64,000 bases of DNA from Bryoerythrophyllum caledonicum (taxonomy: Eukaryota > Streptophyta > Bryopsida > Pottiales > Pottiaceae), in contig OZ020517.1 in assembly GCA_963971425.1 (NCBI GenBank), forward strand, positions 16,520,904-16,584,903. Reading direction: 5' to 3'. The position numbers and the translations under genes were made by a program. Position 1 is the stretch's first letter. Each line of letters opens with the position of its first letter. Positions 1 through 64,000 of the stretch are shown here, in pieces. Under the pieces are notes generated by a model. The model made no database searches. It saw nothing but the letters and a program-made list of their open reading frames with translations, and was not told where the DNA came from.

Positions 1-699
1 ATCTTGTACAAGACTTGTATGAGAGTGTGTGGTAAAATTTTTGGTAAGTTTGACCGCACGGATTGAAAGATATTAGCCTTTGAAGTGTGACATAATCTTT
101 TTTTCAGGTCATACTATACACATTCAACAAACTTCGACCACCTTCTATGGCAACTTTTTGCACTACAAGCCGTGATTTTATTGTGTTAACTTGAAAAGGA
201 TCATGTTAGGCACATGTGCATCAAATTTTAGAAGTAGAAGAGGTGTAGAAGATGTCCTAAAAAATCATGCAATGCAACTATGTGCTGAGAATCAATAATA
301 CACTTTATATTTTGCATATATCATATCCTTCTCAAATATTTGAAATTCACAAATCCGTACGGTAGATGCAAAGATCTCAATTTCCTTTCCAAGAGGACAT
401 TTTCTTTCTTTTAAATGGACAAAAACTCGAAATTCTATTGAGTTTAGAAGTTATTAAAGTTTGGTGACAGTATTTGTGATATGTCACACTAAACTGCTGC
501 ACTATTTGTATATGTAAGTGAAAATAAATTGTAACTTTTGAACTGTAAGTCGGAATTCTACGAAATTTGTGTCTACGCAAAGCTAATCAAAAGTTGGCCG
601 TTCAAAGCTGGCCATTCAGAAAATAATGCCTAGAATTGAGAACATGGTACCTTACCCAAACTCAAAACATCCCCCGAGGGGACATCGGTCCTTTAGGGG
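1..699 (-). mobile_element. piggyBac-like MITE copy, cut by window edge
   Basis: This stretch is an inverted, diverged copy of the element at 7206-8150. Its end at 690-699 reads CCTTTAGGGG on the + strand and is followed by TTAA at 700-703, matching the terminal repeat and TTAA border of the other copy. Shared internal blocks include the stretch at 56-75, which matches the reverse complement of 7970-7990, and a region around 130-250. The second terminus would lie before base 1. No coding capacity is seen; the short minus-strand ORF at 377-580 has no recognisable content. Confidence 0.6.
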
Positions 700-883
700 T
701 TAATTTGGTAATGAGATGTTCTAGGAGCCATAGCAAATCACCAAAGCATCTCTAAAACTTACAAAATTTTCCATAACAAAAAGCCTCACAAGTGCACTTG
801 CATTGAGAAGGTTGTGGTGTGTAAAACTTTTGTGCATAATATCAAGTTATACACATTTCTTTATAATCTTTGCAAGTATAATC

Positions 884-950
884 TAGTGGAACGAACAAAC
901 ACTTTATTCACTCCGGCCCTTTATGGAGGACCGGTGTTTATCTTCTTTTT
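884..950 (+). mobile_element. 5'-truncated LINE/SINE 3' tail copy with TSD
   Basis: About 67 bp match the 3' end of the non-LTR family in this window: a conserved block beginning GTGGAACGAACAAACACTTT, a short GC-rich hairpin (CTCCGGCC ... GGACCGG), then a pyrimidine tail rich in TTC/T. It is flanked by a 15-bp near-perfect direct repeat at 869-883 and 951-965 (one mismatch), as expected for target-primed insertion of a severely 5'-truncated copy. Confidence 0.7.
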
Positions 951-969
951 TTTGCATGTATAATCCCTA

Positions 970-2044
970 CAAGTGGCAAACTCTAAGGGAATTAGATTGA
1001 ATTGGGTGCCACAAGAGAACACCGTCCCTTCATGGCTACTTCCATGCAAATGTGGAACCCAAAGATGTCATTGTAATGCGAGATTTAGACCAGACATACT
1101 ACGCGTTAAAGGACTACAATATAAAGACCCCCCACCGGACCACATAAATACAACCCTTACTATCCAATTTATCGAATTCAAATATTGTAATGATAGATTT
1201 TTCCCAGAAACAATTGAAAACAAAATTTATAAATACCAACCACTCATTAATGACATTGCAGCTCTTGGATGGAACGTTGATCCCCTTATTGTCATAACCG
1301 CTGGAGCTAGAGCTACTACCTTAATTCCCTCTATGCAAAGTCTCAAAAAAACATTTAATATCCCCATTAACCAAATTAAAAAGACTTTCATAAAAATTAA
1401 TACCATCGCTATCCAACATGCAATGTCCATACTTCTACACAAACAGAAACTCAAAAACAACCAACCTCTCCCAGACTTACACAACACCTCTTAATTTTTT
1501 AATTTTTTTCAAATTTAAAAAAAAACACACACACACACACACACACACACCTAACCTCTACAAATCATCCCTTGGAATGGAGCCTTGTGGCTCCAACTGA
1601 TCCCTGGTCTTGGTCTTTGGTTATTGATCACTGGTTATTGGTTACTAGTTACTGGTTACTGGTTACTAGTTAGTGGTTACATAGTACCCTACGCTATGGT
1701 CAGTTTCGTACATAATTAATTCAAAATGGGGACTTGTCCAAAATTTTGGAAATTTCAAGAGATTTGGCTAGGCGATACCTATGTAATACCAAGGTGACAC
1801 CCGTGCAAGATCTAGGTGATACTCATGCAATACCTATGTGATATCCATTGTATCGAATCAATGTGACAGAAAAAAATAAATGCTACGGCAGTTGCCTGCC
1901 GAAACTGACCGTAGCGTACAGTATCTACCCTCGAGAGGGAGGTAGTTCCATACTACTAAATCTATGTCCTTTGGACATGGATCTAGTGGTGGAACAAACA
2001 AACACTTTATTCGCTTCCGCCTTTGAGGACCCAGAGTTTTTCTT
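970..2044 (+). mobile_element. 5'-truncated LINE copy retaining PD-(D/E)XK nuclease domain
   Basis: An open frame at 973-1494 encodes the C-terminal nuclease-like domain of the same non-LTR family found at 20-27 kb on the other strand. Visible features are a Cys/His cluster (CKCGTQRCHC), RPD at 1087-1095 and EFK at 1174-1182. Together these fit the PD...ExK catalytic core of a restriction-like endonuclease. The frame has no ATG start and no RT, so it is a truncated copy. The 3' UTR follows, with a (CA)n run near 1526-1550, GGTTACTGG-type repeats at about 1620-1680, the GTGGAACAAACAAACACTTT block near 1990 and a TTTTTCTTC end. No clear TSD was found. The nuclease domain has no in-frame stop. 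Confidence 0.7.
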
Positions 2045-2702
2045 CAACTTGGAAACGTGTACAAGCAAAAAGAACGTGTACTTATTGCCGGGTACTGTAC
2101 ATTGTAGACAGCCCTTCACTCCATCACTCTCAACACAAGTAACATACTGAGTACAAAATTCCTCAAAATCTCTGAATATTTCCCCAAGTCTACCCAAAAG
2201 ATGTTTAATTTATGTCACTTTCTGAAAGGTGTTGTGTGGGTCTCATGCTCAGTTTGGTCGGAATTACAGCCTACTCCCAGAACCCTCCTCTGCATGAGAC
2301 ATTCCATCTGCTACTGCTACTACACCCGGAACTAGACTGATATCCATGCCATACTCAGGTGATATCCTCTCAAAGATATTGTAATAATACCCTTGTAATA
2401 TCTAGGCCATACTGAGGTTTGTAAGCTAGGAAACTGATGAAGTCCTCAACTCTCTCATGGAGTTTATATATCCAATAAATATTTATGTACACTCATCTCT
2501 CCCATAATTTATAGCCATAACAAAGGTAATAACTTAGCAGAGAGTTTTATAAGTTAGTTGAATTTCCAGTAAGTTGAGGTTATAAGTTAGCGGTATTATG
2601 AGAGGTATAACTTGTGGGAGAGATGAGTATAATACTCATCCCTTAATACTTAGATTATGAGAGGCTACACCCGTTTGATTTTGAGACGTTCGAGTGTAAG
2701 GT

Positions 2703-2810
2703 GGTGCGACTGGTGACCATAGTATTCTACATGTATGGTGTCGTATTTGAATTGAAATACTGAAATGGCCTCCAAATGAAAGATGTTAGTCGTAAGAAAA
2801 CTAAGTTGAG
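2703..2810 (-). repeat. Dispersed ~110-bp repeat, copy 1
   Basis: The reverse complement matches three other copies at 28945-29060, 31795-31925 and 32025-32155. They share the core ACATCTTTCATTTGGAGG and a downstream CAAATAC-ACACCATAC block. The family is non-coding and unclassified. In the 31.7-32.1 kb region the repeat is part of a longer unit of about 230 bp. Confidence 0.6.
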
Positions 2811-3055
2811 TATGAATCCTGTTCCTTGACAATAGCATTGCATTTCAACTAACACTACAGATCTGTAAAGAGAATTGGAGAGCCATGAACTTGAAGGTAG
2901 AGTGATCTGTTGCTGTATGAACTAGTGTGTGTCTGTTTGTTTTCCTATCGATAAAACACAAGTTCTATGCTAAATTGCGGACGAGTTGAAGGTCGCAGAA
3001 GAGTTGCGAGATTCTTGAGTTATGAACGATCACAGGCTAAGGATACGGAGAATGA

Positions 3056-4264
3056 TCAGCTGAGGAGCGCGACGGCGAATTTCTCATTGACGGCGTCGCG
3101 GTTGTGCGGGGGGAGCGTGGCGTGGAAGAAGCGGTGCGGGCGGAAGAGGACGGTGCTGCCCTGGCCGGTGTGGAACTTGTAGAGGAGGCCTGGCGCGACG
3201 AACTCGCCGCCGGCGGGGTGACCGTAGGCGGTCCAGCAGACGATCTCGAAGGCGTCAGCGTCAGCGGCCATGGCGCGGCGGAGCGGAACCTCGCCGCCGC
3301 GCGCGACGTACAGGTTGTGGAACGGCACGGTGTCGTGGTCCAGGCCGATGCGGAGCTCTAACCCTAGGTCCGCAGCGCCGGCGCGCTCCTCCAGCGCCAG
3401 GCACACGCGCGGGCCGAAGTGCGACGACACGCCGTTGTAGAGCTGCGTGGCCACCAGATTCGCGCTGTCGTACAACGCCTGGTCGCGCTCCGACAGTCGC
3501 TTGCGCTGCGAGTGCGTCACCGCGTTCTCCAGGCAGCACTCCGGCGCTGGCGCCTTCACCTTCCGCGAGCTCCGCGCGCCGTCGTCCAAGAACGGCGTGA
3601 AAGTGTGGAGCGAGTTCATTAAGGCCGACAGGGAATGCGCGTAGAACTCCGCGAAGATCATCGGGACGTACATGAGGAGCACGTCGGCCAGCGTCAGGTC
3701 TTGGAGCGTCGCGCTGCCGTTGAGGAGGATGTTGCCAAGGAAGACGGCTGTCGGATCGTGGATCGTCTTCACGCGCTCCTTTATGTCGTCGCGCCAGGTT
3801 TCTTTCAACGGCGACGCGTCCAAATCAATTCCGGTGCCCGACGGCGCCTCTGGCTCGCGCACGTCCGAGTACACGATGTGCACAGCCATGCTGCGCCTCA
3901 GGCAGAAGCGCTGGCGCAGGATCTGCGCTTCCTGGCCGAGGAGATTGCAGTGCAGGACGAGGAAGCAGGCGCCGCTCTCAGCACGCCTGGCCTGCCAGGT
4001 CTTGACGAGGGCGACGTAGTCGTCGGGGGAGGCAATGGTGTCCTCGGCGTAGAGAGTGTCGAGGAGCGGCTGATCCGTGTCGTCCTCGTCGACATCGCAG
4101 GTGATGCACGGCCCGCTTTCGTAGCAGTCCTCACACATTGTCGCCTCTGAGCTGTATGGATCATGCGGCGCTATTTCGAACGCCTGGGAAGGAGATGAAA
4201 TTAATCGCCGTACATTCAACATCAGAGAACAAGGCATCACGACACGGTCAGAGTCCTCGACCAT
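3056..4264 (-). CDS. Uncharacterised intronless GC-rich gene, 402 aa
   Basis: This single open frame runs from ATG at 4264 to TGA at 3056; the ORF is open a few codons further but without an earlier ATG. I do not recognise the family. It is far richer in G+C and CpG than the surrounding AT-rich DNA, and its amino-acid composition looks like a real protein. Residues ~45-60 hold a Cys-rich acidic patch (CEDCYESGPCITCDVDEDD). The centre is mostly helical-looking and hydrophobic (LADVLLMYVPMIFAEFYA). The C-terminus contains FRPHRFFHATLPPHN followed by EKFAVALL, which loosely recalls the last strands of a double-stranded beta-helix oxygenase fold. No complete HxD...H triad can be asserted, so no function is assigned. 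There is no signal peptide. Lack of introns contrasts with every other gene here, so recent retroposition or transfer is possible. Confidence 0.65.
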   Translation of the reverse strand: MVEDSDRVVMPCSLMLNVRRLISSPSQAFEIAPHDPYSSEATMCEDCYESGPCITCDVDEDDTDQPLLDTLYAEDTIASPDDYVALVKTWQARRAESGACFLVLHCNLLGQEAQILRQRFCLRRSMAVHIVYSDVREPEAPSGTGIDLDASPLKETWRDDIKERVKTIHDPTAVFLGNILLNGSATLQDLTLADVLLMYVPMIFAEFYAHSLSALMNSLHTFTPFLDDGARSSRKVKAPAPECCLENAVTHSQRKRLSERDQALYDSANLVATQLYNGVSSHFGPRVCLALEERAGAADLGLELRIGLDHDTVPFHNLYVARGGEVPLRRAMAADADAFEIVCWTAYGHPAGGEFVAPGLLYKFHTGQGSTVLFRPHRFFHATLPPHNRDAVNEKFAVALLS

Positions 4265-4279
4265 ATCCTCATTCAATCT

Positions 4280-6840
4280 GCTCCGCTGCAGTCACAGCTC
4301 TGGCCTTCGGGTTGGTCACATCTAAAATCACAGCAGTGTCATTGAATCAATCAAAATGCTCAAAGTTGAAGGCATATCGCAGGTGTTCCATCGCTACGTA
4401 CATTTAGATCGTCTGCTCTTTTCACCGCAGGTACTCCTTCACAGATACAGTTTGTGATCTTCTCCGTCGTTAGCTAGGTTGTGATCCGTACCGCGTACTC
4501 GTGAAATGACAATTTAACGAGCGGCTTCGCACCTCTGAATGATTAGGTCGCATCTTTTGTCTCCCCAGACGCGTCGAAGAATATGTTACGACAGCCGCCA
4601 GAACACAACCTGCGCACCGTGGATACGATCAGTCCAAGACTGTGACGCTTCGAGTACAGGACTCTATCAAGGTATGCAAAGAGACAAAAATCTCATCAGT
4701 TTAATACTGCATTCAATTGTTGCAGGAGGAGGCAGTCAACTACAATATTGGAAGCTTTCAAATTCATCAACTGATCCAGCAACCTAACATACGGATGTCA
4801 TGAAGTGCTGAACGATTAAGACATCGATCGATCAGCTGGGAAATTACAGCTGATGAGAGATCAATGCCCAGGTCATTCATCAACCCCGAATTTTGCAGTT
4901 AAAGAGGAACACATCATTCGAGAGGTTGATCACTTGCAGCACAACCACTTGCACTGTTCACAGGTACAATCACAGCTAGTGTCGTCATCTAAACTATAGG
5001 ATTGGTAGGTCCAGAATATGAGCGGCAATTATAAGCCTGAACCTAATCATCTATACTAGTAGATCATTGACTCCGTGACCTGCTTAGAAACTTTTCCACC
5101 CCATTCGAGCTACTAACACCGTCTGAAGGGATGCAGAATCCAGTGATGACGAAATATTGATCGCTGAAAATCACCTGGTTTACGGCCTTAAGTGGATTAA
5201 GCATTTTAGACGAAGACGGCACTAAGGCCGACAAACAGAATCAACCGTACCAAGACCTCTCACCTTAGTTAGCGGCCACCACTTCCAGTTATGAATCAAT
5301 CAGTAACATCACCTCTTCACAGGTTTAGTATGAAACCCTCCAGAAAGAAATCAGCAGGAGCGCCTAGAACTGAATCCTCGGACCTCTCTCAATCCTTAGC
5401 AATATAGTACAACCCCAGGTAACTCATATTTCAGTGAAGAATCCTTCTGAACTTAGGGCCAAGATGAAGACCAGCCCCCTCCACTCGCGAACTTGTGAGA
5501 TATCAGAAACTTTAGAAGGATGACTTGTGCTAGAAACCTTGAAAAACACAAAAAACAAAAAAACAAATACTATACAGAAACAAAACCTGGCTCTGACCCT
5601 TTCTTTTCTCTCCCGGGACTCTGAACTAGGAAGCAAAGACTCATATGCGAAAAGAATCCGCAGGGGTGGTGAGAGTGGTGAGAGTGAGAGAGAGAGAAGC
5701 CTATGCTAGAAAAGGAAAATGCATGCGATTTGCATGTGAAACATAGATACTAGACGGTCCCTCCGAGTGGGTGGGCAAGGCCATCATGAAGCTGCTACTT
5801 TCCACCCACACCTTCGTGTAGAGCACCAAGCTAGAAGCTGCCTCTCTCGCTCTCTCTCTTTCTCTATCTCTCTCTCAGCTCTCCCTCTGAGTGCCTTCAC
5901 CAGTGGAGCTGGCTGAGCTAGACTACTAGAGTACAGTAGGAGCTAAAAAGGGAAAAAGAGGGCGGTGGCATGAGTTGCACAAGAGAGAGTATGGAGCCGG
6001 TGACATGGAGGAATGATAAGTGATGGAGCATACCAAAAGCCTTGAACTTGCCTTTGCTTTTTCGGTATGTCTTTAGACTGGGTGGGAATTTGTACTGTTT
6101 GGACTGGGAGTGAAGTTTGTACTCTTTGTACGTGGTGTGGTAAAAATGTGCGTTTTCTTTACATTGACGATGTCATCCTGCCATTGAGTGTTTTTCCCCG
6201 TTTGAAATAAAGAGAGATTTTAACTTAGATATGCAAGATCATGCTATTTTGGGACATAGATTTCAGTTGCAATTGGGCTCATTGTCAGGTGGATTTTAAC
6301 TACACGTGAACATTTTTCTGATGTATGATGGTACTCTGACATTGGTTGGGGTGTGACCCGGTTGTGTACAGAGCTGTTGGGTGTGGGTGATTTGGGAAGA
6401 AGTTTGCATTGTGACTTAACCATGGTTTTATCGGGTGAGAAGAATCACAGACAAGCAGAAAAGTACTCCACACTGACAATGGGTCACACACACGACAACC
6501 ATTTTGGTGATGATGTGGAGAGCCGACAAGGTTGTAACATGGCATTATCATTATTATTCATGAAACAGGCCCTGTCTCATGTCCCTGATGCTTGACAGCC
6601 ATGTGTATTCTCTATATCCCCAAAGTCACAAGAAAGGTCCCTCAACTGACCTATCCCAGATTTTTCCTTTTTCTACCTTACAAATTTACAATCTGACACC
6701 TCCAGAAGTTGGTGGGGTCATTCATTTTTAGACTAATTGCATGTCTACAGAATGGTAGTATTGCAATGTACATGTTGTTCCCCAAATTGTCAGCTATTCA
6801 AGGTCAGTGAAGGCTTACCACTATGTACCCATAACTATGT
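4280..6840. other. No gene recognised
   Basis: I see no supported coding region. Simple-sequence tracts occur: GA-rich near 5665-5700 and CT-rich near 5840-5880. Short ORFs here have no recognisable features. Confidence 0.5.
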
Positions 6841-6849
6841 CACTGTAGT

Positions 6850-7008
6850 AAGGTAAGACTCCCATAACCAACCAAAACCCATAGCCAACGCCTATAAAAT
6901 TGGGGTATATCCAACCCTCTTCCATCCCATTACCACCAACTCAGCTCCAAATGGAGGTTTGCTATTAGTCAAGACCCTTACTTTTGGTCGTTGGTTATGG
7001 GAGGTACC
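6850..7008. mobile_element. Small MITE with terminal inverted repeats (~155 bp)
   Basis: The left end contains CTCCCATAACCAAC at about 6859-6872. The right end (about 6988-7003) contains GTTGGTTATGGGAG, its reverse complement, so the segment can fold into a hairpin. Adjacent GGTA/TACC bases extend the symmetry. A degraded relative lies at about 28360-28500. No target-site duplication was identified. Confidence 0.5.
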
Positions 7009-7019
7009 TACTGTTGGCC

Positions 7020-7180
7020 ACCCACTAAACATGGTTGCACAATTTGTAAATTCATAATTAATTCAGCTTTCATCAAAAAAATATGAAATCACTTGGGTTG
7101 GAATTGTAATTCTATTGGCTATCACTGGAAAAATAATAGTATAATTATCTCCTCTCCATATATGCACATTCCTTAAGTTG
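7020..7180 (+). repeat. Dispersed repeat shared with 30730-30890
   Basis: This block includes CTAAACATGG, TTTGTAAATTCATAA, ATATGAAATCACTTGG and CTCCATATATGCACATTC. It is repeated in order at 30730-30890. At 6850-7180 it directly follows the small MITE. In the second locus the two parts are separated by the 2.2-kb TIR element, which suggests a later insertion. Confidence 0.55.
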
Positions 7181-7205
7181 TTGGTTTTAGGGGGGCTTAC
7201 CTTAA

Positions 7206-8150
7206 CCCCTAAAGGACCAAGTGTCAAAAATGGGCTTTTTGAAAGTTTGGTCAGGTTCCTATGGTGTCAATTTCCAACATTCTTCTTTGAAATTTTCACT
7301 ATAGAAAGACATTACCAAGACCTTAGTGGGAAAACAATTTTTTCCTAAATTGGACATTTGATGAAAAAGTTATAGGGTTTTTAATTTCAAATGGGGAGGG
7401 CGGGCACCTCGGGCACCTCCAAAAACTTTTGATAGGACACTCTATTGAATGTGAGATTTTGAGTACTTGCAAGAAATATTATTTCCCTTCATATTGTCAA
7501 AAAAAAGTTCTTGTCTTTAGTGAAAAATAGCATACCAACCCAAGTCAAACATTTTCACACATTGTCACTCATTGTTGGGCAAGGTACCAAAAAAACTTCT
7601 TCTTTTCCACATAAAACCTAGAGATCTTCATATTTTTCACTTTTTATTTTTTCCACAACAATATGTACTATAAACCTTCTTATCAACCATTCGGATTATC
7701 AATCGAAAACATATTAAGTTCAAAAAAAATTAAAGTGTGAATTAACAAATTTCGAGCCTCCACTCCTTGCACACTTGTTTTGAATATGCTACACCCCGTC
7801 TCTACCTCTAAAAATTGGTGTGTAAGGAGCTAACATCATGCTTAACAAGATGGTAATAGATTTAGACCTTGTGTAGTGAAATTTTTTGACACCAAGTGAA
7901 GTCAAAGTCTGCTGATCCACTAAACGCAGGGAAGAAAATGAACCATTTGCTTGACTTCAAACACTATAATCTTTCAATCCGTGCGGTCAAAGTTTATGAA
8001 ATTTTGTACATGTATTACTTAATAAGCCTTTATTGAGATCCTACGGTCAGAACTAAAAATCAAAGTTTTTGTTTCCTTCTTTATTCATTGCACTAGAATC
8101 CAACAATTTTGAAGTGTTTTTGGTGTAAAACTGTCTTGGTACCTTAGGGG
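7206..8150 (+). mobile_element. piggyBac-like non-autonomous element flanked by TTAA
   Basis: The left terminus CCCCTAAAGGACCAAG (from 7206) mirrors the right terminus CTTGGTACCTTAGGGG (ending 8150). TTAA is present at both borders (7202-7205 and 8151-8154). A TTAA target with short TIRs beginning CCC is characteristic of the piggyBac superfamily. The interior of about 945 bp encodes no transposase, so the copy would be non-autonomous. A second copy runs inverted from 699 to beyond base 1. Confidence 0.6.
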
Positions 8151-8155
8151 TTAAG

Positions 8156-11100
8156 TGCTATTTTAGGTTTTCGGTGATGCTAACCTCAACAGACTCTTTT
8201 ATTCACACTGATTGGCCAGCATTACCCTTGTAATTATTGTCCAATGTACAGTCACCTAGTTATTGAACAAGCTACTTTACATTTTTTTCAATCTCACTTT
8301 CTTTATTATTCAATTTTGGAGTTTGTGCTGACTTCAAAGGGTGAAAAACAAAAAAACCATCAAAGACAAAGGTTGTATTGTCCCAATCAGGTTAGGTGTC
8401 TGAACCCTGGAACTGGGATGATGATTATAGCCTCTGTACAGTACTTCAGTTGACTTCAAGGTTGAACATGGTATCCTTCTTCTTTAAGAATTTGCTTTTT
8501 TCTTTTTTTTCAAAAGCCAGCTGTTTGGAATCTGAATGTCTCACTATTGAGCAGACTTTGGGAAGACGAACTTAATACTAATTAGCCAAGGACATTAAGT
8601 ACTAAGGACTCCAAAGTTTTAACGTTGTCCATGTCATCATGTTGAAAAAAGTCTCATGGGCTTTTAAAAAATTTCTATTTATTGGCATATTCAATTTGTG
8701 TATTTTAAGCCAAGCTCAAGGAAGTGCCCAATTACTACTGTTAAAGACACTATAGTAGTGTCTTTAGTGATACTGGTGCATTTATTTATTTTTTAGATTT
8801 TCGCCAGGTTGGATTAACCCTCAAATTTCACCACTTTTTTTTCTTTTTCTTTTTCCAGAGGCATTCTCGTCATTTTAAATGGTCTAACCACGAAAATCAT
8901 GGTTAACTGAACTTAAGAATTATTTATTAGTCGTATTCGTCTTTCAATTATTTACCAAATATCACAAATTTTAATAAGTATGATTTTCATCCACTATTCC
9001 GTTTTCGAAACCTAAAATTTATTAAATCATCTAAATTTTATTCCAAAGGAAAAAATACTTTTGATTTTTCAATTGACTCCCTTTTTTTGAAGTTTTTCAT
9101 TCAAAAAGATTAATCTATTGATAGAAGTTGTAGTTCAATTTATATCCAAAATATCTGCATTGGAGGATTGAATTTAGCCTCATAAAAATACAGAATCTTG
9201 TAAATTTTTGATGAATCAAGATTCTATTGAAAGAAATTACGATCAGCTTTGCTTTTGCATAATTTGTTACAGATTATATTTGGCCATCCTCATATCATTA
9301 TTACTCCTTGTCACCAAAATATTGTTTCATATGTAATATGTACGTTAAAGATTTATTTATGGATATTTGATATTACACACCAATTTTCCCATCTATCAAT
9401 CTAGTTATCAAATTCTTTGTAATGGTAAAATAAATTGCCACAAAAAAAATGAACTCATTATTTATTTCTATAAATTAAATACTAAACATTACCACAATTG
9501 AATTATAAATTTAATAAAATACCAATAATAGTGTACTATGTAATTCATTCTTTTTTAGGATTTTTCTATATGAATCTGCTATAGCTATATTGAAAATTTC
9601 AACGAAGTAAATTCCAAGAAATTATATTTGGAAAAAATATGAATACTCCAATGTAAGTAAATAGCATGGTCATTCACTAAGTGATGAATATTTAAAGTTT
9701 GATAATTACATTCACCTCGATGCAAAAAAATCAAATTCCTTTGCTCTCTTTTTAAAAAATAATATGGATAACAACCTTTGCTTACACTTTACAACTTTGT
9801 TTTTTGAATTAACTCTAGGTCAACCACCAATGCCTTCCAATATTGAAGGCTTTGCCATAGCACAATAGCAAGGTCAGCACCATTGGCACAAATGTTTTTA
9901 TTTTGTTTTGGTAGGAAACAAGATAGCTCACAAGAAACAATTAAAAGAAAATATATCCTGCAAATTTTCATTTTAAATGGCGAAATATCACCCAATCTTT
10001 TTGTAGATTTTTTTAATCCCCACTTAATTTAATTTTTTTTAAAGGAATTACTTCTCGGATCTTTAATATTATCTAAATTCTAGAAAAGCATGCAAATCTT
10101 GCAAGTACAGTACTATGTTCTGAGTAAGGATATTTTTGGTGGCTTTTTGAAAGTGGAAGACATACAAAAACAGCAAATTCAGGCCCAAATTAGCACACTG
10201 TCATCATTTTAAGGCTCCCTCCAGCAAAGTGAGATAATATGCTCAAGGTATTAATGAGTGTTATGATCATATTAGTTGGATATTAAATGTCACCCGAACA
10301 TGTCATAAAGCCGTTGCAGGAATTGCTCACAAATCATCAATCTCTGTGGGTGCTGAAATTATTTATGAAGGCATGCATGCTGTGATGTGTGTATGACAAT
10401 GAAACATCATGAAAATGCTGATCCTACATATCATTCTAGTAAATTGAGTGAAATAACGAAGGGGATTTCACACAAACGGTCAAGAGGCCAAGTGCTTCTA
10501 GCAATTTGATTGGTGAAGAGTCTCAAAATTGGCCTCGATCAGTTTCTTGGCTTTTGCATTACAGACCAAGGTCTAGAGGATGGTGGCATCCAAAATGCTT
10601 ATATGGCAACATTTTTTAAGAGTATTGGCGCCAAGAATTTGCCCTCTTAATCCTTTACCGTCCAAGGATGTTTCTGAAAAATCTGGAAAAACCAAGATTT
10701 CTGCTGATTTCTTTCTTTGAACCAGATTTGATGGAAACACAATGTCTGATATTAATATCTAACCTTAAAAAGTTGAACTTAACCCATGACCTCAATTTTG
10801 GAGATTTTTGCACAACACCCAACGGTTGATGGAATAGATTACCGGTATAGTGTTTAAAGTTACCGTATATTGGTTGTGAAAACTGTGGATTTTGGAGGGT
10901 GTACTACTTTAACCATCAATAGATTCTTGCAAGAATTTTTTGACTTTGAATTAGAGCGGTTCACATATGCACTAGGTTGATAGCTTCGCATTGACATGTC
11001 ATATGTGAAGAAAATATTTATACACAATTATTGGTGATTATTTTTCTTTTTTCTACTTAATTGTATATAAAAATGTTCCAACCTTGTACAAATTAAAACG

Positions 11101-11590
11101 GAAGTTTCGTATGTGAGGAGATAGATCAACTATGGGAGTATGAAACTCCCACTTGGTTGCTTCTACCAAAAAAATTAGTTAAATTGTGATTTTTAGTCTT
11201 AGATAACCGGAAAAATAGTTAGTATTACGTAGAAGTAGATTGTATAATAATTAGTGAAAGTCGGTGAATGCTTGACTAGTTAATTAGTGTTAAAGTGGTG
11301 ATAAAACCGGGCCTTAAAACTATCTAGGTTGTGCCCGGAAAAACCTAGGAAGAATGCCCATGAAGGATCTCCGGAACAAAAGTCCAAATCACCACTTAAA
11401 GATAAACTAGCTAGTCAAAGTCTTCATCAACTAGATAGTCTGCTTAGTAATTGTTTAGGTTTTTTCTTTTTACCTTATTGTTGTAGAAATCTTAAGTTCC
11501 TATTTGAGAAAATAGGAATTTCATTTTATATGAAGAAAAAAAAAGGAGAAAAATAGAATATCAAAAAATAAATATAAAAATAATAAATAA
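8156..11590. other. AT-rich stretch without recognised genes
   Basis: No convincing ORF, splice-consistent exon series or RNA gene is seen. Around 10250-10400 an open stretch reads like a short decayed coding remnant, but I cannot assign it to a family. A 75-codon ORF at 11329-11556 has low-complexity content and no support as a gene. Confidence 0.5.
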
Positions 11591-11594
11591 TAAA

Positions 11595-11655
11595 ATGGGT
11601 ACCAACCCGGATACCAGGCTAGGTACCGGGCCAGGTATCGGCACCCAGGTACCGG
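11595..11655. repeat. Short GGTACC-containing repeat cluster
   Basis: Three or more overlapping near-palindromic units built on GGTACC/GGTATC occur in about 60 bp of GC-rich sequence. The function is unknown. Similar TACCGAGGTGCC words recur at 12700-13100. Confidence 0.45.
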
Positions 11656-11839
11656 CGTTCCTAGGCCAGCCTTCCCAGCCGGCGTTTCTCGAGTCAAAGT
11701 CTTCTCCAAGCCTTCTCCTCCTGGTCCGTGCCCTTTTCTCTCTTTCCTCACAATCTTCTCTCTCTTTCCTCACAGTAGAAAGAGGTGTTGAAAGAAGCAT
11801 GAACGAAGGGCGCGGAAGCTAGGGTTTTGAAGGAGAATG

Positions 11840-13770
11840 GTGGCACCAACGATGCTAGAATGCAAGCAGTGAGCGGTGAGCGGAGAGTAGTGAGCAATGA
11901 GCAATGAGCCTTTTTTTGGTAGGTATTATACTAAACTTGGGAATATTCCTAAAATAAAATTCTATTTTAACTAATAATAGTAACTTTTAAAACCTGTAAC
12001 CGTGGACTGTGAAATGTCTTTAGTAATAATAATGTTCTAGATGGCTTCTTACATGACTGTATTTTGAGTCATTTGAATAATATAAGATTAGATTTAGCAC
12101 CAACTTCCGTAACAAAATTCCTCTCTCCTCTTATAAAATGGATGATTTTTATTGGATGAAAAATATTCTGGATGTATAGAGTTATAGATTAACAAATTAT
12201 GTGGATGAACAAAGTTTAGGCATGAGCGTAGTTTATGGATGTGCATTGTTCAATTGACCCCTAACAAATTACCTTGATCTTTCTAAAAATTGAATTGCCA
12301 TCCGTACAATATCTCTATGATTAGAAAAATGGCATTATCCTACGGAGTGATTTAGGTTGTTCGACCCAATAGTTAATTTTGCATGCTCTTTAGTGTTGTT
12401 TCATACACCCACTCTTTCAATAAGATACTATCTCATATGCTAAAAAACAACACACATGAACCTCCTCCTCCAAGTTGTTGTACTCATCGGCAATATGATA
12501 ATGAAGTCCTCTAATATTTATTGTAGCAACAACATTTAAGTTAGACAATAGTCTAGAAAGCATCACCTACAGTCTTATGATGCGAGCCTCTCCTCAAACA
12601 AAATTTGTCAATTCTACATCCAACATCTTGCAACTTTCATAATATTGGTAATAATATAATTGTGTTCAAAATTACTTAAAAGTTTGGAGTGCCAAATGGG
12701 CACTTTGGTACCGAGGTCCCATTTTCCCCCTCATTCAAATTATGTAAAGTTGTAGGGGGTGCAAGAATTTTAGTATTCAAAATTACATAAAAGTTTGGAG
12801 TGCCAAATGGGCAATTTGGATAACCCCTTAAGGAGAATTTTTCTTAATGGAGGACAATTCTTTAACAATTTTTAATTTTTTTTAATTTTTAATTTTCCCC
12901 CCTTGGTTTCTCCCTCAGGGAGCTCCTTAGTTCCGAGGTGCCCCTCAGCAAGTGGTTTTTTTTTATATATATATAAAAAATTTAATTGTTTTGCCCTCAG
13001 GGCGGTCCTCAGTACCGATGTGCCCTAGGGCAGGTGGTTTTTTTTTTTTTTTTTTTTTTGTCCTCATAACACACCTGGGTACCGAGGTGCCCCTCGACTG
13101 GTTTAACATGACCACCACTTTAAAGAAAATGGAAAATTAAAAACTGAAGTATTTCTAAGATATTTTTTAGAGAAAGAAATTCAGGTTTTTTTCACAACCC
13201 AAGTGATTTCATGTTTTTCCAATGAAAATCAAATCACTTATGAATTTTCAAAGTGTGTTGCCACTTTAGCATATTTCTACCACTAGGTACCCCATTAGCT
13301 CCGACCATTAGCTCCGACCAAAAGTCAAAGGTCTTGACCAGAAAGGTGCTACAGATTGCCAATATCAGTGTTGAAATCACATGAAGAAATTATTGCATTC
13401 TATATAGTTGCTTAGCTTTGGCTGAGACTAAAAAGCTTTTACTAATATTTTATAAGTTGTTATATTTTTTAAAACTATAAGCTGAACAATCATTCATCTA
13501 CATTCATCTATCTACATTCATCCATCTATCTACATTCATCCATCTATCTACATTCATCCAAATATCCTCCAAATGATTTATTTCCGGGTTTTTTAATCCA
13601 ATTTTCTCCCATTTTGAACTTTTTCATACCATGGAAATAGGTCACAATGTAAAATTGTTTCTTATAAATCACCCCAAATCTGTGGTTATAGGGTGCCCAA
13701 CCGGAAAAAAAAATTGTTTACTGCTCACTACTCACTACTCACATTCTAGCATTTCTAGTGGTGGCACCTA
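11840..13770. repeat. ~1.9-kb segment bounded by an imperfect inverted repeat
   Basis: Left arm (about 11842-11905): GTGGCACC, then GATGCTAGAATG, then repeated GTGAGC/GTGAGT words. Right arm (about 13712-13775) carries the same words in inverted order: CTCACTACTCACTACTCAC, CATTCTAGCAT, GTGGCACC. This looks like a transposon with TIR-like ends, but no transposase and no clear target-site duplication were seen. Both flanks carry an AGGGTTT word. Confidence 0.4.
12660..13110. repeat. Short direct repeats with T-tract spacers
   Basis: The block AAAAGTTTGGAGTGCCAAAT occurs at about 12671-12690 and again at 12790-12809. Further on, three units of about 75 bp end in a CCGAGGTGCCCCTC-like word (about 12935, 13015, 13083), separated by poly-T. 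No coding content is seen. Confidence 0.5.
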
Positions 13771-13998
13771 AGGTTTGAATCTTCAAACCTAGGGTTTGGA
13801 AGAAGATTGTGGTGTATGAAGCTTTTGACACAACAGCGGTAGAGATTCCTAGGCATGGAGGCGGTGCAAGGAGATTCACGGCCACGGCGAGAAGATTCAG
13901 TGACTAAACCACGATTTCAAGGAGGTTGCGGGTGTAATAAGGAAGTGGCAAGAAGTTGTGGAAAAGGGACATCACGGAGCTAATCCATCCGAGTCAAC

Positions 13999-14511
13999 AT
14001 GGTTCTACCAGTACTATTGACGCTTCCAAAGGTTGATCCGAACAAGTACGAGGGGACAAAGGAAGGTGAAAAATTGGAAGATGACCTCATCCGGATGAGT
14101 TGCAGAACATTATACGAGAAACCTTGGGTCTTCCAAAAGGGACTTGCGGATGCAGAGTTGCTACCTCCCGGGACGCCCCGGGGAGTCTATCGGGCTAATC
14201 CATGGTCATGGACCACAAAAGTATGGCATGAGGTGTATTCTTTTTGCCAAGAGGAGGGATGGACACCCATTGTCAACCGGGAGCTATTGGATAAGCACAT
14301 GTTGAATTCCTACGACGTGTTGGAGTGCTACCAGAGTGATCGATTTACGAACCACTGGTTGAGGAGGGTGGTTGAATTTTTAAACCCAATCTTCCACCCC
14401 AACCGACGTGAAAGAGTCCCAGCACGGCTAGCCACCACTTACTTACACGCATTTTTCAAGGATTCCTTTCCGGATTTGAGGTCTTTATTGGAAGAGGCAA
14501 TTTTGCCTTAA
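13999..14511 (+). pseudogene. Unidentified 170-aa ORF, probably retroelement-related relic
   Basis: This ATG-initiated frame ends in TAA. The product is rich in Trp, Arg, Leu and Pro (KPWVFQKG, PWSWTTKVWHEVY, HWLRRVVEFLNPIFHP) and looks like real protein, but I cannot name the family. Coding-like sequence seems to continue downstream in broken frames to about 15405. That suggests a decayed longer gene or transposon ORF rather than a complete gene. GC content is intermediate between host exons and AT-rich intergenic DNA. Confidence 0.4.
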
Positions 14512-15030
14512 CTTCGGGCAATTCACAAGGTGGATGTTCCAAGACTTCCTTGACTCCATATCTCATGCACTTGTATGAGTATCACGATTGTCTGGAGCCG
14601 GAAGAGAAGAGAATTTAGAGACTAGGGATGGCTCGTCATGATCATACTCCCCGGACCTTTCCTCAACACACAGAGCTACGGTTGGCATAACCGGAAATTC
14701 TATAGGAAGCCCCATCATCTCAGGTATTATCAAACAAGGATAGATCCTTCTGATCTCACCGGAAGAAACCACCATTACCACCCAAGTCATCCAAGAATTT
14801 GATTCTCGTGGAGAACATAGCCAAGTTCTCCCGTGAGGTGACCTGGGATGTCTAGCAGATGGAAATGGAGCTTCTGGAGGCAAGGAGTCTTCAGAAGGTT
14901 CTCCGAAAGGTATTTGGAGTGGAAAACACTGGAGACATCTTGGTTGCAGCTCGGGAAGATCGGAAAACAATTTATCAAAGTGTAGAAAGATCTTCAGACA
15001 TCTCAAAAAGAACATCTCAACACAAAGGTC

Positions 15031-15405
15031 ATGGCTCAAGAAACCATGGTGACACTGATCAAATTACTTGCCGAACAAACGAATGCCACCATGCCATTGC
15101 AAGCCCGGAGCCCACCTCAGAAAAAAAAAAGATTTGTCTACAGCAGTTTTACTTCTTCGGAAGAGGATAATCCACCCACTAAATGTCCAGTGAATCGAGC
15201 GGAATCTCCATCGTCCAAAGAGTCGAATGTGAAAGTTTACAAGTGGCAAGGAGGCCTCCCGATAAAACCTTCTAGGAAGGAATCGGTTGACCTTTCTTTT
15301 TCACCACCGGATTCCTTGGTTGGGTCTTCAATAGCTATGCTTGTTGATCCAGTGGAGACTCCTCATATATCGTTAGATATTTCCAATCTACCAATAGATA
15401 CTTAG
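15031..15405 (+). pseudogene. Unidentified 124-aa ORF downstream of the 14.0-kb ORF
   Basis: This frame starts with ATG and is rich in Ser, Pro and Lys (SPPQKKKRF, SSEEDNPPTK). A preceding open segment at 14859-15030 (coiled, charged: LEARSLQKVLRKVFGVE) lies in another frame. This would fit one longer ORF interrupted by frameshifts. There is no recognised domain. It may belong with the 14.0-kb ORF to the same decayed element. Confidence 0.3.
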
Positions 15406-15661
15406 AACAATAAAGTTGGATGTCTTCAATCACAATGCAGAAAAATATTACAAAATTGCTAGGAAACTTTGGTTACTTGATTAATTAAAACTATAGATAC
15501 CTGCTTTATGCCAAAGTAGTAAAAAAGCCAATCACAGTTAGTGATCACTGAAAGCTCCATAACCAAATTTCAATAACATGACCTCAGGACCACGCTAAGA
15601 CAGATATAATCACCGTAGAACTTGACATATAAACTTCAATTTTTACAGGGCCGATATCTGC

Positions 15662-18600
15662 TTAGCACTCGTGGTTCATCAACATTGCATGAACAATCTT
15701 GGCAATTGCCAAACATGATGTAAGTCCAGGTGACTCAATGCCATAGAGACTCACAAAACCTCGAACTCCATGATTCTTTTCCCCCTTCAATGCCACAGGT
15801 GCAAAGCGTGTGCGTCAGAGAAACAAAGTAATGCAGTTGTCAATCGATAAACCAGCTATCAAAGGAGCACAATGTCGTAAACAGAAATGAAATGAAATGA
15901 AATGCTCAAGCTGGGTTAGAAAGGGGATGGACATCATATGACACCCCCAGGTTGTGGTGTTATAATTTTTCACTTTCAGGTACATAAGCACCCTAAGATA
16001 GGTTGAATGGAAATGAAATCTCTGCCATTGTCCGTCGAGAGTGAAAAATTAGAAATTCAAAAGCAAGGTAATTTGAAGTTGCAAAACGACATGTCTGCGG
16101 TTCAGAGAGATACCTGTATGAGAAAGTCAGCTGATGGCTGGCCAGGACCAGAGATTTTGGGGCGGATCCCAGAATAACTAGGCTGTAATGCTCCATCAGC
16201 TAAAGAAGGGTAATATTTGCGAATTTCGGAGTAGAATCTACTTGCCCTGTTAGGATCTACAGAATAGTCGAACCTGCACATTTGACCAGATACTAATTTA
16301 AATCATATTCTTAATCTCTTTCCAAACCATCCTCCAAAGCTCCATGGGGTATCTCAAAGTCCAAGCAAGTGAATGTAGAAAGAAAAATACATTTGAAGAG
16401 GTAAGGGACTCACTGTGTGGAAAGACAAACACTGTTCATCAACTCCGGAAGCCACTCGACGTCTGGTCCAAACCGAATTTGTCCTCCAAGATCCAGAGTG
16501 ACATGGCAACCAAGCCCGCCATTTTCAGGGATGGGATAGATCAAGTGCGAGAATGGCGACTTTTCCCCGGATAAACTGAAATAACAGCCTCTTGCAAAAT
16601 GGCTTGCAGGGATGCTATCCGTTGGCAAGCCGTCCAAGTTTCTTGCAAATGATCGAGCGTACAGACCAGTAGCATTCACGACGTAACTTGCACACAGGAT
16701 TGCATCAACTCCTTTACCTGCACAAAGTAAAACAGATTTCATTTTTAAAAAGTGAAAGGACAAACATAAATACAACACATGCCCCATCTTTACATGCAGT
16801 GATAACCATCCTATTTTTAGGATATACTGATTCAAATAAGAGTCAAATACTTAGGTGTTGAAAAGAACCACTCACACTGCTTCAAACGAACTGTGAATGA
16901 GCTAATTATTCAATTAATTTCTGAGATAGTAACTGGATTATGGCATAATGCTTATGTTAGTGCAAGAAACTGACTAATTCAAATATGGTATGTTCTTAAA
17001 TATTTGTCATTAGATGGTTGAAAATTTAATACCAGAAGAAGGTGTGAGAGCCTCAGTGCTGCCGACATGCAGCTCAATACTTCTTTTGGTAACAACACCT
17101 CGCAACATTGATGTGTTGAATGCAAACGATGCTCCATGTTCTTCCGCATCTGCCTGATAAGAATCAGGAAATCACAATCAAGAGTTCGTTGACCAGAGAA
17201 ATTATCTACAAACAAACTAATTGAAGCGTGAGCAGTATGAGCAGTATGAGTATGAGTATGTATGTATATAATTCTAATAAAATAAGAAGGATGATTGCCC
17301 ATACTTGTAGCGTGGTCATGAAGGAGTGAGTGTCCAAAATCCCCGATGAAGGCGACCACAATGCCTTCACGCATTCCAATCGGGGTTCCATGCTTCGGAC
17401 ATCAGCAGCTTCTAGAAGCCGTAGGTCATGGACACCGTTGGTTTCTCCAGCCCTTTGCATATTCTCCAACAGAGGCACTTGTTGAGACTGGGTGGCAACA
17501 ATCAATTTTCCAACTTTTTTAAATGGTACTCCGTTTTCTTGACAGTATGCATACATCAAATCCTTTCCTTCTACGCATAGTTTTGCCTGCAAAAGAAAAA
17601 TAAAAAACAACAAATTCAGTAATACATAAATAAATTCATGAGAAAATGCAGATTTACACAGTAGATGATCTAAAGTAATTCATTGCAAAACACGACCGAC
17701 CAAGAGGCAGTGGCACCTATACAACTGCATCCCGACCTTGAGGGAACCTTGAGGGTAGTGAAGGCCCGCATGTATGACTTCACTGTTGCGCGAGCTTGTC
17801 CCCGTACCAACATCTGTTGCTCCTTCTATTACCCAAACCTCCCGCCCTGATAGAGCAAGTTCTCTTGCAACTGCAAGCCCCACGACGCCTGCACCCACGA
17901 CTACACACTCCACTCTCTCGCGTGGCACCGCCGGAGCACTTTGTGAAGAATGGAACCTGGCAAAGCTCTGAGAAGCTCAAGAGACACAAGTAGTTGGAGA
18001 ACTCACTCTCGCAGAATAAGAAGCAAACAAACACATTCAGAACATACTTCTTGTGGATAATAGAGTTATATGTAAAGTGCGGCAGAAATACCGTAAGTTT
18101 TGACCTCTTTTCCTCGCTTGAAGTAATTAAAATCAGCCCTGAGTTGTAAATTTCTATAATCAGCTCGAAGAGGAAAAAGGCAGCTGAGGTTCCTGGTACA
18201 TCATGAGCCCTCCTTCATTCTGAAAGGCAGCTAAAACGACTAAGCTCTTTTGATGACATATAACTGTCCATATAATAGAATTATGTGTATTTTGCTTTAG
18301 GGACCACTAAGCTCTTTAATGAGGATTATACTTGAGACACCACCAAGCTCTTCCACATTTGAAAGCTATTAATCCTAAATAAATGGTAGTATCATAAATT
18401 AAATGCCGATACTCTAATATCCTACTAGTTCATTGAAAGATTACCAGATTGTTGCCTTGCGGTCCCCTTCCACGTATCACATTGCCCACTTGCTGGCGCT
18501 CACTGGACACGACTTTCTCCAGTTGGTGATGGTCATTGAATCTTTTCTTGGTGGATGTAGTGGCAGGGATGGTTGTGTCATCTGACTCTGGAGATGGTCT

Positions 18601-19472
18601 AGAAGCAACGTCGCTTGTTGAAGAGTCTGTATCTGCACAATTGGAAACGCAGTATCAGTGCTGTGGAAACACAATCCGAGCGAGAGGACAGAATTTTTGA
18701 CAAGTGTTTCATTGCAATTTTGAATGATAACTATAGGGAAAGGATAGTATTGATGAGTGTTTTATCACAATCCTGAACAAAAACCAGAGTGAGGACAGTA
18801 TTTCATCAAAAACTAGGTGTGGAGGTTGGCTTTTCGAAACAAACTGGATGGTGTATTTTGGATCCCTACACTCAACAAATCTATTGTATGAGGAAATTCC
18901 ATGTAAAGTAAGGTTTACAATACTAAGAAAAGCCGCAAACATGACCATGATTAGGGTTTAAGGTTAATAACACAAAATGACACAGACATTGTAATATAAT
19001 ACTACCTTAACATATTCCAACGAAGAGTTTCATTTAAGTTTCCAACCAGTTACGGAACTGGAAGAGCTGCAGCGATTTGGACAAGAACGCAAAGCTCAAA
19101 ACTACTCTTTAACGTGAAAATTCGACATGAATTTGATAGCTGTCGTCGAATTTGAGTTAGGAACACAATCAAGCCTAAAAACAGCCAACATTCATGTAAA
19201 ATCGTTTGCCTGAAGAGTTAAGTCAAGCTATTACTTCGGAAAAGACCTCAAAAATTCCAAAGACCTCTGGCGTGTTGCTATTGAAAAAGAAAAGATTGTA
19301 GGAAAAACGAAAAATCTTGAAAATCTTGATAAACGATAGAATCATAAACTCGAGCAATTTCAGTGAGAAGAGAGACAAAGCACGAACCTGGCGCCAAATG
19401 CCAGGAGAACGCCGGCGACGCACGCTCCACGAAGTAGCCCCGGCGCAGGAGTCCCCGCGCCACATGCGCCAT
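15662..19472 (-). CDS. L2HGDH: L-2-hydroxyglutarate dehydrogenase with PPR-derived 5' exons, 497 aa
   Basis: FAD enzyme oxidising L-2-hydroxyglutarate to 2-oxoglutarate, normally mitochondrial. Exons (minus): 19472-19388, 18632-18445, 17967-17737, 17586-17305, 17153-17033, 16717-16414, 16273-16114, 15784-15662; total 1494 nt, phases consistent, GT-AG throughout. Exon 3 opens with [18 protein letters not shown] and then the dinucleotide-binding [13 protein letters not shown] (residues ~113-125). Next come [66 protein letters not shown] and the C-terminal [11 protein letters not shown], all landmarks of the family. Length is close to plant homologues. Exons 1-2 (91 residues) are not ordinary L2HGDH sequence. 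They match exons 1-2 of the PPR gene at 41636-42716 and supply an Arg-rich start ([14 protein letters not shown]). There is no in-frame ATG in exon 3 before the FAD motif, so an upstream exon is needed. The dehydrogenase call is firm; the two 5' exons are inference from frame and splice sites. Confidence 0.85.
18060..18410. repeat. Intronic repeat relatives in L2HGDH intron 2
   Basis: The intron carries CACTAAGCTCTT and CACCAAGCTCTTCC words plus a TTTTGACCTCTTTTC block. The same words occur in the introns of the PPR and ZNF511 genes. Terminal inverted repeats are not visible in this copy. Confidence 0.4.
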
Positions 19473-19500
19473 CACTCCTCCACCTCACCACCTCTCAACC
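18445..19500 (-). repeat. Inverted duplicate of the PPR gene 5' end
   Basis: Homology with 41600-42720 on the + strand covers 5' flank, exon 1, parts of intron 1 (for example the block TTTTTGATGAAATACTGTCC near 18805) and the first part of exon 2 (GACTCTTCAACAAGCGACGT and onward). Presence of intron and flank shows a DNA-level duplication, not a processed copy. Similarity fades near 18450, where this copy has a GT donor and the PPR exon continues. Confidence 0.8.
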
Positions 19501-19619
19501 ACTCCCTCAATCGCCATCGCCTCGCGACCATCCTGCAATCTCAACTCTCGCAAGAATGGAAATTCGTCCTCACATGGATTCCCAATACCAGTTTATTGCG
19601 TAGCAGTGTCGATCGATGA

Positions 19620-19840
19620 TGAGGGAAGAGAGACGGATGGATGAATGAAAGTATGCCACGAGATCCATTAGTTCACGTACTATCAATATAGAATCTACGT
19701 CCTCATGGATGGATGAATGAAATTATGTCACGAGGTTCATTCATTCGTTATGGATCTAGAGTCTACGTCCTGGTAGATGGATGAATGATAGTCTCATTTT
19801 GGGATGGATGAATGGAAGTATGTCACTTGCCATCCCGAAA
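19620..19840. repeat. Tandem ~70-85 bp repeats
   Basis: Three to four degenerate units contain GATGGATGAATGA, a GTCACGAG word and TAGAATCTACGTCC. The array lies just upstream of the L2HGDH start, so it falls in that gene's probable promoter region. Confidence 0.5.
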
Positions 19841-19960
19841 ATTCAAGGTCCTGGGTTCAATATTGTCCATATAAAAGTCAGTGTTGTGAGCATGTGGAAC
19901 ATGGTTTTTGGTGTATCATTGCCATACGATTTTCATTGTAAATAACATATGAGTTTCCAA

Positions 19961-22900
19961 AAGAAGAAGAAAAAGGAGAACTCCGGTCCTCCATGAAAGG
20001 CCGGAGTGAATAAAGTGTTTGTTCGTTCCACCACTCAATTATTGTCCACTAGATATAGGTTTCGTAGCATGGAATTACTCCCCCCTCTCGAGAGTAGATA
20101 CTCTGTAACTAGTAGCGAGTAACTAGTAACCCAGGGCCAAGAATCAATCAAAGCCATATGGCTCAATTCAGAGAGTTGAAATTTAAAGGTTAAATGTGGG
20201 CTTTTGAGAGGTTTTAAGGGGTGTCATTTGATTCTGGGAGAGGTTGGTTATTTTCAATTTTTTGTTTGTGGAGGAGTATGGGCATGGCATGTTGGATAAC
20301 AATGGTGTTAATTTTTGTGAATGTATTTTTAATTGGATTAATGGGGATATTAAATGTTTTTTTCTAGACTTTTCATAGAGGGGATGAAGGTAGTAGCTCT
20401 AGCTCCGGTGGTGATGACGATAAGGGGATCAACTTTCCATCCAAGAGTTGTGATGTCAGTAATAAGTGGTTGGTTTTTATCCAAAAAAACTCGATTGCTT
20501 TTGGGAAAAATCTATCATTACAATATTTGAATTTGATAAATTGGATAGAAAGGTTTGCATTTATGTGGTCCGGTGGGGGGTCTTTATATGGTAGTCCATG
20601 ACGCATGGTATATTTGGTTTGAATCTCACATTACAGTGACATATCTGGGTTCCACATGTGCATAAAAGTAGCCATAAAGGGACCGTATTTTCTTGTGGTC
20701 TGTTGTTGAAGGTTCAAGGGTTCATAAGTATAAAGCACCGTGATTTATTGGAGGATATTATTAGTTTGCGGATTTTCCATACGCTTTATTGTACCTTTTG
20801 ATGATTAGGGAGTGTATATGGTGGTTTTGGCATTTGAGGAACACGTGTATCCATGTGTCTGGGTCTATGGAGGTGCATATTGGGCATGTTATGGTTGGGA
20901 ATCTTCTATTCCACAAAAAAATTGTTTGTGGGCATTTCCCATGTATTGTCCAGTACAAAATTTGACAAGGCATGTTTTTTGTGAACCTATAAATGTGGGA
21001 TTTTCCCAAAAGTTTGTAGAGACTTCGTTATCAATGTCGTTATTACGGGTCCACTTGTCTATGTTAAGGAGACTTTCTGAGATTAGGTCGAGGTTGTTAA
21101 TTAATTTTGTTTTTTTAAGGTACTTATCCAGAAATCTAATGGGGCCTTTGTCTCGGGTGTCTTTCATTGAAGACCAACTTTCTCATTAAAGATAGTATGG
21201 GGTAGCGTGGGCGTGTTCATGCGGATGTTCGGCACTTTTATAGAATTTACATAGACCTTCTTTGGCTAGTTTATCCGCTTGTTTGTTTCCTTTTATATTG
21301 ACATGTGTTCTAACTTTATAGAGGGTTGTAGTTTGTGTGTAATTTTGTAACATATGAACATTTGTAGTATGGCTTGGTCCGGGTGGTTATTGTGGAGGGT
21401 AGGGTGAGTTATTTGTCTGTTTAACATGTATAATACGTTTATAGAATCTATAAAGATGTGTGCGGGTTCATTAGTATATTGTGTAGTAATAATTTAGAGT
21501 GTTTTATGGAGGGCCATCATTTCTGCTCTGAGTGTATTTTGAAGTCCGTGGACTCTTTTGGATATTTGTATTTCTCTGGTTGAGTTGTATATACCATATC
21601 CACCTATTTCTCTATGCCAATTCCCGGGTTGACTTTTGTTGGTTCTTTGAAAGAACCATCTGTATAGTAATTGTATGCGGAATTAAATTTTAAAGGAGTA
21701 TGGTCTTGATATGTGGAGAGGGGTGGTGGTGTGGTGAGGTTGGTTTGTATTGTGTTGGCATTATTCAGTTGGGACCATTAATTTTTACAATTCATTGGGG
21801 TTTGGGGAGGTGTAGGTGGAGCTATTTTTTTGTATATATTTGGCTTATGTTGAGGTCATTTGTTATGGAGGTAAGTGTAGCAAGTTGTTCTGCAGTACCA
21901 ATATTATTATCTTGATGGTGTATCACGCCCGTCCCCTTCGGAAACCGGCGTTCTTCTTCTTCTTCTTCTTGATGGTGTATACATAGTATTTGTATAGTAG
22001 ATGGTTTGAGCTTAGGTTTGTTGAATACTTTGGGTGGTAAGGTGGATTCTTCATATAGTACCGAGTTTGGCTCAAAGAGAGCTATGATGTGAGAGTCTAG
22101 GAATAAGCCTAAATGTGGGTCAAAATTTTGGTAACAGTTATTGTTTGATGTGATAATAATAGTGGAGGTAGAGTTTGGATCATTTTTGGACGCAAGTCTT
22201 GCCCAATGTATTGCTTGTTGTGTATCTTCTATGTTGTGAGGGTGTGCAATACCATTTCCAATCCATTTGTTATCAAAGGCATTTCCTAGTGAGCCAAAAA
22301 TTTGGTCTCTTTCGAAAGGTGAATAGAACTTAGCTAGTTGGATGGAGCATGTGATGGGCGATGAAAAGTATGAGTGTTGGATGTTGAGGGATGAGATTAG
22401 TGAATCTAGAATGGGCGTGGATAATGTGTAATGCGCGAGTTAGAGGGGGTTAATTTTTGGAATGCAATATTAATATCTTTGGCATAGCCAGAATATTTCA
22501 GTTTCAAATAGTTGGGTTATTGGCTCTATGTTTAAGGGGGTTTGTATTTTGTTAGGGGGTTTGTATTTTGTTATGGTATTGGTTCCATAACCATTGGAGT
22601 CTAGTGACGGGAATAGTGATTAGGTGTCTTCCTTTGTCTTTGTGTATATGTGCAAGGTCTTTAATAATTTTAATTGTATTGCTTGATTTGAGAATGTCTT
22701 TTTCATGGTTGTTGTTGGAAGTGATATATGTGTCTTTGAGTGTGTAGGGGTTTGGATGTGTGAGGAATGGTGAGGTGCATGTATTGGGGCATGGGGGATA
22801 GCAAAATAGTTGTCGGACAATATTAAAGACACTCTTTACTAGTTTGAATGGTGTAGCATTAAATGATTTGAAGTCCTTGTGGTTCATATTGTGTGTTCCG

Positions 22901-25900
22901 TTTGGTAATGTAATTTGTTTTAAGTTGGTAATATTAACTCAAATGAGTTGTGAAAAAGTTTTTGGGAAAGGTGTTGGTTAATTCTTGTGTCAATTTGGAT
23001 TTTGTGTAGCCACGATGGGTCCAAAGATGAAGGCTCCATGAAGAAATCGGTGAGTGTGCTTTTTAGGTAAACTTTTGCTTTATTTTTTAGTAGAAAAATG
23101 TTTGGGTGGTTGGTGGCCTAATGTAATCAACTTTTGTTTATTCTAGGAATGTTTTTAGCACCACCGTATTTGGCAAGGATCGATTGAGTGAGTCCTTTGT
23201 AAATCTACCTTTGTCGTTTAGTGCATTTTGGAGTTGTTCCCCTATACATTGGAGGTAAGCATTTTTAAGGGAAAAAGCTTCTACTCCAAATAAATTGTGT
23301 GGGAGTTGGGTTATGACATTTGACATACATTTGGAGAGGCCGTAAATGGATTTTTTTATGGCTATGATTTTTTTGTATAGTTTTTATAGCAGGCATAGAG
23401 TATGGGACTGTGTAAAAATTGTATACTACTCCGGGTCTAAGTACGGTGTCTACCATGTTTATTTTTTGTTTAATAGTAGCGAGGCATGTTATTAGTTCTT
23501 TGCACTGTTTAATGAGTTTTGCGGTAGTGATGTATATTTGTAACTTCGATTTTAGTAAAGGGACAAGGTTTGTGCCTAGATACACGAATGTTTTATTTTA
23601 ATGTAGTATAGAGATGGGTTGGTTACAATATTTGATGTTGGTGGCTTGCATAAAAGCTTTAAATGTGGTGGGGTTCATTTTGGATTTGTTTGGACATCCC
23701 ATGGCGTCACATTTTTGGGTGCCAACATCCATTCCAAACCAATCGCAAAATTTGTCAATTTTATTGAGTTGGGTTTGTAGTGATTTAAGTCTACCGCCTA
23801 TAGCGGCATGGTCGTCGGCATGAACAACCGAGTTTATGGTGACTTCTGATGTTCCAAAGGTAGAGCCGTTATTTCCTCTTTGCATCCATCTTAGTAGTCG
23901 TTCTAAGTAAATAATAAATAGATATGGGCTTAAAATATTGCCTTGTATTGTTCCGCTTCGTATGATGATGGGACGGGTTGTTCCAAAATATTCTCCAACA
24001 TACAAATCAGGTGGATGAGTGAGAGTAGATGTTTCCAACTAGTGCAACTGCGACCGTGGGATATCTGATGTTAGACATTATTGTTGATAATTGTGACATG
24101 GTCAATAGAGCTGAATGCATTTTTGAAATCAATATACAAAATATAAATGTCTTGGTTTGTAAACCGTGTGTCTTCAAGGGCGGCTATTATGGTTTGGAGT
24201 TGTCTAGCGGTACTTCTTTCTGCACAAAAGCCTTCTTGGCTGTCGTGTAGGATTTGGTGTTTTTCTTTATATGATGATAATATAGATGTGAATGTGCTTG
24301 TGAAGAATTTATGGTAGTGTTGGCTAGGGCAATTGGTCTATGGTTGGGAAGCAATGCGGAGTCATCATTACATAGTAATATTGTAGAACTAGTTTTCTAT
24401 GAGGCAGGGATTTGTTTTTGTTTATAGCAGTGAGAGAAGAATAGGGAGAGAAGTTCATGGAATCTTAGGGGCATTAGTTTTAATATGGAGTTTGGGATGC
24501 GGTCTAATTACGGGGCTCTGTTGTTTACAAGATTTTTGAGGCATGTATCGTAAGTGGCCCGATTATAGTATGTGTGTAGCGGGATTTGTGGTTCACCACA
24601 TATGTCTACAATGAATCCGTCAAGGTCATGCCATGGATATTGTCTTACCGCACATGTACATGTAGACGGATGATTAGGTAAGTAGTTGCATGTAAGTACG
24701 ATAGGTCTATTATTTTTTGTTTGTTGGTTATATATCTCATTGGCGATGTCTTTTGGGCTAATTAAGATAGTGTTATGTTGGTTGATTATACAATCTAGCA
24801 TTTGGGGTTCATTGTTTTTGAAGACTCTTCTCTTTATTTTCTTAGGACTATTTTCATATTGATGTCTATAATTTGGAGACGGGTTTTTTGATGTTTTCTT
24901 TGGTATATTTGGTAGTTATTTTTCTAGCTTGTTTATTGGCCTTTTTTGCAATTGATACAACATCATGTAACCATTCATATTGTGATGTGTGGAGAGGTGG
25001 TGGAGGCGGGATTTGGGTATGTTGGGGGGTTTTTAATTTCTTGGCAGCGGGGTGGATGACCCATTGTAGGTTATTTTTAATAATTCGAATTGTTTTTTGG
25101 ATGGTATGGTAGGTGGTTAAGTGTTGTTTCCACTTTTTTGAAAACTTCCATGGTAGATAGCCTCCTTGTTTGGATGTTCTAGTTGTTAAAAGAAGTATGG
25201 CAGGGCCTTTACAAGTTTTCTCTAGAGTGTTGGAGATGTTATTTACTAGTGTATCTAGGATGGTGCAAACTTCAGTCCATTTTGTTTGGAAGAGGTGGTC
25301 ATTATGTTTTAGGCAATTAATAAGGGAGTCAATTTGTATAGAGATTTCTTCAAAAACGTTGTCTTTAAATTTTGTGCATTTTTTTTTGGTATGGAATTGA
25401 GTATTCAAATGTTTTCATTGTTTGGTGTTGTAGGTGATCTACTAATAAGTGTGTTGTGTGGGATATTTAATTGGATTGGTGAGTGATTTGAGTTTAGAAT
25501 AATTCTTGTTTTTGTGGTATAGGTGTATTGTGTGTGATTAATGTTTAGTATATAAAAGCCATCTATTAAACTTAGGTCTTTATAGTCGTAACTCCCTTGT
25601 CTAGAGTAGCGTGTGTCTATTGGGATATATTTTAAATTTAGGTTATTGGTGAAGTTTTGCCTTTGGTGGTCAACAAGTTGTGGTGGAGAAAATTGGTTGT
25701 TGTGTTGTCTGTCGATTAGTGCCACATCTCTATTGAAATTGTCACATAGTAAATATGTGTGGTTTGGATGGTTGTTAATTTGGGTGGTGATGGTATTTTT
25801 GATGTTTGTGATGAATCTAATTTCTTCTGGGTGAGATGGCATGTAAATGTGAAGTTATATCCATGGTTTAAGTGGTTGTTTATTAAATTTTAATATTTGT

Positions 25901-27270
25901 AAGTAGGGAGATATGTGCATTGGTGTGGGGATTTTCACAATGTTATTAGGAAATGCATAGTTTTTGTGTATTTGTGTGAGAATGCTACCCCAATTCGGTG
26001 TATATGGATAACGTTGTTGGATACAATTTGTGAATGCATGGATATTCTTAATGATAAATTTGTAGTTAGGAAAGATTCATTGTATGTATTTAATATAATT
26101 TGTGGTGTGAGTTTGGTTTCCTAGATGGCAATTAAGGTTGGGGGGCTATTTTTGTATGTAACTAGGTTTTGAATACATGGGAGGGCAGTGTTGAGGGATA
26201 GGGCATTCCATGTAAGAATACATGCATCGTTGTTAAGAGTGTTTGTGTTTGAATTTAGAGGAGGGATGTGTGGGGGGTGGAGGCGGGTGAGTGTATTCTG
26301 GTTCAAAACATCTTAGTTTTTAATTCTTTTATTAGATGTATATTTCGTATTGTGGGTCGATTTTGATTATGGATGAAGTCGTATAGTTTTTTATGTATTG
26401 AATCTCTATGATGCATAATGTCTTGGTTTTCTTTAATGAATTTTGTGTATGGGTGTTTTGTGGTAATGTGCCATTCAAGTGGGTTATGTAGGGCAGCTCG
26501 TTGTTTAGGAGAATGTTAGTCCATTGTGTTTTATGAAAGTGTTGTGATGATAGAAGGCGGTTACATTCTTCTAAGGTAGGGTGAGTGGTGATTATTAAAG
26601 CATATAGTATGTGTGAGGGTGGGTGTGTATCATTTTGTTGAATAAAATGGGCGATGTGCGGGAATGTGGTATTGTAGGTGTTGTATAATGTGTGAGTGTT
26701 TTTAGAAAGGGTGTTATTGAGTTAGAGATGTGTTGATATTTGGAGTGGATTTTTATGGTACCTGGCATAAAGTATGTTTTTGCTCTTTTCTAATCTGACG
26801 CAGGGTGTGTTTTTACTATATTTGGCATGGGTCCAGGGTTTGTTTGAATATCTCCACTAAGTAGTAGTGAAAGTGTGCAATGGAATTTTTTGGTAGCGGT
26901 TGATATGTTTTTAAGTTTGTCTTTGAAGTGTTTCTTGTCTCTATTTTGGTGTTTTTGTGTTTTGGTTATTAATATGAATTTAAAGGATGTGTACTTTATA
27001 TCTTGGGTTGGTTTAGACTTTGCGGATTCGTAGTGCGGAGATATTTTTTGTATAGATGTTGATGGTGCGCTTAAATTTGTGGTTTTTATGTAATTGGGTG
27101 GTTGGATGATGTAATCCAGGTGTGTTTGTGAATTGTATGTGTGGATTACGAGAAGTAAGTGTAAATAATAGTGTCGAGGGATATTTTGGAGTGTTTGTGC
27201 ATTGAGGTGTACAAGGTTCTCTTGTTGTATATGTGTGAAATTTTGTGACGGTCAGGTGTGGCATGTATTT
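19961..27270 (-). mobile_element. Decayed Dualen-like non-LTR retrotransposon (APE, RT, RNase H, zinc finger, RLE)
   Basis: Read on the minus strand, domains appear in order. An APE-type endonuclease runs from about 26235 (ILTWNALSLN, then IAI-stop-ETK) to 25480 (ILNSNHSPI). A linker follows. RT has an LDRIPNSIL block near 24500, YIDFKNAFSSIDH near 24110-24150, GTIQGNILSPYLF, and ADD near 23820. RNase H spans 21690-21190 (TDGSF, LRAEMMALH, HIFIDS, NKQADKLAKEG). A CPIC...H...C finger lies at 20826-20885. A PD-(D/E)XK-like domain follows at 20660-20370. The 3' UTR ends with the GTGGAACGAACAAACACTTT block, a hairpin and a TTC-rich tail at about 19961-19978. Stops and frameshifts interrupt the frame repeatedly, so the copy is inactive. 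The 5' boundary is uncertain: coding-like sequence without an assigned domain continues to about 27264. Confidence 0.75.
21924..21967 (+). mobile_element. 44-bp nested retroposon tail with 13-bp TSD
   Basis: Inserted in the LINE in opposite orientation. The direct repeat CTTGATGGTGTAT flanks it at 21911-21923 and 21968-21980. The insert is a CGCCCG...CCGGCG hairpin followed by (TTC)n, resembling the 3' end of the same family. It is an extreme 5' truncation. Confidence 0.7.
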
Positions 27271-28094
27271 GTATTTGAAGGGGGAATTTGTGGAAGATGG
27301 GCTTGTGTTGAGGATGAGTGTGTATTGTGTATGTATCTAATAGATGTATGTAGTGTGTGTATAGGTATGAAGTATGTATTGTTCATGTATGTATTTCCAA
27401 GGTATATTTGTATTCAAGTGGTACTTGTATGTAGAAGGTATGTATGTAATAAGAGTGAGATACCAAGTACAATGCCAATGCACATTACATATTCTAGTAC
27501 ATGTGGGATATAGTACCCTAACCTTGTATCTATCATAATGTATATAGCAAGTGCAATCAATAGAGAGGCTTGGAGAACAAACATCCAGTGGAGATAATAC
27601 AAAAATTGTTGCGTTATAGAGATAGCCTATTGAGAGAAAATTGGGTTAGCAAACCTCTAGTGGGGGAGAGTGTTTTCAAGAGAGTATCTAGAGAAGTAAA
27701 CAACTAGTGGGAAAATTGCGGGTGATACTACATTGTGAAGATAATCTAAGGAGTAGTCACTGTAGTGGCAAATCACTTGTGAAGGAGACATGGGTCATTA
27801 TGATGCAAGGGCAAGCGATAGGAGGATATCTATATGGGTTAGATGTCAATATAGAGGTTCTAGTTACAACCACAATGAAAATCAAGGCTAGGGAGACATA
27901 AACATGATGGCAAGCTTCAAAATGGGGGATCACAGTACTAGAGTGCAAGATAGAGTAATTACAATATGAGATGAAGTGACTGAGTATGGCATAGGCGTTA
28001 CTCACCCATGGGGTGTAAAATTCTTGAAAATTTTGACCGTGATCATTAGTCAATTGATGTTTGACTGGTCTTCAATGGTCAAATGCGATGGTTT

Positions 28095-28316
28095 AGTGAG
28101 TGTTTGCATTTCAAGCAATGTGGTGAGCATTTGCATTTCAAGCAATGTGGTGAGCATTTGCATTTCAAGCAATGTGGTGAGCATTTGCATTTCAAGCAAT
28201 GTGGTGAGCATTTGCATTTCAAGCAATGTGGTGAGCATTTGCATTTCAAGCAATGTGGTGAGCATTTGCATTTCAAGCAATGTGGTGAGCATTTGCATTT
28301 CAAGCAATACGGTTGC
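28095..28316. repeat. 27-bp tandem array, about eight units
   Basis: The unit contains GAGCATTTGCATTTCAAGCA and is repeated with almost no variation; the first and last units are slightly diverged. As 27 is a multiple of three and no unit contains a stop, long ORFs open in several frames on both strands. These ORFs are a consequence of the repeat and are not treated as genes. Confidence 0.85.
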
Positions 28317-28499
28317 AATCATGCTTTGGACTGAGCTCTTGGTAAGCCTCTTGGTAACCAACCAAATTCATAACCGACTCCTAAAAAATTGGGGTATATC
28401 CAACTCATTTCTATACCATTACCTTCTATTTAGCTCCAAATGGAAGTTTGCTAATAGTCAAGGTAATTATATGGGGTACATCAGGCAAATTTCTGGCCA

Positions 28500-30689
28500 A
28501 TAGCTCAATCAAAAAATGGAATGGAATCAATATGAAGTATATACTCGCATCAATTCTATATGGATGTTGTATACTTCCATTATAAAGTAGATCATATCAT
28601 TAACATGAAAAAATATAGACTCAATCCCTCTCTAGCTCGTATATTTTTGGAATCGCTACTTTTGTTTCATGTTCATGTGTTACTTGGTGATGTTTGGACT
28701 ATGTGCTATATTTATTATGTAACAGGAGTTGCTTATCAATGTAGCTAACTGATGTGCATGACTGATCAATGTCTTCACGCTTTCTTATGATGCTTTGTGC
28801 ATGTAATCGTAAAAACGCATTTTATGTTTAACCTTTACAAGTCAATCGGAGACCATATATACAGGTGCATATTTTATTTTGTAGGATACCAAAAAAGAAC
28901 TAAAGTCTAGCAAGCCTTATACCTTCTGATTGAAAATTCTTCAACTAACATCTTTCATTTGGGGGTCATTTCAATATTTCAACCTTATCATGTTCAAATA
29001 CGACATTATATGTGTAGAATACTTTTGGCCACCTTGTGACGTTGAAGAGTTAATGCAAGATATTGTACTTGATGAACTACGTAAAGTTGATTCAACACCT
29101 CAAGTTACAAATAATTCCCCTCGAGATAAATTTGGAAGTGGATGAAATTACAACATTGTTGACATATGTCGTGCGGAATCTAGACTTGTTTCAAATACTC
29201 CGTGCAAACCTATAGCTACCACTGTAAATTACAACGGATAATCTTCAAGGTTTCAACTTATACCTCCTAGCATGATTTCATAATTTGGAGCCTTGAAGTT
29301 AAGCCCTAGTGACTTGAGCATTGTATCCTTAAGTTTTTAAAACTACACAAGTCCTTTACTCATATCATCACTTGATGAAATATTTGTGTGTAAGGATGTT
29401 TATTGCTTATTTTGTGTGTAAGGATGTTTATTGCTTATATTGGCAAGGATGGCTTATTGGTGCCTACATTTGGTGTTCACTAACTCAAAGCAACTACAAT
29501 AACTGACCCATAGATGATCGAGTGGTATTTCTTTTTGTATTGTCTTTCACTGTTTTAATATGTGGAGCAATATGGTGATTTAGATTTTGGATTAAATTTA
29601 GTTTTGTCAATCCTTACATACTTGCAAATATTCATTTGGCACAAGCCAATTCAAAACAACACATAAAGGCATAATGTTTAATTACAATATTCAAATAAGT
29701 TGACAGTTGAAGTGTAGAAAATGGCACTAATTTCAAAACTATAGTAATGGATGCAAAAAAAAATTGATAAGTAGAGGATATTGTAAGAATTTTTTTTTTT
29801 TGCAATTGAATTCAAGCATATTTTAAAATTGTGTTTGCCTTGGCACCACAAGTGCCGTTAAACTATGGTGAGAAAAAGACCACTCTATAACACAATAAAT
29901 ATGTAACGTTTATTCACACAAATTTATAATATTTAAATCTAATTAGATATTAATATCTTAGTTTAAATCATAGAGTTTTGAAGAACATCCTTGAAACCTT
30001 GGCAAATGAACAATATTGTTTGCATATAGAAATAAGGCAAGTACTTTGAAGATGGAATATATCCAATCGATTTAAATGAACGTTTTACTTTAATATATCA
30101 TAATTACAATAAGTTTTTTAAAAATCATTATAATGAGATTTTAGTTTATGTTCCATTACATTTATATATAAGGAGATGAAAAAAGTTAACTAAACCATAT
30201 GGGGAGATGGAGAAAAAAAAATAGAGGGGTTGAAATAATGGTGTAGGTTTAAAACAACAATGTGACATAATTTGGAGTATAAGATATGAATATTTTATTT
30301 TCATACAAATATTACATTGTTTTATATGATTTTTGATTCACAAAATAAAATATATACATATTATATGAGATTACACTTATTTAAAAAATATAAAACTTGG
30401 ATGAGTACCATATCGTTTTTGTAATCCATATGATTACATTATTTTATTATCACCATAAAAAACTTATACAATTTTTCCCCATATTGTATATATATATATA
30501 TATAATTTTATTAAAAAATATTGCATACATTTTCATTTAATAGTGTTTTTAGGAGCTTGAGAGGGATTTAGTCAATATTTATAAAAAGAAATGATATGGT
30601 CTACTTTGTAATGGAAGTATACAACATCCGTATAGAATCTATAAGAGTATATACTTCATATTCATTTCATTTTGTTTTCATACAGAGCC
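28500..30689. mobile_element. 2.2-kb DNA element with ~95-bp terminal inverted repeats
   Basis: The left end at about 28501-28602 and the reverse complement of 30590-30688 match across roughly 95 bp. In the inner 73 bp I count about seven mismatches (shared words ATATGAAGTATATACTC, GGATGTTGTATACTTCCATT). The interior holds a copy of the dispersed repeat (28945-29060) and AT-rich sequence but no recognisable transposase, so it appears non-autonomous. It separates two blocks that are adjacent at 6850-7180, so it probably inserted into an older repeat. Target-site duplication not certain. Confidence 0.65.
28945..29060 (+). repeat. Dispersed ~110-bp repeat, copy 2
   Basis: Same core as the copies at 2703-2810 (inverted), 31795 and 32025: ACATCTTTCATTTGG, GTCATTTCAATATTTC, then CAAATACGACATTATA. 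It lies inside the 2.2-kb TIR element. Confidence 0.6.
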
Positions 30690-30729
30690 AATGGTCGGAG
30701 GTTTTTGTGACATTGTACCAATTGGCGGC

Positions 30730-30890
30730 ACTCGCTAAACATGGCAGCACGTTTTGTAAATTCATAACTAATTCACATCTCATTGGAAACATATGAAATC
30801 ACTTGGATTAAAATGGTAAATCTATTGGCTATGAGGAAAAATAAATGTATTATTATTTGTACTCTCCATATATGCACATTCTTTAACTTC
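30730..30890 (+). repeat. Second copy of the 7020-7180 dispersed repeat
   Basis: Matches 7020-7180 in order (CTAAACATGG, TTTGTAAATTCATAACTAATTC, ATATGAAATCACTTGG and CTCCATATATGCACATTC words). It begins just right of the 2.2-kb TIR element. Confidence 0.55.
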
Positions 30891-31127
30891 TCGATTGTCA
30901 GCTTTTGGCTAAAATCTTAAAATTTCCCAGTTTCTTGGGCATATTCTATTTTTGGAAATAAGATTTCGCTACTTGGCCTCAGGTCGCCAAAAACAAAAGG
31001 CCTGGAGAGAACCATGGGTAGCAAGCACAAATGAAACAGAGTAGAACCAACATCAAGTGAACAGTACCACGACATTCCATAACCATGGTCTATCATTGGA
31101 CAACAAGCTCACAATGGACTGGCTCTT

Positions 31128-31623
31128 AGGGCCGCTTCACACTAGGCCGAGTTGAGAGTTCGTCTGTCAAAATTGAAATATACATATTGAAGCCTTTGGG
31201 CGGCTGTGGTGTGAAGCCCCAAAGCCCAAGTCCAAAGTCCAAACCCCATATCATTATGCCAAAAAAAATAGCCTATTAGAATCAGCCAAAAAATCAGCAA
31301 AAAAAGATCAGCCAACAAATTCGGCCTCTTTCATCTAATGGTCCAGATCTTGTCAGATTTTGATTATTTTGTTGAATAAATCGACAGATTCTCAAAGGAA
31401 GTTTGGGTCGACTAAAAATGGCGACCCAAGTTTTGCTCAAGAGTCCGTCGCCTTGGCGCCAAAACTTTCCAAAAATACTGCCATGCAGCCACATTGGAAG
31501 ACGATGGCCTTTGGACTTTGGCCTTTGGTGTGAAAGCCGAGAGGCTTGACTTTGGCAATTCAAGCAATCTCATTGGTGGAGATCGACGGACTCTCTACCT
31601 TGGATTTGGTGTGAAGTTGCCCT
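31128..31623. mobile_element. ~0.5-kb MITE with AGGGC...CTTCACAC termini
   Basis: The left end is AGGGCCGCTTCACAC; the right end is GTGTGAAGTTGCCCT. Inner matches (GAGAG, CGTC) extend the inverted repeat to about 40 bp with mismatches. No coding domain is present; the 89-codon minus ORF inside shows no family features. No target-site duplication is evident. Confidence 0.5.
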
Positions 31624-31689
31624 CACCATACCAACACATTCACAAAGAAGAATTCAAAAACTAAGATAATCATGGAAAGCAAGTATAGA

Positions 31690-32155
31690 CAACTTAACCC
31701 TTAAACGTCAGTCAAGAACCGTATTTACGGGCGTGTATTTTACTCTGAAGAAAACATAAAATGTATTGAAATTTAATAAGAATTACACCTTTGGATTGGA
31801 GATTCTTCAACCAACATCTTTCATTTGGAGGTCATTTCAATATCTTAATCTTATCATTTCAAATACAACATTATACACATAGAATATTGTGGCCACGAGT
31901 GGCACCTTTTGACGTTAAGGGTTATACGTCAGTTGGGAACTGCATATCCAGGCATATATATCACTATGTAGTTTAAAAAAAAATGTATTCCAATTTAGCA
32001 AGACTTTACACCTTTGTTTAAAGTTCTTTGACTAACATCTTTCATTTGGAGGTCATTTCAATCAATCTCAACCTTATCATGTTCAAGTACAACACCATAC
32101 TATGTATGTAGAATATTGTGTCCTCTAGTGGCAGCTTTTGATGTTGAAGGGTCAA
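31690..32155 (+). repeat. Two tandem ~230-bp units of the dispersed repeat
   Basis: Units at about 31690-31918 and 31919-32155 share ACGTCAGT, an AATGTATT block, ACACCTTTG, ACATCTTTCATTTGGAGGTC and a TAGAATATTGTG block. They are non-coding. Confidence 0.6.
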
Positions 32156-32945
32156 AGCACAAATCACATCAAGAGAACATAATCACAACATCCAAAACTC
32201 ATAGGTTACTCTTGCACACCAAAGCTCACACAAATATGACATATTAGTTTCCAACGTATAAACAAAGAAAAATTTGAAAACTGAGAGAATCATGGCAATT
32301 AAATTTTCCTCATCCAATGTTGCAGCATATGATGTTTTATTACTTAATCAGGCTAGGATCTACCAAAGTTTTCTCATTCAATATTTGTGATTTAATAAGT
32401 AATGACAGTAGAAATTTTATTCTTGAAGGCTCTAAGGACTTAAAAGTCTCGAGGCATCCATTTTTTGGGATTTGGACTTCGAGCCACAACGGTTACATAT
32501 CGTCTATTGCATAATTTAACTTTGGAAAAAAAATGAAACAAAAATTATTTCATTTTATCAACATCCATTTAGACCTTTCTTTTAAGACATTATTCTCATC
32601 TAATAAAATATGGTGATAATGATTCCAAAGCACCAAGAATTTTACAAAGGCTACAACATAGAAGTGTAAAATCTTGTAGCCTTTTTATGACAAGGAGTAA
32701 AAATGAATGAATATCAAACTTGAACCAAACCAACCAAAGATTGTCATTATTCGATGGTCATATAGCACCCTAGTGAATTTGTCAAAAAAACAATTCTCAT
32801 TCAACTTTTCTAACAAATCATATTATCTAATCATTAATTTTGTCAATTTTTTAATTTTTTAGTTTAACTATGACGGACATAATAAATTTGTGATGTGGAA
32901 AATGTTAAAGACTAATAGTATTATAGATTGTACAAATGTCTAGTG

Positions 32946-33029
32946 GACATTGATTTAGTGGTGGAACAAACAAGCACCTTATTCACTCCGGCCCCCTTCT
33001 TCTGATGGGACAAGAGTTCTTCTTCTTAC
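32946..33029 (+). mobile_element. 5'-truncated LINE tail copy upstream of the symplekin-TAG gene
   Basis: An 84-bp insertion containing TCTAGTGGAC, GTGGTGGAACAAACAAGCAC, ATTCACTCCGGCC and a (TTC)n end. It is flanked by the 9-bp direct repeat ATTGTACAA at 32937-32945 and 33030-33038. Confidence 0.7.
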
Positions 33030-33730
33030 ATTGTACAATTATACTCAAAAATAAAAATTAATAACTGCAAAACACAACCTGTCATCAACTCATGGACACA
33101 TATTTCAAGAACAAATGAAAACAAGAACCAAATAGAAATACTTCAACAAATTCTCTCAACCACGAAGTCTTGCTACAGGTAGGCTTCAAGGAGGAGTCTT
33201 CGAGAGACTTCAAAAGAACCCGTCCCATCCCCATACTCGATGTATTTATACCCTCCACATACCCTGCGGTCTTGTGATACCTATACAGGCCTTTGGACGA
33301 AACCGGACATACGGGGACTAGGTGAAGGTATACCCACGTGATACCCATACGATACCACCACGATACTGACGTGATACCGTGTCAGGGGCAGCGTAGGTTG
33401 GAGTCCATGTCAGAAGCACAGGCAGAGTAACAGGAGGGGAACAGTGAGTGAGTGAGAGGGAGAGTGCCTCTGAGTGCATAGTTTTGCTTCCCTTTTACAC
33501 TTGGGCGGGAGAATGATCACACACTCGCACAGCTTCTTCTTGGCCCTAATGCGCTTGTCTCGCTTCGATCGCAAGCTCACGGTCGCCGATCTCAAGGTGT
33601 TTAGCAGCTCGCAGAGATTTTGAGGCATATCTGGCGCTACTGGGGAGGTGATCTGGAGGATTTAGATGGACGTGGCGTAGAGCGACGAGAGAGGGAGAGA
33701 GCGCGGGAGGGAGCTAGGGAGGGGAGGAAC

Positions 33731-33752
33731 GGAGGGAGGGAGGGAGGGAGGG
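33731..33752 (+). promoter_or_regulatory. G-tract run in 5' leader (possible G-quadruplex)
   Basis: Five GGGA-type tracts in a row (GGAGGGAGGGAGGGAGGGAG) end a few bases before the ATG at 33757 on the coding strand. Such a run can fold as a four-layer-capable G-quadruplex in mRNA and reduce initiation. Folding is inferred, not shown. Confidence 0.45.
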
Positions 33753-33756
33753 CGCG

Positions 33757-36700
33757 ATGGCTGAGATCCGGGCGCAGGCGTTGGCGCTGTTGAATGAGGT
33801 GAAAATGCAGGACGACGTTGGCGCCAAGGCGGATTGCTTGAAGCGGATGATGGAGCTCGTACTCATGGAGCAAGATCCGTCGTTGCTGCTGCCGGAGTTC
33901 GTGCCTTGCTTGCTGGAGTTTCAGACGGACAGTGCGGGTCCGGTTCGGGAAAATGTAGCGGAGTGAGTGTTCGTAACTTTGTTTCTTGGCGATAGTGCTT
34001 GTTTTCTAGTTTAGGTGTCGTTTTTATCCTCTCTACGTTGTGCTCTCCATCGGTTCTCATACTAGGCACATTGATACAATGAGATCTAGTCTTGTTGTGC
34101 TGCTGGAATGGCGAAAGTATAGTGCACAGTCGTATAGAGATTACTGTGGACGCGAATGTTGTAGTTTGTGGATAGGATCCTGTGTTTCAATTGTCACTCC
34201 GAATCTACAGGAGTTCTGGCTCCGATAAACCCTAGATTATCCCATCTATAAGAATCTAACCGACGTGCCGAGCTCATTTATTATTTTCCGAAAAGGTAGA
34301 TCTCTTCTCCTCTTAGCTCCTAACGGCATTAGTAAGCCTCACTCTAGGCATGATACTCAATCACACCATCTGATCCGCCAATCTGAGATTTATCACATCC
34401 CTATTCATCTCTGCACTTGCTCATGCTCTTACAGCGGTGGAGGTCTTCGTGATGTGCACATTGCCTTCTAGTTGGACGCGATTCTTTTTATTAAACTCAG
34501 TGAGACCTGTCAATGTAGACAGGTTTGATGTGTCATTCTAGAGGATCTGTGCCAGTGATAGGTTTAGTATTCCTTTCAACGAGTTTCTTAATATTTAGAT
34601 GATCATATATGTGCAATTTGTGAAGCATCAAATTCCGAGCTCTTGCTCTCTGTCTTAAAAGGGACGTGTTGATATTTGTTAGTGAATGAAGTTGGACTAG
34701 TCATCATGTGAAATTAGAAGATTCAGTGGCGGAGTACTTTAGGATTGTAAGGCTTTTTAGAGTCGCTCTCGCCAACTTTGAGTTTCCAAAGATTTTACAG
34801 TTGCCTTGTCAAAGTATCTAATAATTCAAAGTCACTCTGTTGGTTTCTATGCAGGATGATAGGGAGTATATGTCTGCAACACATTGACTATGTGCAAGTC
34901 ATGGCTCCGGCTATGCTCGCTCTGTTGCAAGATTCTGCATCAGAAGTCGTTCAACGAGCTATTACCAGTGGTAGTAATATTTTTCAAACTGTATTCGAAC
35001 AAGTTGCTCTGCAGGTATGATTACGTCCATCTCTAAATCAATGTAGCATTTTTTTCAAGGTGTAATGACAATGACACCTTCATGTCATAGACTGAATGAA
35101 TCATTTAAGAATGAGCCTAACAATGTGCTGAGATGTCGATACTTTTGGTTTTTCAGGGCATCGATAATGGACGTGTTGAAGAAGATTTATTAGAATGCTG
35201 GAAATGGATGATACGTTTCAAGGAGGCTGTTTATTCCCTTGCTTTTCAGGTAACCACCTACTCCAGTGTAATCACTAGGTTCTTCCTATTCTTTGGCATT
35301 TTGTTATGAGAGTGAAGCTTGTTGTGGTCTAGTACTCACTCAGGTATGATTCATGAATTTGTTAAATGATCTGTTGGAATGAAATTAATTCTGCAACCCG
35401 CTGTTTGGTGAGTTGCAGCCTGGAGATGACGATGTGCAACTGTCAGCTCTGAAGTTTCTGGAGACTACGCTTCTGCTCTTCACGCCTAATTCTAAGAGTC
35501 CTTTACCAGACCAGCAGACATCTGACGGTCAGCTACACTTTCATTTCTGCTCATTACTGCCTCAGGTAATGCTTGATTAGTTCCTGTCAAGATGAGCTTG
35601 AGTCTTGACTGGAATGGTTGGGCTGGTGGGCCAGGTGCATCTGAAGGATTTCAACATTTGATGACACGGATATCTGGAGGACATCCAGTCTTAGATGCTA
35701 GCACGTTGGAGCAGGAGGCATATAAAAATCTTGGACTTCTATTGGATCAATTACAATCTCCAAAAACTTCATCCTTGTCTGGCTTGGTTGCATTTGCAAT
35801 TATTGACAGGTGATTTCCCTACCCACGCGGTCGTTCAGTAATTCCCAGTTTCCTAGGAACTGTTGCGTATAATACTCCTGAAAGAATCCTAAGCTGAGTC
35901 TCCACATTTTACAAGTATTTCGGTAGATGATATCTATTCATCTTTGTTAAGAGGAATTGTACATCAAAATCATTGGAATCATTGGAATGTTGGAAATTGA
36001 GTTCTTCTACAACTACTTCCTGCAGGTTGATAGAGAACTTTCACTACTTATATTGTTCTTGATACATTTTATTCTTTGAAAGCTTTCTGCTGAAGGATTC
36101 CATTGCTGTGTACTCAATATGTCGTGGCGATCACTTTCAAACTTGGCGCACCTACTCTGCACGTTCTAGTTTTATTCATATTGATATCGAATATATGAAA
36201 TTGCAGTTTACCTCTTCTGTGAATCTCCAGCATCATACGAATTGGTCTAGAGATTGTTGGCGGTGGACTAGAGAGAACAGCCTTGTTGGCAGTAGATTGC
36301 CATTGCTCTCAACTGTGGGTTTGATGCAGTTTGACAGGTATAACAGAAAGAAGACCATACATGTCGGAGACTATACTCCCAGTTTTGTCTAGTCTAGTAC
36401 CAGATTCTGAGCATGTTCTTGGAAGCCGAGCTGACAATATTGTTCACGAACTGAAAGGTTTATCTATGAGTATTCTGACATCAAAACAGCCTGGCGATTT
36501 GCCGGTTCGTATTCTATCCATTTTCTCGTCTTGTTTTGAATATATGTTCTCATCGATTTTGTACATCACATTTTATTCGTTATCTCTTAGTCTTGTGCGG
36601 TATATATTAGAAATGGGAAGGTGACAGTCCTTCAATCATTCAGCTGATCTGCATAAGCAAATTGAAGGGATGGGAATTGACTTATTTCAGTTGGTTGCAT

Positions 36701-39700
36701 TTTATAGTGGCGAGAGCAGTTGGTTGCATCATTGAGGTCCACAAATGCGGTGGAAACGATTGATCAAGTCATCAAAGAACCTGAAACTCCTATCTCAGTA
36801 TCCAGCGTGTCAGAGATCAAAGAGCCTGGAACACCTACTTCTATATCGAGTGTGTCGGAGACCAAAATTACTCGTCCTTCTATTACCCCAAGAACTGGAC
36901 TTAAGCCTCGAAACTCCTCGGCTGTTTCTTCTACTGCGACCGCTCCTCCACGAACTGCATCCCCTTTGAGACAGATAAGGACCTCGTCTGCGGCTACGTC
37001 TGCGACTGCCCCACCACGAACTGCATCTCCTGCGAGACAAGCAAGAACTTCATCTGCTGCTACCAGCGGCAGTGCCCCTCGAGCTGCACCTCCTTCTACA
37101 AGTGGGACTGGTCCTCCAAGAACTGCATCTCCTGCGAAACGGACAAGGACCTTGACTGCTGCTACAAGTGCGACTGCTCCTCCACGAACTGCCTCTCCTG
37201 CGCGCCAGGCAAGGACTTCATCCGCTGCCGGTCCTGGGACCGCTCCACCACGAACTGCATCTCCTGTGAGACAGACTAAATCCTCCTCTTCTTCCGCCAG
37301 TGAGAGTGCTCCTCCACGAACTGCATCTCCCGCAAGGCAAATCAGGACTTTTGTCTCTACCACCGTAACCGCTCCACCTAGAACCGCATCTCCGGCGAGG
37401 CAATCAAGGACTGCCACCACTACCACTGCAACTCGACCAGCATCGCCATTAGTCAAGCTGCCGGCGAAGACCATCGGCTCTGTATCTCAGAATGGACCTG
37501 CCAGTGGGAAGGTAGTTCGTGGTCCATCCCCAGCAAGACCCAGGTCTGGTCCTGTTGATAACGCCGTTAGTAAGGTCTCTTCTTCTCCTCGTGCTGGATC
37601 AAGTGTTGAGAATCCCAAGACTTCAAGTGTCATTGTGCCGTTTCCTCCAACGACTGTAAAATCTTCAGTCAAGCCTGCCCTTACTTCCTTGAAAGTATCA
37701 CCCCGGCCGTCCCCCTCTTCTTCTCCTCGTGCTGCCCCGAGTTTGGAGAACCCTAGGGCATCTGGTGTGATTGTGCCTTTCCCCCTGACGACGACTGTGA
37801 AGCCTTTGCCCAAGCCCTCTGTCACTTCTGCCAAAGTGTCTCCCCGCCCAGCGTCCCCTTCAGTGAAGACAGCACCACGTTCAGCGTCTCCGTCATTGAA
37901 GCCATCAGCTCGATCAGCATCGCCAACCGTGAAAACAGCAGCTCGAGCAGCATCACCCTCAGCTCGTGCGACGGTTGGGAGTTCCCATCGAACGGCTTCA
38001 GGAAATGTAGCAAGCCGTCCTGCATCGCCATCTCCAGCCGCACGGAAATCCTCGGCAGCGTCTCCAAATCAGCTCCCATCTCCGTCTTCACGTGCTTCTG
38101 AAAACAAGTCAGCCCACCGACCTACTCCTAACGGGTCATCTACGACTTCATCAAGACCTGGTGCAAATAATAGTAAGCCTTCCGCTTCCACGAATACAAC
38201 AGTTTCATCTGCTAGCCCAGCTACTTCTGCACGGAGCAAGGTCTCGTCTAGTGCATCCTCTCAAAGCTTACTGAAGTCAAAGATAGGGACTCTGATCCCT
38301 TCGGCACGGAAGGCGCCCCAATTGCCAGCTTGTGAGAGTCCATCTGGCAGGGGTGAACCTAGCTTGGATGTGCCTTCCGACTCTGTGGATGTTACCGCAG
38401 CGAAGAGTGTAGCACAGGAGCCTCCGCCGCAGAGGTTAAGGATTGCAAGCTTCAAACGTAACAGTTCGGGGCTGTCGAAGGTCACAGAGATCATTTCGCC
38501 TGAAGTTGTCCCTGCTCAGCCAATGACGTTGAATTCGAAGAAACGTTGTGGGTGGATTACATCTCAAAGTGGTATGTCCTCGATAGTACCCACTAAACTG
38601 TCTCCCAAGGGTCTGCAATCTTAACATCATCGTCTTGCTTTAGGCGATGATATTTAGCTAGGACACGACTGGATGCAGGAGGCAACTTTGATTGGAATTA
38701 CGGATATTTCTCTTTTAATGATCATGTTAACACAGGCCTCTTTGCTGTTCACGTAACTTAGTAATCACGATTTGTGTTGACATGGTCTGCAGATGAGGCT
38801 CATATCGCTTACCATGACAATGAGTGGGGCATTCCAGTATATGACGACAAGTAAGCTCCATTCCTTCTGTGTCAACTTCTTTCTGACTCTGCTTTTGAAT
38901 TACTATTCCTCTTTTTGTGTGTAGGAAGAACCAGTTCACTCTTCTTTCTCTTGTATGAACTTCATCTACTGTATTTGTCATGATCTTTACATGTGATGTC
39001 TTAGCAAGATTGCGATTTATCTGATGACCTGCAATCCTATGATCAGGATAAAGTAAATCCGAAAATTGTCGAACAATCACGCTGATTTCTAATTAAGCAA
39101 GTAGTACGTATAACTCGAGCCTTATGCTTATGGTTTTACTGTGTCTTCAGACTTCTATTTGAGTTGATTGTACTACAAGGGGCACAGGCGGAATTGAGCT
39201 GGCCCACCATTCTCGCTAGGCGCAATAATTTCAGGTGCACAACGGTTTCTCGACCTAGACGTTGCAGTTATCAATTATCGAAGTTTCAAGTTTTTGTAAG
39301 TCATAATTTATGATTCGTGTCTAACTTAGAGCCTCTGGCATGTGAACAGGGCTGCTTTTGCATCTTTTGATCCAGCTGTTGTCGCCAGGTTCGATGAAAA
39401 GAAGAAATTATCACTGATAGCAGATTCATCCATCTGCTTCCCAGAAGCAAAAGTGAGAGGAGCCGTTGATAATGCTGCACTTGTACTAAAGGTCGGCTAT
39501 GATTTCCTTTCTTTTGAGTGTTTATCCTAGTTTCATGTCGGATTTCTTCTGTTCGGGCCTGCTTATGACTTACACTGCGGGTGTTCTGTCTAATTCTTAT
39601 GTTCCTGACAGACGTAGAATTCTTGTATTCTTGTCAGATTATCGAAGAGTATGGCTCATTGAGCAGGTTCTTATGGAGTTATGTGAATCACAAGCCTGTA

Positions 39701-40177
39701 GTAAGTCAATACAAATTGGCCAAACAAGTGCCGGTCAAGACACCGAAGTCCGAGGCCTTGAGTAAGGAATTGATTCGTAGAGGCTTCAGGTTCGTGGGTC
39801 CTACGACGATGTATTCTGTGATGCAAGCGGCAGGTCTGGTGTGTGATCATTTGGTGACCTGCTACAAGTTTCAGGAAACCTCTGCCGAAAGTTCGCCAAG
39901 GACTGATTCCTCCCTTGAAGGAGAAAAATCTACAGACTCGTGGCAGGGAATCTCTGTGCAGGTCTCTAATAATATTGAGCCTCGAGTGGGAGGAGTGGAT
40001 GTATATCCTCATGAATTCAGGAGAGCTTCAGCCAATGCTTCTGATCCTGTCTGGGCAGACCTCCCCAAAATCGAGGAAGCAAAAGAAGAGGATTTGGAGA
40101 ATAAAGAAGGCGAAGAAGACCAAGAGGCATACGATGCTATTTCGTCGTCATCCAAGTGTGAGATACCAGCTTGCTGA
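33757..40177 (+). CDS. Symplekin N-terminal domain fused to TAG-type 3-methyladenine DNA glycosylase, 1201 aa
   Basis: Exons: 33757-33962, 34855-35014, 35157-35249, 35419-35527, 35635-35809, 36330-36504, 36708-38571, 38793-38850, 39151-39234, 39350-39491, 39638-40177; 3606 nt, all phases agree. Residues 1-306 match the symplekin/Pta1 N-terminal HEAT region (VRENVAEMIGSICLQHIDYV, SGSNIFQTVFEQVALQG, WMIRFKEAVYSLAFQPG, GGHPVLD, LGLLLDQLQSP, WREQLV at 307). Symplekin scaffolds mRNA 3'-end processing. Residues ~330-917 are a Ser/Pro/Ala/Thr-rich linker with seven PPRTASP units. Residues 918-1102 are a plant-type TAG domain: KRCGW, AYHDNEWG, GAQAELSWPTIL, VNHKP, GFRFVGPTTMYSVMQAAG, CDHLVTC. The Cys/His ligands of the TAG zinc site are present. 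An acidic tail follows. The symplekin C-terminal domain is missing. The only in-frame ATG in exon 7 is Met913, five codons before KRCGW, so a separate glycosylase start there is possible but would lack the long open linker. Confidence 0.75.
36700..38520 (+). repeat. In-frame ~66-bp minisatellite encoding PPRTASP(A)RQ units
   Basis: The densest part, about 36940-37420, encodes seven units of about 22 residues of the form PPRTASPxRQxRTSSAAT. It is followed by looser SPSVK, SPSLK, SPTVK and SPSAR motifs to about 37960. Reading frame is kept through the whole array, which indicates selection on a translated product. Confidence 0.75.
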
Positions 40178-41635
40178 CCTGCAATGAAAGCGATCGCATC
40201 AACTCCACCATTATATCACTATGGCATCACATTTGGTTGCGTTCAAACAGTGCTTCTGTAAGTATTTCCGGTCTCACAAAACTCAATCGCCCCTAGGCTA
40301 GCAGACGTGTTGCATCTGTTGCTCATCTTTAAGTAGCATCAGCACTTTCCACCGCCCGACCGTTGGAGCTTCTGCAGGCGGTTTTCATTCCACTTCTGAA
40401 TCATGCGGAGATGTACAATAGCCAGTTACTACACATAAAAATTGCAGTTGACTGCAATAATCCTCGTTGCTGATTTTCCTTCCAAGTATGTGACGAGTTC
40501 ACCAGGTACGCTATGTGACTTCCTTGCTTATATCATGTCGTATGAAGTCTGGCAGTGGCACATGGTTCCTAAGGGTCAGTTTCTAAATATTTAGTATCTT
40601 ACACTTGGTTCTTATTGACTGGAAAGAGAACCTCAGTTCGTCTCATCTGTATTCCTTTTGTTTTCAGGATTGCGTAGCGGTTTCGGGTTGAAGACTGCAG
40701 ATTGTTGTTGACCCAATGACGTGCTTATGAGTTCAAAGTAGCATAGGACAATTCTTTTAGAGAGTACGAATGGTTCGATTGGACATCAGCTTCTGGTACA
40801 AAGATGTTAGCTTGTACATCTATTTCCTATGCCTACTTTTCTTTAAAATCGCAGTTTATGTTTGGATTCATTTATTGCACTATCACTTTGTCAGGCTTTC
40901 TTCCAAAGGTACCCAATGTATTCAATCATTACAAATCACTCATCTCAGATACACAGTTCATGAACATTCTGAAACTTCGCTGGATTTAGACGCAACACTT
41001 ATATTGTATCCCTCTTTCAAAAACGCCGTCCGTTATGCTTCTTTTGTATTTAAAACATAAAGAATCAAAAAAGTGGCGTCCGGTCGCCTCATCCACTACG
41101 GATGAACGACGTTCATCGAATCCCCGACGTCACCGTCCCCATTCGCACCCAAACGGCGTCACTCCCATCGCCACCCTAGGATCCAAAATTCGTCACCTGT
41201 GGGTTTTGCACTACCATCCTTAAACTACCATAAACTCCAAACCCAACACAATCCGCGGAAAATTTACATTCTAACTTCGCGAATGTTGACGAGAGGTATA
41301 CTTCACGTCTTTTCGACGCCTTTCGGTTACCACTAGCTCCTTAAACCCTAAAACCTCTGAATCTTTTCACAGCCTTCGCAACATACACACACACAGACAC
41401 ACACACGCACACACACATCGTCGATTCACACACGCACACACACATCGTCGATTCACACACGCAATGCGACAATCTCGACACGCTGATGCACAGATCGTCG
41501 CTTCGTAATGGAATCGGAATTCTATTCGGTGTCTCATTGGAATTGGGAGGGATTGTGAGAATGTAGGACGGTTCGGATGGGAGAGGGTTGGGATGGGGTT
41601 GTGAGGCGGTGAGGAGGTGGTGGTGAGGAGGAGAG
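40178..41635. other. Intergenic region between symplekin-TAG and PPR genes
   Basis: No ORF is supported. A (CA)n-rich stretch at 41380-41465 contains a duplicated CATCGTCGATTCACACACGC segment. The last ~100 bp before 41636 are G-rich and match the flank of the inverted duplicate near 19500. Confidence 0.5.
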
Positions 41636-44600
41636 ATGGCGCTTGTGGTGCGGAGGCTCCTGTGCCACCACTTTTTTGCGTCGTCGGCGTTCTCGCGGCA
41701 TCTGGCGCACTCTTTGGCTGAGTCGCAATCGTCGCCAGGTTCGTGCATTGTCTGAAATTGCCCGAGTTCTTGTTTCAATGCCATCTGTAACAACAAGTCT
41801 TTCATTTTGGAAGTATTTACTTGTGGCCTTTTCGGAAGGAGCTCAAGTCCACTCAGTTATCTCTTCAGGCAAGAAATTACATAAATGCTGTTACAGCACG
41901 GCTGATTGTGATTATAATTGTAATCTTCGTGAATGCTCGAATTCGAGAACAGCTATAGAATTCATGCCGAATTTAGCGAGTAGTTTTGTGCTCTGCATTT
42001 AATGTCCTAATTCACTGCGAGGAAGTATTATTAGAAGCTCTCAATCATCTCAATGGTTTGAAACTTAAAAAGAAAAGATATTTCTTCTCGGAATCTGTTA
42101 GAGTAGTCATTACTGTTGAATTGCAAAGTATGTAAAATGTCTCCTTGTGTTTTTTTCTCTTAAACCCCCCACCTGGTCTTATTTGCGTCCTTTTATATTC
42201 ATACGTTGCATGGAATCTTGTTACGCTATAAATTGGTCAATTATATAGGTTCAAAATAAGTTATTTCAGCTCGTTGCATCCAAATTGTGCAGAACCAGAC
42301 TTCTTCAACAAGCGAAGTTGCTTCCACACCTAGTTTTTGATGAAATACTGTCCTCACTCTGTCTTTTGTTCAAAATTGTGATAAAATACTCGTCAATACT
42401 ATCCTTTCCTTGTAGTTATCATTCAAAATGGCAATGAAGCACTTGTCAAAAAATCTGTCCTCACTCTGAGTCAGACTCTTCAAGTGATTGTGTGTCCTTG
42501 ACACTGATACTGTGTTTCAAATTGTGCAGATCCAGACTCTTCAACAAGCGACGTTGCTTCTACACCATCTCCAGAGTCAGATGACACAGCCATCCCTGCC
42601 ACAACATCCTCCAAGGAATGGTACCATCTGGACAAAGTCATGTCCAACGACCGGCAGCAGCTGGACAAGGTGATGTCGCGGCACCTGGACAACGCAGTCC
42701 TGGGCGTGCGGCGCCTCTTCAACCTGGTGAAGCAGGAGAAGTTCGAGGAGATGCTTGAGGTGCACGACGAGCTGGCGGAGAAGGAGAAGGAGGCGCTGCA
42801 CAAGTGCATGGACGTGGTGATGTACTCTCGGTTGATGACGAGGGTGCGCGAGCTCGGACCTCAGTACGTGCTGCCCGTGTTCCAGAGGATGCTGGCTGTG
42901 GGAGTGGTGCCCAATGTGGTGCCCTATACCATTCTGGTGCAGGCGTACATGAATACCGTCGCCAGAGTAAGCTACTCTTTGTCGTCTCTTTTCTTCTCTT
43001 GAAAATTCCTATTAATAAGCCTGATATACAGTATAAACTGTCAGTTATGTCGGTTTTGATATGAGGATATCGTATGATCTCATTATGACAATTCTATGCA
43101 GGCTGTTTGGATTTGTGTAAAGCTTACATAAATATTAGTTCAATTTTGTACCGTTCTGGTGAGGCATCAGGAAAATTCTTGGTCGATAAGGGATAGATAA
43201 GGTCATGCTATTTCCTATGAAATCAGGAACTTAACTATTTGTTTGTATGCTAATTTGACAGGAGGATGGGAAAGGCTCTAAATTTGTGACTCCTTCTCAG
43301 GAGCTATATGTTTTCAGAGCCTTTGAGCTTCTGAAAGAGATGCGGGGCAAGAGTATACTCCCAAACAAGCTAACTTACAAGCCCATCATGTCATGGCTCT
43401 CTGAGAATGGTAGAGTGGCCCAGTTTCAAGAGCTTGCCAAGTGGATGGAAGAGGATGGAGTGTTCTTTGATGGCGTCTTTAAGTTCTACGAAATCCAGCT
43501 TTTTCTACAGTCGCGTGACTTCAAAAAAGCCAAGTCGATTTACCTCACTACCAAGAGCTTGGATCAGAAGCTACCTTGGTCTATGGATGGTGAGTACCTT
43601 TGATGCAGAGTGTGTTGAGTTATATGGTAATGCAAGATATGGAGGGTTGGATAACTTCATATAGCATCTCTAATTTTACCTGTGAGGTCATGAATGGTAT
43701 GCTTCTTTTTGGCAATTAAATGTAGTCTGGTTTGGTTTACATGAGTAGGATGGTTGCTAGAGAAACTGGTGGTTTTTGGTAGTGTTGTTCTTGATTCTCC
43801 TTTGAGAGAGAGGGAAACTGATTGAGCAGGCATGATTCAATGGCATGGGGGAACATGGTAGCTCGGTTCTTGACGGCGTTGGCAAAGGATGATGAAGTCT
43901 CTGTTGTCATGGACTTGCTTCCTAAAGTGCTGCCCACCATCAAGTCCAGCGCTAGTGTAGTGGCCGCCTTTCAGTGTCTTGGCAGGCATTACCAGCATGA
44001 GGCCGCCCTACTAGCGTTTTCTCTATTGAAAACCAAAGGTACCTACTCTGATTCATTTGATTGCGTTTTAACAAGATGAATGTCAGTTATTGTAAAGTCA
44101 CTCAAAGTTTTAGTAAGATACCCCTCTTTATACTACTCTTTCCTCACTCTAGATAGTTATTGGATCAATAGAAGAGCTTAGTGGTCTCACCCTTCAATTC
44201 AGTCAATGAAAGAGCCTGGCGGTCTCTAAACTTAAGTCAAAGTAGTTCTAGTTGTCCTTGAGAGTGAAGAAAGGGTTTGCATGGGATCAACCCTGATGAA
44301 TACAAATCGCCCTTCTCTCCCTTGAGCTGATTTTAGATTGATTGAGAGCTATTAAGAGATGCTTTCAGAGGGTATTTTGTTCAAAGTTTGCGTGACTTTA
44401 CAGATTTCTCTAATATTACTGCAATATCTAATTGTGATAGGCACGAATGAGCAGCAGTTGTGTTTCTACTTGAACGCCTACATTCATGGATTCAGTCAAG
44501 CCGGCAAGGTATTCAACTTCTTGTGAAGTTAGATATAGAGATGTTGTCTTCAGGTCCTTTCCTATATGAGGATAGTCTTTGCTCTAGTTGTTGATTTGGA

Positions 44601-47600
44601 AAAATTGTGAGTTGCTGTTACATTTATTGCTTGAAAAGAAGATTAATTTAAGCAATGAAGAATCGTTTTTGTCCTGGTCTGTTTTGCAGCTAGCCGATGC
44701 CATATGCGCATTCAGAGATGTGGAGGCAAAGTATCAAATCCAGGGCGGGCAATATGTGTACAACATCCTCATAGATTTTTGTTGCAAACAGGGCAAGGTG
44801 CGGCGCACAGTATCAATCAGTCTTCAATGTCTAGAAGTTTGGTCTTTTGCATAGAAATTTGTTAAATGTAGGGGCCATTAATTTATTTGTAGGACTTCTA
44901 ACCAGAATCCTCTTAAGTTTTACATTAAGTATGAGCACCAGAAGTCTTTATTTTTATATCAAATATTCAGGTATGCTTGACATAGTTCCTTGAGGACTAA
45001 CTTACATTTTTCTGGGTAAAGATATTTTGGAACATATTCTAATCACTTTGTTCTACAGATTTCGCTAGGGCTGGACTTCTTGGACGAAATGCAAGCAAGG
45101 AAATTGGAGCTAACTCCTTTCTCATTCAACCCGTTCATCCGTGAATTTGGACGGTGGACAATGATTGATGAGGTGGGATGCACAGGTGGTACAAATTTTC
45201 AAATATTTGGTTGCTCAATGTATGTTGCTGTGAAAGTTATTTAACATTTGGCTTGATTTTTGCTGGAAGGTAGGCCTTTGAAATGAAGGCGGCCATGCTC
45301 AGACTCGGAGTGCAACCAACTGTGGTTACATACAACTCACTTGTTAGCGCTTGTGTCAAGATCGGTGATGTGAGTAAAGATAATTCTTCAATTTCATCTT
45401 TTATAGTAGCTGAAGATTTTGATTTTTGTAGATTTTTGTGGATCTGTAATGTGATGAGATTTCCGTGGGATTGAATCAGTTGGAGAAGGCGTGTAGCTTA
45501 TTTCCTGAAATGAAGGAGCTTGGTGTTGATGCCAACACTCACTGCTACAATCCTCTTATTCAAGGCTTTGCCATGCAGGTTAGCCACAAACCATGTCATA
45601 ACACTAAAAACATAGTCTTCACTAGAAAAATTGCAGTTTTAATTTGAGGTATTTGTTAAGTCACCCAAAGTTTCAATGAAATAGCCCTTGTTTTATTTTA
45701 ACACTACTCTTTCCTCACACTTAATAGCCATGTGATCAATGGAAGAGCTTGGTGGTCTTGAAACTCAAGTTAGAAGTGGTTTTAGCCGCCTTTGAGAAAG
45801 AAGGAGAGGTCATGTTGTACCATGAATCTTAGCCGCCTTTCTATCCTTTGAGCTGATAATAGATACTAAGCTACGTAGGGATGATTTTGATTATTTAAAA
45901 TGAGAAATGAGGTCAGAGCCCTTCGTATCTTTTACAAGCAGCTCTTTTATCTACAAAGTTTTCTTTCCCATGCCATGACTGAAATTTTGAGAAATTGTAA
46001 CTACGCAATATACCGTTAAAAGCGTACTGTCAAGACTTTTCCAAGACATTTATAATCTGATATATCTTGTGCGAACCAGGGACGCTTTGACAGGGCACTA
46101 GCGTTGATGAAGGAGATGGACGCAGCAGGTTTGAAGCCAGATGTGAATACATTCCGTCTCCTCATTTTCGCGTGCTCTCTGAGTAGAGATCAGGACCGGG
46201 CAGATGAGGTGACCAGTCCAAAACAAGTGTGGGATTGTCCTTCTTAAGTTCTTTCCAAGGCTTTTAAAGGGACTTGGTTCAGTTTAAAGTCCCTAAAAGC
46301 CAGAGTGTGGTGTTTTCTTTATAGCTGTTTGCAGAAATGCAAGAACGTGGGATAAAGCCAGACGAGTCCATCTACACTGTGATGATCATCGTCTACTCAA
46401 AGTGTGGAAATGTTGATCGTGGTATCGAGGTAAGTACATCATTGCACTCTCAAAAGAATTTTTTTCCTAAAGTTTGGATACACTTAAGAAGTTTCTATTT
46501 CTATCCGGAGAGGTTTTGAAGGCCCATTTCCATTTTTCGCTTGGGCACTTAGAAGTTGATATTCTACGAGAAGTCTTACTGATGCACGTGACTTGATTCG
46601 TGCATGATATACCTGCATTCCCTATAATTCCATGAAAGTAGTTGTGTAACCTCATTATTGATGTGCAGATGATTAGAAGCTTAGAGAAAAGTGGCGAAAC
46701 AGTAGGAATTGAGGCCAAGAGTGCCATTTTACATGGGCTTTCTGTAACCGGCCGCCTTGAGGAAGCCTTAGCTTTATACACAGTTTTCAAAAGGGAGGAC
46801 GTACTACCACATTCATATGCAGTCGGCTCACTTTTGGTAGGGAGTTTGTTCCTTTATTTACTCAATATATTGTTTTGCTGTATGCCTTCACAATTTTTGT
46901 TCCAGTTTGTATTCATCAGCTTAAGTGTCTCATCCAACAGACGTTATACCAGACTTTGGTTTTTTCATTTGTTTTTGTGGATGTTTTCAGGCAGCGCTTG
47001 GGAAAGTAGGGAATCTGGACATGATGTTTGAGGTGTTCGAGGATACCAGAGGAGATGATAATTGGAATAAATTGAATTTAAGGCAACGTGCTGAGCATCT
47101 CAACATCCGGTGTATAAATGCGGTTCTGGCTTGTATCCGCCACAACCAACTTGGGTATGTGACGACTCCTCTGCAACCCTGGTTTACTGTCCTTTAAACA
47201 TGTACGGGTTTCTACTAGTGTTTTCTTCCTAGAAAGGTTGATAGTTCCTTCAAAGTATAGCAAAGAAATAGATTTTTTGGTAAAGTTACTCAAAGTTTGA
47301 ATAAGATACTCCCTTTCTGAATAATAAAAATTACTTCTAAAAATAGCGCTCAAGGAGAGAAAGTGGCTAATATTCCTCAAGCATAGTTTCCTCACTTTCA
47401 AACATGGCTACAACTACTTTGACTTGAGTTTAGAGGCCGCTAAGCTCTTCCATTGTGACCAGTTTGAAGGATTCGAGCACCAAGCTCTTCTATCGATCTA
47501 ACTGATCTAGTAACTATTTAGAGGAAAGCAAAGAGGAGGTATCTTACTGAAACTTTGGGTGACATTACAAAAACTCTATTGCCTGACTACCTTTTAATTT

Positions 47601-48785
47601 GCGAGTCTTTCCAATTGTCTTTTCTAATGACTGATTATTTTTGTGCACAACAGGCGGGCAATCAGTTTTCTGCGGAAGGTTAAAGAGGAGGGTATTGCCG
47701 ATGAAGGTGTTCTATTTGATAAGGTGGGTGATACCTTCCAATTCGAAAAAAAGGTCCATAGTTTTGCTTGCATGTATTTGTAAAGTCAATCAGATACCCC
47801 TTCCTTTGCTTTGATATGCCAAGCTCTTTCCTCACTCTTAGATATGGAAGAGCTTGGTAGTCTCTCAACTAGAATTCTTCAAGTAAGTCAATGGAAGAGC
47901 TTGGTGGTCTTAAATCTCAAGTTAGAAGTAGTTTTAGCCGCCTCTGAGAATGAAGAAGAAGTCATGTTGTACCATGAATCTTAGCCACCTTTGAGCTGAT
48001 TATTGATACTTATACCTATTTAGGGCTGATTTTAATAATTAGAATTGAGAATAGAGGTCAAAACTCATGGTATTCTTGCCTCTACAAATATTCAGAAACT
48101 CAACGAGGTTTCTGTGTACATCGCTAATCAAGTGATTCTGTTTGCAGATGTTTTTGCACATTTCCACTGGAGGACAAGACGAGAAAGAAATGCGGTGGTT
48201 GGACATCAACGATGGATTCTTAGCAATGAATGCGATGCGGGAGCTGGGGTTGCGGCCCTCACGCATGTCGCTGGAGGCGCTTCTCGACGGATGTGCTGCC
48301 TTAAACGACGCTGAGCAAGCTTACCGGGTTCTCCAGGAAATGGAGCGGGAGGGCCTGCAGCTAAACATCTTCTCCATGATCAGGTGCAGTTTCTTCACTG
48401 GATATATCCATATATATCCATATGTATGTATATATATATATATATAACCAAACTCCGGGTGACTGAACAAACAACTTTCTGCGCTTTGCATTCTCCTCTA
48501 ACCTCAACTGTGGTGTTATCTTAACTCTTATGCAGGTTATTCCGGGCTTATGTTGCAGGAGAAGATGAAGACAGAGCACTCGAGTTGCTCCTGCAAATGG
48601 CACCCGAGGATTTGAAAGACTCCGACGTGAGATTGCTTCTGGTCCAGACGTTGCAACCCCATTATGTGGCGGCGGCAGACTCCCCCACTGCTGCCGAAGC
48701 GCTGGAGACTTTGCCGAGGGTGAGGAAAACGTTGGATGAGTTGCTGGGAGGCAACATGATCCCCTTCACGGACATGTTTTTGTGA
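41636..48785 (+). CDS. P-class pentatricopeptide repeat protein, 895 aa, 16 exons
   Basis: RNA-binding PPR proteins act on organelle transcripts. Exons: 41636-41738, 42530-42966, 43262-43593, 43830-44038, 44441-44508, 44690-44797, 45059-45172, 45274-45369, 45480-45578, 46080-46208, 46325-46429, 46669-46836, 46991-47154, 47654-47723, 48148-48383, 48536-48785; 2688 nt, phases consistent. The N-terminus MALVVRRLLCHHFFASSAFS looks like an organelle presequence. PPR-like helices include GVVPNVVPYTILVQAYMN, GVQPTVVTYNSLVSACVK, GVDANTHCYNPLIQGF, GLKPDVNTFRLLIFACS and GIKPDESIYTVMIIVYSK. There is no E, DYW or SMR domain, so it is P class. Exons 6-11 are phase-0 and about one repeat long each. AATAAA follows the stop at about 48854. 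The exon 3 donor (GA|GTACCT) was chosen for frame; a GGTGAGT nearby would break it. Target RNA unknown. Plant PPR genes are mostly intron-poor, so this is an intron-rich one. Confidence 0.85.
42285..42345 (+). pseudogene. Decayed partial copy of PPR exon 2 inside intron 1
   Basis: The segment AATTGTGCAGAACCAGACTT, followed by CTTCAACAAGCGAAGTTGCT, resembles the intron-exon 2 boundary at 42520-42565. It then diverges into TTTTTGATGAAATACTGTCC, which is also found in the inverted duplicate near 18805. It looks like a local duplication that predates the inverted duplication. Confidence 0.55.
44090..44410 (+). mobile_element. TIR-bearing MITE in PPR intron 4
   Basis: The left end TGTAAAGTCACTCAAAGTTT and the right end CAAAGTTTGCGTGACTTTAC form a terminal inverted repeat. 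The interior carries AGAGCTTAGTGGTCTC and GAGCCTGGCGGTCTC words shared with other intronic copies. About 315 bp; no coding capacity. Confidence 0.6.
45650..45960 (+). mobile_element. Related MITE copy in PPR intron 9
   Basis: Begins GTTAAGTCACCCAAAGTTTC and contains AGAGCTTGGTGGTCTTGAAA and GCCGCCTTTGAG. The right terminus is degraded. It is in the sense orientation. Confidence 0.5.
47279..47582. mobile_element. Related MITE copy in PPR intron 13
   Basis: Left GTAAAGTTACTCAAAGTTTG and right GAAACTTTGGGTGACATTAC are inverted repeats of each other. The interior is in the opposite sense to the intron 4 copy (ACCAAGCTCTTC words). Confidence 0.6.
47780..48060 (+). mobile_element. Related MITE copy in PPR intron 14
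   Basis: Contains AGAGCTTGGTGGTCTTAAAT, GTTAGAAGTAGTTTTAGCCG and ACCATGAATCTTAGCC, close to the intron 9 copy. The left end is TTTGTAAAGTCAATCAGATACC, shown here only to GTAAAGTCA; the right end is unclear. Confidence 0.5.
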
Positions 48786-49277
48786 CCCATTCTGACCGTG
48801 TAGGTGGAGTAGAAACATTGGGTAGAGTTATCGGTGTACAATCAGCCATTGAATAAAGTCGGTTCATCATTAGGTTCATTTACCAGGTACATTTGTCTAT
48901 TCTCATTTCAAATTCAAGTATCGAGCCTCATATCATCTGTAGTTGCTATAATAGAGATATTGCTAAAATCAGAATAAAAGTGTCGTACAGTATCCAGTAC
49001 ACTCGGATTCATGTTTGACTTGGCAATAATAACGAGACTTTCCCATTCCACAACGTCGTCAAAATACTCGTACCTATTTGTTCCAAAAAAAAAAAAAACA
49101 TATATTAAAAAATTTAAAACTAGAAATGGCAGCTCCCTTTACAGAAGCATCTGATACAACAACAATTTCATTCAATAACAGGCAGCTTGGGTCAGAACAA
49201 TTCTTCTCTTTCTGCATCAACGCTTGCTATAACATGCATTGTCCACCTTTGCGGGCATAACAAACAAGGTTGATGTA

Positions 49278-49824
49278 AGGTAGAGGCACCCAATTCCGAT
49301 CATTTAAGGCAGCTGGGGACTCAAATGACATTGTATGTCAAAAACATTTATGTAGAAAGATGCGGAATTAGGAATGAAACTCAACAAATATTTTTTCAAA
49401 AATTTAATCTCAAAGATTTGCAATTGATATTGAATTTAGAGACCCAAAAACCACCGGAGCCCATAATCAAACTATAGAGAAGGTGAGATTTGGTGCCTTC
49501 CTTTGCCCAATGCCAATAAGTGAGACTGAGTAAAAAGAGAGAAGACATGCCATGGATAACCAACTCGTGGAGGTACCCAATGCCGATCGGCCTTGTTCGA
49601 CTTTCGAGGCAAGGCCACCAATGAGAGCTCAATTGAGGTGGAGCAACCCAAAATTACACACATCATGACCCAATGCCGATAATGACTGGAGTTTTCAGAT
49701 TGTGAGTTGTCGGTTTTGGGTCGCTTCATGCACCATTTCATGCATTTACCATTTTCATGCACCATTCCATGCATACTCTACTGATCAGAATTGGTTGGCC
49801 AGTTGGAATTGGGTGCCTTTACCT
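49278..49824. mobile_element. 547-bp MITE with 20-bp TIRs and TA flanks
   Basis: The left terminus AGGTAGAGGCACCCAATTCC and the reverse complement of the right terminus (AGGTAAAGGCACCCAATTCC) differ at one base. TA flanks both sides (49276-49277 and 49825-49826), as in Tc1/mariner-type insertions. It sits inside a tandem CATAACAAACAAGG repeat. No transposase is encoded. Confidence 0.6.
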
Positions 49825-49825
49825 T

Positions 49826-50010
49826 ATAGCAGTCATAACAACCAAGGATGATGTATAGTAGGCATAACAAACAAGAGTGTTGTAAAGAAAGGCTAATGTA
49901 TAGGAGGCATAACAATCAAGGTTGATGTTTAGTAGGCATAACAAACAAGGTTGTCGTAAAGAAAGGTTGATGTATAGCAGGCATAACAAAGAAGGTTGTT
50001 GTAAAGAGAT
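49826..50010. repeat. Short tandem repeat, GGCATAACAAACAAGGTTG units
   Basis: Five or more imperfect units of about 30-60 bp contain CATAACAA-CAAGG-TG followed by GTAAAGAAAGG or GATGTATAG. One unit lies left of the 547-bp MITE (about 49258), which shows that the MITE interrupted the array. Confidence 0.55.
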
Positions 50011-50689
50011 CCGACTGATCGTGATTTTAGCCGTGTACCATGGACTGAAAATATTGTCCGGTTTGGTGGCCTTTCGTCCTTCATACATCCACACGCAATC
50101 TGAGAAGGAGCAAGTGGTGGCCTTCACAACTTCACTGCTTGCCGGGCGATGATTGCCTTGGCGGTCGACGAGGTTGAAAATCACAAAGCCCTTGGGACAA
50201 ATGGCGTGCTAAAGGTATGCCTTGTATTGGTCGTTGCTGCATATGCGCCCTTCAATGTTCAAGGCTCAAGCCCTTCTCAACGTAGCGCCACTTTTGTGCG
50301 CTCTCACTAAACGGCTGGCTCTTCAAGAAGCTAGACTCACTATATTCATTAAATAGGGAGATTTCCTAGACTTTGAAAGTTATGAATAGTTTTTCCAATA
50401 GTAATTGTTTGTGCACTTTTAGGTAAACTCAAGCTGAATATGCACCCCTATTTCTTGGGCTTCCATATAATTTCAAAGATAATTGTAAATACTCGACAAA
50501 TTGCATTTTACAAATTCACTAAAAATTTGCATGTTTAGGTCTATTGAAGCTTCAGATATTATTTTAGGAGGCTCATAGCACACTAGCGCGAAAGGGAAGA
50601 ATTTAGTTCAATATTGATGAATTATTGAGAGAGAGAGAGAAAATGCGCTAGAGAGCAATCAAGCAATCTCTGTTTGCAGCAGCATAGCC

Positions 50690-50960
50690 TTTCAATCCAC
50701 TACACTAAAGATCTTATTTAGTGTAGTGGCACAAATAGTATACTTACCTTAGTACACTTTTTGTAAATAAGTTGACAATTAGTGTAGGCCGCCAAGGTCA
50801 TTAATAATACTCCCAATCAAGCACCTACCCTAGTACACTATTTGCAAACAAGTTGCAAATTTGTGTTAGCCCCCCCAATTAAGCGCCTACCCTAGTACAC
50901 TATTTGTAAGAAGTTGACAATTAGCCCCCAATGGAACACCTACAGGCCGCCATGCCATTA
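50690..50960. repeat. Degenerate repeats with CTAGTACACTATTTG
   Basis: Three units of about 75 bp include GCACCTACCCTAGTACACTA, AAGTTGACAATTAG and a CCGCC word. They are non-coding. Confidence 0.45.
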
Positions 50961-51960
50961 ATCACTCGCGTTGCCTTCTCATCCACATTTCCTTATCTTC
51001 CCGTATCCATTCTGGCGGATATTTTTTTCCGAATCTTGTATAGCAAATGTTTCTTTACTTATTAAGTTATAAATTCATATCCTTGCAAATTTGAAATTCT
51101 ATTTTCCTAATCTTCTTATTTGAAATGTTTCTTTTTATTTGAAATGTTTCATTTTGCAAAAGTATCATCAACAATACCCCCAATCAACAGCCTAAGTCTG
51201 GGTTCTTATCATCCAGCCCATGCTTCTTCTCATTTGCAACTTTCAAATAGCCATAATTCACTCAAATTTTGTCCAAATCCAAAAAATAAGGTGTTTTTTG
51301 ACATCTACATATTCTATAGATGTAAAAACACACTTTTTATTTGAAATTTTATTTTTCTAGTTTATATGCATTTTTAGATTTTTATGTTTTTGTTACATCA
51401 CAGTTATTTTGAAGTCTGAGTGACGTTAGGACTTTTCCTCTTTGGTTTTTAATTATGTGCTAGGTGGACATGCCATTTTTTTGTGCATTGATTGTACACC
51501 AGGAGCTTTATCCAATAGGGATACAAAATAGTTGGAAGTTTGGCTATGACTTTGATGAGGTATTAATGTGTATTTGTTGGATTGTCGTATTCTTCTAGTA
51601 CAAGCCTTGTGTGGACCTAGTTGCGTAGGTAAGTCGATTGTCCCCCTCCCAAGTCCCGAATGGCGTTTGGAAGACCTTGACATCTATCTATGACAAGTCA
51701 TAGATGAAGTAGATTGTCCCCCTCCTACACTAATTTACATCAAGCACATGCATGTCAGGTTCTGATTGGGCAATTATTTCGAGGCAAGTATGTCAGTTGA
51801 TTGCAAATAAACATCTAAAGGTTGATGGAATAGATTATAGTATTTAAAGTTACTATATATTGGGAGTGAAAATTGTGGATTTTGGAGGGAGTACTTTCTT
51901 TGGGGAGCTCCATTTGACCACTCTCGAGGAGGTCACCATGCTCCAATCTTATGCGGTCCC

Positions 51961-52694
51961 GTGAAAGGACACCATGCCGCCTCCATCAATGGACATGTTC
52001 AGGCAGCACCTCCTTCAGATGTCGCCGGTGGAGGTAACCAATCTTTTGTTGGAGGACAATATGCTTCAAAAGGCAGTCAATATAGCTTTCAAAGCCTTGA
52101 GGAGCATGGCGCACGCCAATACCAGCCTGTCAGACCTGGTATACATGAGACAACCCCGACGACTTCCCACATGCCATTCACTTTAAATCAACATGGGATT
52201 ACAATGTCAACAACCGCACCAACGCAGACGACGGCATCAAAGATCACCAAACATGGTCAGCTGGGAAGGCTACTAGGAGATGCGAGAGACCTTTTGGAGT
52301 CCCACCTCACACCATCGGTGGCATTGAGCTGGGACTACGTGCAACAACTAGCGAAGAAGCTATTCAACACAATTTAACATGGGATTTTCTGATAACCACA
52401 AAATACAAGCCCGGTGACATCTTGGATCTGCACTTCTCCAAGTTCATCAAGCATGCCAAGTTGGCCACGGAATCAGACGAAGAATTCATGCAGCACATGG
52501 TGAGAGTTCACTTCATTCGATCCCTCCCACTTGACCTCATGCGTCAAGCATGCATTCACCATTTCGCCAATGACAATCTCTTGCTATGCCATCTCACTCT
52601 CTGCCTTCAATTCTCCAAGCCCTGGGAGGCGAAAATGACTGTCAAGTCCAAACCAATGGCCCTCTTTGCATTCACCTGTGACGAAAACAGTTAG
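51961..52694 (+). pseudogene. Frameshifted retrotransposon gag-like relic
   Basis: A first frame (51961-52374) runs into a Gln/Thr/Pro-rich protein. From about 52345 a second frame carries EEAIQHNLTWDFLITTKYKP, then LHFSKFIKHAKLATESDEEF and VRVHFIRSLPLDLMRQAC. The tryptophan-centred order resembles the capsid region of LTR-retrotransposon gag. The frameshift and the absence of downstream protease, RT or integrase mark it as a relic. LTRs were not found. Confidence 0.45.
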
Positions 52695-52759
52695 GATCTA
52701 CGTCTAACCAAGCAGAATCATGACCAATGCTTATCAACGGGTCAGTGTTCCAACTTCTT

Positions 52760-53066
52760 ATAAGCGCCACACCGCGGGGCCCAGGCCGGCGTCCCGGTCC
52801 ATCGGGCTGGCGGCGTCGGCTCATCCAAACAGGGAAATTCCCAAAAGTACAGGGCGGACACCAAAATTTCCCGTCCGGGGAAGCGAATCATACAATGCCA
52901 CGTGGCTATTCGTGTCGCGTCCCGTCGGGTTACCGTTGGCAAGCTTCCCGGTCGGTTTTTTGCGGGTGCGACATTTTGTAGACGGCCTGTGAACCTTCTC
53001 CGCCCCTGACGAGGATCTCCCGGTCTATCGTGGGAATTTCCCTCCTATGAATGGAGATGCTCTTAC
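52760..53066. other. GC-rich non-coding island ending in GGAGATGCTCTTA
   Basis: Several overlapping ORFs in different frames point to composition, not coding. The end GGAGATGCTCTTA (about 53052-53064) is the complement of the AAGAGCATCTCC word common at termini of unclassified plant elements. A matching left terminus was not seen. Confidence 0.35.
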
Positions 53067-53481
53067 TATTCATATTTGGAGCCCACATCGTGAAATCAAG
53101 GTTAATTGAGCACTTTTTCTTGGGCGTTGACCAGTTTCTTAGGCCCCTTATGGGCAGTTAAAGGTCGAAGCAATCTCTTACTTGGTTGGCAACAATTTCT
53201 TACTAAGACGGCAACTGTTGCCAGCTGTTGCCGCTTGATACTCAAGATTAAAAGAGCTCTTCTTGTTTGATTACCATACGAAAAATGGTATATAATTACA
53301 GACCAAAGAGTAAAGTCCATGGACACAAAAAAGAAGAAAGAATCCTAAAGTCGCTGAAATTCAGAAATCTCAGAAAAATCAACTGTGATGTACCAAAGAC
53401 CAACTAAGAAAGTACAAACTAAAAACCAAAGAAGAAGAAGAAGAAGAAGAAGAAGAAGAAGAAGAAGAAACTAGAAATACC

Positions 53482-55403
53482 TTACTGTGGAGCAGGCGAT
53501 GGAGAAGGCTGCTCAGTTCCTCGGCCACGAGACTTTCGTCGTCGCCCACCTCTCTGCCCAAACGGCACAGCTCGTCCTCGCCTATGCCCAAACGCGGACA
53601 CCAGCGGCACACCATCCTCAACAGTGCTCAGCCTGGAGATTCCTGTCACCAACTCATCCACGTCCATCTCGCTGGAGGAAGGTGCATCAGTTGTAGGATG
53701 TGGTGGTGGTGGTGGTGGTGGTGGTGGTGGTGGTTGCTGCTTCACCTTGGGTTGTTGCTTGTGGCGCTGGCGTTGCTTCTGGGAAGGGTGCTTCTTGACG
53801 TGGAAACGGAAGGAGCGCGGGAAGTGGTGCTTGTCAACCAGGTGCTGGTGTCTGCTGGCGTCGCTCTGGAAGCGCGCTGTGCAGCCCTCTACGAGGCACT
53901 CATACTGGAGAGAAAACCACAAAGGAAGGTGCACAAAGTTAATTCTCAATTCATCAAAAGTTCATCAGGATTAAACTCTTTCATCACTCTCAAAGAGGGG
54001 TACAACTACTTTGACTTGAGTTTAGAGACCACCAAGCTCTTCCAATAGACCACCAAGCTCTTCTCTTGATCTAACAACTAGTTACAGTAAGAGAAGAGTA
54101 GTAAAAAAAAGGGATATCTCATTGAAACTTTGGGTGACTTTGGAAAGAACTCCAATGTATATAGGATATGCAAACTCTTTCTTCAATCTCAAAAATGGCT
54201 ACAACTACTTTGACTTGAGTTTAGAGACCACCAAGCTCTTCTGCTGTTTAGGGTGAGGAAAGAGTAGTAAAAAGAGGGAGTATCTTACTGAAACTTTGGG
54301 TGACTTTGGAAAGGACTCACTAAAATCCAACTTCTCTTTTGACCTCAGACCCACTAGAAATATCTACTTGACACAAATCACAAAGACGTGTTTAGGTGTT
54401 GATTCTAAATACACCATCGTTAGAGAGGCGTACAAAAGGGACAAGCATGACTATGTGAGGAAGGAGATCAGAGTAAGCTACCATGGGATAGTTGCGAGCG
54501 ACTTTTGCTTGGAAAAACGAGTCATGTGTTTCGGAGACATGGAGGTTGAGAAGGCGTGTTGTAGGGAAGACCCGGGTGCACACGGAGCATGTTGCGGAGT
54601 GGCGAGACAAGTAGTGAGACTCTAGCTCTCCCACGCCCTTCAGCTTCGTCCCACATCCTGCTATGGGGCAGAAAATTTGCCTGCAATCAAACACAGGTGT
54701 TTGTAAAATGAGGCAAAGTTACCAAGTGAGTTTTGACCTCTTTTCTCACTTAGAATCACCCCTGAATAGCTCTAGATTCATGATCTCTCCTTCATTCTCA
54801 AACTGCTTCTAACTTGAGTTGAAACACCATTAAGTGTGTTGAATCTGACCCGAGCAAATGAGAGGTGATGAGATTGTTACCAAAGTTGCTCCTCCTCTGA
54901 TTGTACGATGTGCTTCTTCTCCTCCTCAGTTATCTCCAACGAAATCTACAACACAGCCAAGAAAAAACTAAGGAACTCATGCAATCACAGTAGATAAGAG
55001 AGCATTGAAGTTCAAGATTATCATCAGAAATAGAGGAGGTTTTTAGAATTCCATCATAAATCCAAAGCCTCACCAGGAAGTTGCAACTCTGATTCTTGGT
55101 AGCAATCAACTCCATTCCTCAAACACAGCAACCATACTAGAGATGGTTCTTAGAATCCTCAAACAGACACAACCCTGAGCCTGGGTCATCATAAGTTTTG
55201 AAGAGATGGCGATCAAGTACCTGCTTCGCAAGAAGCTCCCGCTCCACGTTTCCAGCAGCGAAGAAGGGCGAGTCCACTCGAAACGACCGCCGCACCGCCA
55301 CCCACGTCCCAAAGTGATGCAACTTACTAGACGAAGAAGACGAAGAAGAAGGCTGCTTAATCACAGCACCACCACCTTCTTCCTCCTTCTTCTCCACCTC
55401 CAT
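53482..55403 (-). CDS. ZNF511: ZNF511-type C2H2 zinc-finger protein, 289 aa
   Basis: Exons (minus): 55403-55221, 54945-54881, 54680-54482, 53904-53482; 870 nt. The first exon ends FFAAGNVERELLAKQ and joins ISLEITEEEKKHI, as in plant homologues; reading on past the GT would give unrelated residues. Three C2H2-like units follow: CPIAGCGTKLKGVGELESHY, CSVCTRVFPTTRLLNLH with SETHDSFFQAKVAR, and YECLVEGCTARF with HQHLVDKHHFP. These are diagnostic of the family, whose molecular role is poorly known. The C-terminus has KQRQRHKQQPKVK, a run of eleven prolines and a basic Arg/Gly segment (GQRGGRRRKSRGRG), suggesting nuclear or RNA-associated function by inference. Introns 2 and 3 carry copies of the intronic MITE family. 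A (GAA)n/(TTC)n tract lies in the 3' region (53429-53469). The gene is divergent from RRA, with 931 bp between start codons. Confidence 0.85.
53960..54330 (-). mobile_element. Two MITE-family copies in ZNF511 intron 3
   Basis: Two right-end-like termini, GAAACTTTGGGTGACTTTGG, occur at about 54124 and 54291. Each is preceded by ACCACCAAGCTCTTC and TTTGACTTGAGTTTAGAGAC words shared with PPR introns. The copies are in tandem, and the matching left termini are weak. Confidence 0.5.
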
Positions 55404-55414
55404 CGCCTCTAAAC

Positions 55415-55985
55415 CCCTCTAAACCCTAAACCACAAAGCTAGATCACCCAGGAAACCTCACAACCACTGCCTCTTCCATGTCGCCAATCACATCAAGGCC
55501 ATCAATCCTATCACTCGCAGATGAGCCCAAAGTGATGTCAAACAAGCCTGTAATCCCTATAAACCCTAAACCACAAGCTAGAGCACCACATGCAGCCAAA
55601 AAAACCTCGATGATCTCACAAACACAGCCTCTTCCATGTCGCCAAGGGCATCATCACCTCATCGAATCCCTGTACTTTACAGATGAGGAATGAATCAAAG
55701 GTTTATAGACAGTACTCGGAGGTGATGTGAAGATATCTATCACAAGATGCCAGAAGATGCAGATGCAGAAGGTGAAGTGAAAACAAGCTTCTAAACACTG
55801 TAAACCCTAATCCACAAGCTAGAGCACCACATGAAGCTAGAAAAAACCTCGATGATCTCACAAACACAGCCCCTTCCATGTATCATCACCTCATCAAATC
55901 CTTGCACTTACAGATGAGGAATGAGTCAAAGGTTTACACCCAGTAATCGGAGGTGATGTGACAAGATGCCAGAAGATGCAGACTC
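55415..55985. promoter_or_regulatory. Tandem units with telo-boxes between divergent ZNF511 and RRA
   Basis: Two clear units (about 55550-55760 and 55790-55985) and a weaker first one (55415-55545) share AAACCCTAA, CACAAGCTAGAGCACCACAT, CTCGATGATCTCACAAACAC and AGATGCCAGAAGATGCAG. AAACCCTA motifs occur near 55421, 55562 and 55803. The telo-box is a known promoter element of plant growth and translation genes. Its role here is inferred from position. Confidence 0.5.
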
Positions 55986-56334
55986 AACATCTATGCCAGA
56001 GATCATGTGTCTCAGACCGTTATTCTCACCTACTTCATCCTCATCAAGTACAGATCTGCTACCAAACCCCGCAAATAACCGATTCTTGTACAGATCTATC
56101 GAAGAAATTAGACGGTTTTAATGAAGGCTCGACGATATCGGCCTCATTTCCTCATCTACGAGGGCGCAACTTTTCATTCCCTCGGAGAGCTATTCCAGAT
56201 GATGTGCGGCATCCGTAAACCTTGGTCTCTTCTGTGTGGAGGTGGGATTTTGTAAGTGTGGGTCGAAGTTGTTTCGTTTGAGGGATGAGGAGGTGAGAGT
56301 TGTTACGTTTTTCTTTCGAGTGAGAGAGAGAGCG

Positions 56335-59173
56335 ATGATGAAGGGGAAGAAGGAGGCAATGGGGTTGCGAGGAGCGCGCGATTGCAGGATTGTATACGCG
56401 GTGGTTATTGGGGTGACGATGGCCGTGTTCTGGGCGTATCTGCGCCCGCACGGCTTCATCACTTCCCAGCGCCTCACCACCATTTCCTCCTCATCGATCA
56501 CCACCATCGTCGATCACCAGGGCGCCACCACTTCCTCCAAGGTCTTCAGCCCTAACTCCTCACCAATTTTTGTGTCCCCATCTCAGGATTGTTTGCTCAA
56601 TCTCAGCTCTTTCCCTCATTGAGTCGTTTGCATCCCCAACTCAGGGTTGTAACAATTTTCTTCTTGAGTTTCATGATCTTTTCTTTTCTGGTTGAGTAGC
56701 TAGACGCCCTGATCGCCCTTTCTCCAATTTGTGTTTGCTCAATCAGTATCCCTTACTCAGAGCTGCACCAATTTCTTCAAACTGATGGTCGATTCTTTTC
56801 TGGTTGTGTAGCTCTCCAATCTGTGTTTGCTCAGTTTCGTATCCCTAATTCAGGGTTGCAACAATTTCTTTTGAGTTTTATGTTGTTTTTTCGATTGTAA
56901 TTCAGGGTTGTACCAATTTCTTTATGGAAATGTTTGAATTGGATGTTGGATGTTCCTTTTCCTGGTTTTTTAGCTGGATGTTTGGTTTTTTTCTTTCTGG
57001 ATGTTCCTTTCGACCTGACAGTCTTTTATGCCTCCTGGTTATTTCCAGCTAGACGGAGTGATCTCGAGTCTAGAAGCGAAGGTGTCAAAGCTGGAAAGAG
57101 AGCTCAGACGTCTTGAGAAAGAGAACAAGGAGCTGGCCCTCCATAAGATCCGGAACGACGTGCTGGCGCAGGAGGTGGCGGCGGCGACGAAGAAGAGCAA
57201 CCTGAAGGTCGGGCTTCCCGGGACGGTGAAGAGCGTTCGGACCAATCCCAAGGTGAAGCCGGACGAGTCGGTGAATCCCGAGCTGGCGACGTTGCTCAAG
57301 AAGGTGGCTGTCAATGGGGAACTCATCGTCGGTATCTCGAACAACAATGTCCAAGGGATGGTCAAGGTGAGTCCATTGCCTTGATGTCGTCGACACTGTT
57401 TTCTGTCGCTATGTGAATCTGGAGGTTGAATGGTCATGTTTGTCATACTTGATTTCGAGGAAACTGTCTTTAGGTAGATACACTGTGTTTCTGTGCGAAT
57501 GAGGAGGTTGAATGATCTTGTTTGATTTCATGGAAACTGTTTTCAGTTGAATGCATAGTGTGTTGGGAGATTGATTGGTCATGGTCTTGAAGTCAAGTTT
57601 GCTGGACTGCCATGGTTTCATGGGAACTGGTTTTAGGTGAATGTGTTGTGTGTTTGCATTTGGGAGGTTGAATGGTTATGTGTTTGTGGTTATGGTCTGG
57701 ATCATCTAAGGAGCCCGAGCTTTCTTATTTGGCCATGGTTTCATGGGAACTGGTTTTAGGTGAATGCATTGTGTGTTTGGAGGTTGAATGGTCGTATGTT
57801 TGTGCTCATGGTCTGGTTCGTCTGGGCAGGCAGCTTTTCTGGTCTGCCATGGTTTCATGGAAACTGGTTTTAGGTGGATGCAATGTGAATTCGGAGTCAT
57901 ATTTGCGCTCATTGTCTGCATCATCTTGGGAGTCATGGTTTCTTACTAATAGGTGATTTAGGTTAATGAATGATCATCTCTCGTCTCTCTTCGGTTTGCA
58001 GATATGGGTCGAGAGCATCAAACGAACGGGCGTGACGAACTACCTGATCGTCGCACTGGACGACGAGATCGCCAAGTTCTGCACCGACCACGACGTGCCC
58101 GTCTACAGGCGCGACGCCAGCATCGCCAAGGCTCAGGCCGGCACCGGCGAAAACCACGCCATCTCAGGTTAGCACCCGTCCCACAATCTGTATGTTTTCC
58201 ACACGTACCATGAACTGTAGCAAAACTTCTAGAAACACAACAAATTGTGGAGTACACCGTGTCTCCTTTTGATTCAACCCTGCTCCGTTTGCTCAGCTGT
58301 TTTGGCCCCAGATCTGATGTTGCTAAACTGTAATATTCCTCAAATCGATCACCTCTTTTCTTTCCTTACCCTGCCTCCGTTTACTCAACTTCATCAAAAG
58401 CTGACCCCAGATCTCATGTCGCTCAACAGTAGCTATCTTTTAGAATGCGTCAAATCAATCACCTCTTCTCCTTCTGCTAGGCCAACTCACTCACACCCCA
58501 GATGCGTCACCACAAGCTCCCGAAATCCTCTTTCCGTCATTCAAACTCCTTACTCTCCACACCGTTTTGCTCAGGTCTGAAGTTCCACTTGCTCCGGGAG
58601 TTCCTGGTCCTAGGCTACAGCGTCCTCCTGTCCGACGTCGACATCGTCTACTTGCAGAACCCCTTCCGCCACCTGCACCGCGATTGCGACGTGGAGAGCA
58701 TGACAGACGGCTTCGACAACACCACCGCCTACGGCTTCGATGATGTGACCGACGACCCGGCCATGGGGTGGGCGCGCTTCGCGCACACCATGCGCATCTG
58801 GATGTTCAACTCGGGCCTCTTCTACATCCGCCCTACACTCCCCGCCATCGAGCTCCTGGATCGCGTCACAGCAAAACTCGCCCGCGAGAAGGCGTGGGAC
58901 CAGGCGGTGTTCAACGAGGAGCTCTTCAACCCGTCTCACCCCGGGTACGACGGACTGCACGCGTCCAGACGCGTGATGGACTTCTACTTGTTTATGAACA
59001 GCAAGGTTTTGTTCAAGATTCTGCGGAAGAACGCCAACTTCGCGGACTATAAGCCGGTCACTGTTCACGTGAACTACCACCCGGACAAGCTCGACCGGAT
59101 GGTGGCCATCGTGCAGTACTATGTGGAGGGGAAGACGGACGCGCTGCAGCGGTTCCCGGACGGGTCGGAGTGA
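56335..59173 (+). CDS. RRA: RRA-type arabinosyltransferase (GT77), 429 aa
   Basis: Golgi enzyme that adds arabinose to hydroxyproline arabinosides of extensin-type wall proteins in plants. Exons: 56335-56541, 57049-57366, 58002-58167, 58575-59173; 1290 nt, phases consistent. The N-terminus is short and basic, then a signal anchor ([18 protein letters not shown]), as for type II Golgi proteins. A coiled-coil stem follows ([20 protein letters not shown]). The catalytic part has [45 protein letters not shown], the DxD-containing [49 protein letters not shown] and VHVNYHPDK. The C-terminus FPDGSE matches Arabidopsis RRA proteins. Length is normal for the family. The start is the first ATG of two adjacent ones; the second would remove one residue. 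Confidence 0.92.
57410..57955 (+). repeat. ~100-bp tandem repeats in RRA intron 2
   Basis: About five imperfect units carry GGAGGTTGAATGGTCATG, GTTTCATGGGAACTGGTTTT and AGGTGAATGCATTGTGTG. They lie between the donor at 57367 and the acceptor before 58002. They appear to be an expanded intron segment and are non-coding. Confidence 0.65.
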
Positions 59174-59254
59174 TAGTCATCGTCAGGTACGAGAACTGCA
59201 ACCAAGGTGTACTAGCTTTTCGTTGTGCTTTTGCTTGGTTTTATAGGAGCTAGT

Positions 59255-59890
59255 TTGCTTACAGAAAGAGAGGTTTACGATGTAGGTGACGTTTCCTGCT
59301 CAGACCTTGTGCTCTTGCCTCGAGCTGATGCTTGATAACCTAACTAGTGACTGGTCAATTTGAAGCTTCCATAGGGTGGTTATTGTGGTCGTCTTCTTCT
59401 TTGGCGCTTTGGAAGTGTGGAAGAGTCTATTCTTCTGCATTTGTGAAAATGAGGGATAAACTTGTGTTGTGGTGTTTTTTCCTTGGTTTGCGAGGAGCTG
59501 GTTTTCTTACAGAAAGAGAGGTCTACGTTTCCTGATGTTGATAGGGCTCAGACCTTGTGCTCTTGCTTTGAGCTGATCTATTAAACTAACTAGCCTTGTT
59601 TCACTGTTGCTTGAATTGCAAATCTTCCAGCCTTCTGTGTCTGCAATTTGGTCTGGATGGTAATTGACGTCTGCGTGCTATTTTCCTTGCAGGTATGTTA
59701 GGTGCAAAGAGCAGCAACTGATTTTTTGTACCCCAGTTCGAAAGTGTGAAAATGGGGCCTAAATAGTTCTTGATACGAGAGCACAGCTGCAGAAAGAGAA
59801 ACGATGAAATTTTCGTTTCCTGCCGTTGATAAGGTTAACATGTTCTCCGACCTTGTGCTCTTGCCTTGAGTAGATCTTATATTTAAACTG
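59255..59890 (+). repeat. Triplicated 3'-flank segment of RRA
   Basis: Units near 59255-59350, 59510-59595 and 59790-59895 share ACAGAAAGAGA, a TTTCCTG...GATA block and GACCTTGTGCTCTTGC followed by GAG-TGAT. This points to local duplication of the RRA 3' region. Confidence 0.55.
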
Positions 59891-60064
59891 GTCAGTGGTC
59901 TCTTCGAAGCTACAATAGTATTTGAAAGTACAATAGTACTTGATTCTTTCTGTTTTCGTAACTTACCCAAGTAATTTCCCTTCGACGATGTCATTTGATG
60001 AGAGGAGGTCGTTTCTGAAGTACTGTACAGTACCCGGCAATGAGTATACGTTTATGTACGTTTC

Positions 60065-60975
60065 CACACTACACTGCTGCCAACTTTGACACCCTCCTGA
60101 GGGCTGAAAAATTGTCATTTTACCATGAAAATTTTGGCACAAGATCATTTCCATGTTGACAACATGTGAGCAAAATTTCAAGGCCAGAAGATAGAAGATG
60201 AATACAGAAAGAGATTCAAAATCTACCAACATGTGTAGTTGTGAGCCATCCACAGCACCAACTTTGACACCCTCCCTAGGGCTGATTTTCTTTTAATTTA
60301 TTGTGAAATTTATGGCACCAGATGATCTCTATGTTTATATCAAGTGTGCCAAATTTCAAGGCCACATGATTAATACAAAAAAAGATACTCAAAAATATTT
60401 CTCATAGTTACATATGTTGGTAGATGTTGAAGATGGTTTTTTGTATTCATCATATGGAAAATTTGGCACACACCATATCAATATGGAGATGATCTTGTGC
60501 CAAAGAATTCATGGTCAATTAACAATTTTTCAGACCTAGGGAGGGTGCCGCAGTTGGCAATAGTGAAATGGTTTCTCAGATTGTTTCTCACAACTACACA
60601 TGTTGGTAGATTTAGATTTTTTCTTTTCTTTTGTGGATATTTTGGATTTGAAATTAAGCACACGTATAATCAACTTAGAGATAGTCTCATGTCCAAAATC
60701 TCATGGGAAAAAATTAAAAAAATAGTCCTTGGGAGGGTGTCAAAGTTGGCAGTAGTGAAATGTTTCTCACAACTACACATATTGGTAGACTTCAAAAATC
60801 TTTTGTTATTTGTATATTTTAGCCTTCAAATTTGGCATATATGTAATCAACATAGAGATATTTTCATGCCAAAAATTTCATGGGAAAAAACAAAAAAATC
60901 AATCCTTGAGAGTGTCAAAGTTGGCCAGGAGTGAAATGTTTTTCACAACTGCACATGTTGGTAGATTTGGAATAT
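60065..60975. repeat. Inverted tandem array of a ~180-bp unit
   Basis: Two units in one orientation (about 60075-60245 and 60250-60420) carry CCAACTTTGACACCCTCC, then AAATTTCAAGGCCA, then CTACCAACATGTGTAGTTGTG. Three further units (about 60475-60615, 60670-60790 and 60840-60970) carry the same words as reverse complements. The whole block is a large imperfect palindrome centred near 60440. Confidence 0.65.
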
Positions 60976-61019
60976 TAATTTTTGTGTGGATCATTTGGAC
61001 TTGAAATTTTCTGCTATAG

Positions 61020-62250
61020 TGATTTCCTTGACGTAGGGTGAAATGTGTATGTTGTTTAGATAATATTTTGCATATTCTATTATACTCGTAGATTCTCCCG
61101 GCTTGTGAGCTTGTTAGGCCTTCAAGGGTTGAGGTTGCAAATGGAGCGATGACATCCAGATACAAACCAAAGTACATTTTCCAAAGATCCTTGTAAAATT
61201 GAGTTAGGATACTTGGCAAGGGGAGCAAGAGTTCACAACAATAGATACTAGAACGCAATATTCGTGAAAACGTCACATGGCATATGAAAATGTCACAAAT
61301 GACATTTTTCTGAATACCAGTGACACCAACCTAAATTGTACTCGCATGGAACAATTCTTGAATATTTTGTAACAAAATTTCCATTTATTTCATTCTAGGA
61401 TTCAAATTGCAAAATTACCAAATCAACAACACTCAAATGAGATTTCAAAGTATTTAAGCATGTGGGAACTTCAATGACCACATATGTACACATATATATC
61501 ATCACACTCAATTCAAATAAAATCTCACCATGAATTGCTCACTTATAAATTTATATTGAAATTATAGGCATTTTGGTTTTTTGCTCTTCTCTTGAAAGTG
61601 CACGCCTTTTCCAATAATACAACTCCATTTACAAAAAAGTTGTATATCTTTAAAATGTACATAAAAATCATGTGTTTATTTGAAATGCACATAGATTTAC
61701 GTGAATACATCAAGCTTCCCATAATGTGAACTCAATGAATACACCATTTGAATGATATCTAACAACTAATATAATATATCATCTATACTAAAAGCATATC
61801 GCTTATCACCTATTGGAAACGTCATTTTGACGTTTAACATTTACACTAGCTACAATAACTATATATACCCATGTGACCACATGTCCCACATTTGATCCTA
61901 TATTGCGCAAAAGTAATAGATGACTCTCAAAATGAGCGCATTCTTCTTTTGAAAGAACAATTTTCTTTTCCATGGAATACCCTTGGGCCTTGATGTATCA
62001 CCATTTCTGTCCTTGAAGAAGTGGTTTGTATTGAAGAGGCAATTTGACATAAATAGTGAGACATGTGGGAATGATGTAACATTGGATGAATGGTGCCACA
62101 ACAAATGAATAGTGCTACAACATGCCAACTTAAGTTGGTGTGCATGAATAGTGCCTTTGTTTTAAAAATTATTGGACAACTCTGGCACTGTTCATGAAAC
62201 CAGCTTAAGCTGGCCTCTATGAACAGTGCCTTCCTTATAATTTTAATTTA
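61020..62250. other. AT-rich region without recognised genes
   Basis: No supported ORF is seen. Near 62090-62225 there are self-complementary words (AACTTAAGTTGG, AGCTTAAGCTGG) and opposed GAATAGTGCC/GGCACTGTTC words, suggesting a decayed hairpin-type element. Confidence 0.45.
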
Positions 62251-62256
62251 ATTTAA

Positions 62257-62568
62257 TTATTCCATTTGTGTTCTCTTTCTTCCCGATGGAGCGTTGTGCA
62301 AAAAACCTCCACCGCCGGCATCGTCAGGGCTGTTGCTGCAACAAACTCCATCTCCAAGGCCATTTGAGACACCTAGCCGGCAATCCACCTCCAACGTCTG
62401 ATCTCCTCTTCTCAAATCTACAAAGTACCGTATCTGCATAACATTGTCTGTTTTCTGATTAAAATACAAACAACCATCAAAAGCGATCCTGGCGAACGTT
62501 GTCTGCCTAGATTCTACTGGACGGCCATCTGTGAAAATCCCATCCGGTCTCTCGCTGAATTTGCTCAA
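62257..62568 (-). other. Possible coding fragment, unknown
   Basis: A 103-codon frame has protein-like composition (IRYFVDLRRGDQTLEVDCRL) and ends in a stop at 62257. Adjacent coding exons could not be established; a CpG-rich stretch at 62900-63420 lies upstream on this strand. It could be the last exon of an unrecognised gene or chance. Confidence 0.25.
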
Positions 62569-63469
62569 GAGATACTAAAATGCGTCAACAAAATCAAATT
62601 TATTCTACACCTATGCATTGGGACTGAAGGAAGACCCCGACACAATAGCGGACTAGTGAGGTCCTCACATCCATCCAATGCACACAATCTTCCAAAATCC
62701 ACAACCAGACATCACATAAAAACAATTTGACAACATCCAGACCTCGCTGATTCCAATCTCACTCGAATTGCCAAAAAACCACGAGTCTTCATCACAGTTC
62801 AAAATTCCTCAAATCCACACAAAAAAAACCGGAATTCCACGCTACTACAATCCATCAACCATTACTTTCGCTCCATACACACGCCACCACCAAAATTCTC
62901 AAAAAGATTCTGGAAATCAAATCCCTACGCGCGGATTCTGCGGCCACAAGCAAAGAACCCTACCAAACCTCCAAACACGACCACGCGTGGCCGCTCACCC
63001 AAACGAACTCATTTCGCTGCCGTAATCACTCACTCAAACCCTACCCCGCCATAACCTAACCCCGATGCAACACCAAACCTCGTTGAAACCTCCTCGTCTC
63101 CGCAAGGGCAAAAATGGCTGACATCTACTCACCTCATCCTGCAAAGACAGACGCCGCCTCCTCCTCCAAGAACACTTCTCCCTTCCTTGATGATGGCGGA
63201 CTCCTCCTTCTCTTTCAGGGTTTTGCGCGAAGCTAGACTGTGTTGCTCTGATTGCATCCTTCTTTTCCTCTTCAGACAATTAATCTGGTTTGCTTCTAGG
63301 CCCACGCACATGCGCAGATTTGGCTGGCGACGCCGGCTCACATGGATGGGTCTGTTCACCAGAACAGACCTCTGTTGAGAGTGCGCCTCAACCTCAGCCA
63401 AAGTCAGGCAGGCACAAAAAAAATGAGCCGCCTCTCTCAGCCTCAGCCGCCCACTTTTGTTTTACCCTT

Positions 63470-64000
63470 ATCAACCCTCTGACACTTAAAATTAGAGTAA
63501 ATAAAATGCACAAGTCACATAGAAAAGCACTATTAAAGATGGCAGAGAGATGTAGTAGTCCAATGATTTGCAATAAACTTTAAAGTTATATTGCATTTTC
63601 TTTTCTTTGAAATTCCCCATTTTATGTCACCACAACCTTGTAGTCAACCAAAAGATTAATGATACTTTCATATTTTGAAAGAGATAAAATATTTTTAAAA
63701 AATGATAATCTTATTGGATTGAAGGAATTTTTTAAATGCATACTATTAGATAAAGTGAAAAACATTCATGATTATTAAATACAATTTTTAATGCTACAGT
63801 GAATTTCTTTATAAAACAATGTTTATAAATTAAGTAGTTTTTCAAAAACTATAACAAGGAATAGAAGTATATAACATTAATACCAAATAATAAATTTTTA
63901 CATTTTTTCAAAACTATTTTGAAAATGATACAAAAAGTTTACTAAGTCTAAAACTTGTATCACTAGCATTTAACATATTTCTTTTTGCAATAATAAACTA
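63470..64000. other. AT-rich end of window, nothing recognised
   Basis: No ORF, repeat with clear partner or RNA gene was identified. Confidence 0.5.

What the first reader, a model, noticed from the sequence alone, without database searches (positions are those of the whole stretch)
33757..40177. Symplekin N-terminal region and TAG DNA glycosylase in one open reading frame
Seen: exons 1-6 encode the symplekin/Pta1 N-terminal region. Exon 7 starts with the conserved WREQLV continuation and stays open for 1864 nt through a Ser/Pro-rich linker into KRCGW, the start of the TAG domain. Four further exons complete TAG. All eleven exons keep frame and sum to 3606 nt. Known: symplekin is a ~1300-residue scaffold of mRNA 3'-end processing, and plant TAG is a stand-alone glycosylase with a Ser-rich N-terminal extension. 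Inference: either the locus makes a protein tying 3'-end processing to alkylation repair, or a partial symplekin duplicate drives a TAG gene. I know of no described fusion of these two families.
Basis: partly seen in the sequence, partly recalled or inferred. Interest (0 to 1): 0.88.

Follow-up and report, generated by a model that had tools for sequence, protein, structure and literature searches.

The report
Moss symplekin–TAG DNA glycosylase fusion gene
In this moss and at least two others, the front part of an RNA-processing scaffold protein is joined in one gene to a DNA-repair enzyme domain; the join looks old and single in origin, but what the combined protein does is untested.

Summary
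Eleven exons with GT-AG introns join in frame (3606 nt, 1201 aa). They encode a symplekin N-terminal domain (PF11935, 97.8 bits), a ~556-residue Ser/Pro-rich linker and a near-complete TAG domain (PF03352, 224.3 bits). The same architecture is annotated in Ceratodon purpureus and in two Physcomitrium patens proteins, with the linker alignable in frame. A separate symplekin gene on C6 shares its first six intron positions and phases with the fusion gene, so the 5' half is a DNA-level partial duplicate. Four fusions form one clade next to Bryopsida symplekins; an origin before the Sphagnum split is rejected (AU p 0.0008), and the Sphagnum TAGs seen are unfused. All four zinc-site residues are kept, but the bacterial Glu38 position is Gln in all four fusions. 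Most likely this is one protein that tethers a TAG-type glycosylase to Ssu72/Pol II through the symplekin domain. The fusion gene is near certain; one-protein expression, tether and activity are inference. The proteins are in databases; ten paper searches found no description of the fusion.

The parts
33757..33962 (+). exon 1, start codon and symplekin N-terminal HEAT region (aa 1-68)
   Evidence: same-strand DNA similarity to the C6 symplekin begins one base before the start codon
34855..35014 (+). exon 2, symplekin N domain
   Evidence: same length and phase as in the C6 symplekin
35157..35249 (+). exon 3, symplekin N domain
   Evidence: same length and phase as in the C6 symplekin
35419..35527 (+). 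exon 4, symplekin N domain; Lys165 (35452-35454) aligns with the residue changed to Ala in the human K185A structure 3ods
35635..35809 (+). exon 5, symplekin N domain
36330..36504 (+). exon 6, symplekin N domain
   Evidence: same length and phase as in the C6 symplekin
36708..38571 (+). exon 7: last symplekin-derived residues (WREQLV...; DNA similarity to C6 symplekin exon 7 ends near 36754), Ser/Pro-rich linker, start of TAG domain
36771..37962 (+). repeat-bearing part of the linker (tandem arrays of 45, 66 and 33 nt, all multiples of three; APPRTASPARQ-like units)
38430..38462 (+). pre-TAG segment QRLRIASFKRN, identical in all four fusions and in the moss fragment P0029
38523..38525 (+). Met912, the only Met of exon 7; possible internal start of a TAG-only isoform
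38538..39868 (+). TAG (Adenine_glyco) domain, spread over exons 7-11; zinc-site residues C920, H935, H1093, C1097; Gln956 (39176-39178) at the Glu38 position
38793..38850 (+). exon 8, TAG
39151..39234 (+). exon 9, TAG
39350..39491 (+). exon 10, TAG
39638..40177 (+). exon 11, end of TAG and C-terminal tail, stop codon

Best explanation
SHOWN by sequence: the first six exons and the start of exon 7 of a symplekin gene were duplicated at DNA level and came to lie upstream of a TAG-type glycosylase gene, joined in frame. The tree dates this after the split from Sphagnum and before the split of Ceratodon from Physcomitrium. The result is one gene for a protein of about 1,100-1,230 aa, seen in all three Bryopsida for which I saw proteins, beside a separate symplekin in each. 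INFERRED: the linker is the old Ser/Pro-rich N-terminal extension of the TAG protein; the gene is read as one mRNA and one protein; the symplekin HEAT domain binds Ssu72 (and so the Pol II CTD) or another partner of this domain, and thereby places the glycosylase at transcribed or terminating chromatin. Because the fusion lacks the C-terminal part of symplekin that contacts CPSF73-CPSF100, it should not act as a cleavage-complex scaffold. My sub-estimates are 0.92 for a single conserved fusion gene, 0.8 for a full-length protein made, and 0.35-0.4 for the tether.
For: Exon model and domains. Same architecture in Ceratodon and two P. patens proteins. Pairwise identity across the four fusions: linker segments 44-86% with many length differences, TAG 92-95%, N domain 58-90%. 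Six of six introns compared lie at the same place and phase as in the C6 symplekin; paralogue dN/dS about 0.30 (dN 0.28, dS 0.92). Fusion clade 100/100; fusions plus three Bryopsida symplekins 100/100; origin older than the Sphagnum split rejected, AU p 0.0008. Unfused TAGs with long Ser/Pro-rich extensions in Sphagnum and Marchantia. Structure models: the N domain of P. patens P0002 matches symplekin chains in ranks 1-14; moss fragment P0029 matches solved TAGs in ranks 1-10, TM 0.86-0.93. The residue changed in human symplekin K185A (3ods) is Lys in 3 of 4 fusions.
Against: No transcript or protein data for this genome. Gene models in the other species could share an annotation habit, although the shared exon 7 makes this weak. 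The fused N domain has changed fast on the window-P. patens path (0.69-0.73 against 0.19 for symplekin), though only 0.15 against 0.10 on the window-Ceratodon path. P. patens P0003 has Ala at the Lys185 position, the very change of mutant 3ods. Two TAG-only predictions that cross exon junctions exist (P0030, 315 aa, 18 contigs; P0029, 359 aa, 1 contig); they begin inside the linker and could be shorter transcripts. The Gln at the Glu38 position may alter or remove 3-methyladenine activity. The P0002 structure model is weak overall (mean pLDDT 44.8) and its symplekin matches have rmsd 5-13.5 A.
Confidence: 0.6

Rival explanations
1. Promoter and leader capture: the symplekin part mainly supplied a promoter and start to the TAG gene; the domain is a tolerated passenger, and active TAG is made partly or wholly as a short isoform from an internal start (Met912).
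For: A Met lies 3 or 5 residues before KKRCGW in all four fusions; TAG is far better conserved than the symplekin part; the N domain has changed 3.6-3.8 times more than in symplekin on the window-P. patens path; TAG predictions P0030 and P0029 of 315 and 359 aa.
Against: PF11935 is above its cut-off in all four fusions and paralogue dN/dS is about 0.30. Window exon 7 has no Met before 912, and a start there would drop QRLRIASFKRN, identical in all four fusions. In the stretches compared (window 30001-33756 against the 928 bases before the C6 gene) the only upstream matches were four of 29-49 nt on the opposite strand, 1.6-2.1 kb before the start codon, so no captured promoter is visible; it may have decayed. 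P0029 and P0030 begin at different places: P0030 at a residue that is Val in P0002, P0029 at one where the aligned fusions have no Met.
Confidence: 0.2
2. The fusion acts on symplekin's partners rather than on damaged DNA: a truncated symplekin that binds or sequesters Ssu72, with the TAG domain as a DNA- or RNA-binding module of reduced or changed catalysis.
For: Gln at the Glu38 position in all four fusions, the change of the S. aureus mutant 4ai4. The genome still has four places matching the other 3-methyladenine glycosylase family PF02245, so TAG activity may be dispensable. Partial symplekin isoforms are known in plants (passages of PMC3538716).
Against: All four zinc-site residues are conserved in the fusions and TAG is the slowest-evolving part. 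Many other plant TAG rows also lack Glu there, so Gln alone does not argue for loss.
Confidence: 0.2
3. Two neighbouring genes merged by wrong gene models; no fusion protein exists.
For: No cDNA was available; the evidence here is from genomic models.
Against: Exon 7 itself joins both domains in one open frame, with a stop-free linker not expected by chance, alignable in frame in Ceratodon and two P. patens proteins.
Confidence: 0.05

Closest known systems
Symplekin/Pta1 (PF11935 + PF12295), e.g. Ceratodon P0007, Arabidopsis ESP4
   Same: N-terminal HEAT domain; same first six introns as the C6 symplekin of this genome; fold match to human and fly symplekin N domains
   Different: middle and C-terminal (PF12295) parts absent, replaced by a Ser/Pro linker and TAG; faster evolution on the path to P. 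patens
Plant-type TAG (PF03352), e.g. Sphagnum P0004/P0031, Marchantia P0053
   Same: TAG domain with C, H, H, C zinc-site residues and a long Ser/Pro-rich N-terminal extension
   Different: fusion carries a symplekin domain in front and Gln at the Glu38 position
Bacterial TAG, E. coli 1lmz and S. aureus 2jg6/4aia/4ai4
   Same: same fold; 39-47% identity for the moss fragment P0029
   Different: solved bacterial chains are bare domains of 182-188 residues; 4ai4 is the E38Q mutant that mirrors the moss residue
Arabidopsis split symplekin (At1g27590/At1g27595 in PMC10839035; printed At5g27595/At5g27590 in PMC3538716)
   Same: a symplekin gene whose N-terminal part stands apart
   Different: split within symplekin; no glycosylase is mentioned in the passages seen
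AAG-type plant MAG (PF02245)
   Same: the other plant 3-methyladenine glycosylase family
   Different: a different Pfam family (that the fold is unrelated is recalled); reported absent from P. patens (PMC5570899), but four matching places in this genome

Membership tests
Symplekin (full-length scaffold) | N-terminal PF11935 HEAT domain | tested here: met
   97.8 bits, cut-off 25; fold match to 3o2q and 3gs3 with the model of P. patens P0002
Symplekin (full-length scaffold) | C-terminal PF12295 domain, the region contacting CPSF73-CPSF100 | tested here: not met
   absent from all four fusions; C-terminal contact from passages of PMC10688271
Symplekin (full-length scaffold) | binding of Ssu72 by the N domain | not testable with these tools
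   the residue changed in 3ods (K185A) is Lys in 3 of 4 fusions and Ala in P0003; that this mutation weakens Ssu72 binding is recalled; no binding data
TAG DNA glycosylase (PF03352) | complete domain above the curated cut-off | tested here: met
   224.3 bits, model positions 3-176 of 177
TAG DNA glycosylase (PF03352) | zinc-site Cys, His, His, Cys | tested here: met
   C920, H935, H1093, C1097, the same in all four fusions; their role as zinc ligands is recalled
TAG DNA glycosylase (PF03352) | Glu38, base-recognition residue of bacterial TAG | tested here: not met
   Gln in all four fusions; Glu in Marchantia and 4 of 6 named Sphagnum rows, Ala in the other 2; Ser, Val, Ala or Thr in other plants. 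The role of Glu38 is recalled; only the 4ai4 title was seen
TAG DNA glycosylase (PF03352) | excision of 3-methyladenine | not testable with these tools
   needs an enzyme assay

The most novel reading that the evidence does not exclude
Bryopsida mosses evolved a Pol II-coupled base-excision enzyme: the symplekin N domain binds Ssu72 at the polymerase CTD and carries a TAG glycosylase with a re-tuned pocket (Gln at the Glu38 position) along or to the ends of transcribed genes, a form of transcription-coupled base excision repair that I do not know from elsewhere.
Probability: 0.3. Interest if true: 0.8.

Novelty: new variant of a known kind. Interest (0 to 1): 0.6.

Why it matters
A DNA glycosylase domain joined to the N-terminal domain of an mRNA 3'-end scaffold, kept in frame since before Ceratodon (Dicranidae) and Physcomitrium (Funariidae) parted, is a natural hint that base repair and transcription or termination may be linked in plants. 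It sits in P. patens, where gene targeting is routine (recalled), so the two halves can be separated and tested directly. It also adds two symplekin-derived genes to P. patens, for which a survey of polyadenylation factors counted one symplekin gene (PMC3538716).

Tried and rejected
Exon 4 ending at 35565: rejected, it breaks the frame. Gene-model merge: judged unlikely because exon 7 itself bridges both domains. Idea that the fused TAG is the only 3-methyladenine glycosylase, prompted by the reported absence of AAG-type MAG in P. patens (PMC5570899): rejected for this genome, where PF02245 matches four places. Origin of the fusion before the Sphagnum split: rejected by AU test (p 0.0008). Whether the fusions sit beside or within the three Bryopsida symplekins is undecided (p 0.304). 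TAG tree: the moss fusion TAG clade (four fusions plus P0029 and P0030) is firm (100/100) but its nearest unfused TAG is unresolved. Land-plant pre-TAG motif: a pattern written for it matched 7 of 24 rows (Sphagnum troendelagicum, two Diphasiastrum, Cryptomeria, lgn51, Aristolochia, Populus) but none of the five moss fusion rows, and 3 rows had no anchor; the likeness to QRLRIASFKRN is by eye only. Tests of the Ssu72 interface beyond one residue: the paper is not held.

Limits: the genome search with PF11935 listed only the C6 symplekin and not the window's own exons, so a further symplekin fragment could be missed. The PF03352 search scored 4 of 4 candidates and listed 3 matches, all at this locus. 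Only 120 of 2629 TAG hits were listed, for lengths of about 176-560 aa; the long-TAG search covered about 660-2100 aa, so 561-660 aa was not covered. Of the C6 symplekin only the first seven exons were stitched; tblastn pieces cover residues 1-354 and 360-1273 of the 1293 of Ceratodon P0007. Its exon 4 has tandem acceptors three bases apart; I used the one that gives 109 nt, and the phase is the same for each. The symplekin tree used 20 of the 25 proteins plus window and C6; P0008, P0011, P0012, P0023 and P0025 were left out as apparent close kin, not tested. In the structure job on A2 the TAG part has low confidence, I think because symplekin C-termini share those columns.

Papers: passages only of PMC3538716, PMC10839035, PMC9266487, PMC10688271 and PMC10830811; part 1 of 6 and passages of PMC5570899; all others only as search listings.
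Full report
What is there. The window (one stretch of the 32-Mb contig C4 of a 437-Mb genome) holds an eleven-exon gene at 33757-40177 on the + strand. Its ten introns are all GT-AG and its coding sequence is 3606 nt. The first 317 residues are a symplekin N-terminal domain. Residues 318-873 are a linker rich in Ser (21%), Pro (15%), Ala (15%), Thr (12%) and Arg (8%), with 28 Ser/Thr-Pro sites and net charge +57. Residues 917-1100 are a TAG domain, followed by a tail. Pfam gives PF11935 at 97.8 bits and PF03352 at 224.3 bits.

Not chance. The stretch 36771-38520 is stop-free in its coding frame, with 21 and 23 stops in the other two forward frames. None of 20,000 first-order Markov samples of it was stop-free. 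The linker holds tandem arrays of 45, 66 and 33 nt.

Not peculiar to this genome. A search for TAG domains in proteins of about 660-2100 aa gave six hits. Three carry both domains: Ceratodon purpureus P0001 (1234 aa) and Physcomitrium patens P0002 (1135 aa) and P0003 (1112 aa). Sphagnum magellanicum P0004 (813 aa) has TAG and no symplekin domain. Ceratodon and Physcomitrium are Bryopsida of different subclasses (Dicranidae, Funariidae); Sphagnum is Sphagnopsida. Across the four fusion proteins the TAG domain is 92-95% identical pairwise, the segment just before it 72-86%, linker segments 44-86% (over aligned residues, with up to 97 gapped columns in the repeat-rich part) and the symplekin domain 58-90%. 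Sphagnum TAGs of 391-489 aa and one Marchantia TAG of 554 aa bear PF03352 alone. Two unnamed predictions, P0029 (359 aa) and P0030 (315 aa, identical to P0002 over the TAG tree segment), come from a source coded 'lgn', which I take to be assembled public reads. They cross exon junctions, so I take them to be from cDNA, and begin within the linker. They may be cut contigs or shorter transcripts.

Origin. A symplekin gene lies on C6 of the same genome: C-terminal domain match, and pieces covering residues 1-354 and 360-1273 of the 1293 of Ceratodon symplekin P0007. Stitching its first seven exons shows that the six introns between them fall at the same place and phase as in the fusion gene. Exons 2, 3 and 6 have identical lengths (160, 93, 175), and exon 4 does too (109) if one of its tandem acceptors is used. 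DNA similarity between the two genes begins at the start codon and fades about 47 nt into exon 7. The 5' half is therefore a genomic partial duplicate, not a retrocopy. Upstream of the start codon only four matches of 29-49 nt, on the opposite strand, were seen (best E 6e-6). In the tree of 22 rows the four fusions form one clade (100/100), and together with the three Bryopsida symplekins another (100/100) that excludes the four Sphagnum symplekins. Holding Sphagnum and Bryopsida symplekins together without the fusions is rejected (p-AU 0.0008); the exact place of the fusions among Bryopsida symplekins is not settled (p 0.304). So the duplication postdates the split from Sphagnum, and the fusion predates the split of Ceratodon from Physcomitrium; the two P. 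patens copies are sisters (96/94). I recall that split as very old, of the order of 200 million years, but did not test it.

State of the symplekin half. PF11935 is above its cut-off in all four fusions. A structure was predicted for one, P. patens P0002. The model is poor overall (mean pLDDT 44.8, pTM 0.37), but the first 170 residues average 73-93 in blocks of ten and later parts are lower. Foldseek ranks 1-14 are all symplekin entries, among them the symplekin-Ssu72-CTD complex 3o2q and the U7 Sm ring complex 9n96, with TM by target 0.42-0.73 and rmsd 5-13.5 A. dN/dS between the two genes of this genome is about 0.30 (dN 0.28, dS 0.92). It is below 1, although part of that constraint belongs to the symplekin lineage. 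The path from window to P. patens is 0.69-0.73 for fusions and 0.19 for symplekins; from window to Ceratodon it is 0.15 and 0.10. The residue that is Ala in the K185A structure 3ods and Lys in the other human chains shown is Lys in the window, Ceratodon and P0002 fusions and in all 12 symplekins of alignment A2, and Ala in P0003. The fusions lack the symplekin C-terminal domain, which contacts CPSF73-CPSF100 (passages of PMC10688271).

State of the TAG half. Sequence matches solved TAGs, and the fold of the moss relative P0029 matches them with TM 0.86-0.93. The four zinc-site residues are kept. At the Glu38 position all four fusions have Gln. Of the other rows examined, Marchantia and 4 of 6 named Sphagnum rows have Glu, the other 2 Sphagnum rows Ala, and other plants Ser, Val, Ala or Thr. 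Five of six unnamed rows that I take to be bacterial have Glu and one Asp. The E38Q mutant of S. aureus TAG is 4ai4 (title), and its Gln aligns with the moss Gln. What the change does to activity I could not read; the papers are not held.

How it most likely works. The simplest reading is one nuclear protein in which the symplekin HEAT domain docks on Ssu72 or another partner of this domain, and the long basic linker lets the glycosylase reach nearby DNA. Nuclear location, docking, one-protein expression and catalysis are inferences. Against it stand the fast change of the docking domain on the P. patens path, the Ala in P0003 and the Gln at the Glu38 position. The main rival is that the symplekin part was a leader or promoter donor and TAG also works alone from Met912. 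Window exon 7 has no other Met, and a start there would remove QRLRIASFKRN, identical in all four fusions and in P0029. By eye this segment resembles the pre-TAG part of some unfused plant TAGs, but the pattern I wrote for it matched 7 of 24 rows and none of the moss fusion rows.

What is known. A survey of plant polyadenylation factors counts a single symplekin gene in P. patens and does not mention the fusions in the passages seen (PMC3538716). A survey of AAG-type MAG genes reports none in P. patens (PMC5570899); this genome does have PF02245 matches. Ten paper searches (three of them not aimed at the fusion) gave no paper on a symplekin-glycosylase fusion. Only open-licence papers are held, and most listings were not opened. 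The proteins are in public databases, with names such as 'Symplekin/Pta1 N-terminal domain-containing' as far as the cut-off names show. Verdict: a real, conserved domain fusion of two known families, seen in three Bryopsida and not in the Sphagnum or liverwort proteins found, undescribed as far as I could see, function open.

Noticed in passing
G000 C11:1835197-1835754 (L008): An AAG-type glycosylase match (PF02245, E 3.3e-55) in one 230-aa open frame without an intron; another frame of the same locus looks to my eye like a bacterial lipoprotein: horizontal transfer or assembly contamination. Other PF02245 matches lie on C10, C11 and C7.
   Followed up: partly
P0003 (Physcomitrium fusion copy b), residue 164: Ala where the other three fusions and all 12 symplekins of alignment A2 have Lys, the same change as the human K185A mutant 3ods; the two P. 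patens copies may differ in partner binding.
   Followed up: partly
window 26790-27251, minus strand: Open frame holding GDIQTNPGP near its end, a 2A-like motif as recalled from non-LTR retrotransposons; other frames nearby (24866-25414, minus) may belong to the same element.
   Followed up: no
window 3056-4291, minus strand: 411-aa frame with no Pfam match at E 0.01.
   Followed up: partly
window 27970-28503, plus strand: Frame with many near-perfect copies of the unit VSICISSN, implying a 24-nt tandem array.
   Followed up: no
window 58481-59173 (+), 17206-17679 (-), 42508-43002 (+): Pieces of ordinary neighbours: nucleotide-diphospho-sugar transferase (PF03407), FAD-dependent oxidoreductase (PF01266), weak PPR repeats below the Pfam cut-off.
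   Followed up: partly
plant TAG alignment: The Glu38 position of bacterial TAG is replaced in many land-plant TAG rows (Ser, Ala, Val, Thr, Gln), while the position five residues on (Gly in the rows taken to be bacterial) is mostly Glu or Asp, suggesting a re-wired base pocket in plants.
   Followed up: partly
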